Source of the DNA: Martelella limonii
GTDB lineage: Bacteria > Pseudomonadota > Alphaproteobacteria > Rhizobiales > Rhizobiaceae
Direction: 5' to 3'
Length of the DNA: 64,000 bases
NCBI RefSeq assembly: GCF_013344475.1
Contig: NZ_JABUOU010000004.1
Coordinates: forward strand, 271,286-335,285
The notes under the pieces were generated by a model, which was not told where the DNA came from, did no database searches, and saw only the letters and a program-made list of their open reading frames with translations. The stretch's first letter is position 1, and each line of letters opens with the position of its first letter. Below are positions 1 to 64,000 of this stretch, piece after piece. The position numbers were made by a program, and so were the translations under genes.

Positions 1-490
1 GGATTTCAAGGATGCTGAACTCCGTGCCGGTCAGCTCCAGCGGTTCGCCCTGCCATTGCGCCGTGCGTGTGCCGGGATAGAGCAGCAACGCGCCGGCCCC
101 CAGACCATCGGCATCGCCCGCCGGCTTCGCTCCCGTTCGTCTCAGGACCGCGCGGATCCGGGCGACCAGCTCGCCGGGCATGCACGGCTTGGCGATGTAG
201 TCGTCAGCGCCAAGATTGAGCCCCGCAATACGGTCGACATCGTCGCCCTTGGCCGTCAGCATGATCACCGGAATATCGCTCCTGCGGCGAATGCGCTGCA
301 GGGCGTCGATGCCATTGATATGCGGCATCATGACGTCCAGCACGATGATATCCACATGACCGTCCTCGGCGGCAGACAGTCCGATGCGCGCGTCAACGGA
401 GCTCTCGACCTGAAAACCCTCGTCGCGCAGATACTCTCCCAGCAGCGCGGTGAATTCCGTGTCGTCGTCGATCAGAAGTACATTTGGCAT
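1..490 (-). CDS. CpxR-like OmpR-family response regulator (3' end outside window)
   Basis: This is a two-component response regulator that should bind DNA when phosphorylated by a sensor kinase lying outside the window. Reading the minus strand from the ATG at 490 gives MPNVLLIDDD, a receiver domain with phosphoacceptor Asp52 (VLDVMMPHINGID), Thr79 and Lys101. After a short linker comes the start of a winged-helix domain (LELTGTEFSILE). The receiver and the GTRTAQWQGEPLELTGTEF stretch resemble CpxR more than PhoB or KdpE. A purine-rich ribosome site (GGGGGAAGAGG) precedes the start. It is divergent from an RND efflux operon with a CpxR-type box between them, so it probably controls that operon. 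The C-terminal half is cut off by the window edge. Confidence 0.9.
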   Translation of the reverse strand, partial: MPNVLLIDDDTEFTALLGEYLRDEGFQVESSVDARIGLSAAEDGHVDIIVLDVMMPHINGIDALQRIRRRSDIPVIMLTAKGDDVDRIAGLNLGADDYIAKPCMPGELVARIRAVLRRTGAKPAGDADGLGAGALLLYPGTRTAQWQGEPLELTGTEFSILEI

Positions 491-547
491 GTTCGATGGC
501 CTCTTCCCCCGGCAGTCATACATCCGGCGGCAGCACACTGAAGAAGT

Positions 548-562
548 TTTACCTATCTTTAC
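548..562 (-). promoter_or_regulatory. CpxR-type box: GTAAA-N5-GTAAA
   Basis: The plus strand reads TTTAC-CTATC-TTTAC, which on the minus strand is a direct repeat GTAAA-N5-GTAAA, the layout known for CpxR sites. It lies 58 bases upstream of the response regulator start and about 150 bases upstream of the efflux operon, so it could serve autoregulation and/or efflux control. The match is seen directly; the function is inferred. Confidence 0.55.
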
Positions 563-712
563 ACAGTCTTAACGGCGCTTCACATCCCCGCCTTTATGTA
601 GGTCCGATAACCGCCAGCCGGAGTATCGTTCCTTGCGTCCCAGCCCTTCCTTTCACATAGCCGATACATGGCAGAACGGCCGCCCTGAAATCGCGGAAAC
701 GAAGGCGCGCCA

Positions 713-2176
713 ATGGTGACCGGTGTCCGTCTTTCTGCGCTCGCGGCGCTATCCTTAGCCTTGAGCAGTTGCGTGGTCGGCCCGGATTATCACGCTCCCG
801 CGCTTCCGCTTCCGGCCAAATGGGCCTCCAGCGGACCCGCGACCGACGCCCAGTCCGCACCCGTGCTTGCCGACTGGTGGAAGCGCTTCAACGATCCCGT
901 ACTCGACCAGCTCGTGGACCAGGCGATCCAGTCCAACCGCGACATCGCCAAGGCCAAGGCAGCGGTCCGCGCGGCACGCGCCACAGAGCGGGAACAGTCG
1001 GGCGCTCTGTTTCCCGCCCTCGCCGGCTCCGCCTCGGCGACAGACAATCGCGCGCAGACGAACGCCTCGGGTTCGAGCGACTATGCCCAGTACGAGGGCG
1101 GGTTTGATTCCAGTTGGGAACTCGATCTTTTCGGCGGCAACAAACGGGCGGTCGAGGCTCAGCGCTATGCCGCGCAATCCACCGAAGAGGAGCTTCGCGA
1201 CACGCTGGTGACCGTGATTGGCGATGTCGCGTCCTACTATATCGACGCGCGCGCCTATCAGCAGCTCGCCGGCCTCGCGCAACGCTCCGCCGCGTCCCAG
1301 TGGAAGACGGCCAGGCTCACCAAGAGCCGGCTCGAGGTCGGCCTCGTGTCCGATTTCGACCTGCGCAAGGCAGAGGCACAGGCAGCATCGACTGAAGCCG
1401 ATGTTCCCTCCTACCAGATCTCGTACACGGAGTCGGTGAACAGGCTTGCCGTTCTCCTGGCGAGGCCCGCATCCGAAATCGATGCAATGCTCGGCGCAGG
1501 AAAGACAATTCCCGCCCCGCCCGGCAAGACCGCCGTCGGAATTCCGGCCGAAGTCCTGGTCACGCGCCCGGACGTGCGTTCGGCAGAGCGCCAGCTGGCC
1601 GAGGCCACGGCAAAAATCGGCGAGGCAGAAGCAAACCGGTATCCGTCGCTGTCGCTGACGGGCTCGATCAGCACATCGGCAACGTCACTCAGCGAACTCG
1701 GTGAAAAATCGACGATCGGCTGGTCATGGGGACCGCAACTGAGCATACCGATCTTCCAGGGCGGGCAGTTGAAGGCCGCCGTCGACGTCGCCAAGGCTCA
1801 GCGCGACCAGAGCCTTGCCAACTACCAGTCGGCAGTCCTGAACGCGCTGGAAGAGGTCGACAACGCGATCATCGCGCTCAACAGGACGCGGACAAGGATC
1901 GGCTTGCTCTCCTCCTCCGCCAATGGATACCGCGATGCCGTGCGGCTTTCCAAACAAGCCTATGAAGCCGGCGAGACGGATTTGTTCGATACGCTTGATT
2001 CGGAACGTTCGCTCTATTCCACCGAGGAAAGCCTTATTCAATCCAGGGCCAATGTCGCGACGTATTATGTAGCACTGAACAAGGCGCTCGGCGGCGGCTG
2101 GAGCGGCATGATCGACGTATCAAAGCCGCTGGTCGAAGACACGCAGGAGGGCCCGCATGTCATCGCACGCAAATGA
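713..2176 (+). CDS. RND efflux outer-membrane factor, NodT/OprM-type lipoprotein
   Basis: This is the outer-membrane channel of a tripartite efflux pump. The first 20 residues form a lipoprotein signal with lipobox LSSC followed by VVGPDYHAP, typical of the NodT/OprM group. Two repeated outer-membrane-efflux domains cover roughly residues 60-245 and 270-465, and 487 aa is normal for the family. The start chosen is ATG 713 with GAAGG 9-13 bases upstream; GTG 716 is an alternative. It is first in an operon with an adaptor and an RND transporter, so all three pump parts are encoded together. Substrate cannot be told from sequence. Confidence 0.9.
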   Translation: MVTGVRLSALAALSLALSSCVVGPDYHAPALPLPAKWASSGPATDAQSAPVLADWWKRFNDPVLDQLVDQAIQSNRDIAKAKAAVRAARATEREQSGALFPALAGSASATDNRAQTNASGSSDYAQYEGGFDSSWELDLFGGNKRAVEAQRYAAQSTEEELRDTLVTVIGDVASYYIDARAYQQLAGLAQRSAASQWKTARLTKSRLEVGLVSDFDLRKAEAQAASTEADVPSYQISYTESVNRLAVLLARPASEIDAMLGAGKTIPAPPGKTAVGIPAEVLVTRPDVRSAERQLAEATAKIGEAEANRYPSLSLTGSISTSATSLSELGEKSTIGWSWGPQLSIPIFQGGQLKAAVDVAKAQRDQSLANYQSAVLNALEEVDNAIIALNRTRTRIGLLSSSANGYRDAVRLSKQAYEAGETDLFDTLDSERSLYSTEESLIQSRANVATYYVALNKALGGGWSGMIDVSKPLVEDTQEGPHVIARK

Positions 2177-2291
2177 TGTATCGGGCTTTTCTCCGAACCT
2201 CTCTCCGCCCAGACGCACCGGCGCGGCACCCAGGAAAAACCACACCGCGCAAGCCTTCCATGCGCTCAGCAGAGATCAAAAGGGAACACGG

Positions 2292-3431
2292 ATGACGACC
2301 ATCTCTCGACTTGTCGCAGTTATGTTGTGCCTGATGGGCAGCCTTGGCCTCGGATATATGGTCGCGGCCCGCCAGGCGAGCGGCGCCGAGCAGGAAGGGT
2401 CATCGCCGGCCGCACTGTCGGTGACGGTCGCCAGGCCCATGAGCGCGGTATGGCCCGAAGAGCTTTCGGCAAGCGGCTGGCTTGAAGCGTGGCAGGAAGC
2501 CGTCATCTCCGCAGAGGTCGGGCAGGTCAGGGTCACGGCAGTCAATGCGGATGTCGGGGACAGCGTCGCCAAGGGCGACGTTCTCGCCGAACTGTCGCAG
2601 GACCGCCTGAAGAATGACATCGCCGCCCTGCAGGCTTCGGTGGATTCTGCAGAGGCCGCCCTCGACAAGGCGACGGCGGATGCCGATCGGGCCCGGCAGC
2701 TGAAGGGGTCCGGCTCGGTTTCCGATCAGCAGATCGTCGAATACCTGGTGGACGAGCGCAAGGCAAAGGCCGATCTCGATTCAGCCAAGGCCGATCTGGC
2801 GTCCTCGAAACTCGACCTCGAGCGCACCCGCATCATTGCCGTCAGCGACGGCGTCGTCTCTTCCCGCAGCGCTGCGCTCGGAGACGTGGTGAGCCAGGGC
2901 CAGGAACTGTTCCGGCTGATCCGTGACAACAGGATCGAATGGCAGGCTGAAGTGCCTGCGAATGAACTCGAGAAGATCGACGTCGGGACCCCGGCCGAGA
3001 TCTCTTCCCCGCGCGGGACGGTCAACGGCACCGTGCGGCAGATCGCTCCATCGGCCTCTTCGAAGACTGGCCGCGTGATCGTCTATGTCGAGCTCACCCC
3101 GCCGGAAGACGCTCCCCAGCCAACGATCGGCATGATGGCGAGCGGCATTTTCAGACTTGGCGAGAGCGCTGCGCTGAGCGTCCCCTCAACGGCGATCGTG
3201 GTGGCCGACGGCTTTTCCTATGTCTTCGTCCTCGACGGGGAAGATGGCAGCAAGGTTACGCGCGTGAAGGTCGATACCGGACGGCGTCAGGACGACCGGG
3301 TCGAGCTTCTCGGCGATTTTCCCGCCGATGCCGAGGTGATCCAGTCAGGGGGCGCGTTCCTCTCCGAAGGCGTGACCGTCAATGTCGTTGATGATGAGAC
3401 CGGGGCTGCCGGCCAGGAGACTGCACAATGA
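2292..3431 (+). CDS. RND efflux periplasmic adaptor (membrane fusion protein)
   Basis: This adaptor links the inner-membrane pump to the outer-membrane channel. It has an N-terminal membrane anchor or signal (MTTISRLVAVMLCLMGSLG), a biotinyl-lipoyl-like domain (AEVGQVRVTAVNADVGD), a coiled-coil hairpin around residues 95-165 and HlyD-like beta-barrel segments. The reading frame is open from ATG 2157, overlapping the preceding gene. ATG 2292 is preferred because it places a hydrophobic segment at the N-terminus, while the 45 residues before it look unlike a signal. Its stop overlaps the next gene by four bases (ATGA), implying translational coupling. Confidence 0.88.
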   Translation: MTTISRLVAVMLCLMGSLGLGYMVAARQASGAEQEGSSPAALSVTVARPMSAVWPEELSASGWLEAWQEAVISAEVGQVRVTAVNADVGDSVAKGDVLAELSQDRLKNDIAALQASVDSAEAALDKATADADRARQLKGSGSVSDQQIVEYLVDERKAKADLDSAKADLASSKLDLERTRIIAVSDGVVSSRSAALGDVVSQGQELFRLIRDNRIEWQAEVPANELEKIDVGTPAEISSPRGTVNGTVRQIAPSASSKTGRVIVYVELTPPEDAPQPTIGMMASGIFRLGESAALSVPSTAIVVADGFSYVFVLDGEDGSKVTRVKVDTGRRQDDRVELLGDFPADAEVIQSGGAFLSEGVTVNVVDDETGAAGQETAQ

Positions 3432-6400
3432 ATTTCTCCGCATGGGCAATCCGCAATCCGGTCCCGCCGATCCTCGCCTTCGTCCTGCTCACGGTCATGG
3501 GCCTGATGGCCTTCAACCGTCTGGACGTGCAGAATTTCCCCGATATGGACCTGCCGACGATCAACATCTCGGCAACGCAGGACGGCGCCGCCGCCGCACA
3601 GCTTGAAACCGAGGTGGCGCGCAAGATCGAGGACCAGCTTACCGGCCTGCCGATGCTGGATTCGGTGACCACGACCATCACCGACGGATCGGTCTCGATT
3701 TCTGTCGCCTTCCAGGTCGGCAAGGACACACAGGTTGCGCTCGACGAAGTCCAGAACGCCGTCGATCAGGCGCAGAGCGACCTGCCCTCGGACATGGACA
3801 CGCCGACCGTCTCCAAAAGCGATATCGGGTCTTCGCCTCTGATCACCTATGTGGTGAGTTCCAACAAGCTCGACGATGCCGAGCTGAGCTGGTTCATCGA
3901 CAACGATCTCGAGAAGGCGATGATGCGGGTGGACGGCGTCGGCGAAGTCGGCCGGCTCGGCGGCATCGACCGCGAAATCCGCGTCGAACTCGATCCCGCC
4001 CTCCTGGATGGCATGGGCCTGACCGCAGGCGACATCAACACCCGGCTGGAACAGGTCCAGCGCGACCTCTCCGGAGGCGAGGCGGAGGTCGGCGGCAACA
4101 AGCAGAACGTCAGGGTTGCCGCAGCCGCCGAAAGCATCGATGAACTGCGCCGCATGCCGATTCCGCTGCCGAATGGCGGATGGGTGCGCCTCGATGAGCT
4201 CGGAACCGTCACCGACACCCATGCCGACCTGACATCGCTCGCCTATCTTGACGGCAAGCCGGTGATCGCCGCCCAGATCAAGCGCCTCAAGGGATATTCG
4301 GACCTTGCGGTGACCGACGCCGTCCGGGAGGCCATGACCGGTTTCGCGGCGGCCCATCCCGAGGTCACGCTCGAGGAGGCCTACAACACCGTCTTGCCGA
4401 CGGAACAGAACTACACGGCATCGATGAACATGCTGTATGAAGGCGCGGCGATCGCCGTCGCCGTGGTGTTCCTGTTCCTGCTCAACTGGCGGGCGACGTT
4501 GCTTTCAGCGGTTGCCCTGCCGCTCTCGATCATTCCGACATTCCTTGTCATGGACCTCATGGGCTATTCGCTGAACACGGTGACCCTGCTCGCCCTGTCG
4601 CTGGTCGTCGGCATCCTCGTCGACGACGCGATCGTCGAGGTGGAGAACATCGAACGGCACATGCACATGGGCAAGAACGCCTATGATGCGTCGATGGAGG
4701 CGGCCGACGAGATCGGCCTTGCGGTGATCGCCACAAGCTTCACCCTGATCGCCGTGTTCCTGCCGACCGCCTTCATGAGCGGGGTCATCGGCATCATCTT
4801 CAAGCAGTTCGGAATCACCGCCTCGGTCGCGGTGCTCTGCTCCCTGCTCGTCGCCCGTTTCGTGACGCCGATGATGGCGGCCTACATGATGAAGACGCCG
4901 GCGAAGACAAAGTCCGAGGACGGCTGGCTGATGAGCCGCTATCTCGCGGTGGTGCGGGGCGAACTGAGGCACCGGTGGGTACCAGTCCTGGGCGTCGTCC
5001 TGTTTTTCGCAGCGACCGTGCTGCTGCTGGGCAACCTGTCCACGGGCTTCTTCCCCGCGTCCGATGACAGCCAGACACAGATATCGATCACGACGACGCC
5101 CGGCTCGACCATCGAGCAGACCGACGCGGTTGCGAAGAAGGCTGCGGAACTCGCCTCCGGGGTCGACCATGTCACCGGGATTTTCCAGGCTACCGGCAGC
5201 GCATCGACGGGCGGCATGGGCGGCAGCAGCGGCGATTCCGACTCCGTCACTTCGGCAACACTGGTCGTCAACCTGACCAATATCGATGACCGCGACGTGA
5301 CCCAGACCCAGATCGAAAGCGACATACGCAAGGCCGTCGACGGGATACCCGGAGCGCGGATCGAGATTGGCAGCGGCGGAAACGGAACCGAGTTGCAGCT
5401 GACGCTTGCCGGCGACAACTCCGAGACGCTGGAATCCGCAGCGGCCCAGCTTGAAGAGGATGTCCGCGCCAACATCCAGGGTATCGGCAATGTCACTTCG
5501 TCAGCCGCCCTCCAGTCACCGGAAATCGTGATCACGCCCGATCTAGCGAAGGCTGCATCCTATGGCGTGACCTCCCAGGCAATTTCGGACGCGATCCGGA
5601 TGGCGACCTCGGGGGCCTACGATTCAGCGCTGTCGCATCTGAACCTGCCGGAACGGCAACTGGATATCCGCGTCCTGCTTGCAGAGCGCGCGCGCCAGTC
5701 GCTGGACCAGATCGGGCTTATTCCCGTGGCGGGCACCGACGGCAACGTCACGCTTGGGACGATCGCCGATATCTCCATCGGCGCCTCGCCCAGCGAAATC
5801 GACCGACTGGACCGGTCGCGCAATGTGACGGTTTCAATCGAACTCAACGGCCGCAACCTGTCCGATGTCAACCGGGAGGCACAGCAGCTCGACAGCTACC
5901 GGAACCTTCCCGCCGGCGTCGCATTCGTCGAACAGGGCGACCTGAAACGCCAGACGGAGTTGTTCGAGAGCTTCGCAACGGCCATGGCAATCGGCATTTT
6001 CTGCGTCTATGCCGTCCTTGTCCTGCTGTTCCACGACTTCCTCCAGCCGATCACCATCCTCATGGCCCTGCCGCTCGCCCTCGGCGGCGCGCTGTTCCCG
6101 CTGGTGATCACCGGGACAAGCTTCTCGATGCCGGCCGTGATCGGCCTGCTGTTGCTGATGGGCATCGTCTCGAAGAACTCGATCCTGCTGGTGGAATACG
6201 CGATCGAGGCACGGCGCCATGGCATGGCGCGGTTCGAAGCCATCGTCGATGCCTGCCACAAGCGGGCACGGCCGATCATCATGACCACGGTTGCCATGTC
6301 GGCCGGCATGCTGCCGGCTGCGCTCAGCCTGGTGGAGGGCGATCCGAGCTTCCGCCAGCCGATGGCCGTCGTCGTCATCGGCGGACTGATCACCTCGACC

Positions 6401-6517
6401 ATGCTCAGCCTGCTCGTCATTCCGGTGATCTACACGCTGGTCGACGACGTCGTGCGCGGTATCTTGAGGCTGTTTGGCAAAGGACGGAAGGACGGCGACG
6501 CGGCCGCGGTCGAATAG
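3428..6517 (+). CDS. RND-family efflux permease (AcrB/HAE-1 type)
   Basis: This is the proton-driven inner-membrane pump of the tripartite system, 1029 aa, the usual length. It shows the family layout: one N-terminal membrane helix, a periplasmic porter loop, six helices (about residues 335-520), a second helix plus loop and five C-terminal helices. The proton-relay pair is seen as VGILVDDAIVEVENIERH in the fourth helix and the relay lysine as MGIVSKNSILLVEYA near the end. Acidic relay and porter features suit a drug/HAE-type rather than a heavy-metal pump, but the substrate is not determined. It overlaps the adaptor gene by ATGA. Confidence 0.93.
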   Translation: MNFSAWAIRNPVPPILAFVLLTVMGLMAFNRLDVQNFPDMDLPTINISATQDGAAAAQLETEVARKIEDQLTGLPMLDSVTTTITDGSVSISVAFQVGKDTQVALDEVQNAVDQAQSDLPSDMDTPTVSKSDIGSSPLITYVVSSNKLDDAELSWFIDNDLEKAMMRVDGVGEVGRLGGIDREIRVELDPALLDGMGLTAGDINTRLEQVQRDLSGGEAEVGGNKQNVRVAAAAESIDELRRMPIPLPNGGWVRLDELGTVTDTHADLTSLAYLDGKPVIAAQIKRLKGYSDLAVTDAVREAMTGFAAAHPEVTLEEAYNTVLPTEQNYTASMNMLYEGAAIAVAVVFLFLLNWRATLLSAVALPLSIIPTFLVMDLMGYSLNTVTLLALSLVVGILVDDAIVEVENIERHMHMGKNAYDASMEAADEIGLAVIATSFTLIAVFLPTAFMSGVIGIIFKQFGITASVAVLCSLLVARFVTPMMAAYMMKTPAKTKSEDGWLMSRYLAVVRGELRHRWVPVLGVVLFFAATVLLLGNLSTGFFPASDDSQTQISITTTPGSTIEQTDAVAKKAAELASGVDHVTGIFQATGSASTGGMGGSSGDSDSVTSATLVVNLTNIDDRDVTQTQIESDIRKAVDGIPGARIEIGSGGNGTELQLTLAGDNSETLESAAAQLEEDVRANIQGIGNVTSSAALQSPEIVITPDLAKAASYGVTSQAISDAIRMATSGAYDSALSHLNLPERQLDIRVLLAERARQSLDQIGLIPVAGTDGNVTLGTIADISIGASPSEIDRLDRSRNVTVSIELNGRNLSDVNREAQQLDSYRNLPAGVAFVEQGDLKRQTELFESFATAMAIGIFCVYAVLVLLFHDFLQPITILMALPLALGGALFPLVITGTSFSMPAVIGLLLLMGIVSKNSILLVEYAIEARRHGMARFEAIVDACHKRARPIIMTTVAMSAGMLPAALSLVEGDPSFRQPMAVVVIGGLITSTMLSLLVIPVIYTLVDDVVRGILRLFGKGRKDGDAAAVE

Positions 6518-7084
6518 GCTATCCTCCTCGCCGTGCCGATCCGATCGAAGGTTTCTTCCGCATGGCAAGGCCCATTTCAAAGGTGGGATGATGATGCGGC
6601 CCTCGCCCGCGAGGGCGTCCATGACCTTGAGCACCTCGTCCCGACTTATGGGTCAAGCATGAGAATCGGCCCGTCAAAAAGTAGCGCGCGCGGGCAAGGC
6701 CTTTCTGCTGCCCGCGCGGACGCTCACTCGGCCGGGCATCCGCCTTTGCGGGCTGTCCAAGCTTTTTCTCAGCAACATCGCCTCGTCCAGGCCTTCGGCC
6801 TTCCTGCGGATCACCGCAATGATTGAGTGCGCCGTCTGGTCTCCGCCCGGCTTGCCCGACGCGGATTCGAGATCGCAAGCGGGCGCATGACCGCGCCGCT
6901 ACCCGGGCCACGGGGAAGCGCCCCCTTATCCCGCCAGACTGTCGAAACGGTCAAAAAGACGCGCAATCTTGCGGCCCTTGCGACGGCATCTGCGACACCG
7001 AGGCAGGCTGGCATCATTCCCCAAAATTAGAATTGTTCTGATTATCATTTCTATATATATGTTATTTTAGAAATTCCTCTTTTA
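6518..7084. other. Intergenic stretch with hairpin and possible gene remnant
   Basis: No intact gene is visible. On the minus strand about 6620-6560 reads SRDEVLKVMDALAGEGRIII, which looks protein-like, but the reading is broken by stops and frame changes on both sides, so a decayed gene is possible. A 10-bp stem, CGCGCGGGCA (6687-6696) with TGCCCGCGCG (6709-6718), is followed on the minus strand by CTACTTTTT, so it could be a minus-strand terminator. The last 70 bases before the autotransporter turn sharply AT-rich. Confidence 0.4.
7027..7041. promoter_or_regulatory. Irr-like inverted repeat upstream of autotransporter
   Basis: TTAGAA-TTG-TTCTGA is a near-perfect inverted repeat resembling the TTTAGAA...TTCTAAA element used by the alphaproteobacterial iron regulator Irr. 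It is followed by an AT-rich stretch TTATCATTTCTATATATATG that probably holds the promoter. It is 62-76 bases before the proposed GTG start. One base of each outer arm departs from the consensus, so binding is only a suggestion. Confidence 0.35.
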
Positions 7085-7102
7085 TTGATGTCAGGAAATA
7101 TT

Positions 7103-10039
7103 GTGAAAAAAAGTAGAGTATCTGCAAATTTACTCTCGTCCGTTGCATTTCCGCTTGTTTTCCTGACAGTCTCAGGCGTTGCGCTGAATGCTCACGCGCA
7201 AACACCGACGCCCTATACAACCTTGAATTTCGGGACTAGCGGGACATTTCTCACCGGCATTCGGGGCAATACCATCGTCGGCAATTACGTGGTGCCCGGC
7301 ACCACCGCCACGGGCGGGCTTCTTTACGATACCCGCTCCGGCACATGGTCGGCGATGCCGGTTGCAACGGCAAACGGGGTCAATTATCCGGGTGCGATCG
7401 GTTCCTCGCCCTATGGGCCGAGCTTCGGCAATCAGGGCGGTGTGCTGCGCACCGTGGGAAGCTACATCACCGAGGCTTCAGCGCCCTACGATCTCAGCTA
7501 TCTCTATGACGCTGCCGCGGCTCCGGGAGCACAGATCACCGAGCTGGTCTATCCCGGCACGTCCGACAACCCGACGCTTTACACGATCGCGCACAGCACC
7601 TTCGGCGATACCGTGGTGGGCAATTACGACCGACGTCTCGCGACCGGCAACGCCATGATCTACACGATCAGCACCGGCACCTATGTCACCAACAACAAGC
7701 CCGGCGCCGTCAGCACCACAGCCTACGGCGTCTATGGCGACATGATCGCCGGCGGCTACGCCGAAGTCGGACCGGGCGGCGGCATCGGGTTCGAGCACGG
7801 TTATCTCTACAACACCGTCACCGATGCCTGGACAACCTATGATCATCCCGGCGCGATCGTGACGCACTTTGAAGGCATCACCAGCGCGGGCCGCTCCGGC
7901 GAATACAACATGGTGGCGAACTGGGTTATGCCGGACGGATCGCTGCATGCCGGGGTGCTGCACGTAAACGCCCTCGGCATCCCCAGCTGGTACGAGCTCG
8001 ACATCCCCGGCGCCGACGTTGTGTCCTCGAACTCGGCCTATGGCGACACCGTGGTCGGGATCTATCTGATGCCCGGGGACACGGCGCCCAACGGCTATGT
8101 CGCCACGGTTGCCGGGATCTACAATCCGATCCGCAACAGCGGCGTGCTGACCTCAGCCGTTGACGGCGATGTCGCCCTTTCGGGTCGGAAGGGCGACGAC
8201 ATCGTCAATGACGGCACCATCAGCATGACCGGCAATGGCGGCATCGGCATGCGCGGCGAGACCTATGGCGTGCTGACCAATAACGGCACGATTACCGCCT
8301 CCGGCATCGCCGGCGCAGCGGTCGAACTGCACGGCGTTTATGGCACGTTCCTGAACTACGGCACCCTGAGCGCGTCGGCTGTCGCCGATGCCCTGCGCAC
8401 CGGTCCAGACAGTTTCGGCACCGTGATCGTCAACGCGGGCGTCATTGACGGCCGCATCGCCGCGACGGCGGGGCCGGCCAAGCGGTTCGAGAACAGCGGC
8501 TGGATCGGCGTCAGCGGCGACGGAGTACCGATCACCCATCTCCTCAGCGGCATCTATTCGCAGACCGAGGCGGGCACGCTGTCACTGCGCGTCGGCGAAA
8601 GCGGCAACGACAGGTTCGGCCTGACGGGCACCGCCCGGCTCGCCGGTACGCTCGAGGTTCCGTTCCAGACCTCGACGCTGGTCAACAGCTATGATCTGTT
8701 CACCGCCAGCCAGGAGATCACCGGCACCTTCACCACCCTGACCACGCCTGGCCTGCCGGGTTATGTGGCAACGGCACTCGACTATGCCAATAACAGCGTC
8801 ACGCTCGACCTGACCTCGCAAATGGCCTCGCAGACCGGCCTTTCGGCCAACCAGTCCGCCGTTGGCGGCGCCGTGGATGCCGCCTTCAACAGCGGCGCTC
8901 TGGCGACAGCCGGAAACGCCACCGCGGATGCGCTCAACAGCATCTACAGCCTGTCCGGCACACAGTTGGCGCCGGCGCTCGGCAGCCTGTCCGGTGAAAT
9001 TTATGCCAGCCAGCGTTCGGTTCTGCTCAACGATGGCCGATTTACGCGACAAACGGTTCTCGATCGGCTGCGTCAGCTCAACTATGGCAATGCGGCGGCG
9101 GCGCTTGCACCGCTTAGCGGTGGGCAGGCCGAAACCGGCAGCCTCGTGACAGGTTACGCCCCCGACACGACCGGCAGCGTCCCCGGCTTTCCCGACAGCG
9201 GCAGCTCTGGGTTTTCGGTATGGGGAACGGGTTACGGCGGCTGGGGAAGCATCGACGGTGATGGCAATGCCTCAAGCGTCGACACATCGCTCGGCGGGAT
9301 CCTCACCGGCATTGACGCCAGGCTCGACCAGAACAGCTATGCCGGCGTGGCTCTCGGCTACTCTCATTCCAGCAGCACCAGCGACGGCGTGAACAGCTCG
9401 GCCGATGCGGATAGCGGGATCATCGCCGCCTATGCGGGAACAAATCTTGACGGCGTGAATGTGCGCGGCGGCGTGAGCTACACCTTCAGCGATGTCAACA
9501 CCTCCCGCAGTATTTCGCTTCCCGCGCTTGCCACCAGCGCGAATGGTCAGTTCAATGCCGGGCTCACCCAGATCTTCGGCGAGATCGGCTATGGGATGGA
9601 ATTCCAGGACGTGGCGGTCGAACCGTTCGCGGGGCTTGCCTGGGCGCACCTCAACACGGAAGGCTTCACCGAAACGAGCGCCGCAGCCGGGTTGACCGCC
9701 GACAGCCAGGTCTCCGATGTCGGCTACGGCACCCTTGGCATCCGTGTCGCGAAAGACTTTGCGCTGCAGGGCGGCGGCATCCTCACGCCCCGCGCAGCAC
9801 TTGCCTGGCAATATGCGTTTGGCGACCTGAACCCCGGCACGACCTTGAGCTTTGCCGCACTCGGTGGCTCGGCGTTTACCGCAAGCGGCGTCCCTCTCTC
9901 CGAGAATACGGCGCTGATCGACATCGGCGTCGACCTTCAGATCGGCAGTTCGATGACGGCCGGCATTTCCTATGTTGGCCAGTTCGCCAGCGAAACGCGG
10001 CAGAACGACATTCGGGGCACGCTGAGCTGGAGATTCTGA
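7103..10039 (+). CDS. Autotransporter outer-membrane protein
   Basis: This is a type V secreted protein: signal peptide, surface passenger and a C-terminal beta-barrel. The start chosen is GTG 7103 (MKKSRVSANLLSS), because AGGAA lies six bases before it and it opens a standard signal peptide cleaved after NAHA; ATG 7088 and TTG 7085 in the same frame lack a ribosome site. Roughly residues 35-345 hold degenerate repeats of the form YGDTVVGNY...YD...W...PGA. A glycine/asparagine-rich beta-helix-like part (DIVNDGTISMTGNGGIG) follows, then the autotransporter barrel from about residue 700 (GFSVWGTGYGGWGS) to a terminal Phe (GTLSWRF). The ligand or host role is unknown. Confidence 0.88.
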   Translation: MKKSRVSANLLSSVAFPLVFLTVSGVALNAHAQTPTPYTTLNFGTSGTFLTGIRGNTIVGNYVVPGTTATGGLLYDTRSGTWSAMPVATANGVNYPGAIGSSPYGPSFGNQGGVLRTVGSYITEASAPYDLSYLYDAAAAPGAQITELVYPGTSDNPTLYTIAHSTFGDTVVGNYDRRLATGNAMIYTISTGTYVTNNKPGAVSTTAYGVYGDMIAGGYAEVGPGGGIGFEHGYLYNTVTDAWTTYDHPGAIVTHFEGITSAGRSGEYNMVANWVMPDGSLHAGVLHVNALGIPSWYELDIPGADVVSSNSAYGDTVVGIYLMPGDTAPNGYVATVAGIYNPIRNSGVLTSAVDGDVALSGRKGDDIVNDGTISMTGNGGIGMRGETYGVLTNNGTITASGIAGAAVELHGVYGTFLNYGTLSASAVADALRTGPDSFGTVIVNAGVIDGRIAATAGPAKRFENSGWIGVSGDGVPITHLLSGIYSQTEAGTLSLRVGESGNDRFGLTGTARLAGTLEVPFQTSTLVNSYDLFTASQEITGTFTTLTTPGLPGYVATALDYANNSVTLDLTSQMASQTGLSANQSAVGGAVDAAFNSGALATAGNATADALNSIYSLSGTQLAPALGSLSGEIYASQRSVLLNDGRFTRQTVLDRLRQLNYGNAAAALAPLSGGQAETGSLVTGYAPDTTGSVPGFPDSGSSGFSVWGTGYGGWGSIDGDGNASSVDTSLGGILTGIDARLDQNSYAGVALGYSHSSSTSDGVNSSADADSGIIAAYAGTNLDGVNVRGGVSYTFSDVNTSRSISLPALATSANGQFNAGLTQIFGEIGYGMEFQDVAVEPFAGLAWAHLNTEGFTETSAAAGLTADSQVSDVGYGTLGIRVAKDFALQGGGILTPRAALAWQYAFGDLNPGTTLSFAALGGSAFTASGVPLSENTALIDIGVDLQIGSSMTAGISYVGQFASETRQNDIRGTLSWRF

Positions 10040-10068
10040 ATTTGAGATCCATCTCGACGGACCTTTAA

Positions 10069-10105
10069 GCCCGAATTGCTATCAACCGTTGATGGCTATT
10101 CGGGC
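10069..10105 (+). terminator. Strong hairpin after the autotransporter (no U-tract)
   Basis: GCCCGAAT (10069-10076) pairs with ATTCGGGC (10098-10105), and after one mismatch GC-T-ATCAA (10078-10085) pairs with TTGATGGC (10089-10096), leaving a 3-base loop. It sits 30 bases after the autotransporter stop. There is no T-run, so it may be an mRNA 3' stabiliser or a weak terminator rather than a classical one. Confidence 0.5.
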
Positions 10106-10578
10106 GCAGGTCAGGCGTTCGATGGCGCGACAATCGCCGAACGGGCAACAGATTGTCTTCGCCGGATCGATAGACGGATCGTCGCGGCCAGGCTGTCCTT
10201 CAAGTCTTCGCCTGGTTCTTGCCCCTGATCGCCCGACAGCGTCAAGGATTTGGCGGGATAAGAACCTGCGACCCCGCGCGTGTGACAGCTATCAGCGTCA
10301 AAATTCTATCGAACGGGTAACAGCCTGAGCCGATCGGGATCGGCAAAATGCGGCTTTGCGTGATCAGGCTCCGGACTACAGAACTGTCCGCACGAACCCT
10401 TCGCCCGCGCCAGGCCATGGAGCAGCGCAAGCCCGCTGTGGCGAGACGCATGCGCGCAGAAGCGGGTGATTGGCGCAAAAGGCCATATATTTTGGCACAG
10501 GACGCCAAGACGGCATTGCAACGGATGATTACCGTTTCCCAGAATTCGCTTCGCGCGAGATCATGGGAGGACTGAAGA
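10106..10578. other. Intergenic, no convincing gene
   Basis: Short open frames occur on both strands, but none has a ribosome site plus coding-like composition. The last 20 bases contain the GGGAGGA ribosome site of the aldehyde dehydrogenase. The promoter of that gene is presumably within the AT-richer stretch around 10480-10550 (CATATATTTTGGCAC), but I cannot place it with confidence. Confidence 0.4.
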
Positions 10579-11985
10579 ATGCTCGACAAGCCCCGCATCA
10601 ATGGCGGCGACCCGACGGCGACCGTCGATAGCTTTGCCGTTTACAACCCGAGCACGGGGGCGCTCGTCGCCAATGTGCCGAATGCCACCGAAGAGACGCT
10701 CAATGCCGCCGTGGCCGCCGCCAGGGCCGCATTTCCCGCCTGGGCCGCCACGCCGGACGGCAAGCGGCAGGAGATCTGCCGCAAGATTGCGTCTATCCTT
10801 GGCGACAATGCCGAAGAACTTGCGCATCTGCTCACACAGGAACAGGGCAAGCCGCTCAACGGCCTCGGATCGCGCTGGGAAGTCGGCGGCGCTCAGGCCT
10901 GGGCAAGCCACACCGCCGAACTCGCCATTCCATCCAAGGTGCTTCAGGACGATGAGAACGGCCTGATCACGCTGGAGCGCAAGCCGCTCGGCGTCGTCGG
11001 TTCGATCACGCCGTGGAATTTTCCGCTGATGATCGCGATCTGGCATATCGTCCCCGCATTGCGCACCGGCAACACGGTCGTCATCAAGCCTTCGCCGAAC
11101 ACGCCGCTGACCACGCTGCGGATGGTCGAACTCCTCAATGAAGTCCTTCCGGCGGGCGTGCTGAACATTGTCACCGGCGATGACAAGGCGGTGAACCTCG
11201 GCGCGCTGATGTCGGCGCATCCGGATATCCGCAAGATCATCTTCACCGGCTCCTGCGCGACCGGACAGAAGGTAATGGAAAGCGCTGCCGCGACGATGAA
11301 GCGCCTGACGCTTGAAATGGGCGGCAATGACGCGGGCATCGTTCTGCCCGATGCCGACCCGGCTGCAATCGCAGAGGGCCTGTTCTGGGGCGCCTTCATC
11401 AACAACGGCCAGACCTGCGCGGCGATGAAACGGCTCTACGTCCACGACAGCATTCACGACGCCGTGTGCGATGCGCTGGTGGCCTACGCCCGCAACATCC
11501 CCGTCGGCGACGGCCTGGATGAGAACAGCATCCTTGGGCCGGTGCAGAACAGGATGCAGTTCGAAAAGCTCAAGCGCCTTGTGCAAAGCGCCAGGCAGAA
11601 GGGCAATGTGCTGTTGGGCGGAGAGCCGGGCGAAGGCTTGTTCTTCCCGCCGACGATCATTTCCGGGCTGGAAAACGGCGACCCGCTGGTCGACGAGGAA
11701 CAGTTCGGTCCAGCGCTGCCGGTCATCCGCTACACCGATGTGGAACAGGCGCTGGCGGATGCCAATGCGCTCGAGACCGGACTGGGCGGCTCGATCTGGA
11801 GCAGCGACATCAAGGCTGCCCGCGCCATGGCGGCGCGCATGGAATGCGGATCTGTCTGGATCAACAAGCACGGCGCGATCCAGCCCAACGCCCCCTTCGG
11901 AGGCGTCAAGCAATCGGGCCTCGGCGTCGAATTCAGCGAAGAGGGCCTGTTCGAATACACAGATATTCAGGTCGTCTTTTCCTGA
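10579..11985 (+). CDS. NAD(P)-dependent aldehyde dehydrogenase
   Basis: This enzyme oxidises an aldehyde to the acid with NAD(P)+, in the cytoplasm. Catalytic Cys280 (NNGQTCAAMK), general base Glu246 (LTLEMGGNDAG) and the oxyanion Asn147 (ITPWNFP) are all present, and 468 aa is normal for the superfamily. The ribosome site is GGGAGGACTGAAGA-ATG. It is followed 64 bases later by a GMC oxidoreductase and then by an opposing FeaR-like regulator. The pair could oxidise an alcohol or amine-derived aldehyde in two steps, although the oxidoreductase appears to be exported. The exact substrate is not deducible. Confidence 0.9.
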   Translation: MLDKPRINGGDPTATVDSFAVYNPSTGALVANVPNATEETLNAAVAAARAAFPAWAATPDGKRQEICRKIASILGDNAEELAHLLTQEQGKPLNGLGSRWEVGGAQAWASHTAELAIPSKVLQDDENGLITLERKPLGVVGSITPWNFPLMIAIWHIVPALRTGNTVVIKPSPNTPLTTLRMVELLNEVLPAGVLNIVTGDDKAVNLGALMSAHPDIRKIIFTGSCATGQKVMESAAATMKRLTLEMGGNDAGIVLPDADPAAIAEGLFWGAFINNGQTCAAMKRLYVHDSIHDAVCDALVAYARNIPVGDGLDENSILGPVQNRMQFEKLKRLVQSARQKGNVLLGGEPGEGLFFPPTIISGLENGDPLVDEEQFGPALPVIRYTDVEQALADANALETGLGGSIWSSDIKAARAMAARMECGSVWINKHGAIQPNAPFGGVKQSGLGVEFSEEGLFEYTDIQVVFS

Positions 11986-12049
11986 AAATGTCCATCGGGA
12001 AAGCGTGTTCGAGGAGGCACGCTTTCCGCACTATCCGTGGGAGGAAACC

Positions 12050-13705
12050 ATGACGGAAGCAAACAGGAACACAATGACGCGCCGCAGCTTTATCGGCCGC
12101 ACGGCGGTCGCATCGGGCGTGCTCACCCTCGGCAGCGGGCTTTTGGGCGCATCGGTCAACCCGGCCAATGCCGGGGAAACCACCTATGACTACATCATCA
12201 TCGGCGCCGGAAGCGCGGGTTGCGTGCTTGCCAACCGGCTGACGGAGAATGGCGCGAGCGTGCTCCTGATCGAGGCCGGCGGACCGGACGCAAGCGAGAT
12301 GATCTCGACCCCCATGCGGCTGATCGAACTCTGGGGCACGGAATATGACTGGGGGTATGAGACGGTTCCGCAGGAACATGCTGCCAACCGGCAGCTCTAC
12401 TGGCCGCGCGGCAAGACGCTCGGCGGATCGTCTTCGCTCAACGGCATGATCTATGTGCGCGGCAATGCATCCGACTACGATGCCTGGGCGAACGATTTCG
12501 GCTGCGAGGGCTGGGACTATGCCTCCGTCCTGCCCTACTTCAAGAAATCCGAAGACTTCTCGCGCGGCGCCGACGATTATCACGGCGTGGGCGGACCGCT
12601 TCATGTCACGGCGGATTTCGAGCCGCATCCGGTGACGAAAGCCATCGTGGATGCGGCGATCCAAGCCGGCCACCCCTTGAACGAAGATACCAACGGCGCC
12701 CGGCAGGACGGCGTCGCCTATGTCGACCTGAACACCAAGGACGGCAAACGCGCCTCGACCGCCGTTGCCTTCCTGCGCCCTGCGCTCGAGCGCGAGAACC
12801 TGACGCTGATCACCAATGCACGCGTGCTGAAGGTGGATTTCGACGGCAATCGCGCGTCCGGCGTGCGCTACCTGCAGGAGAACGAAATGCGGCAGGTTGC
12901 GGCCGCCCGCGAAGTGATCGTCTGCGGCGGCGCGATCGAGAGCCCGCGCATCCTGATGATGTCCGGCATCGGACCGAAGGCGCATCTGGAAGAGGTGGGC
13001 ATCGAGGTGCTTCAGGATCTCCCGGGCGTTGGACAGAACCTCAACGACCACACGCTCTGCCCGGTGATCTACGAGGGCGCCAAGGAACTGCCGCCGCCAT
13101 CCGACATGACGATCACCGTACTGCACGCCCATCTGTTCCTGCGCTCGGACCCATCCCTGCCCGGCCCCGACATGCAGCCGCTGTTTTTCAACGTGCCGTA
13201 TTACGCGCCCGAAATGGAGAAGCCGACAGGCAATGCCTTCACGCTGAACGCATCAGGAGTGCAACCCGCCTCTGCAGGCGAGATCCGCCTGACCGGCAGT
13301 TCCATCGACGACCCGTTGCACATTGATCCCAAGGTGCTTTCGAACCAGCATGATGTCGACATCCTGGTGATGAACATCCGCCAGATGCGCGACATCGCCA
13401 GCCAACCTGCACTGGCGGAATGGAAAGGGCGCGAGATATACCCGGGCGAGGCCGTCCAGAGTGATGAGGACCTGGCCGCATACGCACGCTCCGCCGTCAT
13501 GTCCTATCACCACCAGAACGGCACCTGCGCCATGGGAAGAGGCGAAATGGCGGTGGTCGACCCGGAACTGCGCGTTCATGGCGTGCAGGGGCTGCGCGTC
13601 GTGGATGCCTCGATCTTCCCGCGGGTTCCGGCCGGCAATACCAACGCGCCTGTCATCATGGTCGCGGAAAAGGCGGCTGACATGATCAAGGCCACGCAAG
13701 ACTGA
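12050..13705 (+). CDS. GMC-family FAD oxidoreductase with Tat signal
   Basis: This is a glucose-methanol-choline family flavoenzyme, 551 aa. The N-terminus carries a twin-arginine signal ([16 protein letters not shown]) and a hydrophobic stretch ending in NPANAGE. The FAD-binding motif follows ([19 protein letters not shown]), then the GMC signature region ([21 protein letters not shown]) and the C-terminal catalytic region with [11 protein letters not shown] and [14 protein letters not shown]. The start at 12050 has GGGAGGAAACC upstream; the frame is open further 5' but inside the aldehyde dehydrogenase gene. Export of a folded flavoprotein fits Tat. Choline-dehydrogenase-like relatives are usually cytoplasmic, so the signal is notable. 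Electron acceptor and substrate are unknown. Confidence 0.9.
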
Positions 13706-13728
13706 TCGCCGATCTCAGACATTGCTGA

Positions 13729-13757
13729 TGCCCGCTCCCTTCAGGGGCGGGCATTTT
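13729..13757. terminator. Intrinsic terminator between GMC and AraC genes
   Basis: TGCCCGCTCCCT and AGGGGCGGGCA form a GC-rich hairpin with one bulge, followed by TTTTC on the plus strand. It ends the plus-strand aldehyde dehydrogenase-GMC transcript just before the opposing regulator gene's stop. Confidence 0.8.
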
Positions 13758-13778
13758 CATGCATGGCGCGGCCGCTGG

Positions 13779-14723
13779 TCAGGAATTCCTCCGCAGCGTA
13801 CCGGGCGCATGGCCAAAGCGCGTGCGGAACACGCGATGGAAATGAGACAGATCATTGAAGCCCGCCTCAAACGCAATCTCAGCGACGTTGCGCTCGGGCG
13901 CCGCCAGCAATTCGCGTTTTGCCCGCATCAGACGCGCGTCCTGGAACACTTCCGTGACCGTTTCGCCGGCTGCCGCGAAAATCCTCTGTACCGACCGCCG
14001 CGACATCGACAGATCGCTGGCAAGCGCGTCGAGATCGTATTGCGTCTTTCCGGCGTTCATCTCGATCAGGGTCCGCGCCCGCGCCAGCCGTTCAGAGGCG
14101 CGCGCATCGAAAGCCGGCACCTCCAGCTCCCGGCAGCGGACATAGGTCGCAAGCAACTCGACAAGCGTATCAGCCAGCTTGGTCACCGCGGCCTGATCAG
14201 CGGTGATCATGCGCACGAGAACTGCCTCCAGCGCGGTCGAGAGCGGATCGTGCGGATCGATCGGCAGCCCGCCAATGCAGGAACCGCGCAGACGGCGCAA
14301 TGTTTCATCGCGCGGCAGATGGACCGAGACCTTGCGCGACAGTCCACCCTTGTAGCGGAACACCGAGGGAAAGGCGGAATCGACGAGGTGAAAACTTCCC
14401 GGACGCAGAAGCGTTTCCGTTTCGCCATGGCAAATCAGGCTTTCGCCGCTTTCCTGATAGATCAGGAAGAGATGCTTGGCGGGATCGTGCCGGATCATCG
14501 CTGCATCGCGGCAGACGGAATCCACCTCCGTGGCGACGACAGCGGCCTTGAACAGGCCAAAATCCCGCATCTCGATGGCGCCGGTGAAGGTGTCGCTGCC
14601 CTCGTGGGCAACAAGCTCGAACCGCCCGCAAACCCTGACCAGGGCTTCGCGCGCCGCTTCCACGTTCACGGGCACGGCTGCGGAAAACGCCCCGCCCGTG
14701 CCGACGGCCAAAGGCTGTGACAT
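13779..14723 (-). CDS. AraC-family transcriptional regulator (FeaR-like)
   Basis: This 314-aa regulator has an N-terminal AraC-binding-like sensor half, in the style of FeaR-type proteins, and two C-terminal helix-turn-helix motifs: DLDALASDLSMSRRSVQRIF and VAEIAFEAGFNDLSHFHRVF. Regulators of this type in other bacteria switch on aldehyde and amine oxidation genes, which fits the convergent aldehyde dehydrogenase-GMC pair. It is also divergent from the ABC operon that starts about 640 bases away, so it could act on either side. A direct assignment is not possible from sequence. Confidence 0.85.
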   Translation of the reverse strand: MSQPLAVGTGGAFSAAVPVNVEAAREALVRVCGRFELVAHEGSDTFTGAIEMRDFGLFKAAVVATEVDSVCRDAAMIRHDPAKHLFLIYQESGESLICHGETETLLRPGSFHLVDSAFPSVFRYKGGLSRKVSVHLPRDETLRRLRGSCIGGLPIDPHDPLSTALEAVLVRMITADQAAVTKLADTLVELLATYVRCRELEVPAFDARASERLARARTLIEMNAGKTQYDLDALASDLSMSRRSVQRIFAAAGETVTEVFQDARLMRAKRELLAAPERNVAEIAFEAGFNDLSHFHRVFRTRFGHAPGTLRRNS

Positions 14724-15049
14724 GATCGCTTCCTCCCTCCCCGCAGGCTATCACGGCCCCATTCCCGCAACAACAGATACGCGACACGCGAACCGCCAAA
14801 AGAGGCCTTCACACTGTTCTCGATCGCAAATCGAAAAGCCGGCGGCCGCTCCTGCCCCGGGGACGGCGCTTGCGGCCGGATTGTCCGTTCTTCGCACGCG
14901 GCATCGATGCGCGCCTGCAGCGTGATCTGGCCGCGATCGCTAGAGCAAAAACCATTGCTCCGGCCCGGACAGAGGCTTCTTCGAAGACCTTTGGAAATCC
15001 ATCATGAAGCGATTGGAGAATTGAGCGGGACAGCGGGTTAACCCGACCT

Positions 15050-15062
15050 TTGCACACGTGTG
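15050..15062. promoter_or_regulatory. Operator-like motif copy 1
   Basis: TTGCACACGTGTG is a palindrome (CACACGTGTG core). It is the first of three similar elements in the region before the ABC operon, with starts 50 and 86 bases apart. Palindromes of this size suit a LacI-family dimer. Confidence 0.5.
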
Positions 15063-15099
15063 GCGCTTGCCACGGCATGGGATTACCGCAGAGGCGTCG

Positions 15100-15114
15100 T
15101 TGCACATATGTGCA
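15100..15114. promoter_or_regulatory. Operator-like motif copy 2 (best palindrome)
   Basis: TTGCACATATGTGCA contains the perfect 14-base palindrome TGCACATATGTGCA. It shares TTGCAC and TGTG with the other two copies and is the best candidate for a primary operator. Confidence 0.55.
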
Positions 15115-15185
15115 TAATTTTTTCACTAGCGCCCTTTGTTTTACAAAAAGAATATCTTTTTCATATATTTAAATCTCAATAGTTA

Positions 15186-15200
15186 TTGCACCTATGTGTT
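15186..15200. promoter_or_regulatory. Operator-like motif copy 3
   Basis: TTGCACCTATGTGTT keeps both half-site cores of the repeated motif. It lies about 20 bases before the candidate -35 TTGACA at 15219, so a repressor bound here could block the promoter. Confidence 0.5.
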
Positions 15201-15358
15201 GTTTTAAATTTTTTCTCTTTGACACCCCTTAAAATTGCTGCGACCATGGGCACCACTTCGTCGGTCCACAACCGGGTGAGCGTCAATGATGCAAGGGAGT
15301 GCATCGATCTCATTCGAACAAATGACCTGTGGAATCCGGCACTCATGGGAGGAGAGAC

Positions 15359-15409
15359 ATGAAACGGATCAACTTACCGCAACCGCTTGCGCATTCAGGG
15401 TGCGCGTAA
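15359..15409 (+). CDS. 16-codon leader or remnant ORF coupled to the permease
   Basis: ATG 15359 has an excellent ribosome site (GGGAGGAGAGAC) and encodes MKRINLPQPLAHSGCA. Its stop TAA shares its last A with the permease start (TAATG), so ribosomes could pass directly to the permease. The start context matches that of the second binding-protein gene (GGGAGGAGAGGAAAGACATGAAACGG), which suggests a remnant of a former binding-protein gene whose body was deleted. A purpose-built leader peptide is the alternative. Confidence 0.5.
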   Translation: MKRINLPQPLAHSGCA

Positions 15410-17241
15410 TGAGCAATGCTGCGGATTCCATCGGCCGAACGGCCGCTTCAAGCTGGACCACGAGGCTGAAATACCGGACGCGGATCGCCATGCGAGAGCC
15501 GACGACCCTGATCGGCCTGCTCATGGCACTTCTTTTCACCTACCTGATCGTCGTTCCGATTATCTCGATCCTGCTCGACGCTGTGCAGACCCAGTTCGGC
15601 GATGCCCGGCGCACCGGCACCGCCGTCGGCGAGTGGACCGGCTATTACCTGCACAGGACCTTCTTCTCGCCCGTCGCCCGCGACATGTTCTGGGAGCCTT
15701 TGCAGAACACGCTCAGCGTCGCCTTTGGCGCGATCGTCGTCTCCGTCATCGTCGGCGGCATCCTCGCCTGGCTGATCAGCCGCACAGACATGTTTGCCCG
15801 GCGCTGGTTCGCAACCGCGCTGATCGTTCCCTACATGCTGCCGGCCTGGACCTTCGCGCTGGCCTGGACCACGCTTTTCAAGAACCGCACGGTCGGCGGC
15901 CAGCAGGGCTGGCTTGAGGCCATGGGTTTTTCGCCGCCGGACTGGCTGGCCTATGGCCAGGTGCCGATCACTGTCATCCTGGCGCTGCACTATACGCCCT
16001 TCATCATCCTTCTGTTCGGCAGCGCGCTGCGCCGCTTCGACAGCCAGCTCGAGGACAGCGCACGGATGCTCGGCGCAAGCCGCGGCCGGATTGCGTGGTC
16101 GATCATCTTGCCGCTGATGAAGCCCGCGCTGATCTCGGCCATCGTGCTGATCTTCGCCAAATGCCTCGGCGAGTTCGGTGTTGCCTATGTGCTGGGGCTG
16201 CCTGTGAAGTTCGACGTGCTTGCCACCTCGCTTTATCGCAATCTCGGCTCGCGCCAGACGGGCGTTGCCGGCGTGCTGGCCGCCTCGATCATGATCCTCG
16301 GCATCATGACGCTGCTGATCGATGCCTATCTGATCCGCGAGGCCCGCAGGTTCGTCACCGTCGGCTCCAAGGGATCGATGAACCGCCTGAGCCGGTTGCG
16401 CGGCATGCGGCTGCCGGCAACCGGCTTTGCCGCCTTCATCTTCCTCATCAGCGTCGGACTGCCGGTGCTGACCCTGTTCCTGTCGACCATCATGAATGTC
16501 CCTGCGCGTTTCACCTGGGACAATTTCACGCTCGACTACTGGCTTGGGACAAACCTCGACACCGTCGCGCTGCAACAGGGCATTCTGCTGACGCCAGAGC
16601 TTTGGAACGCTGCGTGGAACACCTTGTGGATCGTCGGTTCCGCATCGGTCGTGTCGGGTCTCTTGGGCCTGCTCGTCGGCTACGCCGTGGTGCGCACGCC
16701 GCTGCGTCCGCTCGGAAGCTTTCTCAGGCAGGTGACCTTTTTCCCCTATCTGGTGCCGGGCATCGCCTTCGCTGCCGCGTATCTCTCGCTGTTTGCCGTG
16801 CAGCGCGGACCGATACCGGCGCTTTACGGGACCATGGCAATCCTGATCCTGGCGCTGATTGCCGACCAGATGCCCTATGCCTCGCGCGCCGGCATTTCGG
16901 CGATGATGCAGCTCGGCAAGGAGCCGGAGGAGGCAGCCCAGGTCGCCGGATCGAGCTGGTTCCATCGCATGACCCGCATCGTGGTGCCGATCCAGAAGGG
17001 GTCGCTGGTAACCGGCGTGCTGCTGCCGTTCATCTCGGGCATCAAGGGCCTCAGCCTGTTCGTCGTGCTGGCCGTGCCCTCGACCGACGTGCTGACGACC
17101 TATTCGCTGCGGCTCGTCGACTACAACTACACCCAGGCCGCCAATGCGGTGGTCCTGATCGTCGCGGGGCTCGCCTATTTCGGCACGCTCGCCGCACAGA
17201 AACTCACCAAGACAAATCTCGCCGAAGGCCTGGGAGGGTAA
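15409..17241 (+). CDS. ABC transporter permease, two fused membrane domains (AfuB/FbpB-like)
   Basis: This 610-aa inner-membrane protein contains two BPD-type permease domains in one chain. Each half carries an EAA-type coupling loop: LEDSARMLGASRGRIAWSII and PEEAAQVAGSSWFHRMTRIV. About twelve membrane helices are visible. The start at 15409 (MSNAADSIG) is chosen because it overlaps the leader ORF stop. The frame is open back to 15286, but nothing there looks like a start with a ribosome site. Fused permeases of this kind serve ferric, sugar-phosphate and related type I importers. The downstream phosphatases favour a phosphorylated organic solute. Confidence 0.9.
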   Translation: MSNAADSIGRTAASSWTTRLKYRTRIAMREPTTLIGLLMALLFTYLIVVPIISILLDAVQTQFGDARRTGTAVGEWTGYYLHRTFFSPVARDMFWEPLQNTLSVAFGAIVVSVIVGGILAWLISRTDMFARRWFATALIVPYMLPAWTFALAWTTLFKNRTVGGQQGWLEAMGFSPPDWLAYGQVPITVILALHYTPFIILLFGSALRRFDSQLEDSARMLGASRGRIAWSIILPLMKPALISAIVLIFAKCLGEFGVAYVLGLPVKFDVLATSLYRNLGSRQTGVAGVLAASIMILGIMTLLIDAYLIREARRFVTVGSKGSMNRLSRLRGMRLPATGFAAFIFLISVGLPVLTLFLSTIMNVPARFTWDNFTLDYWLGTNLDTVALQQGILLTPELWNAAWNTLWIVGSASVVSGLLGLLVGYAVVRTPLRPLGSFLRQVTFFPYLVPGIAFAAAYLSLFAVQRGPIPALYGTMAILILALIADQMPYASRAGISAMMQLGKEPEEAAQVAGSSWFHRMTRIVVPIQKGSLVTGVLLPFISGIKGLSLFVVLAVPSTDVLTTYSLRLVDYNYTQAANAVVLIVAGLAYFGTLAAQKLTKTNLAEGLGG

Positions 17242-17244
17242 GCG

Positions 17245-18360
17245 ATGCCGGGAATTACGCTGAAGAATATCAAGAAGAGCTACGGCGCCTATGAGGCGAT
17301 CCATCACCTGGATCTTGCCGTCGCGGACGGAGAATTCCTGTGCCTTCTGGGGCCCTCGGGCTGCGGCAAGACCACAACGCTCAGGATGATCGCGGGGCTC
17401 GAAAACCTGTCCAGCGGTGAGCTCAAAGTGGGCGATCGCGTCGTCGATTGCCCCGAGACCGCAACCTTCATCGCGCCGGAAAAGCGCGGCATGGGCCTGG
17501 TGTTCCAGAGCTACGCGCTCTGGCCGCATCTGACCATCGAGCAGAATGTCGAATTCGGCCTGAAGCTGCGCAAGGTCGCAAAGGCCGAGCGTCAGAAGCG
17601 CACCGCCGAGGTGATGGAGGCGCTCGGCATCGGCAAATACGGCAAGCGTTATCCGTCCCAGCTTTCGGGCGGACAGCAGCAGCGCGTGGCGCTTGCACGA
17701 ATGCTGGCCGTCAACCCGAGCGTCCTGTTGCTCGATGAGCCGCTGTCGAACCTCGATGCCCGACTACGCCTCGAAATGCGCGCGGAGTTGAAGCGGATCC
17801 ACGAGCAGTTCTCAACCACCATCGTCTTCGTCACCCATGACCAGTGGGAAGCGATGACGCTTGCCGACACGATCGCGGTGATGAACGAAGGCACGCTGCA
17901 GCAGCTTGGCTCGCCCGACGACATTTACGAACGGCCCGCAAACCGCTTCGTCGCGGAATTCGTGGGTTCGCCTCCGATCAACATCCTCGACTTCCAGAAA
18001 GAGGATGAGCTGGTCCAGAACCTCAAGCGCTTCCTTTCGCGACGCCACCCGGAGATCAAGGCCATCGGCTCGGTCGGCATCCGGCCGGAAGCGATATCAC
18101 TCGTCCACGGCAAGGATGACCTTGCCGACAGCGACTTCGGCGCACCGGCGCGGGTTGCCGCGATCCTGCCCACAGGCGGAAGCTGGATAATCGAGCTCGA
18201 GACCGGCAACGAGGTGATTTTCATGAACACCCATGTCGCGCCCGCCGTGCGCGAGGGCGAGCGCGCGTATTTCCGCGTTCAGGCCCGCGCACTCAACGTC
18301 TTCGATGCCAAGGGCGACCGGATACACGCGGCAGACCAGGTTCTGGCCGCCGCGGCGTGA
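17245..18360 (+). CDS. ABC transporter ATP-binding protein (FbpC/AfuC/PotA type)
   Basis: This 371-aa ATPase powers the permease encoded just upstream, three bases away. Walker A is GPSGCGKT (residues 36-43), the signature LSGGQ (140-144), Walker B LLLDEP (161-166), and the switch His is in FVTHDQWEAM. The C-terminal 130 residues form a TOBE-type regulatory domain (VGIRPEAISL). All catalytic motifs are intact. The ribosome site GGGAGGG lies within the permease stop region, implying coupled translation. Confidence 0.93.
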   Translation: MPGITLKNIKKSYGAYEAIHHLDLAVADGEFLCLLGPSGCGKTTTLRMIAGLENLSSGELKVGDRVVDCPETATFIAPEKRGMGLVFQSYALWPHLTIEQNVEFGLKLRKVAKAERQKRTAEVMEALGIGKYGKRYPSQLSGGQQQRVALARMLAVNPSVLLLDEPLSNLDARLRLEMRAELKRIHEQFSTTIVFVTHDQWEAMTLADTIAVMNEGTLQQLGSPDDIYERPANRFVAEFVGSPPINILDFQKEDELVQNLKRFLSRRHPEIKAIGSVGIRPEAISLVHGKDDLADSDFGAPARVAAILPTGGSWIIELETGNEVIFMNTHVAPAVREGERAYFRVQARALNVFDAKGDRIHAADQVLAAAA

Positions 18361-18388
18361 ACCACATTTTTCTAGGGAGGAGAAAGAG

Positions 18389-19510
18389 TTGAACACAAAT
18401 CATAAAACCGTCACCGCGCTCCTGGCATTGCCCATCGCTTTCGCGCTTTGCGGCGCGGTCAAAGCCGATGACGGCACTTTCGACCTCGACGCGCTCATCG
18501 AGGCCGCCCGTGCAGAGCCGCCGATCACAGTCTATGCAGTGACCGGCAAGATCGTCGGCACCGCCGAGGCCTTCACCGCGCTCTACGGCGTCGAGGCCAC
18601 CGGCAAGAAGGTGAACGAGGCCGATCAGATCGACCTGATGATCCGCGAATACCAGGCCGGCAATATCGTTGGCGATCTGAGCATTGCTGCCGATGTCGGC
18701 TCGATCATGGGGCAGCTGATCCCGGAGGGCATTGTCACCAGCTGGCTTCCGCCGGATCTGGCAGCCAACATCCCCGAGGGGCAGCGGGACCCGCTGGTGG
18801 TGGTTTCCGACCCCCATGTCTGGGCCTATTCCACAGAGGCCTATGACGCTTGCCCGGTCGACAATATCTGGGCGCTGACCGAGCCGGAATGGCACGGCAA
18901 GATCGCCATGCTCGACCCGCTGGTGAAGCCGAACTACGCCGACTGGTTCAACCAGCTCGAAACCCATCACGACGACGCAATGGCAGCCGCCTATGAGGCC
19001 CATTTCGGCAAGGCGATCGATCGGTCGGAAGAAAGCGCGACCCAGCAATGGGTGCGGATGTACGCGGAAAACGCGCCGCTTCTCGGCGACAGCACCTCGG
19101 TTGCAGAAGCCGTGGGCGCAGTCGGCCAGAAGGAGCCTTTCTTCGGCATCATGTCCACCGCCAAGTTCCGCTCCAATGAGAGCGGCGAAACCGCGCTCGG
19201 CATCTGCGGCAGCTTGCAGCCCTTCTCCGGCTGGCTCTATCCCGGTCTCGCCGTGATGGCCGCCGATACGGACAGCCCGAACGCAGCGAAACTGTTTGTC
19301 CATTACCTGCTCAGCGAGGACGGCATCGCGCCGATGTCGGTCGACGGCAAGGTCTCGTCGAACAGCGCCGTTCCTGCAAACCCGGAAGAAGTGTCGGGCG
19401 TGGCTGACTTCATGGACGACCTGATGGTCTACGACACCGCGACTGCGGCCGACGATTTCGACAAGCGCCAGGATTGGCAGGATTTCTGGCGCATCCACTA
19501 CAGCCGGTAA
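18389..19510 (+). CDS. Periplasmic binding protein 1 of ABC importer
   Basis: This is an extracellular solute-binding protein of the FbpA-like (iron-type) fold, 373 aa, delivering ligand to the fused permease. The start is TTG 18389 (MNTNHKTVTALLALPIAFAL): GGGAGGAGAAAG lies just before it and a signal peptide follows at once. The mature protein begins near DDGTFDLDALIEAARAE. No adjacent Tyr-Tyr pair of the ferric-binding type is present. A METHHDDAMAAAYEAHFGK-like segment (ETHHDD) is shared with paralogue 3. It ends in DWQDFWRIHYSR, a tail common to all three paralogues. Ligand is inferred to be a phosphorylated organic compound. Confidence 0.88.
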   Translation: MNTNHKTVTALLALPIAFALCGAVKADDGTFDLDALIEAARAEPPITVYAVTGKIVGTAEAFTALYGVEATGKKVNEADQIDLMIREYQAGNIVGDLSIAADVGSIMGQLIPEGIVTSWLPPDLAANIPEGQRDPLVVVSDPHVWAYSTEAYDACPVDNIWALTEPEWHGKIAMLDPLVKPNYADWFNQLETHHDDAMAAAYEAHFGKAIDRSEESATQQWVRMYAENAPLLGDSTSVAEAVGAVGQKEPFFGIMSTAKFRSNESGETALGICGSLQPFSGWLYPGLAVMAADTDSPNAAKLFVHYLLSEDGIAPMSVDGKVSSNSAVPANPEEVSGVADFMDDLMVYDTATAADDFDKRQDWQDFWRIHYSR

Positions 19511-19515
19511 CGGCC

Positions 19516-19536
19516 GGCCCGCGGGAGGAGCGGGCC
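19516..19536 (+). other. Intercistronic hairpin after binding protein 1
   Basis: GGCCCGC (19516-19522) pairs with GCGGGCC (19530-19536) around the loop GGGAGGA. It begins five bases after the stop and has no T-run, so it is more likely to protect the upstream mRNA 3' end than to stop transcription. Confidence 0.6.
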
Positions 19537-19567
19537 GCAATCATTTCAACGGGAGGAGAGGAAAGAC

Positions 19568-20677
19568 ATGAAACGGTTTGTTCTGAAATCCACCGGCGCT
19601 CTCGCGCTTTGCCTGATGGCAATGGGCGCCCACGCCGAGGAATTCGACCTCGACGCACTGATCGAGGGGGCGAAGGGAGAGCCTCAGCTGACTGTGTTCG
19701 ACAGCACCGGCAAGATCGTGGCGATGGCGGAGAATTTTTCCGGAAAATACGGCGTTGACGCTGTCGGCCAGAAGGTCAAGGCCCATGCGCAGCTCGAGAT
19801 GATGGCGCGCGAGGCGATGGCCGGAAACGTGCAGGGCGACGTGTCGATCATTTCGGATGCGCCGGCGGCGATCGCGGAACTGCTGCCGAATGACTTCGCC
19901 GTCAGCTGGGTACCGCCGGATCTCGCCGGTGTGATCGAGGCGCGCTATCAGGACCCGCTCGTGGTGGTCACCATGGCCAATGTCTGGACCTACAACACCG
20001 AGCTCTACGACAGCTGCCCCGTCTCGAACGTCTGGGAACTGACCCAGCCGGAATGGCACGGCAAGGTCGCCATGCAGGATCCCCTGAACAAATCGGTCTA
20101 CACCGACTGGTTCAACCAGATGGAATCCCATGGCAACGACCAGCTCGCCGCTGCCTATGAGGACTTTTTCGGCAAACCGATCGACACATCCGAGCAGAGT
20201 GCCACGGAACAATGGGTCGCCATGCTTGCGGCCAACGCACCGCTTCTCGGCGGCTCCGACAGCAATGCGGCAGAGGCTGTCGGCGCACCGGGCCAGAAGG
20301 AAGGCTTCATGGGCCTGATGAGCTCCGCCAAGTACCGCGACAATGCCGACGCCGACTACAAGCTCGGCCTTTGCGACGGGATCGAACCATGGCTGGGCTT
20401 CACCAATGCCGGCGTCGGTCTGATTGCCAAGGGCACGGACAGTCCGAACGCGGCCAAGCTGTTCATTCATTACGTGATGACGGCCGAGGGCATCGCCCCC
20501 CAGGCAGATGACGGCAAGAAATCCGCCAATACCGAGGTCGCCCTTCCTGACGACGAGCCGTCCGGCATCGGCGCCGCCTGGGATCAACTGCTGACCTACG
20601 ACCTGTCCACCGCGATGGAAGATTACGACACCCGTCAGGACTGGCAGGATTTCTGGCGTCTGAACTACGCCCGCTGA
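19568..20677 (+). CDS. Periplasmic binding protein 2 of ABC importer
   Basis: This is the second tandem paralogue, 369 aa, with signal peptide MKRFVLKSTGALALCLMAMGAHA and mature start EEFDLDALIEGAKGEPQ. The motif DSTGKIVAMAENFSGKYGVDAVGQKVK is nearly the same as in paralogue 3. The region that reads HHD in paralogues 1 and 3 is HGN here (MESHGNDQLAAAYEDF), which may alter ligand choice. The ribosome site is GGGAGGAGAGGAAAGAC. The tail DWQDFWRLNYAR is conserved. Confidence 0.88.
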   Translation: MKRFVLKSTGALALCLMAMGAHAEEFDLDALIEGAKGEPQLTVFDSTGKIVAMAENFSGKYGVDAVGQKVKAHAQLEMMAREAMAGNVQGDVSIISDAPAAIAELLPNDFAVSWVPPDLAGVIEARYQDPLVVVTMANVWTYNTELYDSCPVSNVWELTQPEWHGKVAMQDPLNKSVYTDWFNQMESHGNDQLAAAYEDFFGKPIDTSEQSATEQWVAMLAANAPLLGGSDSNAAEAVGAPGQKEGFMGLMSSAKYRDNADADYKLGLCDGIEPWLGFTNAGVGLIAKGTDSPNAAKLFIHYVMTAEGIAPQADDGKKSANTEVALPDDEPSGIGAAWDQLLTYDLSTAMEDYDTRQDWQDFWRLNYAR

Positions 20678-20684
20678 GCGAACA

Positions 20685-20709
20685 GGCCGGGCGGACAAAC
20701 CGCCCGGCC
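20685..20709 (+). other. Intercistronic hairpin after binding protein 2
   Basis: GGCCGGGCGG (20685-20694) pairs perfectly with CCGCCCGGCC (20700-20709) around the loop ACAAA. It has no T-run and starts eight bases after the stop, the same placement as the hairpin after paralogue 1. Confidence 0.65.
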
Positions 20710-20731
20710 ATCACAAGGGAGGAGAACCGAG

Positions 20732-21850
20732 ATGATGAACATGACGCATATACGAACGGGCATGACCGTCCTGACGCTGACGGCCGCCATTGCCGCGCCG
20801 GCGCTGGCGCAGGATTTCGATCTCGACGCGCTGGTCGAGGCCGCAAGAAGCGAACCACAGCTGACCGTCTATGACAGCACCGGCAAGATCGTGGAAATCG
20901 TGGAAAATTTCGCCGGAAAATATGGGGTGGACGCCATCGGCCAGAAGGTGAAGGCGACGTCGCAGCTCGAAATGGTGATCCGGGAATCGCAGGCCGGAAA
21001 CGTCCAGGGCGACGTTCTGATGATCACCGACGCGCCGGCAGCGCTTGCCCAGCTCATCCCCGAAGACTTCGTCTACAGCTATCTGCCGCCCGACATGGCG
21101 GACGTGATCCCCGAAAGCTATCAGGATCCGCTGACCGCGACCACGAATGCCAATGTGTTCGCCTACAACACCGAGGTCTATGACGCCTGCCCGGTCGACA
21201 ATATCTGGGCGTTGACGGATCCTGAATGGAACCGGCGTTTCGCCATGATCGATCCCTTGTCCAAGTCGAGCTACACAGACTGGTTCAGCCAGATGGAAAG
21301 CCATCATGACGAGGCGGTGCGAGCGGCCTACGAGGCCCATTACGGCAAGCCGCTTGAAACCGATTTCGACAGCGCGACCAAGGCGTGGGTCGCAGCGATC
21401 GGCGCAAATGCGCCGCTGGTGACGGAAGGGGACGACAACACCTCAGCCGCCGTCGGCGCGCCCGGCCAGGACGCACCGTTCTTCGGACTGATGTCGTCTG
21501 CCAAGTTCCGCGACGTCGAGGACAAGGGCCACAAGATGGCGATCTGCGATACGCTCGAACCCTGGGTCGGCTGGACCTATTCCAAGCTCGCCCTGATCGC
21601 TTCCGGTACCGACAGCCCGAACGCCGCCAAGCTTTTCATCCACTACATCCTGACCGAGGAAGGCATTGCGCCGCAGATGGTCGATGGCAAGGTGCCGACC
21701 AACACCACGATCGCGATGCCTGCCGATGAGCCCTCCGGCATTGTCGACCTGTGGGACAACCTGCAGGCCTACGATTCCAGGACCGGACTGGACGATTGGG
21801 ACAGCCGCCAGGACTGGCAGGATTTCTGGCGCATCCACTACAGCCGCTGA
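20732..21850 (+). CDS. Periplasmic binding protein 3 of ABC importer
   Basis: This is the third tandem paralogue, 372 aa. A signal peptide ends in IAAPALAQ, and the mature protein starts DFDLDALVEAARSEPQ. It keeps DSTGKIVEIVENFAGKYGVD and MESHHDEAVRAAYEAHYGK, and ends in DWQDFWRIHYSR. It is closest to paralogue 2 in the N-terminal lobe. ATG 20732 follows GGGAGGAGAACCGAG; the internal ATGs 20735 and 20741 are weaker choices. One permease and one ATPase with three receptors suggests a transporter fed by several related ligands. Confidence 0.88.
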   Translation: MMNMTHIRTGMTVLTLTAAIAAPALAQDFDLDALVEAARSEPQLTVYDSTGKIVEIVENFAGKYGVDAIGQKVKATSQLEMVIRESQAGNVQGDVLMITDAPAALAQLIPEDFVYSYLPPDMADVIPESYQDPLTATTNANVFAYNTEVYDACPVDNIWALTDPEWNRRFAMIDPLSKSSYTDWFSQMESHHDEAVRAAYEAHYGKPLETDFDSATKAWVAAIGANAPLVTEGDDNTSAAVGAPGQDAPFFGLMSSAKFRDVEDKGHKMAICDTLEPWVGWTYSKLALIASGTDSPNAAKLFIHYILTEEGIAPQMVDGKVPTNTTIAMPADEPSGIVDLWDNLQAYDSRTGLDDWDSRQDWQDFWRIHYSR

Positions 21851-21866
21851 TCTCCTCGGCCGCCAC

Positions 21867-21893
21867 GCCCCGGGCTCCCGCTGAGCCCGGGGC
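21867..21893 (+). other. Intercistronic hairpin after binding protein 3
   Basis: GCCCCGGGCT (21867-21876) pairs with AGCCCGGGGC (21884-21893), a perfect 10-bp stem with a 7-base loop and no T-run. It lies 17 bases after the stop of the last binding-protein gene and before the first phosphatase gene. Confidence 0.65.
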
Positions 21894-21917
21894 CATGACA
21901 ACGAAGGACGCTTTCGA

Positions 21918-22787
21918 ATGACTGCCATCGCCGACACAGAGATCCCCTCGCCCGCCCGCCTTCGCGCGGTGGCGGAAAACGTGGCCCGGGCCGCGGGTTC
22001 GCCCCTGACTGCGGTGTTTCGCGCCGACATGACCGTGGACTACAAGGCCGATCTGCACGATCCGGTAACGGTGCATGACAAGCGGACCGAAGCGACAATC
22101 CGAAAGCAGTTGCTGGCCGAGGTTCCCGGATCCGCCATCGTCGGCGAGGAAGGTGGTGAAATCGGCAGCGGCCCGGTCAAATGGTATGTCGATCCGATCG
22201 ACGGCACCTCGAACTTCGCCGCCGGCCTCGCCTTCTGGTGCGTCTCGATCGGCGCCGTGGTCGATGGCCGGATCGTCGCCGGCGCGGTCTACGACCCGAT
22301 GTCCGACACGATGTTTTCCGCCGACAGCGACGGCGCCTGGCTTGATGGCGCGCCGCTCATTTGCCCTGAGGCCCGCGAGGAAGCGCGCGCGACGCTGATC
22401 ACCGGCTATCCCGTTCAGCGCGACTTCCGCCTGGAAGGTCGCGAGGCGGCGCTTGCCGGGCTCGGCGATCTGATCTCCGCCTTTTCGTGCCTGCGCCGCC
22501 CCGGCAGCGCCGCCCTCAGCCTCTGCCATGTCGCGGCTGGCTGGGCGGATGCGGCGGCCGGCTTCGGCGTCAACGCGTGGGACGTCACCGCCGCAATCCT
22601 GATTCTGGAACGCGCCGGCGGCAGCTATCGCCCCCTGACACTCGGCAAGCAGCCCGACGGAGCGCCGGCCCATCATTGCCCGGGTTACGTCGCACACGGG
22701 CCGGGCGCCCGTTTTTCAACCCTCGACCGCGTCGCGGACGGCGTGGATTCGCGTCGTCGCGCAGGCGCCATGGCCCCTGCCCTGTGA
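21918..22787 (+). CDS. Inositol-monophosphatase-family phosphatase 1
   Basis: This is a Mg2+/Li+-sensitive phosphatase of the IMPase superfamily, 289 aa, which hydrolyses small phosphomonoesters in the cytoplasm. Metal-binding motifs are GEEGG (76-80) and WYVDPIDGTSNF (89-100, with Asp92, Asp95 and the DGT loop), and the C-terminal metal Asp is in NAWDVTAAIL. It is 67 bases after the last binding protein and 70 before a second IMPase. The natural substrate could be an inositol phosphate, a sugar phosphate or another monoester; the ABC context points to an imported one. It is only distantly similar to its neighbour, so this is not a recent duplication. Confidence 0.9.
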   Translation: MTAIADTEIPSPARLRAVAENVARAAGSPLTAVFRADMTVDYKADLHDPVTVHDKRTEATIRKQLLAEVPGSAIVGEEGGEIGSGPVKWYVDPIDGTSNFAAGLAFWCVSIGAVVDGRIVAGAVYDPMSDTMFSADSDGAWLDGAPLICPEAREEARATLITGYPVQRDFRLEGREAALAGLGDLISAFSCLRRPGSAALSLCHVAAGWADAAAGFGVNAWDVTAAILILERAGGSYRPLTLGKQPDGAPAHHCPGYVAHGPGARFSTLDRVADGVDSRRRAGAMAPAL

Positions 22788-22857
22788 CGGACGGGCCCTT
22801 CACAAACATCAAAACACTGGCGCCCCGACGCCACCTCTTAAATGGAGTCTCTCCTGC

Positions 22858-23697
22858 ATGAGCAAAGCAGCCACAGACAAGCAAATCGACGATCGCGCCG
22901 ACCTTTGCCTTTCCCTTGCCCGAAGCGCGGGCCGGATCGCGCTCGACGGTTTTCGCCGCCGAGAATCCGAAGAGATCGCGATGAAGGGATCGCAGGATTT
23001 CCTGACCGAGACCGACGCCGCCGTCGAGGCGCATCTGAAGTCGCGCCTTGCTGAGGCCTTGCCCGAGGATGAATTCCTCGGTGAGGAAACCGGCGGCGCG
23101 GTGAGCGGGCGTTCGGTCTGGGTTGTCGATCCGATCGACGGAACCGCCAATTTCGCCCGCGGCATTCCGCATTTCTGCATTTCCATCGCCTATGTCCGCG
23201 ACGGCATCACCGAGATCGGCGCAATCTTCGCCCCGGCGACGAACGAACTCTGGTTTGCCCGGCGCGGCGCAGGGGCAAGCTGCAACGACCGGCCGATCCG
23301 GGTTGCGGGAACCCGCAGCTTCTCGGCCGCCTGCCTGGAACTCGGGTGGAGCAATCGACGCCCGCAGAAGGACTATATCACGGTCATGAACCGGCTGCTG
23401 GATCACGGCGCCAATGTCCGCCGCGGCGCCTCGGGGGCGCTCGGGCTTGCCTATGTCGCCGATGGCCGCTCCGACGGCTATGCCGAGCTTCACATGAATG
23501 CCTGGGATTGCCTGGCCGGTCTGCTGCTGGTCGAGGAGGCCGGCGGACGGGTCAGCGACCTGCCGGAAGATGGTCTCGGCCACGGAGGCCCTGTGCTGGC
23601 CGTCGTGCCGGCCCTGGCCCCGGAAGTCAGCGCGGCGACCGGCATCATGCTGGCATCGCTTTCGAATGAAACTGATCGCGCAAGGATGATCGCATGA
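22858..23697 (+). CDS. Inositol-monophosphatase-family phosphatase 2
   Basis: This is the second IMPase-superfamily enzyme, 279 aa. Motifs are KGSQDFLTETD (43-53), GEETGG (75-80), WVVDPIDGTANF (88-99) and NAWDCLAGLLLVEEAGG near the C-terminus, so all metal ligands are in place. It resembles classic SuhB-type inositol-1-monophosphatase more than its neighbour does. The ribosome site is GGAGTCTCTCCTGC. It overlaps the following phosphatase gene by four bases (ATGA). Two IMPases in one operon suggest two phosphate positions or two related substrates. Confidence 0.9.
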   Translation: MSKAATDKQIDDRADLCLSLARSAGRIALDGFRRRESEEIAMKGSQDFLTETDAAVEAHLKSRLAEALPEDEFLGEETGGAVSGRSVWVVDPIDGTANFARGIPHFCISIAYVRDGITEIGAIFAPATNELWFARRGAGASCNDRPIRVAGTRSFSAACLELGWSNRRPQKDYITVMNRLLDHGANVRRGASGALGLAYVADGRSDGYAELHMNAWDCLAGLLLVEEAGGRVSDLPEDGLGHGGPVLAVVPALAPEVSAATGIMLASLSNETDRARMIA

Positions 23698-24347
23698 ACC
23701 AGGTCCGCCCCATGCCCAAATCGCCCCACTATGACCGTCCCGAAATCAGCCTGATCGAAGAGCGGCTTGAGCCCTATGGCGTCGCCCTCTATGTCGGCGG
23801 CCGCGAGGGCATGTCGAACCTGCCTCTCTTGCGCGCGCACAACATCACCACCGTGGTGAACTGCGCCGTCAATCTCGACATCAACGTCGTCGATGCCCCT
23901 GACCCGTCTATGGAAGACGGTCACCTGACCTATGGCCACGGCGCCTATCGCTATTACAAGCTCGGCCTCGTCGACGGCGCGGGCAACGCGGATACCATGG
24001 TTCTCGCCGGTTATTACCAGCTGCTTGGCGCGCTGTCGCAAATCCTGCCGAACCGGCCTTCGTATCCGCTGCGCGAGCGCGGCAACATCCTGGTGAACTG
24101 CCGTGGAGGACGCAGCCGCTCGGTGGCGCTCGTGGCTTTGCTGCTGCACAAGCAGATGCCCGATCGCTACCCGACGCTCGACGCCGCGCTCGACCATGTC
24201 CGCACAAGGCGCGAACTGCGCCCCGACGAATGGTTCGAGGCGCCGAAGCCGATGCTCGTCGAGGCGACGCGCAAGGCCTCGGCCTGGATCGACCGGATCG
24301 GCCACCGCGACCCCGAGCACCCGGACAATGACGGCCACGCCCAATGA
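23694..24347 (+). CDS. Cysteine-based (dual-specificity-type) phosphatase
   Basis: This 217-aa protein has the PTP-superfamily loop CRGGRSRS: nucleophile Cys136 and Arg142, followed by Ser143. An upstream Asp in the stretch YKLGLVDGAGNAD is a candidate general acid. It looks like a compact dual-specificity phosphatase without extra domains. In an operon of small-molecule phosphatases it more probably acts on a phosphorylated sugar or polyol than on proteins, but protein tyrosine dephosphorylation cannot be ruled out. It is coupled by ATGA overlaps at both ends. Confidence 0.85.
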   Translation: MNQVRPMPKSPHYDRPEISLIEERLEPYGVALYVGGREGMSNLPLLRAHNITTVVNCAVNLDINVVDAPDPSMEDGHLTYGHGAYRYYKLGLVDGAGNADTMVLAGYYQLLGALSQILPNRPSYPLRERGNILVNCRGGRSRSVALVALLLHKQMPDRYPTLDAALDHVRTRRELRPDEWFEAPKPMLVEATRKASAWIDRIGHRDPEHPDNDGHAQ

Positions 24348-25924
24348 TCCGCATCGCCGTCCTGTCCGATCCGCATCTGCATGACGTCCGCTTCGGCAGC
24401 ACGGCGGCCGAGGCGCCGTTCGTGCGCTCGCTTTCCGACAGCCTGCATTCCACCCGCATCTTCAACGAGAGCGAACCGGCGTTGCGCGCGGCTCTCGATG
24501 CCATCGCTGCCGAGAAGATCGGGCTGTGCATCATCGCCGGCGACCTGACGGATGATGGCCAGCCCGCGAACTGGCAGGCGGCGGCTGCCCTGCTGACCGA
24601 CTATTCCCGACGCCATGGCATCCGCTTCTTCGCCACGCCCGGCAACCACGACCAGTGGGCGATGACCGGCAAGCCGCTGGTGAAAAACGTCGTCGACCCA
24701 GACGGCAATGTCGAAGCGCGGGCAGGCCACGGCGCCCCGCCCCGAAAAGGCGCGCGACTCTGCCCCGGCATGCGCATGGTCGGCTACGATGAGGTGCCGG
24801 CTTATGCCGCCCGCTTTGGCTATCACCCTCAGCCCTCCGATCTGCACTGGGAAACTCCCTTCGGCACAACGCCCGAGCTGGAGTACCGCAAGGCGCATTT
24901 CGCCTCGCCGCAGGGCGGCGGTGCCTTCGTCAGCGACCTCTCCTATCTGGTCGAGCCGATCGAGGGGCTGTGGCTGCTTTCCATAGACGCCAATGTCTAT
25001 CTGCCGGACGGGTCCGGCGGCCATGTCGATTGCAGCAAGGAGGGCTGGAATGCAACGGTGCGGCACAAGCCCTATTTGCTGGGCTGGATGCGCGATGTCG
25101 CCCGCCGGGCCCGGGCCGGAAACAAGCGGCTGGTCGCCTTCTCGCATTATCCCGTAGCGGACATATTCCATGGCTGCACCCCGGAGCTGGAAACCCTGCC
25201 CGGCTCCCGCGCCGGCGCACGGCGCATGCCGGCACCGGATGTGGCTGCCGCCATCGCCGCCACCGGCCTTCCGCTCCATCTCAGTGGCCACTGGCACGTG
25301 GATGCCACCGCTGCCGTCGGCGGGCTGGTGAACGTCTCCGTTCCATCGACGGTCGCATATCCAGCCGGCTGGAAATGTCTCGAAATCAGCGCGGAAGGCA
25401 CGCATGTTCTGGAGCGCGCGGTTCATGATGCCCCCGGCTTCGACGCCTGGTTCGCCCGCTATGCCGCCGAGGCCGATCGGACAGGACGGGAGAGTTCAAG
25501 TCTGGCTGTCGCGGATTACTGGGAGTTTCTGGATCGCCATTTCGAGACGGTCGTCCTTGAGCGACGCCTGACTGAAGACTGGCCAGCCCGGATGCGGGCC
25601 ATGGTGAAGACCATGCGCCTGCCCGATATCGCGGGCCTTCTTTCGCTCCCGCAGACAGCACTGCCCGATATCGCCCTTTCCGATATCTTCGTCGACTGGT
25701 ACCGGCTGCGCGAGGCCGGCGGTGGCGCTGCCGCCGGCCTGTCGACGGAACGCCGTGCGCTCTACGCCGGGCTCGCGCAAAGCGCAGCCGGGATGACTTT
25801 TCCGGGTGGTTCCGACGCCGCCATTCTGGCGGTCTTCCTGCGCACGCTCGGCCTTATCCTGGCCGGCGATGATGGGAAACGGGCCGCTCTCGGCCGGCTG
25901 AGGGAGGTCTCCGTCCCGTGCTAG
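24344..25924 (+). CDS. Calcineurin-like metallophosphoesterase
   Basis: This 526-aa two-metal phosphoesterase has every family motif: SDPHLHD (8-14), GDLTDDG, GNHDQW, FSHYPVADIF and SGHWHVDA. The layout resembles CpdA/GpdQ-type phosphodiesterases but with a C-terminal extension of about 190 residues that I do not recognise. A phosphodiesterase would supply monoesters for the IMPases and the cysteine phosphatase. Its stop overlaps that of the opposing LacI gene within CTAG (25921-25924). Confidence 0.87.
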   Translation: MIRIAVLSDPHLHDVRFGSTAAEAPFVRSLSDSLHSTRIFNESEPALRAALDAIAAEKIGLCIIAGDLTDDGQPANWQAAAALLTDYSRRHGIRFFATPGNHDQWAMTGKPLVKNVVDPDGNVEARAGHGAPPRKGARLCPGMRMVGYDEVPAYAARFGYHPQPSDLHWETPFGTTPELEYRKAHFASPQGGGAFVSDLSYLVEPIEGLWLLSIDANVYLPDGSGGHVDCSKEGWNATVRHKPYLLGWMRDVARRARAGNKRLVAFSHYPVADIFHGCTPELETLPGSRAGARRMPAPDVAAAIAATGLPLHLSGHWHVDATAAVGGLVNVSVPSTVAYPAGWKCLEISAEGTHVLERAVHDAPGFDAWFARYAAEADRTGRESSSLAVADYWEFLDRHFETVVLERRLTEDWPARMRAMVKTMRLPDIAGLLSLPQTALPDIALSDIFVDWYRLREAGGGAAAGLSTERRALYAGLAQSAAGMTFPGGSDAAILAVFLRTLGLILAGDDGKRAALGRLREVSVPC

Positions 25925-26940
25925 CCCATGCGCACAGTCTTGCGCCAGACCGGAAGCGCCTGGAAGGCGGAAACGCTGCCGCTGGTCTCCGAAGTCAGGA
26001 TCTCGGCAATACGCGCAACCATCTCATCCATCGGCTGGCGGAACGTGGTCAGCTCATAGCCCGACCAACGCGCCTGCGGCACGTCATCGAAGCCGATCAC
26101 GCAGAGATCGCGCGGGATCTCGATGCCGAATATTTTGCGCGCTGCGTCAATGAAGCCAAAAGCCAGAAGATCGGTGACGCAAAACACGCCATCGGGCGGG
26201 TTGGACCGCCCCAGCAGGACCCGCGCGGACTCCAGGCCGGTGTCATAGCTGGTGGGGCCGATCCGGACGACGTCGATCTCGATGCCTACCTCGGCAGCGG
26301 CCTCGGCAAAGGCGCTTTCGCGCGTGGTCATGGACGAAGTACGCGCCTGCGACGATACACAGGCCAGCCGCACGCAGCCTGCCCGCCGCAGCAGCGCCAG
26401 TGCTTCGCGACAGGCTGTGGTATTGTCGATGCGGATCCGCTCGACGCCCTCGGCATCGTCGTCCCGGTTGACCAGCACGACGCGCTGACCGTTCGACAGG
26501 CAACTCTGCACGAGCTTCGCCGGCGGAGACCCGCTGAGCACCACCGAAGCTTCCGCTCGGAAATGCAGGCTTTGCCGCAACGCCTGGCTGACACTATCGT
26601 CATCGCCGCCGGTATTGATGATCATCGCCACCTTGCCGTGCAACTGGAGCTGCCGCGTCACCTTTTCGATCAACGCGCTGTGGTAGGGCTGGCCGATATC
26701 GGCGGCGATCAGGCACACGATCTTGGAGGGCTCGCCGACCAGGCCCCGGGCGAGGAGATTGGCGTGATAGCCCAATTCCTCTGCCGCTTTCATCACCTTG
26801 CGCCGCGTGGCGGGCGCCACGCTGCCGGCGCCGGAAAAGGTGCGCGACACGGCCGAGCGGGAAACCCCTGCGCGTTCGGCCACCTCGTTGGCGCTGACAT
26901 AGGAGACCCGGTCACCGCGCGGCATGGTCGGTTTCGTCAT
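25921..26940 (-). CDS. LacI-family transcriptional regulator
   Basis: This 339-aa repressor has an N-terminal helix-turn-helix (VSANEVAERAGVSRSAVSRTFS) followed by a LacI hinge (GSVAPATRRKV) and a periplasmic-binding-like sensor (SKIVCLIAADIGQPYHSALIE through CVIGFDDVPQARWSGYELTT). The start ATG 26940 (MTKPTMPRGDRVSYV) is chosen as normal for the family; the frame extends back to 27012. It is convergent with the phosphatase operon and divergent from the Na/Pi gene, so it likely senses the imported sugar or polyol. A degenerate copy of the operator-like motif lies 20 bases before its start. Confidence 0.9.
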   Translation of the reverse strand: MTKPTMPRGDRVSYVSANEVAERAGVSRSAVSRTFSGAGSVAPATRRKVMKAAEELGYHANLLARGLVGEPSKIVCLIAADIGQPYHSALIEKVTRQLQLHGKVAMIINTGGDDDSVSQALRQSLHFRAEASVVLSGSPPAKLVQSCLSNGQRVVLVNRDDDAEGVERIRIDNTTACREALALLRRAGCVRLACVSSQARTSSMTTRESAFAEAAAEVGIEIDVVRIGPTSYDTGLESARVLLGRSNPPDGVFCVTDLLAFGFIDAARKIFGIEIPRDLCVIGFDDVPQARWSGYELTTFRQPMDEMVARIAEILTSETSGSVSAFQALPVWRKTVRMG

Positions 26941-26959
26941 GCACAGCCTTTGAAAATAG

Positions 26960-26974
26960 TTGCAAGAATGTTCA
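26960..26974. promoter_or_regulatory. Degenerate operator-like motif before the LacI gene
   Basis: TTGCAAGAATGTTCA matches 11 of 15 positions of motif copy 2 (TTGCACATATGTGCA), keeping TTGCA, ATGT and CA. It lies between the LacI gene and the divergent Na/Pi gene, where a repressor could control both. Confidence 0.4.
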
Positions 26975-27062
26975 CTCAACAGCACCGTAATGCCTTGCCC
27001 GGCGCCGCTCAAGCGAAAGCTGGGGCGAGCCTGTTACCTGCCGATCGGAGAGGAGGCGCGGC

Positions 27063-28715
27063 GTGAACTCGACCATCCAGCTCATCGACCTTCTGGGCGC
27101 CGCCGCTCTGGTTCTCTGGGCCCTGCGCATGATCAAGTCTGGCATCCTGTCAGGCTTTGGCGCTTCGTTGCGGCAAGGGATCGCGAAGGGTACCGGCAAC
27201 CGGTTTCTGGCGGCGATCTCGGGCATGCTCGTCACGATCGCGGTGCAATCTTCGACCGCGACCGCGGTGATCACCGGCTCCTTCGTCTCGCGCAATATCA
27301 TTGCGCCGCGCATGGCACAGGCGGTGTTGCTTGGAGCCAACCTCGGCACCGCGTTGACCGCCGCAATCCTGGTGCACGACCTGCATTGGCTGTCGCCGGC
27401 GTTGATCCTCTGCGGTTTCGTAACCCATGCCCGCAGCCGATTGCCGCGCGGGCGCGGCATCGGAAGAGCGATGATCGGGCTCGGCCTGATGCTCCTCGCC
27501 CTGGGGTTGCTCAGCGCAGCCACGGAACCGCTGCGCGAAGCCGAGGTCACCGCCGCCGTCCTTTCTGCGCTGGATCAGGGGCTGATCTTCGGTCTGCTGC
27601 TGGCCGCCGTTCTGGCCTTCGCGTCGTCCTCAAGCCTTGCCGTTGTGTTATTTGTCTCGATCCTTGCCGAAAACGGCGCCCTCACGCCGGCGCTGGTGCT
27701 GGTGCTGGTGGCCGGCGCCAATCTGGGCGGGGCGCTGCCGCCCTGCCTGGCCGTCGCCGACGAGGGGCCGAATGCACGGCGGCTCGTTCGCTGCAACCTG
27801 GCTGTGCGGGGTGTCGGGGCATTGCTGGTGTTGCTCACCGCCGGCATTGCAGGCCCCTATCTCTCGGAGTTTCTGCCGTCCGGCGGTCGTCTTGCCATTG
27901 CCGCACATCTTGCCTTCAACACCATCCTGCTGGTGCTGTTCCTGCCGCTGCTCGGCCCTCTCGACCGCCTCGCGCGTCTGATATGGCCTGATCCCGCGCG
28001 GGAAAGGGGCGAAGCCTCCTATCTCGACGACGCCGCACTCGGCACGCCCGCCCTCGCCCTTGGCGGGGCAGCACGCGAGGTGCTTCGCATCGGCGACAAT
28101 GTGGGCTTGATGATGGAGCTCAACCTGCGATCCCTGCTGGTTGACGATCCCGATGCCGCGCGCAAGATCGCCCAGCTTGATGACCGCGTCGATGCCGCCC
28201 TCACCGACTTGAAGCTCTATTTTGCCCGGCTCGGGCGCACGGAACTGAACGACGGGGAAAATGCCCGCATGCGCGAGATCCTGTCCTATGCGATCAATCT
28301 GGAACATGTGGGGGATATCATCGACCGGGACCTTTCGGAAATGGCGCGCAAGAAGGCGGACCGGCAGGTGAAATTCTCAACCGCCGGCGAGGAGGAAATC
28401 GGCGAGCTCTATCGCAAGACGCTGCTCAACCTCGAACTGGCGCAATCGGTTTTCCTCAGCCGCGACGTCAATCTTGCCCGGCGCCTGACAGCCGAGAAGG
28501 TCCATGTCCGCCAGATCGAGGAACGCTCGCAGAAGAAGCATATCGAGCGCCTTCGGAACGGGCAGCCGGAAACGCTCGGCTCGACCTCGCTTCATCTGGA
28601 CATTTTGCGCGACCTGAAGCGCATCAACGCGCATATCGCGGCCGTGTCCTATCCGATCCTGTCCGATGCGGGAGAGCTGTCGGCAAGCCGGGTGATCTCG
28701 CTGCAAGCCCAATGA
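27063..28715 (+). CDS. Na/Pi-cotransporter-family protein with PhoU-like tail
   Basis: This 550-aa membrane protein has two inverted Na/Pi repeats: AVQSSTATAVITGSF (about residues 60-75) and FASSSSLAVVLFVSI (about 182-196) are the QSS-type signature loops. A cytoplasmic PhoU-like helical domain occupies about residues 340-540. The start is GTG 27063 with GGAGAGGAGG upstream. Family members move phosphate; the E. coli relative YjbB exports it. Next to an operon that releases phosphate inside the cell, export of excess phosphate is an attractive role, though uptake is possible. Confidence 0.88.
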   Translation: MNSTIQLIDLLGAAALVLWALRMIKSGILSGFGASLRQGIAKGTGNRFLAAISGMLVTIAVQSSTATAVITGSFVSRNIIAPRMAQAVLLGANLGTALTAAILVHDLHWLSPALILCGFVTHARSRLPRGRGIGRAMIGLGLMLLALGLLSAATEPLREAEVTAAVLSALDQGLIFGLLLAAVLAFASSSSLAVVLFVSILAENGALTPALVLVLVAGANLGGALPPCLAVADEGPNARRLVRCNLAVRGVGALLVLLTAGIAGPYLSEFLPSGGRLAIAAHLAFNTILLVLFLPLLGPLDRLARLIWPDPARERGEASYLDDAALGTPALALGGAAREVLRIGDNVGLMMELNLRSLLVDDPDAARKIAQLDDRVDAALTDLKLYFARLGRTELNDGENARMREILSYAINLEHVGDIIDRDLSEMARKKADRQVKFSTAGEEEIGELYRKTLLNLELAQSVFLSRDVNLARRLTAEKVHVRQIEERSQKKHIERLRNGQPETLGSTSLHLDILRDLKRINAHIAAVSYPILSDAGELSASRVISLQAQ

Positions 28716-28819
28716 ATGACCCCGATGCGCGGGCCATTTTCGCCCGCAGGCTCATCGCCGCCGTGCGCAGGCTGAGTGGAAACCGGCAAAGCCACACCGC
28801 ATGGGCAATCGCCGGCTGA
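28712..28819 (+). CDS. Possible 35-residue small protein overlapping the Na/Pi gene
   Basis: ATG 28712 overlaps the preceding stop by four bases (ATGA) and encodes MNDPDARAIFARRLIAAVRR and 15 further residues. Codon use is GC-rich like the neighbours. No family is recognised; it may be a small protein, a truncated gene or chance. Confidence 0.25.
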   Translation: MNDPDARAIFARRLIAAVRRLSGNRQSHTAWAIAG

Positions 28820-28993
28820 AGATCGAGGCCGACGATAAAGTGGATCACGGACAAATCTGACCATGCCCCCAAGACCCCACATTTTGATCGCCGCCCGGTT
28901 AACGTTACAGTGCCGACACTGCCGTGTCTAAGAGCAGCGCAACAGACATGAACGTCTTGTTTTTCAATGCCTTGCGATGTGATCTGGCTGGTG

Positions 28994-29068
28994 TGGCTGG
29001 GGTGGCTGGATTCGAACCAGCGCATGCCGGTACCAAAAACCGGTGCCTTACCGCTTGGCTACACCCCA
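28994..29068 (-). tRNA. tRNA-Gln (anticodon UUG)
   Basis: The minus strand gives a full cloverleaf of 75 nt with encoded CCA. The acceptor arm is TGGGGTG/CACCCCA, the D-arm region is AGCCAAGCGGTAAGG, the anticodon stem CCGGT/ACCGG holds the loop TTTTGGT (anticodon TTG), and the T-arm is CTGGTTCGAATCCAG. It reads the glutamine codon CAA. Confidence 0.95.
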
Positions 29069-29248
29069 AAGAGGTCCGCGGGCTGTGGCCGGCGGAGCGC
29101 ACAGCCTCATAGCAAAGCTACAAGCCCGCCTCAACGCCTAATTCGACCGCGTCTGCGAGAATTTTCCGCGCTGCCGCCGCGCGCCGCGATGGCCTTGCTT
29201 TTGACGCCGCAATGTCCGAGACAGGGACGAGACGTTTTAGGACAGGCC

Positions 29249-30129
29249 ATGAGCATACCCGAATTCGATCCGGCCTATGGCCGCGCGGTGACGATCGCGG
29301 ACGGCATTGCCCGCCTGACCGCAAACAATCCCTCGCCCTTCACCTATTTCGGAACCAATGGCTATCTCGTCGGCGGCGAGCAGTTGATCATCATCGATCC
29401 GGGCCCCGATCTTGCGGGCGGGCTCGACACCTGGCTCGACATCATCGGCGGGCGCAAGGTGCATGCCATCGCCATCACCCATACCCATATCGACCATTCG
29501 CCGATGGCCCACAGGCTGAAGGCGGCGATCGGCGCGCCGATTGCAGCCTTCGGCCCGCACCGTCCGGCCCGCCCTCTCTTTGAAGGCGAGATCAACCCCT
29601 TCGCCGAAAGCGCCGACATGGCGCTGATCCCCGACATCGTGCTGCAGGACGGTGACACGCTTGCAGCCGGCGGCATCGTGCTCGAAGCCATACACACGCC
29701 CGGCCATACCGCCAATCATCTCGCCTTCGCGCTACAGGATACGCCCTATCTCTTCTGCGGCGACCACATCATGGGCTGGTCGACCACGATCGTCGCCCCG
29801 CCGGACGGCGCGATGGGCGATTACATGGCCTCGCTCGAAAAGCTTCTGGAACGCGCGGAGAGCATCTACCTCCCCGGCCATGGCGACATCATCGCCGATG
29901 CCAGAAACGTGGTGCGGGCAACGCGCTCACACCGGCGCATGCGTGAAAAGGCGATCCTCGAACGCCTGGCTGCCGGTGACGAGACCATCGACGAAATCGT
30001 TCAGGTGATCTACCGCACGACGGACCCGAAGCTTCACGGCGCGGCAGGGCTTTCGGTGCTTGCGCATCTCGAAGATCTGGTCGAACGCGGCCGGGTCGAC
30101 ACCGATGGCCCGCCCATGCTGGCAAACCG

Positions 30130-30148
<19 letters not shown>
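29249..30148 (+). CDS. Metallo-beta-lactamase-fold hydrolase (LACTB2-like)
   Basis: This 299-aa zinc hydrolase shows the family motifs HTHIDHSP (THxHxDH type), HTPGHTANH and CGDHIMGW, with the final metal His in YLPGHGDI. The last 80 residues form a winged-helix-like domain of the sort found in LACTB2 relatives. The start ATG 29249 (MSIPEFDPAYGRAV) is chosen because the upstream frame runs through the tRNA gene. It converges on ppdK, overlapping its end by 19 bases. The substrate is unknown; RNA or thioester hydrolysis are known in relatives. Confidence 0.87.
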
Positions 30149-32805
<2,657 letters not shown>

Positions 32806-32962
32806 CAACCTGCCTTCACCCGCTTTCCGGCCGTCTGCGCCAATACCGGCAAGCGCGAATTCCTCTTCTGGTCCGAGACGTTAGAGCATCGCGGGGGAAA
32901 TGAGAATTGGTCAAAACAGAAAAATGAGGCGAATATCCGCCTTTGTCGGGCCTTGCCCGCAA

Positions 32963-35900
32963 TCAGACCTCTTCCACCAGTTTTTCCGCCGTCTGAAGGT
33001 CGACGGAGACAAGCTGGGAGACGCCCTGCTCGGCCATGGTGACGCCGAACAGCCGGTCCATGCGCGCCATGGTGATCGGGTTGTGGGTGATGACGATGAA
33101 CCGCGTCTGCGTGGTCGCCGCCATCTCGTCGAGCAGATTGCAGTAACGCTCGACATTGTGGTCGTCGAGCGGCGCATCGACCTCGTCCAGCACGCAGATC
33201 GGCGCGGGGTTGGTCAGAAACACGGCAAAGATCAGCGCCATCGCCGTCAGCGCCTGCTCGCCGCCGGAAAGCAGCGTCATGGTCTGCGGCTTCTTGCCGG
33301 GCGGACGGGCAAGGATCTCGAGCCCGGCTTCGAGCGGATCCTCGGATTCGATCAGCTGCAGCTCGGCCATCCCGCCCCCGAAGAGATGCACGAACAGCCG
33401 CTGGAACTGCTCGTTGACGGCGTCGAAGGCGGCCAGCAGCCGCTCGCGGCCCTCGCGGTTCAGGCTCTGGATCGCGCCGCGCAGCTTGCGGATCGCCTCG
33501 ATGATGTCGTCGCGCTCGTTGACCAGCAGATCGAGCTGACCTGAAAGCTCGGTCTGCTCCTCCTCCGCGCGCAGGTTGACCGCGCCAAGCCGCTCGCGCT
33601 CGATCTTCAGCCGCTCCAGCGTGCGCTCCACCGAGGCGGGATCGGGAAGCGCAGCGTCAGGCGCAAGCCCGGTCAGGCGGAACGCCTCGTGCGGGGCGAC
33701 TTCCAGCACCTCGCGGATGCGCTTTTCCGTTTCCTCGCGGCGTTCGCGGGCGGAGACGAGGCGCTCTTCCGCACGGCCGCGTTTTTCGCGGGCTTCGGCA
33801 AGGTCGGAAAGCGCTGCGGCTGCGCGCTTGTCGGCCTCGCGCTGCGCCGTCTCGGCTTCTGCAAGACGGTCGGCAGCCTGCCTGCGCGCCGTTTCCGCCT
33901 GTTCCAGCTCGCGGGTGAGAAGCCGCCGCTTCTCCTCGAATTCCTCGGGCGCCTCCTCGATCCGCTCCAGCTCCTCGCGCGCTTCCTCCTCGCGCATTTT
34001 CAAAACCGCGATCTGGGATTGCGCACTCTTGGCGCGGTTCTGCCAGCTTGCGCGTTCCTGGGCAATGGACGACAGCCTGCGCCTGCGGCTGTCGTTTTCG
34101 CGCAGCAACCCGTCATGGCGCGCGCGGGCCTCGGCAAGCGCACCCCGGCCATGCGCAACCTCCGCGCCCTGTGCAGCAAGGCGCTGTTCAAGCGCCGAAT
34201 GGTCGGGCGCCTCCGCAAGAGCGACGCTCGCATCCTCCAGACTTGCCGCGATCTCCTCGCCCTGGGCCTGAAGCTGGCTCAGCGTTTCAGCCGCCACATC
34301 GCGGCGGCGGACCAGATCGCCGGAGGCGCGCTCGGCCTCGGCGAGGGCCTGGCGCGCATCCGACACGGCGCGGCCAGCAAGGCGTTGCGCGTCTCGGCGC
34401 GCGGCAAGCGCCTGCTCGCCGGCTCTGACGGCATCGGCAGCTTCAGCCTGTGCGTCACGGGCATCTTCCAGCATCACCTCGGCTTCGCTGCGCTCATCCG
34501 CAAGCGCTGCAAGCCGGTTCTTCTGCGACAGGCGCAGGGCAGCAGCGCTCGGTGCATCGGCACCCTTGACGAAGCCGTCCCAGCGGAACACTGCGCCGGC
34601 TTCCGTCACCAGCTCCTGGCCGGGGGCGAGCGCGGCCATCAGCGTCATCGCCCGTTTCTCTTCCACCAGCCCCACCTGCTTCAACCGCCGCAGGACGGCC
34701 GCCGGTGCATCGACGAGGGCCGACAGCGGGCGGCAGCCTTCCGGCAGGCGCGGATCATCCCCGCCCTCTCCGTTACCGTGCCAGTGGGCCGGCGCATCGG
34801 CTTCAAGCGGCGCATCGAGATCATCGCCCAGCACGGCGCCAAGGGCTGTCTCATAGCCATGCTCGATCGACAGGAGATCGGCAAGCGGGATAAAATCGCC
34901 ACCAGCAGCGCTTGCCGCCAGCATTTTTTCGATCGTCCGGGCCTCGGTTTCGATCTCCGACAATCGTGCGCGCGCGGCATCGACAGGCGGGCGTGTCATG
35001 GCCTCGGCATGGCGGGCGGCGGCAAGGCGCTCTTCGGCCTCTTCAGCGGCGGAGAGCGCCTCTTCCTCGGCAATCGCTGCCTCTTCCAGAAGGGCCTGTT
35101 TCTCTGCAGGATCGGGCAGGTCCGCGATGCGTTCCACGATCGCACGCAGCTCCGCCTCGGCCTCGCCGATCTGCCGGCCGATCCTGATGCTGCGATCGGA
35201 AAGCTCATCAATGCGGCGCTGAAGCTGGGCACGGTTTGCGACAACTTCGGCGCGCTCTGCCGTCAGCGCCGTGAAGGTCGCCTCGGCAGTTTCCAGCCGT
35301 CCGGCCGCTTCCTCCATCAACGCCGCCGCCTCGGCAAGCTCCTCGCCGGAAAAGCCGATCAGTTCTGCAAGCTCCGCCTCTTCTTCCGAAAGCCTTTCGA
35401 GGATCGCGCTATTATCGGCAACCATGGCCTCTTCGCGTCGGATATCCTCGCCAAGCTGCAACAGTCGCCGCGACAACTCGTCACGGCGCTGGCTCAGCCG
35501 CGCGGCATCGTCCTCGAGCTGGCGGCGGGCGATCTGCAGGCGCTGCAGAAGGGCGGCGGCCTTGATCTCGTCATCGCGCAGCTCGGGGGTTTTCAGACCG
35601 GCAATCGCCTGCGCCTTGGCCGCTTCCATCTGCCGGTTGGCGCGCCCTGCGACATCCGATGTCAGCTGGTTCAGCGTGCTGGTCGCCTCGGCCTCCGCCT
35701 CCTTGGCCTCGACCCATCTCAAATGCAGCAGGATCGCATCATTCGACCGGATATCGGCCGACAGCATCTTGAACCGTGTCGCCTGCCGCGTCTGACGCTT
35801 GAGACTGTCGATCTGCGCGGAAAGCTGCGCAGTGACATCTTCCAGACGCTCGAGATTGGTTTCCGCCGCCCGCAGCCGCAGCTCGGCTTCATGGCGGCGC

Positions 35901-36424
35901 GAATAGAGCCCGGAAATACCGGCGGCCTCTTCCAGAAGCTGGCGGCGGGCCTGCGGCTTTGCCTGGATCAGCTCGCCGATCCGCCCTTGCCCTACCATGG
36001 CCGGAGAGCGCGCGCCGGTGGAGGCATCGGCAAACAGCAGCTGCACATCCTTGGCGCGCGCTTCCTTGCCGTTGATGCGGTATTGCGAGCCCTGCTCGCG
36101 CGTGATCCTGCGCGAAACCTGGATTTCGTCGCTGTCGTTGAAGGCAGCAGGCGCTGTGCGATCGGAATTGTCGATATTGAGGCCGACTTCGGCGGAATTG
36201 CGCGCCGGACGGTTTCCGGAGCCGGAGAAGATCACGTCGTCCATGCCGGAGGCGCGCATGTTCTTGTAGGAGTTCTCCCCCATCACCCAGCGCAGCGCTT
36301 CGACAAGATTGGACTTGCCGCAGCCATTGGGCCCGACAACGCCGGTGAGCCCCGGCGCAATGATGAAATCACTCGCTTCGACGAAGGATTTGAAACCGGT
36401 GAGGCGCAGGCGGGTGAACTTCAT
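32963..36424 (-). CDS. smc: Chromosome segregation protein SMC
   Basis: This is the condensin-like ATPase that organises the chromosome with ScpAB, 1153 aa. Walker A is GPNGCGKSNLVEALRWVMGE near residue 35, followed by a long coiled coil, a globular hinge around residues 500-640 and a second coiled coil. The ABC signature TLLSGGEQALTAMALIF and Walker B CVLDEVDAPLDDHNVERY are near the end. ATG 36424 (MKFTRLRLTGFKSF) has AGGA at good spacing and matches relatives; ATG 36433 is an alternative. Confidence 0.96.
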   Translation of the reverse strand: MKFTRLRLTGFKSFVEASDFIIAPGLTGVVGPNGCGKSNLVEALRWVMGENSYKNMRASGMDDVIFSGSGNRPARNSAEVGLNIDNSDRTAPAAFNDSDEIQVSRRITREQGSQYRINGKEARAKDVQLLFADASTGARSPAMVGQGRIGELIQAKPQARRQLLEEAAGISGLYSRRHEAELRLRAAETNLERLEDVTAQLSAQIDSLKRQTRQATRFKMLSADIRSNDAILLHLRWVEAKEAEAEATSTLNQLTSDVAGRANRQMEAAKAQAIAGLKTPELRDDEIKAAALLQRLQIARRQLEDDAARLSQRRDELSRRLLQLGEDIRREEAMVADNSAILERLSEEEAELAELIGFSGEELAEAAALMEEAAGRLETAEATFTALTAERAEVVANRAQLQRRIDELSDRSIRIGRQIGEAEAELRAIVERIADLPDPAEKQALLEEAAIAEEEALSAAEEAEERLAAARHAEAMTRPPVDAARARLSEIETEARTIEKMLAASAAGGDFIPLADLLSIEHGYETALGAVLGDDLDAPLEADAPAHWHGNGEGGDDPRLPEGCRPLSALVDAPAAVLRRLKQVGLVEEKRAMTLMAALAPGQELVTEAGAVFRWDGFVKGADAPSAAALRLSQKNRLAALADERSEAEVMLEDARDAQAEAADAVRAGEQALAARRDAQRLAGRAVSDARQALAEAERASGDLVRRRDVAAETLSQLQAQGEEIAASLEDASVALAEAPDHSALEQRLAAQGAEVAHGRGALAEARARHDGLLRENDSRRRRLSSIAQERASWQNRAKSAQSQIAVLKMREEEAREELERIEEAPEEFEEKRRLLTRELEQAETARRQAADRLAEAETAQREADKRAAAALSDLAEAREKRGRAEERLVSARERREETEKRIREVLEVAPHEAFRLTGLAPDAALPDPASVERTLERLKIERERLGAVNLRAEEEQTELSGQLDLLVNERDDIIEAIRKLRGAIQSLNREGRERLLAAFDAVNEQFQRLFVHLFGGGMAELQLIESEDPLEAGLEILARPPGKKPQTMTLLSGGEQALTAMALIFAVFLTNPAPICVLDEVDAPLDDHNVERYCNLLDEMAATTQTRFIVITHNPITMARMDRLFGVTMAEQGVSQLVSVDLQTAEKLVEEV

Positions 36425-36529
36425 AGAGCCCATCCTGCAGGCGAGCGGGAGGCGATTATACGGAAAACGCCAGACGCAAAAAAGCGCGCACCTGAAAAGG
36501 CGCGCGCCGTCACTCTGGCTGTCACACGC

Positions 36530-37195
36530 CTAAAGCAAGCTGTTGATGAGGGCCGACATGCTGTCAACCGACATTTCCCCCGCATATTTCTTACCGTTGA
36601 TCAGGAAGGTCGGCGTGGCATTGACCCCGAATTCGTCCGTACCGCGCTTTCTGACTGCATTTATGTCATCGAGCAACTTCTGGTCCGTCAAGCAAGCCTG
36701 GAAGCTTTCCTGTGTAAAACCGGCAAGTTTCGCCATCTGCAGCATTGCAGCACTGCCATCTTCAGCGGTTGCCCAGGTGCGCTGCTGCTTGAACATCATG
36801 TCCACGAACGGAACATAGTTGTCGTTCGGCGCGCAGCGGGCCAGCATGAAGGCCGCCATGGCGCGCGGATCGAACGGGAATTCGCGGAAGATGTAATAGA
36901 CCTTGCCGGTATCGATGAAGTCCTTCTTGATCGTTGGGAAGGTCTCTTCCTGATAGCGGGCGCAATGGGGGCAGGTCATCGACAAATATTCGATGATCTT
37001 GACCGGTGCGTTCTCCTCGCCAAGCGCGATCTCGGGCAGCGGCCCGGCTTCAAGCGCCTTATCCATGTCGACATTGCCCTGGCTCTTCGGCAGGTCCTCG
37101 GCATGGGCGCTGACGGAAAGGCCCGCAGCACCAAACGCCGCGCCCATGGCAGCGCCGCGCAACAAAGTCCGCTTGGTGATCTCGAATTCAGCCAT
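36530..37195 (-). CDS. DsbA-family thiol:disulfide protein
   Basis: This 221-aa periplasmic thioredoxin-fold protein has the active site CPHC (MTCPHCARYQEETFP) and the cis-Pro loop VNATPTFLIN. The N-terminus MAEFEITKRTLLRGAAMGAAFGAAGLSVSAHA is a signal; TKRTLL is close to a twin-arginine motif but has KR. The start 37195 is chosen by the signal; the frame extends to 37258. It lies upstream of smc in the same direction, with 105 bases between. It probably oxidises or isomerises envelope disulfides. Confidence 0.88.
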   Translation of the reverse strand: MAEFEITKRTLLRGAAMGAAFGAAGLSVSAHAEDLPKSQGNVDMDKALEAGPLPEIALGEENAPVKIIEYLSMTCPHCARYQEETFPTIKKDFIDTGKVYYIFREFPFDPRAMAAFMLARCAPNDNYVPFVDMMFKQQRTWATAEDGSAAMLQMAKLAGFTQESFQACLTDQKLLDDINAVRKRGTDEFGVNATPTFLINGKKYAGEMSVDSMSALINSLL

Positions 37196-37329
37196 ATCTG
37201 ATCCTCGTCTGTTTCCTGCCATCCTCACTAGCGACGCAGGCAAAAATGCACAAGTCACGTGAGACGGCCAACCTTCAAACTAATGTGACCGATCGATGCT
37301 GAACGGCGCCTGAATTAGCATCTACTAAA

Positions 37330-37830
37330 CTACTTTCGCCGCTTCTCGCTCATCACCCCGGCCCCAAGCCTCAGGATCGCATTTCTGAGCGCCTCGGACT
37401 CGATGCCGTCGAGCCGCGCTTCGAGATCGCGCCGCTCGGCGGGTGAAAGCTGTGGTTTCGGCCTGCGCTGCGGCCCCGGCGGCTGCACCGGCTTCTGGAT
37501 CACCTTGATGCGATCGACGGCGATGAAACCGAAGAAGCCGTTGACCCGGTGGATCAGCTCATCCTGCGCGTGGGTGAGAAACAGCACGCGCGCGCCTTCG
37601 CACGCAATGGTCAGCGTGCCGGGCCTGAAGCCGCTATCCTCGCCCTCGCCCTGCCGCTTCGGCCAGACAATCTTTTCCGGCCGCGAAAAATCCGCGTAGG
37701 TTTCACCGGCGATCTCGGGCCAGGCGCTGAGCAGCGACGTCGATATCCCCGCGCGCCTGGCGAGGATCGGATCGATCAGGGCGTTGGCGACATCGGCAAT
37801 CTGGCTGGCGCTTCTCGGACGTCGCATCAT
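37330..37830 (-). CDS. DciA-like DUF721 protein
   Basis: This 166-aa protein belongs to the DUF721/DciA group, whose members help load the replicative helicase in many bacteria. The core is ISTSLLSAWPEIAGETYADFSRPEKIVWP and LTIACEGARVLFLTHAQDELIHRVNGFFG, followed by a charged, proline-rich tail. It is divergent from mutY with a 97-base gap, the usual rhizobial arrangement. The start may be either of two adjacent ATGs. Confidence 0.85.
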   Translation of the reverse strand: MMRRPRSASQIADVANALIDPILARRAGISTSLLSAWPEIAGETYADFSRPEKIVWPKRQGEGEDSGFRPGTLTIACEGARVLFLTHAQDELIHRVNGFFGFIAVDRIKVIQKPVQPPGPQRRPKPQLSPAERRDLEARLDGIESEALRNAILRLGAGVMSEKRRK

Positions 37831-37927
37831 ACTCTTTCGAAAGGCGGTGAAATATGCGGCAAACAGTTGCCTCGTTCATCGCCGCACTATACCCGATCAA
37901 TAGGGAATAGCGAAGCATCGGACTTTC

Positions 37928-38998
37928 ATGAACCATTATTCCGAACATCTGCTTGCCTGGTATGACCGCCACCACCGCGACCTGCCATGGCGCACCGGGC
38001 CTCTCGAGAAAATGAGGGGCGTGCGCCCCGACCCCTATCATGTCTGGCTTTCGGAAATCATGCTGCAGCAGACGACGGTTCAGGCCGTCAAAGCCTATTA
38101 TGAGAAATTCCTCGCCCGCTGGCCGAGGGTGGAGGATCTGGCAGCCGCCCCTTCCGACGATGTGATGGCCGCATGGGCAGGGCTTGGCTATTATGCCCGC
38201 GCGCGCAACCTCAAGAAATGTGCCGAAACCGTTGCGGCCGAGCATGGCGGCATATTTCCCGATACACTCGACGGTCTGAAGGCCTTGCCCGGTATCGGCG
38301 ACTATACCGCCGCCGCCGTCGCCGCCATCGCGTTCGACCGGCCGGAGGCCGTGGTTGACGGCAATGTCGAGCGCGTCGTGACGCGTCTTTTTACAATCGA
38401 GACGCCGCTTCCCGCCGCAAAGCCCGAAATCCGCGCCTTTACGGCAAAACTGACGCCGGATGAGCGACCCGGCGATTTTGCCCAGGCGATGATGGATCTC
38501 GGCGCCACGCTCTGCACGCCGAAACGCCCGGCCTGCGCGCTCTGTCCGCTCAATGGCAACTGTCGGGCTCTTGCGGAAGACGATCCCGAGCGGTTTCCTC
38601 TGAAATTGCCGAAAAAGCAGCGCCCGGTGCGCCGGGGGGCAGCCTTTGTCGCGGAAACGCCCGATGGCCGGGTGCTGTTGCGCACCCGCCCCGGCACCGG
38701 CCTTCTCGGCGGCATGGCCGAGCCGCCGACGACCGGCTGGACGGCGCGTCTGGATGGCGAGACCGAAAGCAGCGCGGCACCCTTTGCGGCAAACTGGACC
38801 GATGCCGGCGAGATCACCCACATTTTCACCCATTTCGAACTGCGGCTGACCGTCTGGCACGCGATAACGCCGGAGCGCGCCATCGAAGGCGGGCGCTGGG
38901 AAACCGCGCTTGGCGAAAAGGCGCTTCCCAGTGTAATGAAGAAGGCCATTGCCAAGGCCATTCCCGACGCATTCAAACGGAGTTCCCATGACCGCTGA
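37928..38998 (+). CDS. mutY: A/G-specific adenine DNA glycosylase
   Basis: This enzyme removes adenine mispaired with 8-oxoguanine. It has 356 aa. Helix-hairpin-helix is LPGIGDYTAAAVAAIAF with catalytic Asp in AVVDGNVERV; EIMLQQTTVQAV is the family Glu motif. The [4Fe-4S] cluster ligands are in LCTPKRPACALCPLNGNC. A NUDIX-like C-terminal domain follows (RRGAAFVAETPDGRVLLRTR). The HAD gene starts inside its last codons. Confidence 0.96.
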   Translation: MNHYSEHLLAWYDRHHRDLPWRTGPLEKMRGVRPDPYHVWLSEIMLQQTTVQAVKAYYEKFLARWPRVEDLAAAPSDDVMAAWAGLGYYARARNLKKCAETVAAEHGGIFPDTLDGLKALPGIGDYTAAAVAAIAFDRPEAVVDGNVERVVTRLFTIETPLPAAKPEIRAFTAKLTPDERPGDFAQAMMDLGATLCTPKRPACALCPLNGNCRALAEDDPERFPLKLPKKQRPVRRGAAFVAETPDGRVLLRTRPGTGLLGGMAEPPTTGWTARLDGETESSAAPFAANWTDAGEITHIFTHFELRLTVWHAITPERAIEGGRWETALGEKALPSVMKKAIAKAIPDAFKRSSHDR

Positions 38999-39602
38999 CA
39001 TCCGCCATATCGTCTACGACATCGGCCATGTTCTGGTGCATTACGACCCGCTGATCCCGTTTTCGAGGATCATTCCCGACAAGGACAAGCGGGACTGGTT
39101 CTTTTCAGAGGTCTGCACCGATGCCTGGAACCACGAGCAGGATCGCGGCCGGCCCTGGGCCGAGGCCGAGGCGGAAGCAATTGCCCGCCACCCGGAGGAG
39201 GCCGACAATATCCGTGCGTTCCGCGCAAACTGGCCTGAGATGATTCCGCACAGCTATGACGCGTCAGTCGCGCTGTTCCGCAAGCTTGCTGCCTCCGACT
39301 ATGACGTGACCCTGCTCACCAATTTCGCCGCCGACACGTTCAGCATCTGCCGGGCGCGGTTTCCGTTCCTGGAAGAAGGCCGCGGCATCACCGTTTCCGG
39401 CGAGATCGGCATGGTGAAGCCCGACCGCGACATTTTCGAGCGCCATGCCAAGGACTTTGACCTCGAACCCGCAGCAACGCTTTTCATCGACGACAAGGCG
39501 GTCAATATCGAAGGCGCGAAAGCGGCTGGCTGGCACGGCATCCAGTTCAGGAATGCCGGTCAGCTCGCGGACGATCTCGCCGCCTACAGCATCACCGTTT
39601 GA
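38988..39602 (+). CDS. HAD-family hydrolase
   Basis: This 204-aa haloacid-dehalogenase-fold protein has nucleophile Asp in VYDIGHVLVHYD, motif II Thr/Asn in TLLTNFAADTF, Lys in GMVKPDRDIFERH and motif IV LFIDDKAVNIEGAKAAGW. The second acid of DxD is Gly (DIG), as in many dehalogenase/epoxide-type members, so classic phosphatase activity is less certain. It overlaps mutY by 11 bases and probably shares its transcript. Confidence 0.88.
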   Translation: MTADIRHIVYDIGHVLVHYDPLIPFSRIIPDKDKRDWFFSEVCTDAWNHEQDRGRPWAEAEAEAIARHPEEADNIRAFRANWPEMIPHSYDASVALFRKLAASDYDVTLLTNFAADTFSICRARFPFLEEGRGITVSGEIGMVKPDRDIFERHAKDFDLEPAATLFIDDKAVNIEGAKAAGWHGIQFRNAGQLADDLAAYSITV

Positions 39603-39610
39603 CGAAACGC

Positions 39611-39862
39611 GCCCGGCATATCTGCCGGGCACTCAGACTGCTGACAAACTCTCGGATGCGTAGGTTGATACCTTCACCTGCCTTCCCACAGGGGTCATGC
39701 TCGGACTTGATCCGAGCATCCAGGCGGCTGAAGCCATTGAATTTCAAAGACTTATTACAAACATTTTCCGTGCCGCCTGGATCCTCGCGTCAAGCACGAG
39801 GATGACGCAGAGTTTAAAGACAAGTTTGTCAATAAACTGAGGGCCCGGCATGTCTGCCGGGC
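39611..39862. repeat. Nested inverted-repeat structure containing a palindromic repeat
   Basis: Two near-identical 20-base palindromes, GCCCGGCATATCTGCCGGGC (39611-39630) and GCCCGGCATGTCTGCCGGGC (39843-39862), flank the region. Inside them, 39632-39650 and 39823-39841 are inverted copies matching at 15 of 19 positions (GACAAACT...AGTTTGTC). The centre holds the dispersed repeat listed next. It lies between convergent genes, so the outer hairpins may also terminate transcription from both sides. Confidence 0.7.
39693..39809. repeat. Dispersed palindromic repeat, copy 1
   Basis: Left arm GGTCATGCTCGGACTTGATC...CCAGGCGGC and right arm GCCGCCTGG...ATGACGC are inverted copies. Each arm also folds on itself (GCTCGGACTTGATCCGAGC and TCCTCGCGTCAAGCACGAGGA). 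Related arms occur near 51101-51238. This is the style of small palindromic repeats common in rhizobial intergenic DNA. Confidence 0.7.
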
Positions 39863-40001
39863 CCTTAAGTTAAGTACGAAGGTCGAACGTTTGCTGCAGG
39901 GTTTGCCTAATTAGGCTTAAAGAAAAATGCTAAACAAATCGTATACTTAGCTTCATTCTTTCTAATTTAGCACGGTTGAAGCCAGGGCAGCATAACCCGC
40001 A
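39863..40001. other. AT-rich spacer downstream of ccrM
   Basis: No gene is visible. It contains the 12-base palindrome GCCTAATTAGGC (39905-39916) and an inverted GCTAA...TTAGC pair around 39930-39954. Composition is far more AT-rich than the flanks. Confidence 0.4.
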
Positions 40002-41196
<1,195 letters not shown>

Positions 41197-41355
41197 GTTC
41201 ATGGCGGACCACAAAGTGGCAGGAAGTTGTCAGGCCTTTCCTCTGCCTGCCTTGCGAGGAACATTCCGCATGGCCCGGCGTTCCCGTTTAGAGGCCTGTC
41301 TTGCCAAGGCGCCAAAACAACATCAAAGGCAACCGGACATGCGAGGGAAAGGACG

Positions 41356-42111
41356 ATGGCAGAAAAAACCGCAGAACTTCACCGCATGGTCATGCCAGAC
41401 CACATCTGTCCCTACGGTTTGAAATCCAAGGATCTGCTCGAGCGAAAGGGTTACACGGTCGAAGACCACCATCTTGAAACGCGCGAGGAAACCGACGCGT
41501 TCAAGGCCAAGCACCAGGTCGAGACCACCCCGCAGACCTTCATCGACGGCAAGCGCATCGGCGGATATGACGATCTGAAGGTGTTTTTCGGCGTCGAGCC
41601 GCCAGCGGAAGAGCAATCGGACACGACCTACCGCCCGGTGATTGCGATCTTTGCCGTGGCCGCACTTCTGGCCTTGGGCCTTGCCTGGCACCAATACGGC
41701 ACGGTCCTGACCTTCCAGAGCTTCATCTGGTTCATCTCGCTGTCGATGTCGATCCTGGCGATCCAGAAGCTGCAGGATGTCGAGCAGTTCTCGATCATGT
41801 TTCTCAACTACGATCTGCTCGCCAGACGCTGGGTTCCCTACGGCAAGATCTACCCTTACGGCGAAGCGCTGGCCGGCATATTGATGACCGCGGGCGTGCT
41901 TCCGCTTGTGTCCGCGCCGGTCGCGCTCTTCATCGGTACAATTGGCGCAGTCAGTGTTTTCAAGGCCGTCTATATCGACAAACGCGAGCTGAAATGCGCC
42001 TGCGTCGGCGGTAATTCCAGCGTTCCCCTCGGCTTCATTTCACTGACCGAAAACCTGATGATGATGTTCATGGGCCTGTGGATGGGCGGACGAGCTCTCC
42101 TTGGCATCTGA
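41356..42111 (+). CDS. Glutaredoxin-MauE-like membrane fusion protein
   Basis: This 251-aa protein joins an N-terminal glutaredoxin-like domain (CPYGLKSKDLLERKGY ... TTPQTFIDGKRIGGYDDL, residues 14-80) to four membrane helices of MauE/DoxX type. The redox motif KCACVGGNSSVPLGF precedes the last helix. The glutaredoxin site is CPYG, with a single Cys instead of CPYC. The start at 41356 has GGGAAAGGACG. It could pass electrons across the inner membrane to periplasmic thiols. The partner protein is unknown. Confidence 0.85.
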   Translation: MAEKTAELHRMVMPDHICPYGLKSKDLLERKGYTVEDHHLETREETDAFKAKHQVETTPQTFIDGKRIGGYDDLKVFFGVEPPAEEQSDTTYRPVIAIFAVAALLALGLAWHQYGTVLTFQSFIWFISLSMSILAIQKLQDVEQFSIMFLNYDLLARRWVPYGKIYPYGEALAGILMTAGVLPLVSAPVALFIGTIGAVSVFKAVYIDKRELKCACVGGNSSVPLGFISLTENLMMMFMGLWMGGRALLGI

Positions 42112-42160
42112 GACCGTTGCACAAACGGTCATCGGATAAACCGGGGCCTTCCACGAACAT

Positions 42161-42667
42161 TCAGTGCGGCCGCTCTCTGCGGCTCAGCGCCAGAAGCACA
42201 AGCCCGAAGACCGGCAGCAGGATATCCGTCCAGAACACCATTCCGGCGTTGCCCGGCGCGAAGTTATGGTCGCGAACCATGCCCAGCACATGTCCGACGG
42301 CAGCGCCCCACAGAAAGCAGGTTGGCCCGATGATGGCGGCGATCCTCAGACCGCGGCTCCCCGCAAAGGCCATGAAGCCGACAACGGCGAAGCCGAGGCT
42401 CGCATAACCGACCTCTGCCTGAAACGGGCTGTCTGCCCAGCCGATGAACGCGGCGACCATCTTGCCGAAAAAGACATGCATGATGAAGTTGTAGAACAGC
42501 GAGACGCCGATCGAAAAGAACAGGAACCAGGAAAGCAGGGCTTCCACCACCGCCCCGTTCGGGCGCGGTGAACGCTGGAGCAAAAGCGCGATCGCTGCAG
42601 CAACCAGCCCCAGAACAAAGCAGGTCAGCGTGAAATTCGAAAGAACTAACTTGATCGCAGCCGCCAT
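42161..42667 (-). CDS. Conserved membrane protein (DUF6790-like)
   Basis: This 168-aa protein has about five membrane helices, with WFLFFSIGVSLFYNFIMHVFFGK and GYASLGFAVVGFMAF as the conserved core. The start 42667 (MAAAIKLVLSNFTL) has CAGGAGGGCCCG upstream, which excludes the longer frame to 42853. No function is known for the family, and the neighbours do not help. Confidence 0.75.
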   Translation of the reverse strand: MAAAIKLVLSNFTLTCFVLGLVAAAIALLLQRSPRPNGAVVEALLSWFLFFSIGVSLFYNFIMHVFFGKMVAAFIGWADSPFQAEVGYASLGFAVVGFMAFAGSRGLRIAAIIGPTCFLWGAAVGHVLGMVRDHNFAPGNAGMVFWTDILLPVFGLVLLALSRRERPH

Positions 42668-42901
42668 CGGGCCCTCCTGTTTCAAGCCGCCAGTCCATGG
42701 CAGACGGTACGTCACGTCACCGTCACCAGGCCCTATCCTACTCCCGAACCCCCTGCCTTGTCTCCTCCAGGAAACAGGTCTTGCCCAGGCCGAACAGCAA
42801 GCGGCTTTTCGTGAACACTTCCGGCCGGGCTCCAAAGCTGCGGAAGCCCGCATAACCTTTGGATATGGAACGCATCACCGCCAAGCCACTGGACATGGAA
42901 G

Positions 42902-43690
42902 ATGAAGGCATTATCTGTGATCGACGACACCAAGCCGACCAGCAAAAAGATCGCCTCCTCCATGCAAAATTCTGAAAACCGATCAAACCTCTCGCGCAGG
43001 GCCTTTGTCCTGAGCGCACTCCCGCTCGCCATGTCGGTTTCGGCATGCGTTTCGACAAACCCGACTGTGCAAGCCCCACCCGCTGCGGAGCCGCCCCAGG
43101 CACCGGTTCTGACGCCACGCAGCGCCGAACGCGATCTGCAATATGGGGCGATGACCGACGGCGGTCATGACATTCCCGCAGTGCCCTACTGGCAGATGAA
43201 CCCGCAATTGCTGCGCCAGCGCGTCGAAAACCTCACGGGCGAACCGGCCGGCACCGTCGTGGTCGATACCCCATCCCGGTTTCTCTACCTTGTCGAAGAT
43301 GATGGCACCGCCATGCGCTATGGCGTCGGCATCGGGCGGACCGGCTTTTCCTGGGGAGGCGAAGGCGTCATCCACTGGCGGCAGGAGTGGCCGAGGTGGA
43401 AGCCACCGCGCGACATGATCGAGCGGGATCCAGCGCTCGAAATCTATTCGGTCGCAAACGGGGGCATGGCGCCCGGAATATCAAACCCGTTGGGCGCGCG
43501 TGCGCTCTACATCTTTCAAAACGGCGAGGATACGCTCTACAGGCTGCATGGCTCGCCGGAATGGTCATCGATCGGCAATGCCGTGTCGTCGGGCTGCGTC
43601 CGTCTGATGAACCAGGACGTGATCGACCTCTATGACCGGGTGCCCTACCATGCCCGTATCGTTGTCCGCCAGCAGCCGGTTGGCGTGTGA
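42902..43690 (+). CDS. L,D-transpeptidase (YkuD), probable Tat lipoprotein
   Basis: This enzyme cross-links peptidoglycan or attaches proteins to it. The YkuD catalytic region is LYRLHGSPEWSSIGNAVSSGCVRLMNQDVIDLY, with catalytic Cys in SSGCVR and the paired His in HGSP. The N-terminus has SRRAFVLSALPLAMSVSAC, which combines a twin-arginine motif with a lipobox. The start may be 42902 or 42962 (MQNSENRSNLSRRAF); neither has a strong ribosome site. An Ala/Pro-rich linker separates anchor and enzyme. Confidence 0.88.
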   Translation: MKALSVIDDTKPTSKKIASSMQNSENRSNLSRRAFVLSALPLAMSVSACVSTNPTVQAPPAAEPPQAPVLTPRSAERDLQYGAMTDGGHDIPAVPYWQMNPQLLRQRVENLTGEPAGTVVVDTPSRFLYLVEDDGTAMRYGVGIGRTGFSWGGEGVIHWRQEWPRWKPPRDMIERDPALEIYSVANGGMAPGISNPLGARALYIFQNGEDTLYRLHGSPEWSSIGNAVSSGCVRLMNQDVIDLYDRVPYHARIVVRQQPVGV

Positions 43691-43798
43691 GGCGGCGCGC
43701 GTCTGATCTTTATAGCCCGATGGGCCGGCCCCAGGCCGTTTCGCCCGAGCTGCCGACAGCGCGACTTTTCCCGCTCAGGACAGCGGGATGAGCCAGGC

Positions 43799-44755
43799 CT
43801 ACGCTTTCTCCGGCATTGCGTCGAAGGCGCAAGCCGGCTCGGCGCTGATGCCGGTGATGGCCCGAAGCCTCGTGATTGCGAAATCGGTAAAAGCCCTGAC
43901 AACGGGCCGCATGAACTTGGTCGAGGGGTAGGTCAGTGAGGCAGCGATCGGCTTTAGCGCGTAATCCGGCAAAACGCGCACAAGCCGTCCGTCGTCGATC
44001 TCGTCGATGACCTGATTGGTCTGGATGGTGCCGATGCCGCGTCCTGCAAGCAGGCTCTTCAGGAGCACCTGTGCGCTGTTGGTCGTCAGTACCGGCGAAA
44101 CAGCAATGGTCACGGCCTCGTTTGCATGGCTCAAAAGCTGAAGTTCGTTCCGCTTTTCAAGCACATTCTTGGTGGCGACCAGGGCAATGTCGCAAAGCTG
44201 CTCAGGCCTGTCGACAGGCGGCGCGACATCCAGAAATTCCGGCGACGCGACCAGTATGCGTTGAATCCAGCCGATGCGCCGCGCGATGACATCCTGACCC
44301 TCGATCTTGCCGAAGCGGATGGCGATGTCGAAATTCTCGTGGATCAGGTCGACCTGCCTGTTTTCCAGGACGAGTTCGATATTGGTGTTGGGGTGGGCAT
44401 CCAGAAACGCCATGACGATGGGATGAACATGCTTTTCTCCGATGCAGACCGGCGCATGGATCCGCAATGCGCCTTCCACTACACCATCGTTCAGGCTGAC
44501 GCCTTCAAGGGCAGCATCGATCGAGGCAAGCGCATGGCGGCAGGAATCATAAAGCTCGGCCCCCTGGGCCGTCACCCTGACATTTTTGGGCGACCGCTCC
44601 AGAAGACGGGCATTCAGCCGGGCTTCAAGGTTTCTGATATGCTTTGTCACCGCCGGTTGGGATATACCCAGATCGCGGGCAGCCGCAGTGATCGATTCAC
44701 GCTCGACAGTGCGAACGAACGCCTTGAGCGCTGCGTTGATGTCCATTGATAACAT
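43799..44755 (-). CDS. LysR-family transcriptional regulator
   Basis: This 318-aa regulator has an N-terminal winged helix (MDINAALKAFVRTVERESITAAARDLGISQPAVTKHIRNLEARL) and a LysR effector domain. The start is taken at 44755 (MLSMDIN) or 44746 (MDIN); the frame extends upstream to 45076 without LysR-like sequence. No divergent target gene is adjacent, because the next gene upstream runs in the same direction. Target and inducer are unknown. Confidence 0.88.
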   Translation of the reverse strand: MLSMDINAALKAFVRTVERESITAAARDLGISQPAVTKHIRNLEARLNARLLERSPKNVRVTAQGAELYDSCRHALASIDAALEGVSLNDGVVEGALRIHAPVCIGEKHVHPIVMAFLDAHPNTNIELVLENRQVDLIHENFDIAIRFGKIEGQDVIARRIGWIQRILVASPEFLDVAPPVDRPEQLCDIALVATKNVLEKRNELQLLSHANEAVTIAVSPVLTTNSAQVLLKSLLAGRGIGTIQTNQVIDEIDDGRLVRVLPDYALKPIAASLTYPSTKFMRPVVRAFTDFAITRLRAITGISAEPACAFDAMPEKA

Positions 44756-44856
44756 CCCGTTATGATACGTTAGCACCATAACCGAGAGAACGCAGGCCGA
44801 CAAATGCCGTGACGTCTCGGGGACGATCTTTCTGACAGGCTTCAGACGTCGAAGGC

Positions 44857-45681
44857 CTAATCCCAGAATGCAGGCACGGTTTCTTCCAGACGCGGGCCGA
44901 GCCGCAAGGGCGCTATCTTCTCGGCAAGTCCGGTTCGATCCGAAATCTCGATGCCAAGGCCGCAGATCGTGGCCGGGCCGGTTGCGGCTTCGAAACGGGA
45001 CTTGTTCATCTTGGATATGAAGCGGTTCAGCGGTTCTTCCTTGTCCATGCCGAGCGAGGAATCGTAATCGCCGCACATGCCGGCATCGGACATGTAGCCC
45101 GTTCCGCCATTGAGGATCTGGCAGTCGGCGGTCGGCACATGGGTGTGGGTGCCGACGACGAGGCTCGCGCGGCCATCAACGAAATGGCCGAAGGCCTGTT
45201 TCTCGCTGGTCGCTTCCGCGTGGAAATCGAAAATGATCGCATCCGCCTCGGCTTTCAGCGGGCAGGCTTCCAGAATGGTCTCGGCGGACTTGAAGGGATC
45301 ATCGAGCTCGGGATGCATGAACACCCGGCCCATGATGTTGGCGACCAGCACGCGCGCGCCGTTTCTGGCATAAAACACCGAGGAGCCGCGCCCCGGCGTG
45401 CCCTGCGGATAATTCGCAGGACGCAGGAACTGCTCGTGCCGGTCGGCAAAGATGATCGCGTCCTTCTGGTCCCAGACGTGGTTTCCGGTGGTCACCACAT
45501 CGGCGCCCGCGTCGATTGTTTCCTGAAAGATCGCCTCGGTAATGCCAAATCCGCCGGCGGCGTTTTCGCCGTTGACGATGACGAAATCGAGCTTCAGATC
45601 GCTGATCAGGCCCGGCAGGCGTTCCCACACCGCCGTGCGCCCGGTCTTGCCGACCATGTCTCCGAGAAAAAGCAATCGCAT
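44857..45681 (-). CDS. YmdB-like metallophosphoesterase
   Basis: This 274-aa enzyme belongs to the family of 2',3'-cyclic-nucleotide phosphodiesterases that includes YmdB. Motifs are LFLGDMVGKTGR, VNGENAAGGFGI, TTGNHVWDQKD, DFHAEATSEKQA and VGTHTHVPTADC, all conserved. It follows the 5-formyltetrahydrofolate cyclo-ligase gene with 107 bases between, a common rhizobial order. The physiological role is unclear. Confidence 0.92.
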   Translation of the reverse strand: MRLLFLGDMVGKTGRTAVWERLPGLISDLKLDFVIVNGENAAGGFGITEAIFQETIDAGADVVTTGNHVWDQKDAIIFADRHEQFLRPANYPQGTPGRGSSVFYARNGARVLVANIMGRVFMHPELDDPFKSAETILEACPLKAEADAIIFDFHAEATSEKQAFGHFVDGRASLVVGTHTHVPTADCQILNGGTGYMSDAGMCGDYDSSLGMDKEEPLNRFISKMNKSRFEAATGPATICGLGIEISDRTGLAEKIAPLRLGPRLEETVPAFWD

Positions 45682-45788
45682 GAAATCTTATCCTGCCGTG
45701 CGCTGGGCGCCTTGTTTTCAAGGCCGGTTTAGCGTCACGGAAGCGTCATGGGAATGGCTTTTTCGCCGAAATCACGGTCTTGATACGC

Positions 45789-46382
45789 TCAAAATCGTTC
45801 GGGCGGCCCCCGAAACCAGCGAAAACCGGTCTCCGTCACCACGCCGTCAAGCGGCACGTCATGGTCCTCTGCGGGCACCATGGCTTCCTCCTGCAGCGAG
45901 AAGGCAACGCCAATCAATAACGGCTTGCGGCCCTTTTCGATGAGCTTTGCGATCGCGCGGTCGTAATGCCCGGCGCCGTAACCGATGCGGTTTCCATGGG
46001 CATCGAACACCGACAGCGGCATCAGCAGGATATCGGGATCGACCACCGCCGCATCCTTGTCCGGCGCCATGGTGCCGAAGCCGCCGGGAACCAGCGCACG
46101 CCCCGGCAGATACGCCCGGAACACGATGGTCTCGCGGTCGATGACGGCGGGCAGAGCAAGGGACGCGCCTGATTGCTCGAGCATACCGGCAAGAAGGGAA
46201 ACATCAGCCTCGGAACGGATCGGATGAAAGGCAGCAACGCATTTGCCTGCGACGAAAGCGCCAAGCGCTGCAAAACCATGTTCGGAAATGGCGAGGCTCT
46301 TTGACCGTCGCTCGTCTGGAGAGAACGCATCACGGCGCTTCAATACGGAAGCGCGGATCGCCTCTTTGGCGGGAGGGCTCAA
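45789..46382 (-). CDS. 5-formyltetrahydrofolate cyclo-ligase
   Basis: This 197-aa enzyme converts 5-formyltetrahydrofolate to 5,10-methenyltetrahydrofolate using ATP. The C-terminal motif DAHGNRIGYGAGHYDRAIAKL and the N-terminal KEAIRASVLKRRDAF identify the family. It lies directly downstream of 6S RNA, an association conserved in many proteobacteria, and is probably read through from that promoter or from its own. Confidence 0.93.
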   Translation of the reverse strand: MSPPAKEAIRASVLKRRDAFSPDERRSKSLAISEHGFAALGAFVAGKCVAAFHPIRSEADVSLLAGMLEQSGASLALPAVIDRETIVFRAYLPGRALVPGGFGTMAPDKDAAVVDPDILLMPLSVFDAHGNRIGYGAGHYDRAIAKLIEKGRKPLLIGVAFSLQEEAMVPAEDHDVPLDGVVTETGFRWFRGPPERF

Positions 46383-46401
46383 GACAATCTCCTCCGGTCA
46401 G

Positions 46402-46568
46402 AAAGTGCGGTCCGCGGCAACCGATGGAACCGGTTTGATCCTGGGCGCCTACAGAAGTAGGTGGGCGCCATATAACCCAGCCCACGGGCCAGGTCAGGGA
46501 CAGCTCCCTTAGGATCGAGTAAGGCCCCGGGGATTCGTGTTGATTCCTGTCGAGAAGCGCAGACCGTA
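46402..46568 (-). ncRNA. ssrS: 6S RNA
   Basis: This regulatory RNA mimics an open promoter and binds RNA polymerase. On the minus strand the closing stem CGGTCTGCG (46566-46558) pairs with CGCGGACCG (46416-46408). The central part (GATCCTAAGGGAGCTGTCCC, TGGGCTGGGTTATATGGCGCCCACC, CTGTAGGCGCCCAGGATC) matches the alphaproteobacterial 6S pattern. A -10-like TATATA lies about six bases upstream (46574-46579). Location between zapA and the cyclo-ligase gene is the conserved one. The exact ends are estimates. Confidence 0.9.
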
Positions 46569-46683
46569 ATCCTTATATAGAGTGTTGCAGGGCCCGCTGG
46601 AAGGGGCGAGGCACGCTATATTTTCGAAAGGCGGGAGAGGGCCCTGGCGGCCGGCCACCAAGTGGCAAGAAGGCAGGCGAAAC

Positions 46684-47049
46684 CTATCGTGTGACGCCGG
46701 AAACCTTACGCGACAATCCGGTGATGCGTTCGGCAAGGCTTTCGAGCCTGGCTGCAAGCTCATCGGCTTCGGCGGCACGGTTTGCATCGGCGGAACCGGC
46801 GCTCTTTCGAAGCGCGGAAAGCTCTGCCGCATTGGCGTCGACGGCTGCCTGCAGATCGTGAAGCTCATCCATGATCATGATACCCGCCATCACCGTCAGA
46901 CGCAGGTCGCCGATCTCGCCGAAACTGCCACGCAGGTTGGCGATATAGGAATCGAACCGTGCGGCGAGATCCAGAAGATGATCCTCCTGGCCCTCCTCGC
47001 AGGCCATCCGGTAGGCCTTGCCATCGATGTTGACGGTGACTTGCGCCAT
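46684..47049 (-). CDS. zapA: Cell division protein ZapA
   Basis: This 121-aa Z-ring-associated protein promotes FtsZ bundling. The family core is VTVNIDGKAYRMACEEGQEDHLLDLAARFDSYI, followed by a helical coiled-coil C-terminus. It lies 11 bases after a DUF4164 gene and upstream of 6S RNA, the standard rhizobial order. Confidence 0.93.
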   Translation of the reverse strand: MAQVTVNIDGKAYRMACEEGQEDHLLDLAARFDSYIANLRGSFGEIGDLRLTVMAGIMIMDELHDLQAAVDANAAELSALRKSAGSADANRAAEADELAARLESLAERITGLSRKVSGVTR

Positions 47050-47060
47050 GGATACGCGTC

Positions 47061-47342
47061 CTATTTCTCGTGGGCCAGGACGGAGCGGATGGTTTCCATC
47101 GCCGCCACCAGCCTGCCCGAAACCTCACGGTTGACCTCTTCCAGCCGGTTGGCGCGGAACTGGGCCTGGTCGAGCTCGCGCGCAAGCCCGGCCCTGTCCT
47201 CATGCACGATCCGGACCTCGTTTTCGAGGTCCTGACGGTTCTGCAGATTTTCGGCGCGGGCATCGAGCGCGCTTTCGAGCCCGGCAAACGCCTTTTCGAG
47301 CGATGCGAGAGCTTCACCCAGCCGGTCAGTATGTGCGACCAT
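47061..47342 (-). CDS. DUF4164 coiled-coil protein
   Basis: This 93-aa protein is almost all coiled coil (RLGEALASLEKAFAGLESALDARA...LENEVRIVHEDRAGLARELDQAQ). The start 47342 (MVAHTDRL) is chosen as the first Met before the helical region; the frame extends to 47402. It matches DUF4164, found just upstream of zapA in Rhizobiales, so a cell-division accessory role is plausible but unproven. Confidence 0.82.
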   Translation of the reverse strand: MVAHTDRLGEALASLEKAFAGLESALDARAENLQNRQDLENEVRIVHEDRAGLARELDQAQFRANRLEEVNREVSGRLVAAMETIRSVLAHEK

Positions 47343-47788
47343 TCGTAAGAACCCCACCCCGTGATGGAATTTGACCCGGCATCCTGCGCAAAACCATCGC
47401 ACTGCCGCACGCGAATCGCCAAGATGCTCTAATTTTCATTGCGATCTTAGGAAGAGTTAACAGCAGAGGTCAACGCAGCGTGAAGGTTGTCAATAGGAAA
47501 CTTGGTTGCTGCAGGCAAACATTGCCGCTCGGCAGATGATGCTGACGCCACCGGGCCGGGCATGGCGAGCGGGATACGCGCAATGCGGGACATTTAAGCG
47601 GTGGCAGGGCGTTTGGAAATGGTGTACGGTCCCGACGTTTTCGGGCGGGCAAGGCGCGTTTGGGATGCAGCCTTGCCTGGAGCCGGAACATTAAGAATAG
47701 TTTCACCGGCAGCATTGCCGTCCAGCGATTTCGCCGGTAATCCGTCGACCGATGTCATTCCCACAGACTTGAAGAAGCGAAGAGCAAC
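47343..47788. other. Divergent promoter region of zapA operon and tkt
   Basis: No gene is seen. It must contain promoters for the leftward DUF4164-zapA unit and for tkt. GTTAAC (47456-47461) and GTCAAC (47469-47474) form an imperfect direct pair near an AT-rich patch; I cannot assign a regulator. Confidence 0.4.
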
Positions 47789-49771
47789 ATGACTTCTCTT
47801 GATAAACACAACCGGATGGCCAACGCGATCCGTTTCCTCTCCATGGATGCCGTGCAGAAGGCGAATTCCGGCCACCCCGGCCTGCCGATGGGCGCGGCCG
47901 ACGTCGCGACCGTTCTGTTTACCCGATTCATGCGCTTCGATCCGAAGAACCCTGACTGGCCGAACCGCGACCGCTTCGTCCTGTCGGCCGGCCACGGCTC
48001 GATGCTGCTCTACTCTCTGCTCTATCTCCTCGGCTACGAGGACATGACGATCGAGGACATCAAGAACTTCCGTCAGCTGGGTTCCAAGACCGCCGGCCAC
48101 CCGGAATACGGCCATGCCTCCGGCATCGAGACCACCACCGGTCCGCTCGGCCAGGGCATTGCCAATGCACTCGGCATGGCCATTGCCGAGCGCAAGCTTG
48201 CCGAAGAATTCGGCGAAGAGCTGATGGACCACTATACCTATGCGCTGTGCGGCGACGGTTGCCTGATGGAAGGCATCAGCCAGGAAGCCATCGCGCTTGC
48301 AGGCCATCTGAAGCTCAACAAGCTGATCCTGTTCTGGGACAACAACTCGATCACCATCGACGGCGCCGTTTCGCTGTCCGATTCGACCGACCAGCACGCC
48401 CGCTTCCGCGCCTGCAACTGGCACACGATCGACATTGACGGCCACAATCCCGATGAGATCGCTTCTGCCATCGAAGAAGCCCACAAGTCCGACAAGCCGA
48501 CGATGATCGCCTGCAAGACGACCATTGGCTACGGCTCGCCGAAGAAGGCTGGCACCAACAAGGTTCATGGCTCGCCGCTCGGCGACGAGGAAATTGCCGC
48601 GACCCGCAAGGCGCTCGGCTGGGAATACCCGGCCTTTGAAGTTCCGGAAGACGTTCTCGACGCATGGCGCGTTGCAGGCCTTCGCTCCACCAAGACGCGC
48701 GTTGAATGGGAAGAAAAGCTCGACGACGCCAAGGCGGACGTCAAGGCCGAGTTCAACCGCCGCTTCGCCGGCGATCTTCCCGGCGGGTTCGACCGTGCGA
48801 TCCAGAAGTACAAGAAGGAACTTGCCGAGGAGAAGCCGAAGCTTGCCTCGCGCAAATCCTCGCAGAACGCGCTGGAAGTCATCAACGGCGTCGTGCCGGA
48901 AACCTTTGGCGGCTCTGCCGACCTGACGGGTTCCAACAACACCAACACCAGCCAGACCGCGCCGATCACGCCGGATGATTTCTCCGGCCGGTTCATGCAT
49001 TGGGGCATCCGCGAACATGCCATGGCAGCGGCCATGAACGGCATCGCGCTCCATGGCGGCCTGATCCCCTATTCCGGCGGCTTCCTGATCTTCTCCGATT
49101 ACTGCCGCACCTCGGTGCGTCTGGCAGCGCTGATGGGCATTCGCGTCATCCACGTCTGGACGCATGATTCCATCGGCGTCGGCGAAGACGGCCCGACCCA
49201 TGAGCCCGTCGAGCAGATGGCCTCGCTGCGCGCCGTGCCGAACCTTCTGATGTTCCGCCCGGCCGATGCGATGGAGACCGCAGAATGCTGGCAGCTGGCG
49301 CTCGAAAGCCGCGACGCGCCGTCCGGCATTGCGCTGACCCGCCAGAACCTGCCGGCCGTGCGCACCCAGTTCACCGAGAAGAACCTCTGCGCAACCGGCG
49401 CCTATGATCTGATCCCGGCCAACGAAGCCGAAGTGACGATCTTCGCTGCCGGTTCCGAAGTCGGCCTCGCGGTCGAAGCCCAGAAGACGCTGAGCGGCAA
49501 GGGGATCTCCACCCGCGTCGTTTCCGTGCCCTGCATGGAGCTGTTCTTCAAGCAGCCGGAAGCATACCGGAAGGCCATCATCGGCAATTCGCCGATCAAG
49601 GTCGGCGTTGAAGCAGGCCTGCGCATGGGCTGGGACGATTTCATCGGTTCGGATGGCATCTTCATCGGCATGACCGGTTACGGCGCATCCGGCAATGGCG
49701 AAGCGCTGTTCGAGCACTTCGGCATCACCGCCGATGCCGTCGTCAAGGCCGTGGAAAAGAAGCGCGCCTGA
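47789..49771 (+). CDS. tkt: Transketolase
   Basis: This thiamine-diphosphate enzyme of the pentose phosphate and Calvin pathways transfers two-carbon units between sugars. It has 660 aa. Motifs include [15 protein letters not shown], the ThDP-binding GDGCLMEG...[12 protein letters not shown] and the C-terminal [16 protein letters not shown]. It is followed by gap, so two central carbon genes lie in series, each probably with its own promoter because 211 bases separate them. Confidence 0.96.
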
Positions 49772-49782
49772 TTTTGAAAAGC

Positions 49783-49815
49783 CGTAGCGTCCGGCTGTTC
49801 GAGCCGGACGCTACG
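49783..49815 (+). terminator. Hairpin after tkt
   Basis: CGTAGCGTCCGGCT (49783-49796) pairs perfectly over 14 bp with AGCCGGACGCTACG (49802-49815) around a 5-base loop. No T-run follows, so it could be a terminator helped by Rho, an mRNA stabiliser or a processing signal between tkt and gap. Confidence 0.6.
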
Positions 49816-49982
49816 CATCGAATTGTCGCAGACCGAAGATGTTTGCTGCAATTGCGATCGTAACCGCTTATATCGGGGCCGAGGCCTCGCAAGACCGTTG
49901 TCTCCGCTCCCTTTCCGGAAGCTCTCAGAGATGGGCGGCCTTGAGACTTTTCGAAACTATTCGCGAATAGGGAGTTTCTGAC

Positions 49983-50984
49983 ATGACTGTTAAAGTTGCC
50001 ATCAATGGTTTTGGCCGTATCGGCCGCAATGTTCTGCGCGCCATCATCGAATCCGGCCGCACCGACATCGAAGTCGTTGCCATCAACGACCTCGGCCCGG
50101 TTGAAACCAACGCGCATCTTCTCAAGTACGATTCCGTTCATGGCCGTTTCCCGCATGAGGTCAAGGTCGATGGCGACACCATCGATGCCGGCCGCGGCCC
50201 GATGCGCGTCACCGCCATTCGCGACCCCAAGGACCTGCCCTGGAGCGACGTCGACATCGCGCTCGAATGCACCGGCATCTTCACGGCCAAGGAAAAGGCC
50301 GAAATGCTGCTGGCAAGCGGCGCGAAGCGCGTTCTGGTTTCCGCTCCGTCGGCCGGCGCCGACAAGACCATCGTCTACGGCGTCAACCATGACAGCCTGA
50401 CCAAGGACGACATCATCGTCTCCAACGGCTCGTGCACCACCAACTGCCTGGCGCCCGTTGCCTATGTGCTGCATGAAAAGTTCGGCATCGAGCGTGGCTA
50501 CATGACCACGATCCACTCCTACACCGGCGACCAGCCGACGCTGGACACGATGCACAAGGACCTCTACCGCGCCCGTGCCGCCGCCCTTTCCATGATCCCG
50601 ACCTCGACGGGTGCTGCAAAGGCGATCGGCCTCGTCGTTCCGGAACTGAAGGGCAAGCTCGACGGTTCGTCGATCCGCGTGCCGACCCCGAACGTCTCGG
50701 TCGTCGACCTGAAGTTCGTTCCGAGCCGCGATGTCACGGAAGAAGAAATCAATGCAGCGATCAAGGAAGCCGCCGAAGGCAAGCTGAAGGGCGTTCTGGA
50801 ATACAGCGAAGAGCCGCTGGTCTCCCGCGACTTCAACCACGACCCGGCATCCTCGATCTTCTCTGCACAGCAGACCAAGGTTCTGGAAGGCAAGCTCGTG
50901 CGCATCCTGTCGTGGTACGACAATGAGTGGGGCTTCTCCAACCGCATGGGCGACGTCGCCGTTGCCATGGGCAAGCTGCTGTAA
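49983..50984 (+). CDS. gap: Glyceraldehyde-3-phosphate dehydrogenase
   Basis: This class I NAD-dependent enzyme of glycolysis and gluconeogenesis has 333 aa. The Rossmann start is [16 protein letters not shown], the active-site Cys is in [13 protein letters not shown], with the catalytic His in [10 protein letters not shown] and the terminal [12 protein letters not shown]. Ala of the usual SNASCTTN motif is Gly here. The ribosome site is GGGAG 10 bases before ATG 49983. Confidence 0.96.
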
Positions 50985-51012
50985 GCTTTCCGAAGCATTA
51001 TCGATTGCGATT

Positions 51013-51041
51013 GAGGCCGGGGTCATCCCGGCCTCTTTTTT
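51013..51041 (+). terminator. Intrinsic terminator after gap
   Basis: GAGGCCGGG (51013-51021) pairs with CCCGGCCTC (51027-51035), followed by TTTTTT. This is a classical Rho-independent terminator 29 bases after the gap stop. Confidence 0.92.
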
Positions 51042-51100
51042 GTTGGCCATTCCCGAAGCGCTGTCGGCTCTGGCAGAGCGTGCAAGCAGCGTTCATCGTG

Positions 51101-51238
51101 TGGCCTGGATGCTCGTGTCAAGCACGCGCATGACACGGCGTGGGTTGTGCGGCAGAGGATGACGGCGGCTGTTTTTCCAACACCCTCTCCTCCTCTCCTT
51201 GTCACCCTCGAGCTTAACCCGAGGGTCCAGGCGGCACT
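51101..51238. repeat. Dispersed palindromic repeat, copy 2
   Basis: TGGCCTGGATGCTCGTGTCAAGC (starting 51101, ending in ATGAC) and TGTCACCCTCGAGCTTAACC...GGTCCAGGCGGCACT (51200-51238) are related to the arms of the repeat at 39693-39809, but in the opposite order, with the CCAGG ends outward. About 60 unrelated bases separate the arms. Confidence 0.65.
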
Positions 51239-51263
51239 CTCCGCGAAGCCGAAAGGGCATGCC

Positions 51264-52178
51264 TCACGCGATCAGCAGCACCAGAACGCCGCAGACCACC
51301 AGGCCGCAGCCCGCCAGTTCCACACGGGTAATCCTTTCCCGGAAGAACAGGACGGAGGTGGCGATGGTGAACAGCATCTCGACCTGCGCCACCGCCTTGA
51401 CGATTGCCGCCTGCTGAAGGGTCATGGCAAAGAACCAGCCAAAGGACGCCGTTGCGCCGACGAAGCCGACGGCAAGCGCCGGGCGCCAGGCACGGATGAC
51501 CTTGCCGAGTTCCTTCCGATCGAAGGCCAACATGTAGGCAAGCATCGCGACCGCCTGCATCACGATCACGACGAGCAGGGTGAACGAGGCCTGCATCACG
51601 CTGTCGGGCTGGGGCAGGCTTGCCGCGAGTGAAAGAGAGGCGGCTCGATAGGAAATGGCCGAAAGTCCGAACAGCGTGCCGGATGCGATCCCGATCATCG
51701 CCGTTCGCGTCATCAGCCCTGAAACCAGCGCCTGAAAGCTGACGGCACTGCGCGACAGCGAAATCAGCATCACGCCGGCGATCGAGATCAGGATTGCGAT
51801 CACCGCAACAGTGGAAATCGTCGCTCCGAAGAACAAAAAGGCGAGGATTGCCGCCTGCGCCGGCTCGGTGCGCGAATAGGCCGTGCCGACCGCGAAATTG
51901 CGGAAGGAAAACAGATAGACCAGCAGAAAGGTCGCGGCGATCTGGCCTGCCGCACCGATCACCGACCACAGCATGAAATCGCCATTGACGGCGGGAACGG
52001 GCCGATGAAGGCCAAAGGCCAGAACAGCGAAATAGAGAGCGGCGAAAGGCACGCCGAAACCGAAACGGGTGAAGGTGGCGCCAAGCGTTGCCATGCGTCC
52101 CTTCAGATATTTCTGAAACGAGGAGCGCAGGTTTTGCAGGAAGGCAGCGGCGAAGGTGATGCCGATCCAGAGTTCCAT
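51264..52178 (-). CDS. EamA/DMT-family transporter
   Basis: This 304-aa membrane protein has about ten helices in two repeats, typical of drug/metabolite exporters. The start 52178 (MELWIGITFAAAFLQN) begins the first helix; the frame is open to 52388, but the upstream residues are not membrane-like. C-terminal repeat residues include SVLFFRERITRVELAG, a normal EamA ending. Substrate is unknown. Confidence 0.85.
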   Translation of the reverse strand: MELWIGITFAAAFLQNLRSSFQKYLKGRMATLGATFTRFGFGVPFAALYFAVLAFGLHRPVPAVNGDFMLWSVIGAAGQIAATFLLVYLFSFRNFAVGTAYSRTEPAQAAILAFLFFGATISTVAVIAILISIAGVMLISLSRSAVSFQALVSGLMTRTAMIGIASGTLFGLSAISYRAASLSLAASLPQPDSVMQASFTLLVVIVMQAVAMLAYMLAFDRKELGKVIRAWRPALAVGFVGATASFGWFFAMTLQQAAIVKAVAQVEMLFTIATSVLFFRERITRVELAGCGLVVCGVLVLLIA

Positions 52179-52429
52179 GGGAAAAGACCTTGATGTGACG
52201 GGAAGGGTTTGACGGCGAGCCGTCAGCCGCTCCGCCCGTTCGCGGTCTTGCAGAACTCGCCAAAGAACCGGGCCGGCAGGCGCTTGCGGTCCTGCAGGAC
52301 GATACGGCATCGTTTCTGGTGGCGTTGTTTCAGCATGCCTTCCTATACCACCGGGGCACGCGCCGCGCCAGTTCTGCGGAAACGCCAAAGTCCATTCCCT
52401 TGGCCGCAGGTCTCTGCCATAAGACGGTC

Positions 52430-53134
52430 ATGACAAAACCGATGACACATCCTCTGAAAACCGATTTCGAAACCGTCCGCGACTGGGTGTTCGATCTCGA
52501 CAACACGCTCTATCCGCATCACGTCAACCTGTTCGCGCAGGTCGACCGCAACATGACCGACTATGTCGCGCGCCTGCTGGCGCTGCCGCATGACGAGGCC
52601 CGCGTGCTGCAGAAGCAGTATTACCGCGAGCATGGCACCACGCTTCAGGGCCTGATGATCAACCACGAGATCGATCCCGACGACTTCCTCGAAAAGGCGC
52701 ATGCGATCGACTATACGGTGATCGAGCCGAACCCGGCGCTTGGCGAGGCGATCCGTGCATTGCCGGGGCGCAAGTTCATCTTCACCAACGGCTCCGTGCC
52801 CCATGCCGAAAAGACGGCGGCCGCCCTCGGCATCCGCGATCACTTTGATGATATCTTCGACATCGTTGCGGCCGGCTATGTGCCGAAGCCGGATGCCGTG
52901 GCCTATCGGAAGTTCCTCGACCGCTCCGGCGTCGACACCGCCCATGCGGCAATGTTCGAGGACCTCCCGCGCAATCTGAAGGAGCCGAAAGCGCTTGGCA
53001 TGCGCACCGTGCTGATCGTGCCGCCCAACCTGGAATACGGGTTCTCGGAAGCCTTCGAGCGGCTCGGCGACGAGACCGGGCACATCGATTACGTGACCGA
53101 AGATCTTGCAGGATTTGTGACAAGTCTAGCATGA
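52430..53134 (+). CDS. Pyrimidine 5'-nucleotidase (HAD family)
   Basis: This 234-aa HAD phosphatase is of the SDT1-like pyrimidine nucleotidase group. Motif I is VFDLDNTLYPHHVNLF with both Asp residues, motif II is FIFTNGSVPHAEK, the Lys is in VPKPDAVAYR, and motif IV is AAMFEDLPRNLKEPKALG. The start 52430 (MTKPMTHPLKTDF) is chosen because the 37 residues before it are not family-like. It should convert UMP/CMP-like nucleotides to nucleosides. Confidence 0.88.
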   Translation: MTKPMTHPLKTDFETVRDWVFDLDNTLYPHHVNLFAQVDRNMTDYVARLLALPHDEARVLQKQYYREHGTTLQGLMINHEIDPDDFLEKAHAIDYTVIEPNPALGEAIRALPGRKFIFTNGSVPHAEKTAAALGIRDHFDDIFDIVAAGYVPKPDAVAYRKFLDRSGVDTAHAAMFEDLPRNLKEPKALGMRTVLIVPPNLEYGFSEAFERLGDETGHIDYVTEDLAGFVTSLA

Positions 53135-53248
53135 TGAACAGAGTATGAATTACCGATTATTCAGGCTACCTGTCCTATAATTAAGTCGTCTTGGCGCCGC
53201 CCCTCACCTATTCTTTCCTCATCGGTCCACCAACACGAGGAAGAAGCC

Positions 53249-53995
53249 ATGAATGGGAAGCAACTGACGATCTCGGCCCTTGCCGCCACGCTGGTGCTCG
53301 GCGCTGCAGCAACCCCGAGCCTCGCCCGCGACATGCGCGGGCCCCAGCCGGAAGGCCGCTTCATATACCTGCTCAAGACCTCCGACGCCAACAAGGACGG
53401 CAAGATCACCGAAGACGAGGTGATCGCCTTTCAGGATGGCCAGTTCGAGGCGATCGACGTCAATGGCGACGGTGTGATCACGCCCGGCGAGTTTGCCGAC
53501 CATCGCAAGGCCCAGATGAAGGCCTTCCGTGACGCCAATCCCCGCCCGCAGGGCAAGATGGCCGCCACTGATGCGGCACCTGGCAAGCCCGCCCCCGGCG
53601 CCAGGATGGCTGCGGAGAACGGCGCTCCCGGAAAGATGCCTGGGCCCGATGGCAAGCCCGGCCCGAAGATGGCCGGCAATGCCGAAAACCAGGCCATGCC
53701 TGGCGGTCAGGACGCCCCGCGCCGCATGGCGATGAATGACGGCGGCCCGCAGCACCGCATGGACGGCAACGACAGGGGCAATATGGGCGAACGGAAGGGC
53801 GACGACCGGAAATGGGGCGGAAAGCCCGGCAATGTCGAACGCATCTTCTTCGTCCGCGCCGATACGGACCGAAGCGGCCAGGTGAGCCAGGAAGAGTTCG
53901 CAAATCTCGCCGCCAAGATGTTCAGCCGCATGGATCGCAACGGCGATATGGTGATCACGATCGAAGACCTGCCGAATCGTCGCCCGATGCCCTGA
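53249..53995 (+). CDS. Exported EF-hand protein
   Basis: This 248-aa protein has a signal peptide (LAATLVLGAAATPSLARD) and four EF-hand-like loops: DANKDGKITEDE, DVNGDGVITPGE, DTDRSGQVSQEE and DRNGDMVITIED, the last lacking the usual Gly at position 6. Between the pairs is a Pro/Gly/Met-rich linker of about 90 residues (PGKPAPGARM, GAPGKMPGPDGKPGPKM) with a collagen-like look. It probably binds Ca2+ in the periplasm. A terminator follows closely, so it is a single-gene unit. Confidence 0.82.
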   Translation: MNGKQLTISALAATLVLGAAATPSLARDMRGPQPEGRFIYLLKTSDANKDGKITEDEVIAFQDGQFEAIDVNGDGVITPGEFADHRKAQMKAFRDANPRPQGKMAATDAAPGKPAPGARMAAENGAPGKMPGPDGKPGPKMAGNAENQAMPGGQDAPRRMAMNDGGPQHRMDGNDRGNMGERKGDDRKWGGKPGNVERIFFVRADTDRSGQVSQEEFANLAAKMFSRMDRNGDMVITIEDLPNRRPMP

Positions 53996-54033
53996 TCGGG
54001 CCACCCGCCGAAACCGATGACCTCCATCGGCAA

Positions 54034-54061
54034 GCCTCCGCCCCACGGCGGGGGCTTTTTT
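54034..54061 (+). terminator. Intrinsic terminator after EF-hand gene
   Basis: GCCTCCGCC (54034-54042) pairs with GGCGGGGGC (54047-54055), followed by six T residues. It is a standard Rho-independent terminator. Confidence 0.9.
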
Positions 54062-54193
54062 CGTTTGCCCTGACCACTGGTTATCCTCGTACACGACACC
54101 CCAAAGATTGACGCCGTGGCTGCCCTCGCTTAGATCGGTTCAGACCAAAGCTTCTCTTTGCGCCCTTAGGCGCGACCGGCACAGGATACCAGC

Positions 54194-55045
54194 ATGACCG
54201 ATCTCACCTCGCTCGAGAAAACCATTGAAGACGCGTTCGAAAACCGCGGCGAAATTTCGGTTTCGACCACCGGCGAGGTGCGCGAGGCCGTCGATGAAGC
54301 GCTGAACCTGCTCGACAGCGGAAAGGCCCGCGTTGCCGAAAGGCAGGAGCACGGTGCCTGGAAGGTCAATCAGTGGCTGAAGAAGGCGGTGCTGCTGTCG
54401 TTCCGCCTGAACGACATGGAAGTGGTCAAGGGCGGCCCCGGCAACGCCACCTGGTGGGACAAGGTGCCCTCCAAGTTCGAAGGCTGGGGCGACAACCAGT
54501 TCCGCGCCGCAGGCTTCCGCGCCGTGCCCAACGCCGTCGTCCGCCGCTCGGCCTATGTGGCTCCGGGCGTGGTGCTGATGCCCTCCTTCGTCAATCTCGG
54601 CGCCTATGTCGGCGAAGGCACGATGGTCGACACCTGGGCCACCGTCGGCTCCTGCGCCCAGATCGGCAAGAATGTGCATCTTTCCGGCGGCGTCGGCATT
54701 GGCGGCGTGCTGGAGCCGATGCAGGCCGGCCCGACCATCATCGAGGACAATTGCTTCATCGGCGCCCGTTCGGAAGTCGTCGAAGGCTGCATCATCCGTG
54801 AGGGCTCGGTGCTCGGCATGGGCGTCTATATCGGCCAGTCGACCAAGATCGTCGATCGCGCCACCGGCGAGATCACCTATGGCGAGGTTCCGCCCTATTC
54901 GGTCGTCGTGGCAGGCTCCCTGCCGGCCGCAAAGCCGATGGGCAATGGCGCTCCGGCTCCGGGCCTCTATTGCGCGGTGATCGTCAAGCGCGTTGACGAG
55001 AAGACCCGTTCCAAGACCGGCATCAACGAACTTTTGCGCGACTGA
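54194..55045 (+). CDS. dapD: Tetrahydrodipicolinate N-succinyltransferase
   Basis: This enzyme of lysine and diaminopimelate synthesis transfers succinyl from succinyl-CoA. It has 283 aa, an N-terminal helical domain and a left-handed beta-helix of hexapeptide repeats ([37 protein letters not shown]). dapE follows 35 bases later, so the two steps are co-expressed. Confidence 0.96.
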
Positions 55046-55080
55046 GGGCTTTCAATCACCGCTGACCAATCCAGATAGAG

Positions 55081-56268
55081 ATGATGAGCGCCACAGATCC
55101 CGTTGAAAACCTGAAAGCCCTGATCCGCTGCCCTTCCGTTACCCCGGAAGACGGCGGTGCGCTGAGCGCGCTTTCGGACATGCTTGCCCCGCTCGGTTTT
55201 GCGATCGAGCGGATGACGGCAAGCGAAAAGGGCACGCCCGACGTTGAAAATCTCTATGCCCGGCTTGGCACAAGCGGCCCGCATCTGATGTTTGCCGGGC
55301 ACACCGATGTGGTGCCGCCCGGCGATTCGTCCTCGTGGAACCACCCGCCATTTGCGGCCCAGATCGCCGATGGGCGTCTCTATGGCCGCGGCGCCGTCGA
55401 CATGAAGGGCGGTATCGCCTGCTTCATCGCAGCGCTCGCCCGGCACATCGAAAAGAATGGCGCGCCTGCGGGATCGGTCTCGCTCGCGATCACCGGTGAC
55501 GAGGAAGGCCCCGGCATCAACGGCACCGACAAGCTTCTGCAATGGGCGAAGGCCCGCGGCGAAACATGGGATGCGGCCCTTGTCGGCGAGCCGACCAATC
55601 CGGACGCGCTCGGCGACATGATCAAGGTCGGCCGCCGGGGCTCGCTGACCGGCAGGCTGACGGTGACAGGCACCCAGGGCCACGTCGCCTACCCGCATCT
55701 GGCCGACAATCCGCTCCGGCCCATGGCCGCCATGCTCGACGCCCTGATGGGGACGCCGCTCGACGAAGGCACGGATCTGTTTCCGCCGACCAATCTGGAA
55801 GTGACCTCGATCGACACCGGCAATGCGGCCACCAATGTCATTCCCGAAAAGGCGACTGCAACCTTCAACATCCGCTTCAACGACCTCTGGAGCGAGGAAA
55901 CGCTGAAGGCCGAAATCCTGAGCCGTCTCGAACGCGCCGCAGCCGCCGGCCGCAAGTCCCCCGCGCATTTTGCCGTCGCGTGGCTCGGGCGCGTCAGCCC
56001 CGTCTTCCTCACCCGGGACGAACAGCTTGCCGGAAGCCTGTCATCCGCAATCGAGGCCGTGACCGGCCGGACGCCCGCGCTTTCCACCACCGGCGGCACA
56101 TCGGACGCGCGCTTCATCAAGGATTACTGCCCCGTGGTCGAATTCGGCCTGATCAGCCAGACCATGCACAAGGTCGACGAGCACGTGGCGGTCAAGGATC
56201 TGGAAACGCTCACCGAGATCTACCGCGCCTTCATCGAAAGGTGGTTCGCTCGTGCCGCGGCTTGCTGA
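55081..56268 (+). CDS. dapE: Succinyl-diaminopimelate desuccinylase
   Basis: This zinc peptidase-family (M20) enzyme removes succinate in the diaminopimelate pathway, 395 aa. Metal ligands are in FAGHTDVVPPGD, YGRGAVDMKGG, ITGDEEGPGINGT and the C-terminal FGLISQTMHKVDEH. The first of two adjacent ATGs is used. Its 3' end overlaps the next gene's GTG start by 17 bases. Confidence 0.95.
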   Translation: MMSATDPVENLKALIRCPSVTPEDGGALSALSDMLAPLGFAIERMTASEKGTPDVENLYARLGTSGPHLMFAGHTDVVPPGDSSSWNHPPFAAQIADGRLYGRGAVDMKGGIACFIAALARHIEKNGAPAGSVSLAITGDEEGPGINGTDKLLQWAKARGETWDAALVGEPTNPDALGDMIKVGRRGSLTGRLTVTGTQGHVAYPHLADNPLRPMAAMLDALMGTPLDEGTDLFPPTNLEVTSIDTGNAATNVIPEKATATFNIRFNDLWSEETLKAEILSRLERAAAAGRKSPAHFAVAWLGRVSPVFLTRDEQLAGSLSSAIEAVTGRTPALSTTGGTSDARFIKDYCPVVEFGLISQTMHKVDEHVAVKDLETLTEIYRAFIERWFARAAAC

Positions 56269-56836
56269 GGTCCTGTTCTACCTGCGCGGACTTTGGCTTC
56301 TGAGCAAGGCCGATCCGGCCCATGCGCGATATCTCGATTTCACCGAGCGCGGCGTCGCCCGCTCGTTCTGGGCGTTGGCCTATTCCTTCCCGCTGATGGT
56401 CGCAAGCGAGCTTGTGAGCCTGACGCGGCTGGTGCAGCCGTCGATCGACCTTACCGTCATGGCGCTGCTGCGCACCGCGCTGATCCAGGGGCTGAGCTGG
56501 ATGGCGCCGCTGGTGGTGCTGGGCGTCGTCTGCATGGTCTCCGGCCTGCCGCGGGCCTTCCTGAAGATCATCGTCGCCACCAACTGGCTGAGCCTGCCGG
56601 TGAACCTTTTCGCAGCGCTTGCGATCTTCCTGATTGCGACCGGGCTGCAGCCGCTCGCCAGCATCATTCTGCTCTTGTTCCAGATCGTGCTGCTGGCCGC
56701 CTTCCTGTTCGAGGTCCGGATCATCTATCTGCTGATGAGCGAGAAGGTGCTGCCGACCGCAGTGGCCATCATCGCGTCCGCCATCACGGCCCTCCTCGTG
56801 ACCGATATCGGAACCCGTTACATCGTCGGGGTGTGA
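56252..56836 (+). CDS. Conserved membrane protein of unknown function
   Basis: This 194-aa protein has about four to five membrane helices, with SFWALAYSFPLMVASELVSL as a recognisable N-terminal helix. Start is GTG 56252 inside dapE. Similar genes sit next to dapE in other rhizobia, but no function is known to me. Overlap suggests expression with dapE. Confidence 0.72.
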   Translation: MPRLAEVLFYLRGLWLLSKADPAHARYLDFTERGVARSFWALAYSFPLMVASELVSLTRLVQPSIDLTVMALLRTALIQGLSWMAPLVVLGVVCMVSGLPRAFLKIIVATNWLSLPVNLFAALAIFLIATGLQPLASIILLLFQIVLLAAFLFEVRIIYLLMSEKVLPTAVAIIASAITALLVTDIGTRYIVGV

Positions 56837-56901
56837 GACCGCGCTTACTTGACACAGACCTGCGCGCGCGCAAGGATTGCAGCCACATCGGGGGATGACG
56901 C

Positions 56902-57354
56902 ATGATCAGAAAATTTCCGGCACTGGCCGTTCTGCTGGGTCTTGTCGCCTGCCAGACCGGCCCCGTATCCGTTCTCTACAAGGAAGGCTCGACCCGTTCC
57001 GAGCGGCAACAGGCCTATGACCAGTGCTTCATCGCCGCTCTTCGGGAGGTCCCGCAGAACATGGTGACGGACGTCTCCGGCGGTTACAGCGTTCCCGGAA
57101 CCATCGCCTGCAGCGACAACGGCATCTGCACCGAGGTCGGAGGCTACACCACCCCGATCGAGAGCTACAGCTACGACACCAATGAGAAACTGCGCGACCG
57201 TGTGGTTGACCGCTGCCTGCAGGAAAAGGGCTTTGAAGCCGTGCAGGTGCCCTATTGCCAGACCAAGGAAGAGCGCGCGGCTTACAGTCTGCAGATGGCC
57301 CAGCCCCCGCTCAGCGAATTTGCCTGCGTGACGGGACAGACCTTCTCGAAGTAG
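56902..57354 (+). CDS. Putative lipoprotein
   Basis: This 150-aa protein has a lipobox (LLGLVACQTG, Cys17) and then an extracytoplasmic domain with six Cys residues, among them ACSDNGIC and DRCLQEKG. No domain is recognised. It could be a small envelope protein stabilised by disulfides. Confidence 0.75.
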   Translation: MIRKFPALAVLLGLVACQTGPVSVLYKEGSTRSERQQAYDQCFIAALREVPQNMVTDVSGGYSVPGTIACSDNGICTEVGGYTTPIESYSYDTNEKLRDRVVDRCLQEKGFEAVQVPYCQTKEERAAYSLQMAQPPLSEFACVTGQTFSK

Positions 57355-57414
57355 AAGATGGCAAGCCGGCTGCAGCGACTTGCAATGGCAAGTGCCCGCG
57401 CCTTGGTGAACCGA

Positions 57415-57852
57415 TCAGCTGTTGTGGAAACCGATCACCACTTCGCCATCTTCCTTGACGAAGGCGCCGACCGCACCCGGATTCGGGAGGATCTCCAGCA
57501 CGGTTTCGGACGGCCGGCAGAGCTTCACGCCCTTTTCCGTCACGACGATCGGCCGGTTGATCAGGATCGGATGCGCCATCATGGCATCGATCAGTTGATC
57601 ATCGGAGAGGCTTTGATCGTCGAGGCCGAGTTCTTCATAAGGCGTGCCCTTGATGCGCAGCAGGTCACGCACGGAGATGCCCATCGCCGCGATCAGTTCC
57701 ACAAGCCGCTCGCGGCTCGGCGGCGTTTCGAGATATTCGATTACCTCCGGCTCTTCGCCGGAAGCGCGGATCATCGCCAGCACGTTACGTGAGGTGCCGC
57801 AATTCGGGTTGTGATAGATGGTAACCGGCAACGAAGCCTCCGACATATCCAT
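57415..57852 (-). CDS. arsC: Arsenate reductase (glutaredoxin-dependent ArsC-like)
   Basis: This 145-aa ArsC-fold protein has nucleophile Cys in YHNPNCGTSRNVL and the Arg in HPILINRPIVV. The start 57852 (MDMSEASLPVTIYH) is chosen; the frame extends to 57894. It is not in an ars operon but among translation genes, so a housekeeping ArsC relative is possible. True arsenate reduction is unproven. Confidence 0.85.
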   Translation of the reverse strand: MDMSEASLPVTIYHNPNCGTSRNVLAMIRASGEEPEVIEYLETPPSRERLVELIAAMGISVRDLLRIKGTPYEELGLDDQSLSDDQLIDAMMAHPILINRPIVVTEKGVKLCRPSETVLEILPNPGAVGAFVKEDGEVVIGFHNS

Positions 57853-57910
57853 AATACTGGAAGCATCGATATACAGAATTGTGCGATTGCGCAAGACCGC
57901 CGGAACAGGC

Positions 57911-58663
57911 TTAATCGCCTGGATATTCCACCTTCATGAAGTAGAGGCCCTCTGGTGGCGCCACCGGCCCGCAGGCCCTGCGGTCGCGCGCTTCGAGCGC
58001 GGCGCGCACATCTTCGGGCGACATCTTGCCTTCGCCGGCAAGCTTCAGCGTGCCCGCAAAGGACCGGATCTGGTTGTGCAGGAAGCTCTGGGCGGTCGCG
58101 CGAATTTCGATCACGTCTTCGACCCGCGTCACGTCCAGACGGTCGAGCGTGCGCACCGGCGACTTGGCCTGACACTGGACCGAGCGGAAGGTGGTAAAAT
58201 CATGCTTTCCGACAAGCACCTGCGCCGCCGCATGCATGGCGGCGTGATCGAGCGGCTTCGGCACCCACCAACCCCGGTTCCAATCGAGCGCCGGATGGGC
58301 GCGGCGATTGATGATCCGGTAGAGATAATGCCGGCGCAGAGCGGAAAAGCGGGCATCGAAATTCTGATCCGTCTCGACGACATCGACCACCGAGACGGCA
58401 TCGCGGGCAAGACGGAGATGCGCGTTCACCGCGTTCAGAAGCGTGAACGGGCTCCAGGGCTTTTCAAGATCGAGATGCACGACCTGCCCGCGCGCGTGGA
58501 CGCCGGAATCGGTGCGGCCGGCCCCACGGATCGAAACGGTTTCGCCGGAAAACCCGGCGACAGCCTCCTCGAGCGCGCTCTGCACCGAGCGCCCCGTCGC
58601 CTGACGCTGCCAGCCAACGAACTTGGTGCCCTCATACTCGACCGTCAGCCGGTAGCGCGGCAT
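57911..58663 (-). CDS. truA: tRNA pseudouridine synthase A
   Basis: This enzyme modifies U38-40 in tRNA anticodon arms, 250 aa. The catalytic Asp is in [20 protein letters not shown]. It starts within the fmt stop (TGATG), so the two are translationally coupled. Confidence 0.95.
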
Positions 58664-59601
58664 CAGGAAAGCACCGTGCCGGGCGGCAGGGCAACGCCGC
58701 GCAGGAATGCGTCTGCGGCAAGCGGCTTGCCGCCGGCCTTCTGCAACATCTTCAGGCGAACGGCGCCAGCGCCGCAGGCAATCGTCAGATCGGCACCGTC
58801 CAGAACCGTGCCGGGCGCGCCGCTTCCCGCGCCGATCGCGCTTTCAAGAACCTTCACCCGTTCCGGCCCCTTGGCAGACGGCACCTCCATCCAGGCGCCA
58901 GGGAATGGCGCCAGCGCGCGAATGTGGTTGTGAACCTCTTCTGCCGGGCGGGAAAAATCGATCCGGGTTTCGGCCTTGTCGATCTTGCGGGCATAAAGAA
59001 CGCCGTCTTCGGACTGCGGCTCAAGCGGCAGATCGCCCGCTTCGAGCTTTTCCATAGCCTCGACCATCAGCCGCGCGCCATCGAGCATCAGCCGGTCGTG
59101 AAGCGCGCCTGCCGTCATGTCCGGGCCGATCGCCACCCGCTTCGTCAGGGCAACGGGGCCGGTATCGAGCCCCTTTTCCATCCGCATCACCATCATGCCG
59201 GTCTCGCTGTCGCCGGCCATGATCGCGCGCTGGATCGGCGCCGCACCGCGCCAGCGGGGCAGAAGCGAGGCGTGACCGTTGTAGGCGCCAAGCCGCGTGC
59301 CGGAGAGGATCGCTTCGGGCAGCAGCAGGCCGTAGGCCACCACCACCGCGACATCGGCCTCAAGCGCTGCAAAGGCCGCCCGGTCACCTTCCTCGCGGAA
59401 ATTGGCGGGCGTGCGCACCGGCAGGCCGAGAAGTTCGGCCGCCTGGTGGACCGGAGACTTTACCGTTGCAAGCCCGCGCCTGCCGGCCGCGCGCGGCGGC
59501 TGGGTGTAGACACAGGCGATCTCGTGGCCCGCTTCCTTCAAGGCGCGAAGCGTTGGCACCGAGAATTCCGGCGTGCCCATGAAGACTATCCTGAGCGCCA
59601 T
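58663..59601 (-). CDS. fmt: Methionyl-tRNA formyltransferase
   Basis: This enzyme formylates initiator Met-tRNA, 312 aa. The catalytic region is [21 protein letters not shown], and the N-terminus is [17 protein letters not shown]. It lies between def and truA, the standard order def-fmt-truA. Confidence 0.95.
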
Positions 59602-59681
59602 GATCGCTCCTTCTCACCTGAAGGCCTGCCGCGACGCGCACAGGCCGGAACGTGTGCAAAGCCCCTGCCCTTGCGGCAGGT

Positions 59682-60197
59682 TCAGAGCTTGGCTTTCGCC
59701 GACTTGGAGAATTTCTTGATCACGCGGTCGCGCTTCAGACGCGACAGGTAATCGATGAACAACGCGCCATCCAGATGATCAATCTCATGCTGAAGGCAAG
59801 TTGCGAGAAGCCCATCCGCCTCGATTTCCTGTTCCTTGCCCGACAGGTCGGTGTAGCGCACCCGCACCATCGCCGGCCGCTCCACCTCGGCATAGAAGTC
59901 CGGTATCGAGAGGCAGCCCTCTTCATAGACGGAGCGCTCATCCGAGGCGTGCAGCACCTGCGGATTGATCACCACCATGGGGCGTTTCTCGTCCTCGTCC
60001 TTGTTGGCGACGTCGAGCACCAGCATGCGGCGCGGAACGCCCACCTGGATCGCAGCGAGGCCTATGCCAGGAGCCTCATACATGGTCTCCAGCATATCAT
60101 CGGCAAATTTCTTCAGGTCGTCGTCAATGCGTTCGACCGGTTCGGAGACCTTGCGCAGCAGAGGGTCGGGCAGGATAATCAAAGGCATCGTGGTCAT
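59682..60197 (-). CDS. def: Peptide deformylase
   Basis: This metalloenzyme removes the N-formyl group from new proteins, 171 aa. Motifs are [18 protein letters not shown] and QHEIDHLDG, all intact. The start 60197 ([11 protein letters not shown]) has GGGGAGGGC just upstream, which excludes the longer frame to 60215. Confidence 0.96.
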
Positions 60198-60350
60198 GCC
60201 CTCCCCATAGCGCAAGTTCGCGCCGGGGGAAATCTTTTCATGTGCCGGTCAGAAACCGAGTGGCTTCGTTTTTGCGCCAATCCACCATGTTCACGTTTTG
60301 ATCTTACTTCCCTGTGAAAACATGCTAGGCTTCAACCTGTCTGAAACCGG

Positions 60351-61517
60351 ATGGATATGATGTGGGCGACACTGCAAACGATGGATCCAACCATGCTGGC
60401 CATGGGCGCGGCCCTCTTCATTCTGCTCGCGATCGTCGCGGTGCTCCTGGCGGGGCGCAGGGGACGCCAGGAGCCGCTTGAACGCGAACTCGAGAAGCTG
60501 GTCGTGTCGCAGGGGGAGATGCAGGCGCGGATGGCAACGATGGCCGAGCTTTTCGGCAGCCGCCAGTCGGAGCTCAACGCCGCGCTCGGCTCCCGTCTTG
60601 ACGGGCTTTCCCACCGGATCGGCTCAACCCTTCACCAGCAGCATCAGACCACGCACGAAAACCTGAGACGGCTTCAGGAGCGGCTCGCCGTCATCGATGC
60701 CGCGCAGAACAATATCCAGTCGCTGGCAAAGGACGTGGTCGGCCTGCAGGCCATTCTTTCGAACAAGCAGACGCGCGGCGCCTTCGGCCAGGGCCGGATG
60801 GAAGCGATCATCGCCGACCAGCTGCCCGCCGGCAGTTTCCGGTTCCAGGCCACACTGCAGAACGGCACCCGTCCCGACTGCGTCATCGACATGCCCAACG
60901 GCGCGCCGCCGCTGATCATCGACGCCAAGTTTCCGCTCGAAGCCTGGAACGCGATGCGGGCCGCCGAGACCGAGGAGGCAACGCGCAGCGCCAGCCAGCG
61001 CTTCCGACGCGATCTCGACACCCATATCCGCGACATTGCCGGCAAGTATCTCCTGCCGGGCCAGACCCAGGACACTGCCTTCCTGTTCGTGCCGTCCGAA
61101 TCGATCTTCGCCGATATCCACGAACATCATGAAGCCGTCATCCAGCGCGCCCATGCCGCGCGAGTGGTGATCGTCTCGCCGACGCTTCTGGTCCTGTCGA
61201 TCCAGGTCGTGCAGGCGGTCCTGAAGGACCAGAGAATGCGTGAACAGGCGCATCTGATCCAGGGCGAAGTCGCCAATCTTCTTTCGGACCTGACCCGGCT
61301 CAACGAACGCGTTGGCAAGCTGGAGAGCCATTTCAACCAGGCTCGCCAGGATGTCGAGACGATCCGGATCTCCACAGGCAAGATTGCGCGACGGGGCGAG
61401 CGCATCGGCGCGCTGGAATTCGAGAAGGCAAGAACGGAAAGTCCAACTGCCCCGGAGCGCACCGAAGACCTGGAAGGGCTCGGGCGCATGAAGCTGCGCG
61501 TCGTCGACGAGGATTGA
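60351..61517 (+). CDS. rmuC: DNA recombination protein RmuC
   Basis: This 388-aa protein has an N-terminal membrane helix (MGAALFILLAIVAVLLAGRR), a coiled coil and the RmuC core (GRMEAIIADQLPAGSFRFQ, LIIDAKFPLEAWNAM, AFLFVPSESIFADIHEH). RmuC limits inversions at short inverted repeats in E. coli. It is divergent from def. Confidence 0.92.
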   Translation: MDMMWATLQTMDPTMLAMGAALFILLAIVAVLLAGRRGRQEPLERELEKLVVSQGEMQARMATMAELFGSRQSELNAALGSRLDGLSHRIGSTLHQQHQTTHENLRRLQERLAVIDAAQNNIQSLAKDVVGLQAILSNKQTRGAFGQGRMEAIIADQLPAGSFRFQATLQNGTRPDCVIDMPNGAPPLIIDAKFPLEAWNAMRAAETEEATRSASQRFRRDLDTHIRDIAGKYLLPGQTQDTAFLFVPSESIFADIHEHHEAVIQRAHAARVVIVSPTLLVLSIQVVQAVLKDQRMREQAHLIQGEVANLLSDLTRLNERVGKLESHFNQARQDVETIRISTGKIARRGERIGALEFEKARTESPTAPERTEDLEGLGRMKLRVVDED

Positions 61518-61659
61518 TTGCCATCGGCGCGCCCGGGCAATACAAGCGTTGAAAGCATCGCCCGCACACAAGGCGCGACGCTCCTTTGCGACCGACGCCG
61601 CCGCACCGCGCAGACGGCTTCATTCAGAATAACGGCCTTGCAGCCGACGGGAGACAGTC

Positions 61660-62559
61660 ATGATCACGGTTTTTGGTTCGATCAACATGGACCTCATCGC
61701 CAACACCGAGCGCCTGCCAAAGCCGGGCGAAACCGTGACGGGAACCGGCTTTGCCACGGCACAGGGCGGCAAGGGGGCGAACCAGGCGCTCGCCGCCCGC
61801 CGCGCGGGCTCGAAGGTCGCCATGGCAGGCGCCGTCGGTACGGATGATTTCTCAACCTCTGCAACCCAGCTTCTCGATGACGCAGGCGTCGACCTTTCCG
61901 CCGTCCGAACGGTCGACGGCGCGACCGGTACCGCGATGATCCTGGTTGGCGGCGACGGCGAGAACGTGATCGTCATCAATGCCGCCGCCAATGGCGCGGT
62001 CAGCGCCGCCGATGCGGAAAAGGTGGTCGCCGACATGTCAGCCGGCGACACGCTGGTGCTCCAGCTTGAAATTCCTGCCCCGGCCATTCGCGCCGCCCTT
62101 GTTGGCGCCCGCGAAAAAGGCATCCGGACCGTGCTCAACACAGCGCCGCTGACAGCCGAAGCCGCGGAACTCGGCGCGCTCGCCGACATCGTCATCGCCA
62201 ACGAGACCGAATTCGAGCGCCTTGTGGGCGCCGACGAACTCGGCAGTGAAGGCCGGATTTCGATGCTGAAGAGCCGCCACGACAAGACCGGCCAGACGAT
62301 CGTGATCACGCTCGGCGCCGATGGCGTTGTAGCCATGCATGAGGGCAATTTCCATCGGATCGACGCCCTGAAGATCGATCCGGTCGACACGGTCGGCGCC
62401 GGCGACACCTTCTGCGGCTATCTCGCGAGCGGCCTCGACAGCGGCCTCTCCTTCGAGGAGGCCGCCCACAGGGCGTCCGTTGCCGGCGCTCTCGCCTGCC
62501 TGAAGCCGGGCGCCCAGCCTTCCATTCCGACAAAGGCGGATGTCGACGCCCGGGCCTGA
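61660..62559 (+). CDS. rbsK: Ribokinase
   Basis: This PfkB-family kinase phosphorylates ribose at O5, 299 aa. Motifs are GGKGANQALAARRAG near the N-terminus and DTVGAGDTFCGYLASGL with the catalytic Asp near the end. Its terminator follows at 62729. The nearby GguB-like permease is convergent, so the two are not one operon. Confidence 0.92.
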   Translation: MITVFGSINMDLIANTERLPKPGETVTGTGFATAQGGKGANQALAARRAGSKVAMAGAVGTDDFSTSATQLLDDAGVDLSAVRTVDGATGTAMILVGGDGENVIVINAAANGAVSAADAEKVVADMSAGDTLVLQLEIPAPAIRAALVGAREKGIRTVLNTAPLTAEAAELGALADIVIANETEFERLVGADELGSEGRISMLKSRHDKTGQTIVITLGADGVVAMHEGNFHRIDALKIDPVDTVGAGDTFCGYLASGLDSGLSFEEAAHRASVAGALACLKPGAQPSIPTKADVDARA

Positions 62560-62728
62560 CCGCAGTCTCCGTTCACCCGAGCGAACCTTGCGCAGTGTGA
62601 TGTGTGCGCCTGACATCTCGGGAAAGCGCCGCACGAACAGATGAAGCGTTTGCGTGTTTCGATGAGGCGGAGGGAAGCGCAAGCGCCGCGAACCGAGATC
62701 GCGGCAGGCATTTTTGCGCATTTTCGAA

Positions 62729-62758
62729 ACGGCGGCCATTTGCGGCCGCCGTTTTTTT
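62729..62758 (+). terminator. Intrinsic terminator after rbsK
   Basis: ACGGCGGCC (62729-62737) pairs with GGCCGCCGT (62744-62752) and runs into a T-tract to 62758. It is a strong Rho-independent terminator. Confidence 0.93.
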
Positions 62759-62793
62759 CGTGCGCGCCTCAATCCGGACGCAGTTATCCCGCG

Positions 62794-62799
62794 TAGAAT
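62794..62799 (+). promoter_or_regulatory. Candidate -10 element of a structured RNA
   Basis: TAGAAT matches five of six bases of the TATAAT consensus and lies six to seven bases before the first stem of the structured region. A matching -35 is not obvious. Confidence 0.35.
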
Positions 62800-62804
62800 A
62801 GAAA

Positions 62805-63042
62805 TCCAGACTTGCCAAGGTGCCGGCCATGCCGGTTGTCTGGAACGGGGGTGCGCCCCGCCCCGGTACATCACCCCCCGATGTGCCGGGGGTGCTTGGC
62901 TGCAGCAGCCTGCATGTCGCGAAAGCGCAGGACCGGCAGCGCGGCCATGACTGGAGGTGGTCGGGGTAACCCGGCCACTGCGACGGACGAAGCTCGTTCC
63001 GACGCTTGAGGCAGGGCCTTGGGGCCCTGCCTCCTCTTTTTT
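62805..63042 (+). ncRNA. Candidate structured non-coding RNA
   Basis: About 238 bases on the plus strand carry consecutive stems and end in an intrinsic terminator, with no coding-like ORF. Stems: CCAGAC/GTCTGG (62806-62843) enclosing CCGGC/GCCGG; CCCCGGTACATC/GATGTGCCGGGG (62861-62891); GGCTG/CAGCC (62898-62910); a 10-bp stem with GUAA tetraloop (62956-62979); GCGACGGACGA/TCGTTCCGACGC (62980-63005). A separate terminator (62729) precedes it, so it should be its own transcript. The identity is unknown to me. Confidence 0.55.
63008..63042 (+). terminator. Intrinsic terminator of the candidate RNA
   Basis: GAGGCAGGGCC (63008-63018) pairs perfectly with GGCCCTGCCTC (63023-63033), followed by CTCTTTTTT. 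The T-run is on the plus strand, so it ends a rightward transcript, not the leftward permease gene. Confidence 0.9.
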
Positions 63043-63043
63043 G

Positions 63044-64000
63044 TCAGGCCTTGTTCTTGTTGTAGACGTCGAAGACGACGGCTGCGAGCAGAACCAGGCC
63101 CTTGATCACCTGCTGATAGTCGATGCCGATACCCATGATCGACATGCCGTTGTTCATGATGCCCATGATGAACGCGCCGACGACCGCACCGACAATCTTG
63201 CCGACGCCGCCCGACATCGACGCACCACCGATGAACACGGCCGCGATCACATCGAGTTCGAAGCCATTGCCGGCCTTCGGCGTTGCTATGTTGAGGCGGG
63301 CTGCAAACACCAGGCCTGCAAGTGCCGCCAGCATGCCCATGTTCACGAACACGATGAAGTTCAGCCGCTTGGTGTTGATGCCGGAAAGCGCTGCCGCCTT
63401 CTCGTTGCCGCCAATCGCATAGACCCGCCGCCCGAAAGTCGTGCTTTCGGTGATGAAGGTGTAGATCACGGTCAGGATGGCCATCGAGATCAGCACGTTA
63501 GGGAGGCCGCGGAAGGAAGCAAGCTTCCAGGACACGAACACCAGCACGCCGGCGACGATGATGTTGCGTCCCAGGAAGAAGGACAGCGGCTCATCCTCGA
63601 TGCCGTAGGCGACATTGCGCGCCCGCGAACGCCATGCGAGATAGACGATCGCCGCTGCCGCGATGATGCCGGCGGCAAGCGCCGTCATGTTCGGGCGTCC
63701 AACGCCGAAGAGATCGGGCACGAAGCCGGTGGACAGAAGCTGGAACGAACCCGGGAACGGGCCGACCGACTGGCCATTGAGGATCCACAGCGACAGGCCG
63801 CGGAAGATCAGCATGCCCGCGAGCGTGACGATGAAGGACGGGATGCGCCAATAGGCCACCCAGTAGCCCTGCCACGCCCCGATCAGCATGCCGGCCGCGA
63901 TACAGGCGAAGAAGGTCACGACCACGGGCACCTGCCAGTGCACGATCATGACGGCCGCAAGCGCGCCGACAAAGCCGACGACCGAGCCGACCGACAGGTC
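63044..64000 (-). CDS. Sugar ABC transporter permease, GguB/MmsB-like (5' end outside window)
   Basis: This inner-membrane permease belongs to a multiple-sugar or ribose/xylose-type importer. The frame is open to the window edge and reads DLSVGSVVGFVGALAAVM at the start of the visible part, so the gene begins beyond 64000. Core sequences are IPSFIVTLAGMLIFRGLSLWI, VYAIGGNEKAAALSGINTKR, the family loop AAVFIGGASMSGGVGKIVG and the terminus VVFDVYNKNKA. Wording of these motifs is closest to GguB/MmsB. The ATPase and ChvE-like binding protein genes should lie to the right. Confidence 0.88.
   Translation of the reverse strand, partial: DLSVGSVVGFVGALAAVMIVHWQVPVVVTFFACIAAGMLIGAWQGYWVAYWRIPSFIVTLAGMLIFRGLSLWILNGQSVGPFPGSFQLLSTGFVPDLFGVGRPNMTALAAGIIAAAAIVYLAWRSRARNVAYGIEDEPLSFFLGRNIIVAGVLVFVSWKLASFRGLPNVLISMAILTVIYTFITESTTFGRRVYAIGGNEKAAALSGINTKRLNFIVFVNMGMLAALAGLVFAARLNIATPKAGNGFELDVIAAVFIGGASMSGGVGKIVGAVVGAFIMGIMNNGMSIMGIGIDYQQVIKGLVLLAAVVFDVYNKNKA

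Follow-up and report, generated by a model that had tools for sequence, protein, structure and literature searches.

The DNA that we analyzed, referred to here as the window, is a stretch of 64,000 nt from Martelella limonii (assembly GCF_013344475.1, contig NZ_JABUOU010000004.1, forward strand, 271,286–335,285). A check of its open reading frames found all of the genes listed for positions 15286..28715 open there. The set encodes a fused ABC permease, an ATPase, three sister binding proteins, two enzymes of the inositol monophosphatase family (IMPases), a CX5R phosphatase, a calcineurin-like phosphoesterase, a LacI regulator, and a Na/Pi-PhoU transporter; the LacI gene is convergent to the importer and phosphatase genes. 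This inventory agrees with the first-pass annotation, and Pfam backs each role, the Cys-based phosphatase being recognized by its CX5R loop with a DSPc score below the cut-off.

The permease (15406..17241, + strand) carries two PF00528 stretches in a single chain (81.8 bits). Its reading frame is open from 15286, but the most likely start is the ATG at 15406, because the alignment to a Martelella relative begins there. The ATPase with a TOBE domain (17245..18360, +; PF00005, ABC_tran, 112.5 bits; PF08402) is UgpC-like, and its 366.9 bits against the UgpC model fall below the curated cut-off of 432, so that assignment as a Ugp glycerol-3-phosphate importer was rejected. The three periplasmic binding proteins, SBP1 (18389..19510, +), SBP2 (19568..20677, +), and SBP3 (20732..21850, +), match PF13531 (SBP_bac_11) with 35.9, 38.3, and 43.5 bits (cut-off 25), and SBP1 is about 53% identical to the other two. 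SBP1 most likely starts at the TTG at 18389, where a likely ribosome-binding site was read from the sequence. An AlphaFold2 model of SBP2 (pLDDT 92.7) has an FbpA/AfuA/MctA-type fold. This binding-protein fold is also compatible with iron and citrate binders.

Together, the two-domain fused permease, the ATPase, and the FbpA-fold binding protein place the system among the FbpA/AfuA-type binding-protein-dependent ABC importers. None of the NCBIfam models matched the binding proteins at E 0.001. A 2-aminoethylphosphonate importer (PhnSTUV or PhnS2T2U2) was also rejected, since the permease scored 145.9 bits against a TIGR03262 cut-off of 593. Read by eye, the binding proteins begin with a signal peptide and the phosphatases lack an evident one.

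The two IMPases, IMP1 (21918..22787, +) and IMP2 (22858..23697, +), match Inositol_P (PF00459) with 163.6 and 192.3 bits (cut-off 27). IMP1 has conserved metal-site motifs, and IMP2 has the acidic residues of GEE, DPIDGT, and WD; the metal-site residues E76, E77, D91, D94, and D217 were kept in all 43 aligned IMPases. In most loci with a single IMPase, that enzyme best matches IMP2. The dual-specificity-type phosphatase (23694..24347, +) has the P-loop C136-RGGRS-R142 and an Asp, D94, whose position suggests that it is the general acid. C136, R142, and D94 are present in 31 of 31 aligned type-1 sequences, including that of the window, which places the protein in the CX5R superfamily. It scored slightly below the cut-off for DSPc (PF00782; 29.0 against 33.5 bits), and a profile of its family retrieved human VHR/DUSP3 at 5e-13. 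The PTP-like phytase family (PF14566) was absent among its Pfam matches at E 0.001.

The calcineurin-like phosphoesterase (24344..25924, +), which has a C-terminal extension, matches Metallophos (PF00149) with 50.5 bits (cut-off 21.5), and its metal-site motifs are invariant in nine of nine aligned sequences. By profile, its nearest solved relative is Lmo2642 (2xmo), which we take to be a phosphodiesterase. Four-base-pair overlaps join the IMP2, CX5R phosphatase, and phosphoesterase genes, which suggests that the three are translationally coupled. The earlier description of four phosphatases of three folds thus holds as a set of family assignments, given the Pfam matches and the intact CX5R loop and acid Asp. 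The last gene (27063..28715, +) encodes a Na/Pi cotransporter-family protein with PhoU domains (PF02690, 120.9 bits; PF01895, 56.1 bits), a candidate Pi exporter.

Most of the gene set recurs in the 38 loci examined, a number that includes the window and near-duplicates, and it is therefore no chance cluster. The loci belong to Alpha- and Gammaproteobacteria, with pSymB of Sinorhizobium meliloti among them, and their permeases are 54–96% identical to that of the window, except for one of 49% (L056). The CX5R phosphatase occurs in 35 of the 38, and an IMPase likewise in 35. Lack of conservation of the phosphatases with the transporter had been set beforehand as a finding that would refute the first-pass annotation, which came through this test. 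A single fused gene encodes the IMPase and the CX5R phosphatase in Klebsiella and Erwinia. The Na/Pi match is present in 18/38 loci and lies within the operon block in 16. The calcineurin-like enzyme, found in 25 loci, does not occur in any of the three lineages that have an intact phytase, nor in Thioclava, Erwinia, Devosia neptuniae, or genomes G435, G1161, and G080; for this reason we place it outside the core.

The LacI-family regulator (25921..27012, −; PF00356, 52.1 bits; PF13377) has the recognition helix AGVSRSAVSRTF, which is near-identical in 22 of 22 regulators compared. The common palindrome TTGCACANNTGTGCAA stands 5′ of the operon. In the window it reads TTGCACATATGTGCAT (15100..15115, no strand), about 290 bp 5′ of the permease ATG at 15406 and 170 bp from the alternative ATG at 15286, and it is the putative operator of this LacI. 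Its 14-base core has one exact copy in the 4.54 Mb genome. Across 13 genomes, all 11 exact copies were at importer loci, and the reversed control gave 0. Allowing one mismatch, we found the core in 19 of the 30 regions that precede the permease gene, whereas base shuffles gave a mean of 0.023; the pattern had been derived from some of the very regions scored. Seven of 29 full-length upstream regions, including that of Wenxinia, had no palindrome within two mismatches. An identical operator precedes a Klebsiella LacI-IMPase-MFS-phytase operon, whose LacI helix is near-identical.

Three types of phytase adjoin the importer. On Klebsiella plasmids it is a PhyK-like HAP, whose best PDB match is the 3-phytase 2wnh (8.5e-82, against 4e-39 for Agp); in Vibrio it is a MINPP-like HAP (6rxd at 5e-70, 7zgf at 9e-66); and the third is a beta-propeller phytase (PF02333), which scores 231 bits in genome G581 and survives in Wenxinia as a remnant of 82 bits. 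Phytase loci are scattered over the permease tree (four label changes for four rows). However, a phytase was adjacent in only five of the 38 loci, from four lineages, as counted with four phytase queries, and among loci with a complete operon like that of the window only Wenxinia has one, the remnant. PF00328, PF02333, and PF14566, the three phytase families searched, had no match in the genome of the window; PF00328 was found in 0 of 12 operon genomes searched, and the beta-propeller phytase of G435 is located far from its operon. In the reverse direction, organism tallies compared with the permease search (E up to 1e-150) showed the importer accompanying plasmid-borne phytases in 4/35 HAP, 1/13 MINPP-like, and 0/21 beta-propeller records.

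Genes for myo-inositol catabolism also occur nearby in some relatives. In G242 a complete iolCDEB set, all above the NCBIfam cut-offs, lies 569 bp from the operon, and in G1172 and G202 iolCDEB lies 18–20 kb away. iolE is widespread regardless (100 of 297 genomes of the order), and G080, G1161, and G1174, which all bear the operon, lack an iolE above the cut-off.

We consider it probable that the locus encodes a LacI-controlled ABC importer of inositol phosphates, which would be taken up intact and dephosphorylated in the cytoplasm, the inositol passing to the iol pathway. In its favor count the phytases, iolCDEB, the IMPase–CX5R fusion, the palindrome, the Klebsiella operon, and the conserved catalytic residues. 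Against it count the rarity of adjacent phytases, the absence of matches to the three phytase families in the genome of the window, the many phytases without an importer, the commonness of iolE and its absence above the cut-off from three operon genomes, a fold that fits other ligands, the upstream regions that have no palindrome, and the operator core that also stands 5′ of seven of seven type-2 operons (L035–L041). The first-pass annotation had proposed that a phosphorylated or phosphodiester sugar or polyol is imported intact and cut by the phosphoesterase and phosphatases, with surplus Pi expelled; this is borne out in part. Gene context supports import of a phosphorylated polyol and its cytoplasmic dephosphorylation, and we narrow "sugar/polyol" to inositol because phytases and iol genes adjoin the importer in some relatives.

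In the scheme that we infer for the ligand, the order of cuts, the effector, and Pi export, extracellular phytases or phospholipases would yield either lower inositol phosphates or phosphodiesters of inositol, for example glycerophosphoinositol. The ligand would be captured in the periplasm by between one and three binding proteins, and the ABC importer would carry it in whole. Removal of the phosphates in the cytoplasm would fall to the CX5R phosphatase together with one or more IMPases, assisted in the clade of the window by the calcineurin-like phosphoesterase. Freed myo-inositol would enter the iol pathway, and excess Pi may exit through the Na/Pi-PhoU protein. The chances seem to us about even that the locus is the first known case of a bacterial regulon for the import of intact inositol phosphates, serving both carbon and phosphorus supply, in which a LacI family that senses inositol derivatives commands, through its own operator, interchangeable modules: three phytase types outside, an ABC or MFS transporter, CX5R, IMPase, and phosphoesterase enzymes inside, and iol below. 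Rhizobia such as S. meliloti would in that case subsist on products of phytate breakdown by other organisms.

A different cargo, sugar or polyol phosphodiesters such as glycerophosphoinositol or agrocinopine-like compounds in place of phosphomonoesters, is possible but rather unlikely. The calcineurin-like enzyme would then cut the diester and leave the monoester to the IMPase and the CX5R phosphatase. The intact metal site of that enzyme, its presence in 25 of 38 loci, and its kinship to Lmo2642 fit such a cargo, as do the precedent of the agrocinopine acc operon and the pairing, in type-2 operons, of a metallo-beta-lactamase-fold hydrolase with a CX5R phosphatase (Pfam on L037 only; similar ORFs elsewhere). 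However, the lineages that lack the enzyme, named above, speak against it, and Pfam found no member of the glycerophosphodiester phosphodiesterase family among the ten operon proteins scanned. Neither the diester-cutting step nor the Pi export proposed earlier gains clear support: the enzyme occurs in no locus with an intact phytase, and a Na/Pi match in 18 of 38 loci.

An AfuABC- or UhpT-like importer of hexose or other sugar phosphates is more doubtful still. The Klebsiella HAP scores far better against 3-phytase than against Agp, a cell that takes up hexose phosphates has no need to dephosphorylate them, and iolCDEB adjoins the operon in G242; phytases of the beta-propeller and MINPP types are not known to act as sugar phosphatases. 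The automatic annotation "iron ABC transporter permease" would imply a ferric iron or metal-chelate importer, which is highly improbable: FbpABC systems bind iron through a conserved adjacent Tyr pair, none was found at the sites that 95% or more of the 53 binding proteins conserve, and in 35 of the 38 loci the importer is accompanied by phosphatases.

Phytate is a main phosphorus store of plants and soils, inositol phosphates account for much of the organic phosphorus in soil, and bacteria are usually pictured as releasing phosphate from them outside the cell. PMC5082522 puts phytate at up to 50% of the soil organic phosphorus in some soils. If our reading is true, intact import would change which organism gains the phosphate, and inositol phosphates would become a carbon source. 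For Sinorhizobium and other symbionts, the "iron ABC transporter" annotation would be corrected. Such systems can be sought directly by their operator and gene set, and the question is testable in laboratory strains.

Our searches of an open-licence library turned up no account of an ABC importer for inositol phosphates in bacteria. The reports on AfuABC of Actinobacillus (PMC4546632) and on P5PAB (PMC8427247) likewise describe an FbpA-fold binding protein that imports a phosphorylated metabolite intact. AfuA was annotated for iron, AfuABC imports hexose phosphates, and the sugar is bound by His205, Asp206, and Glu229 of AfuA (PMC4546632). The binding proteins of the window are too distant in sequence for these residues to be mapped, and the parallel with AfuABC drawn in the first-pass annotation stands at the level of the fold and not as a closer kinship.

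The Klebsiella LacI-IMPase-MFS-phytase (HAP) operon (L086, L089) shares with that of the window the operator, a near-identical LacI helix, the IMPase, and an organophosphate-type transporter, and has the phytase; it differs in using, in place of an ABC system, an MFS transporter that resembles GlpT/UhpC/PgtP but scores under all curated cut-offs, and no CX5R phosphatase is annotated. The Agrobacterium agrocinopine acc operon imports an intact sugar phosphodiester by an ABC transporter, after which a cytoplasmic diesterase and an IMPase-like phosphatase act; its transporter and diesterase families differ from those of the window. The type-2 operons (ATPase-SBP-permease-MBL hydrolase-DSP-LacI; L030, L035–L041) have a permease about 25–27% identical, a metallo-beta-lactamase-fold enzyme, and no IMPase match above the score threshold applied, but their CX5R phosphatase is related (32–36% in the five aligned), and they follow the same logic.

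The operon and its flanking genes (15406-28715 of the window, part of contig C29 in a genome of 4.54 Mb) encode a fused ABC permease, an ATPase, three binding proteins sharing about 53% identity with one another, two IMPase-family enzymes (IMP1 and IMP2), a CX5R phosphatase, a calcineurin-like phosphoesterase, a convergent LacI regulator, and a Na/Pi-PhoU transporter. The CX5R phosphatase gene overlaps by 4 bp with both the IMP2 and the phosphoesterase genes. The nearest relative found, in Martelella mediterranea, has the same set (78-96% per protein). Signal peptides, read from the sequence without a predictor, were evident in the binding proteins and not in the phosphatases, so the latter probably work on compounds that have been imported. 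Directly upstream (10579-14723) lie an AraC regulator gene, identified by Pfam, and ORFs that by eye resemble those of an aldehyde dehydrogenase and a GMC-type oxidoreductase; these neighbours were absent beside the operon in the other 37 loci compared, except that the margin of locus L054 has an aldehyde dehydrogenase match of 30%.

We compared 38 loci with this type of permease (tblastn, window included), a set that counts near-duplicates such as two records each of S. meliloti, Klebsiella, Litoreibacter, and Thioclava. A binding protein was present in all 38, the CX5R phosphatase in 35 (it is missing from the divergent loci L053, L054, and L056), an IMPase in 35, and LacI in 34 (the L027 contig stops before that gene could appear). 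The calcineurin-like enzyme occurred in 25, with the L056 copy beside a different importer and the L063 copy split in three. A Na/Pi match was found in 18; the L054 match is partial and the L063 match in two pieces, and neither of these lies within the operon block. Among sets that contain a phosphatase, that of genome G080 is the smallest, with the permease, the ATPase, one binding protein, LacI, and the CX5R phosphatase; the gammaproteobacterial form has one IMPase in addition. No phosphatases accompany the close importer relatives (60%) of L053 and L054. Those in L054 adjoin genes for phosphonoacetate hydrolase and phosphonoacetaldehyde dehydrogenase, which suggests that this importer family may also transport other organophosphorus compounds. 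A calcineurin-like homologue (37%; L056:4427-6064) adjoins an importer of a third type, whose permease has about 740 residues; in Shinella and Rhizobium (L044 and L048), similar importers are accompanied by IMPase or HAD genes. In genome G202, a HAD-family phosphatase sits between the operon's two IMPase genes (L032:7684-8496).

The system is uncommon in the genomes surveyed. Among 297 genomes of the order, 5 encoded its CX5R phosphatase (>50% identity). For the permease (E <= 1e-150), the counts were 3 of 398 genomes in the phylum, 1 of 385 in the class, and, for the order and class of genome G435, 2 of 194 and 1 of 274, each including the centre genome. Sinorhizobium or Ensifer accounted for 63 of the 83 plasmid records with the permease.

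Several importer loci adjoin phytase genes. In four Klebsiella pneumoniae plasmids, genes for a KdgM-type porin and a histidine-type phosphatase precede the operon; the best solved relative of this phosphatase is the 3-phytase 2wnh (8.5e-82), with Agp at only 4e-39. Vibrio sp. HDW18 has a divergent MINPP-type gene 249 bp from the operon (6rxd, 5e-70; the multiple inositol-polyphosphate phosphatase 7zgf, 9e-66). A beta-propeller phytase (PF02333, 231 bits) is apparently the second gene of a divergent unit in genome G581, and Wenxinia marina, whose operon is complete as in the window, has a PF02333 remnant (82 bits, mid-domain missing) that begins 10 bp past the Na/Pi gene by ORF coordinates. 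Inositol phosphate is the substrate common to all three phytase types. The phytase-carrying loci are scattered on the permease tree (four changes for four rows). Beta-propeller phytases occurred in 3 of 13 operon-bearing genomes, at the operon in two and far off in G435; the chance of two of three lying near it is about 1e-4, calculated by hand with "near" as roughly 20 kb of 4 Mb. Against a phytase link count the 33 of 38 loci without a phytase match and the lack of a PF00328 enzyme in the 12 operon genomes searched. None of the three phytase families searched was found in the window's genome. A Pseudoalteromonas locus (L087:3729-8990) has a TonB receptor, a metallophosphoesterase, and a beta-propeller phytase consecutively, with no importer.

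A palindrome, TTGCACANNTGTGCAA, lies upstream of the permease gene (15100-15115). Its 14-base core was exact in 10 of 30 upstream regions and within one mismatch in 19 (base shuffles: 0.0 and 0.023), although the pattern was drawn from some of these regions, which are not independent and of which one (L033) has only 43 bases. Across the 13 operon-bearing genomes, the exact core had 11 sites in 8 genomes, all 11 at the operon; the reversed core had none. The palindrome falls within the divergent region common to the phytase side and the importer in Vibrio and G581, and between the phytase and permease genes in the Klebsiella importer loci. The recognition helix AGVSRSAVSR is common to the 22 LacI proteins compared, the variants being one A-to-T and one A-to-Q. 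Two Klebsiella clusters encode LacI, an IMPase, a GlpT/UhpC-like MFS transporter, and a histidine-type phytase without the ABC importer (L086:4558-9149, transporter annotated in three pieces; L089:4535-9179, transporter whole); in both, the exact core immediately precedes the IMPase gene, and LacI has the helix of the ABC-importer loci. From these shared motifs, a single kind of regulator appears to control phytase-linked loci that use two unrelated transporters. Caution in tying the core to one substrate comes from a second operon type (ATPase, binding protein, permease, metallo-beta-lactamase-fold hydrolase, CX5R phosphatase, LacI; domains checked in L037), which has the same core, exact, upstream in 7 of 7 loci (L035-L041). 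The copy in the window's own genome (L030; contig C1, ~1007115-1013595) has no core within one mismatch.

Inositol catabolism genes were also found. In genome G242, a gap of 569 bp separates the end of the calcineurin-like gene from the end of the genes iolC, iolD, iolE, and iolB, all above curated cut-offs (723.7/600, 951/715, 380.5/290, and 338.5/205, respectively). The iolCDEB genes lie 20 kb from the operon in G202 and 18 kb from the phytase remnant in Wenxinia; in the remaining seven iolE-positive operon genomes iolE is far off or on another contig. Overall, 10 of the 13 operon genomes had iolE above its cut-off, compared with 100 of 297 across the order as a whole; the window's genome has it.

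IMPase and CX5R phosphatase form a single annotated protein in Klebsiella (479 aa; both Pfam domains checked) and Erwinia (528 aa), which ties the two activities together. All 31 CX5R phosphatases aligned share D94 and the loop C136-RGGRS-R142, apart from loop position G138, which is conserved in <90%. The loop is basic at positions +1 and +4, a feature reminiscent of PTEN and PTPMT1, whose substrates are very acidic small phosphates; in profile searches, VHR/DUSP3 and other DUSPs are the closest solved proteins, with PTPMT1 at 5.8e-5. IMPase metal-site residues are invariant (43/43), and the phosphoesterase, which resembles Lmo2642, has a full metal site in 9 of 9.

The second binding protein was confidently modelled (pLDDT 92.7) with the FbpA/AfuA/MctA fold, and this predicted fold does not reveal the ligand. 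A TGK loop (T47-G48-K49), conserved in 51-52 of 53 binding proteins, falls at the mutated MctA residues S26 and D28 in a profile alignment read by eye; K49, K69, R257, and K317 each occur in 52-53 of them. No adjacent Tyr pair, which iron binding would require, was conserved among the 53.

We propose that phytases or lipases outside the cell would yield lower inositol phosphates or glycerophosphoinositol, which the porin and binding proteins would capture and the ABC importer would carry inward. Inside, the CX5R phosphatase and IMPases would strip phosphates, with the phosphoesterase as a candidate diesterase in the alphaproteobacterial clade; inositol would pass to the iol enzymes, and surplus Pi may be expelled by the Na/Pi-PhoU protein. 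With iolE and without the three phytase families, the window's genome would rely on the products of others.

Neither this gene combination nor the proposed substrate was found in searches of an open-licence library, which covers few subscription journals. S. meliloti SMb20155-8 is named as an ABC transporter operon among genes strongly up-regulated on altered ecpR1 expression (PMC4414408). Judging by gene count and position, it is probably this importer, a guess because the strain 2011 pSymB record carries no annotation. We take the system to be a variant of the binding-protein-dependent organophosphate importer, already known as a kind; every part belongs to known families.
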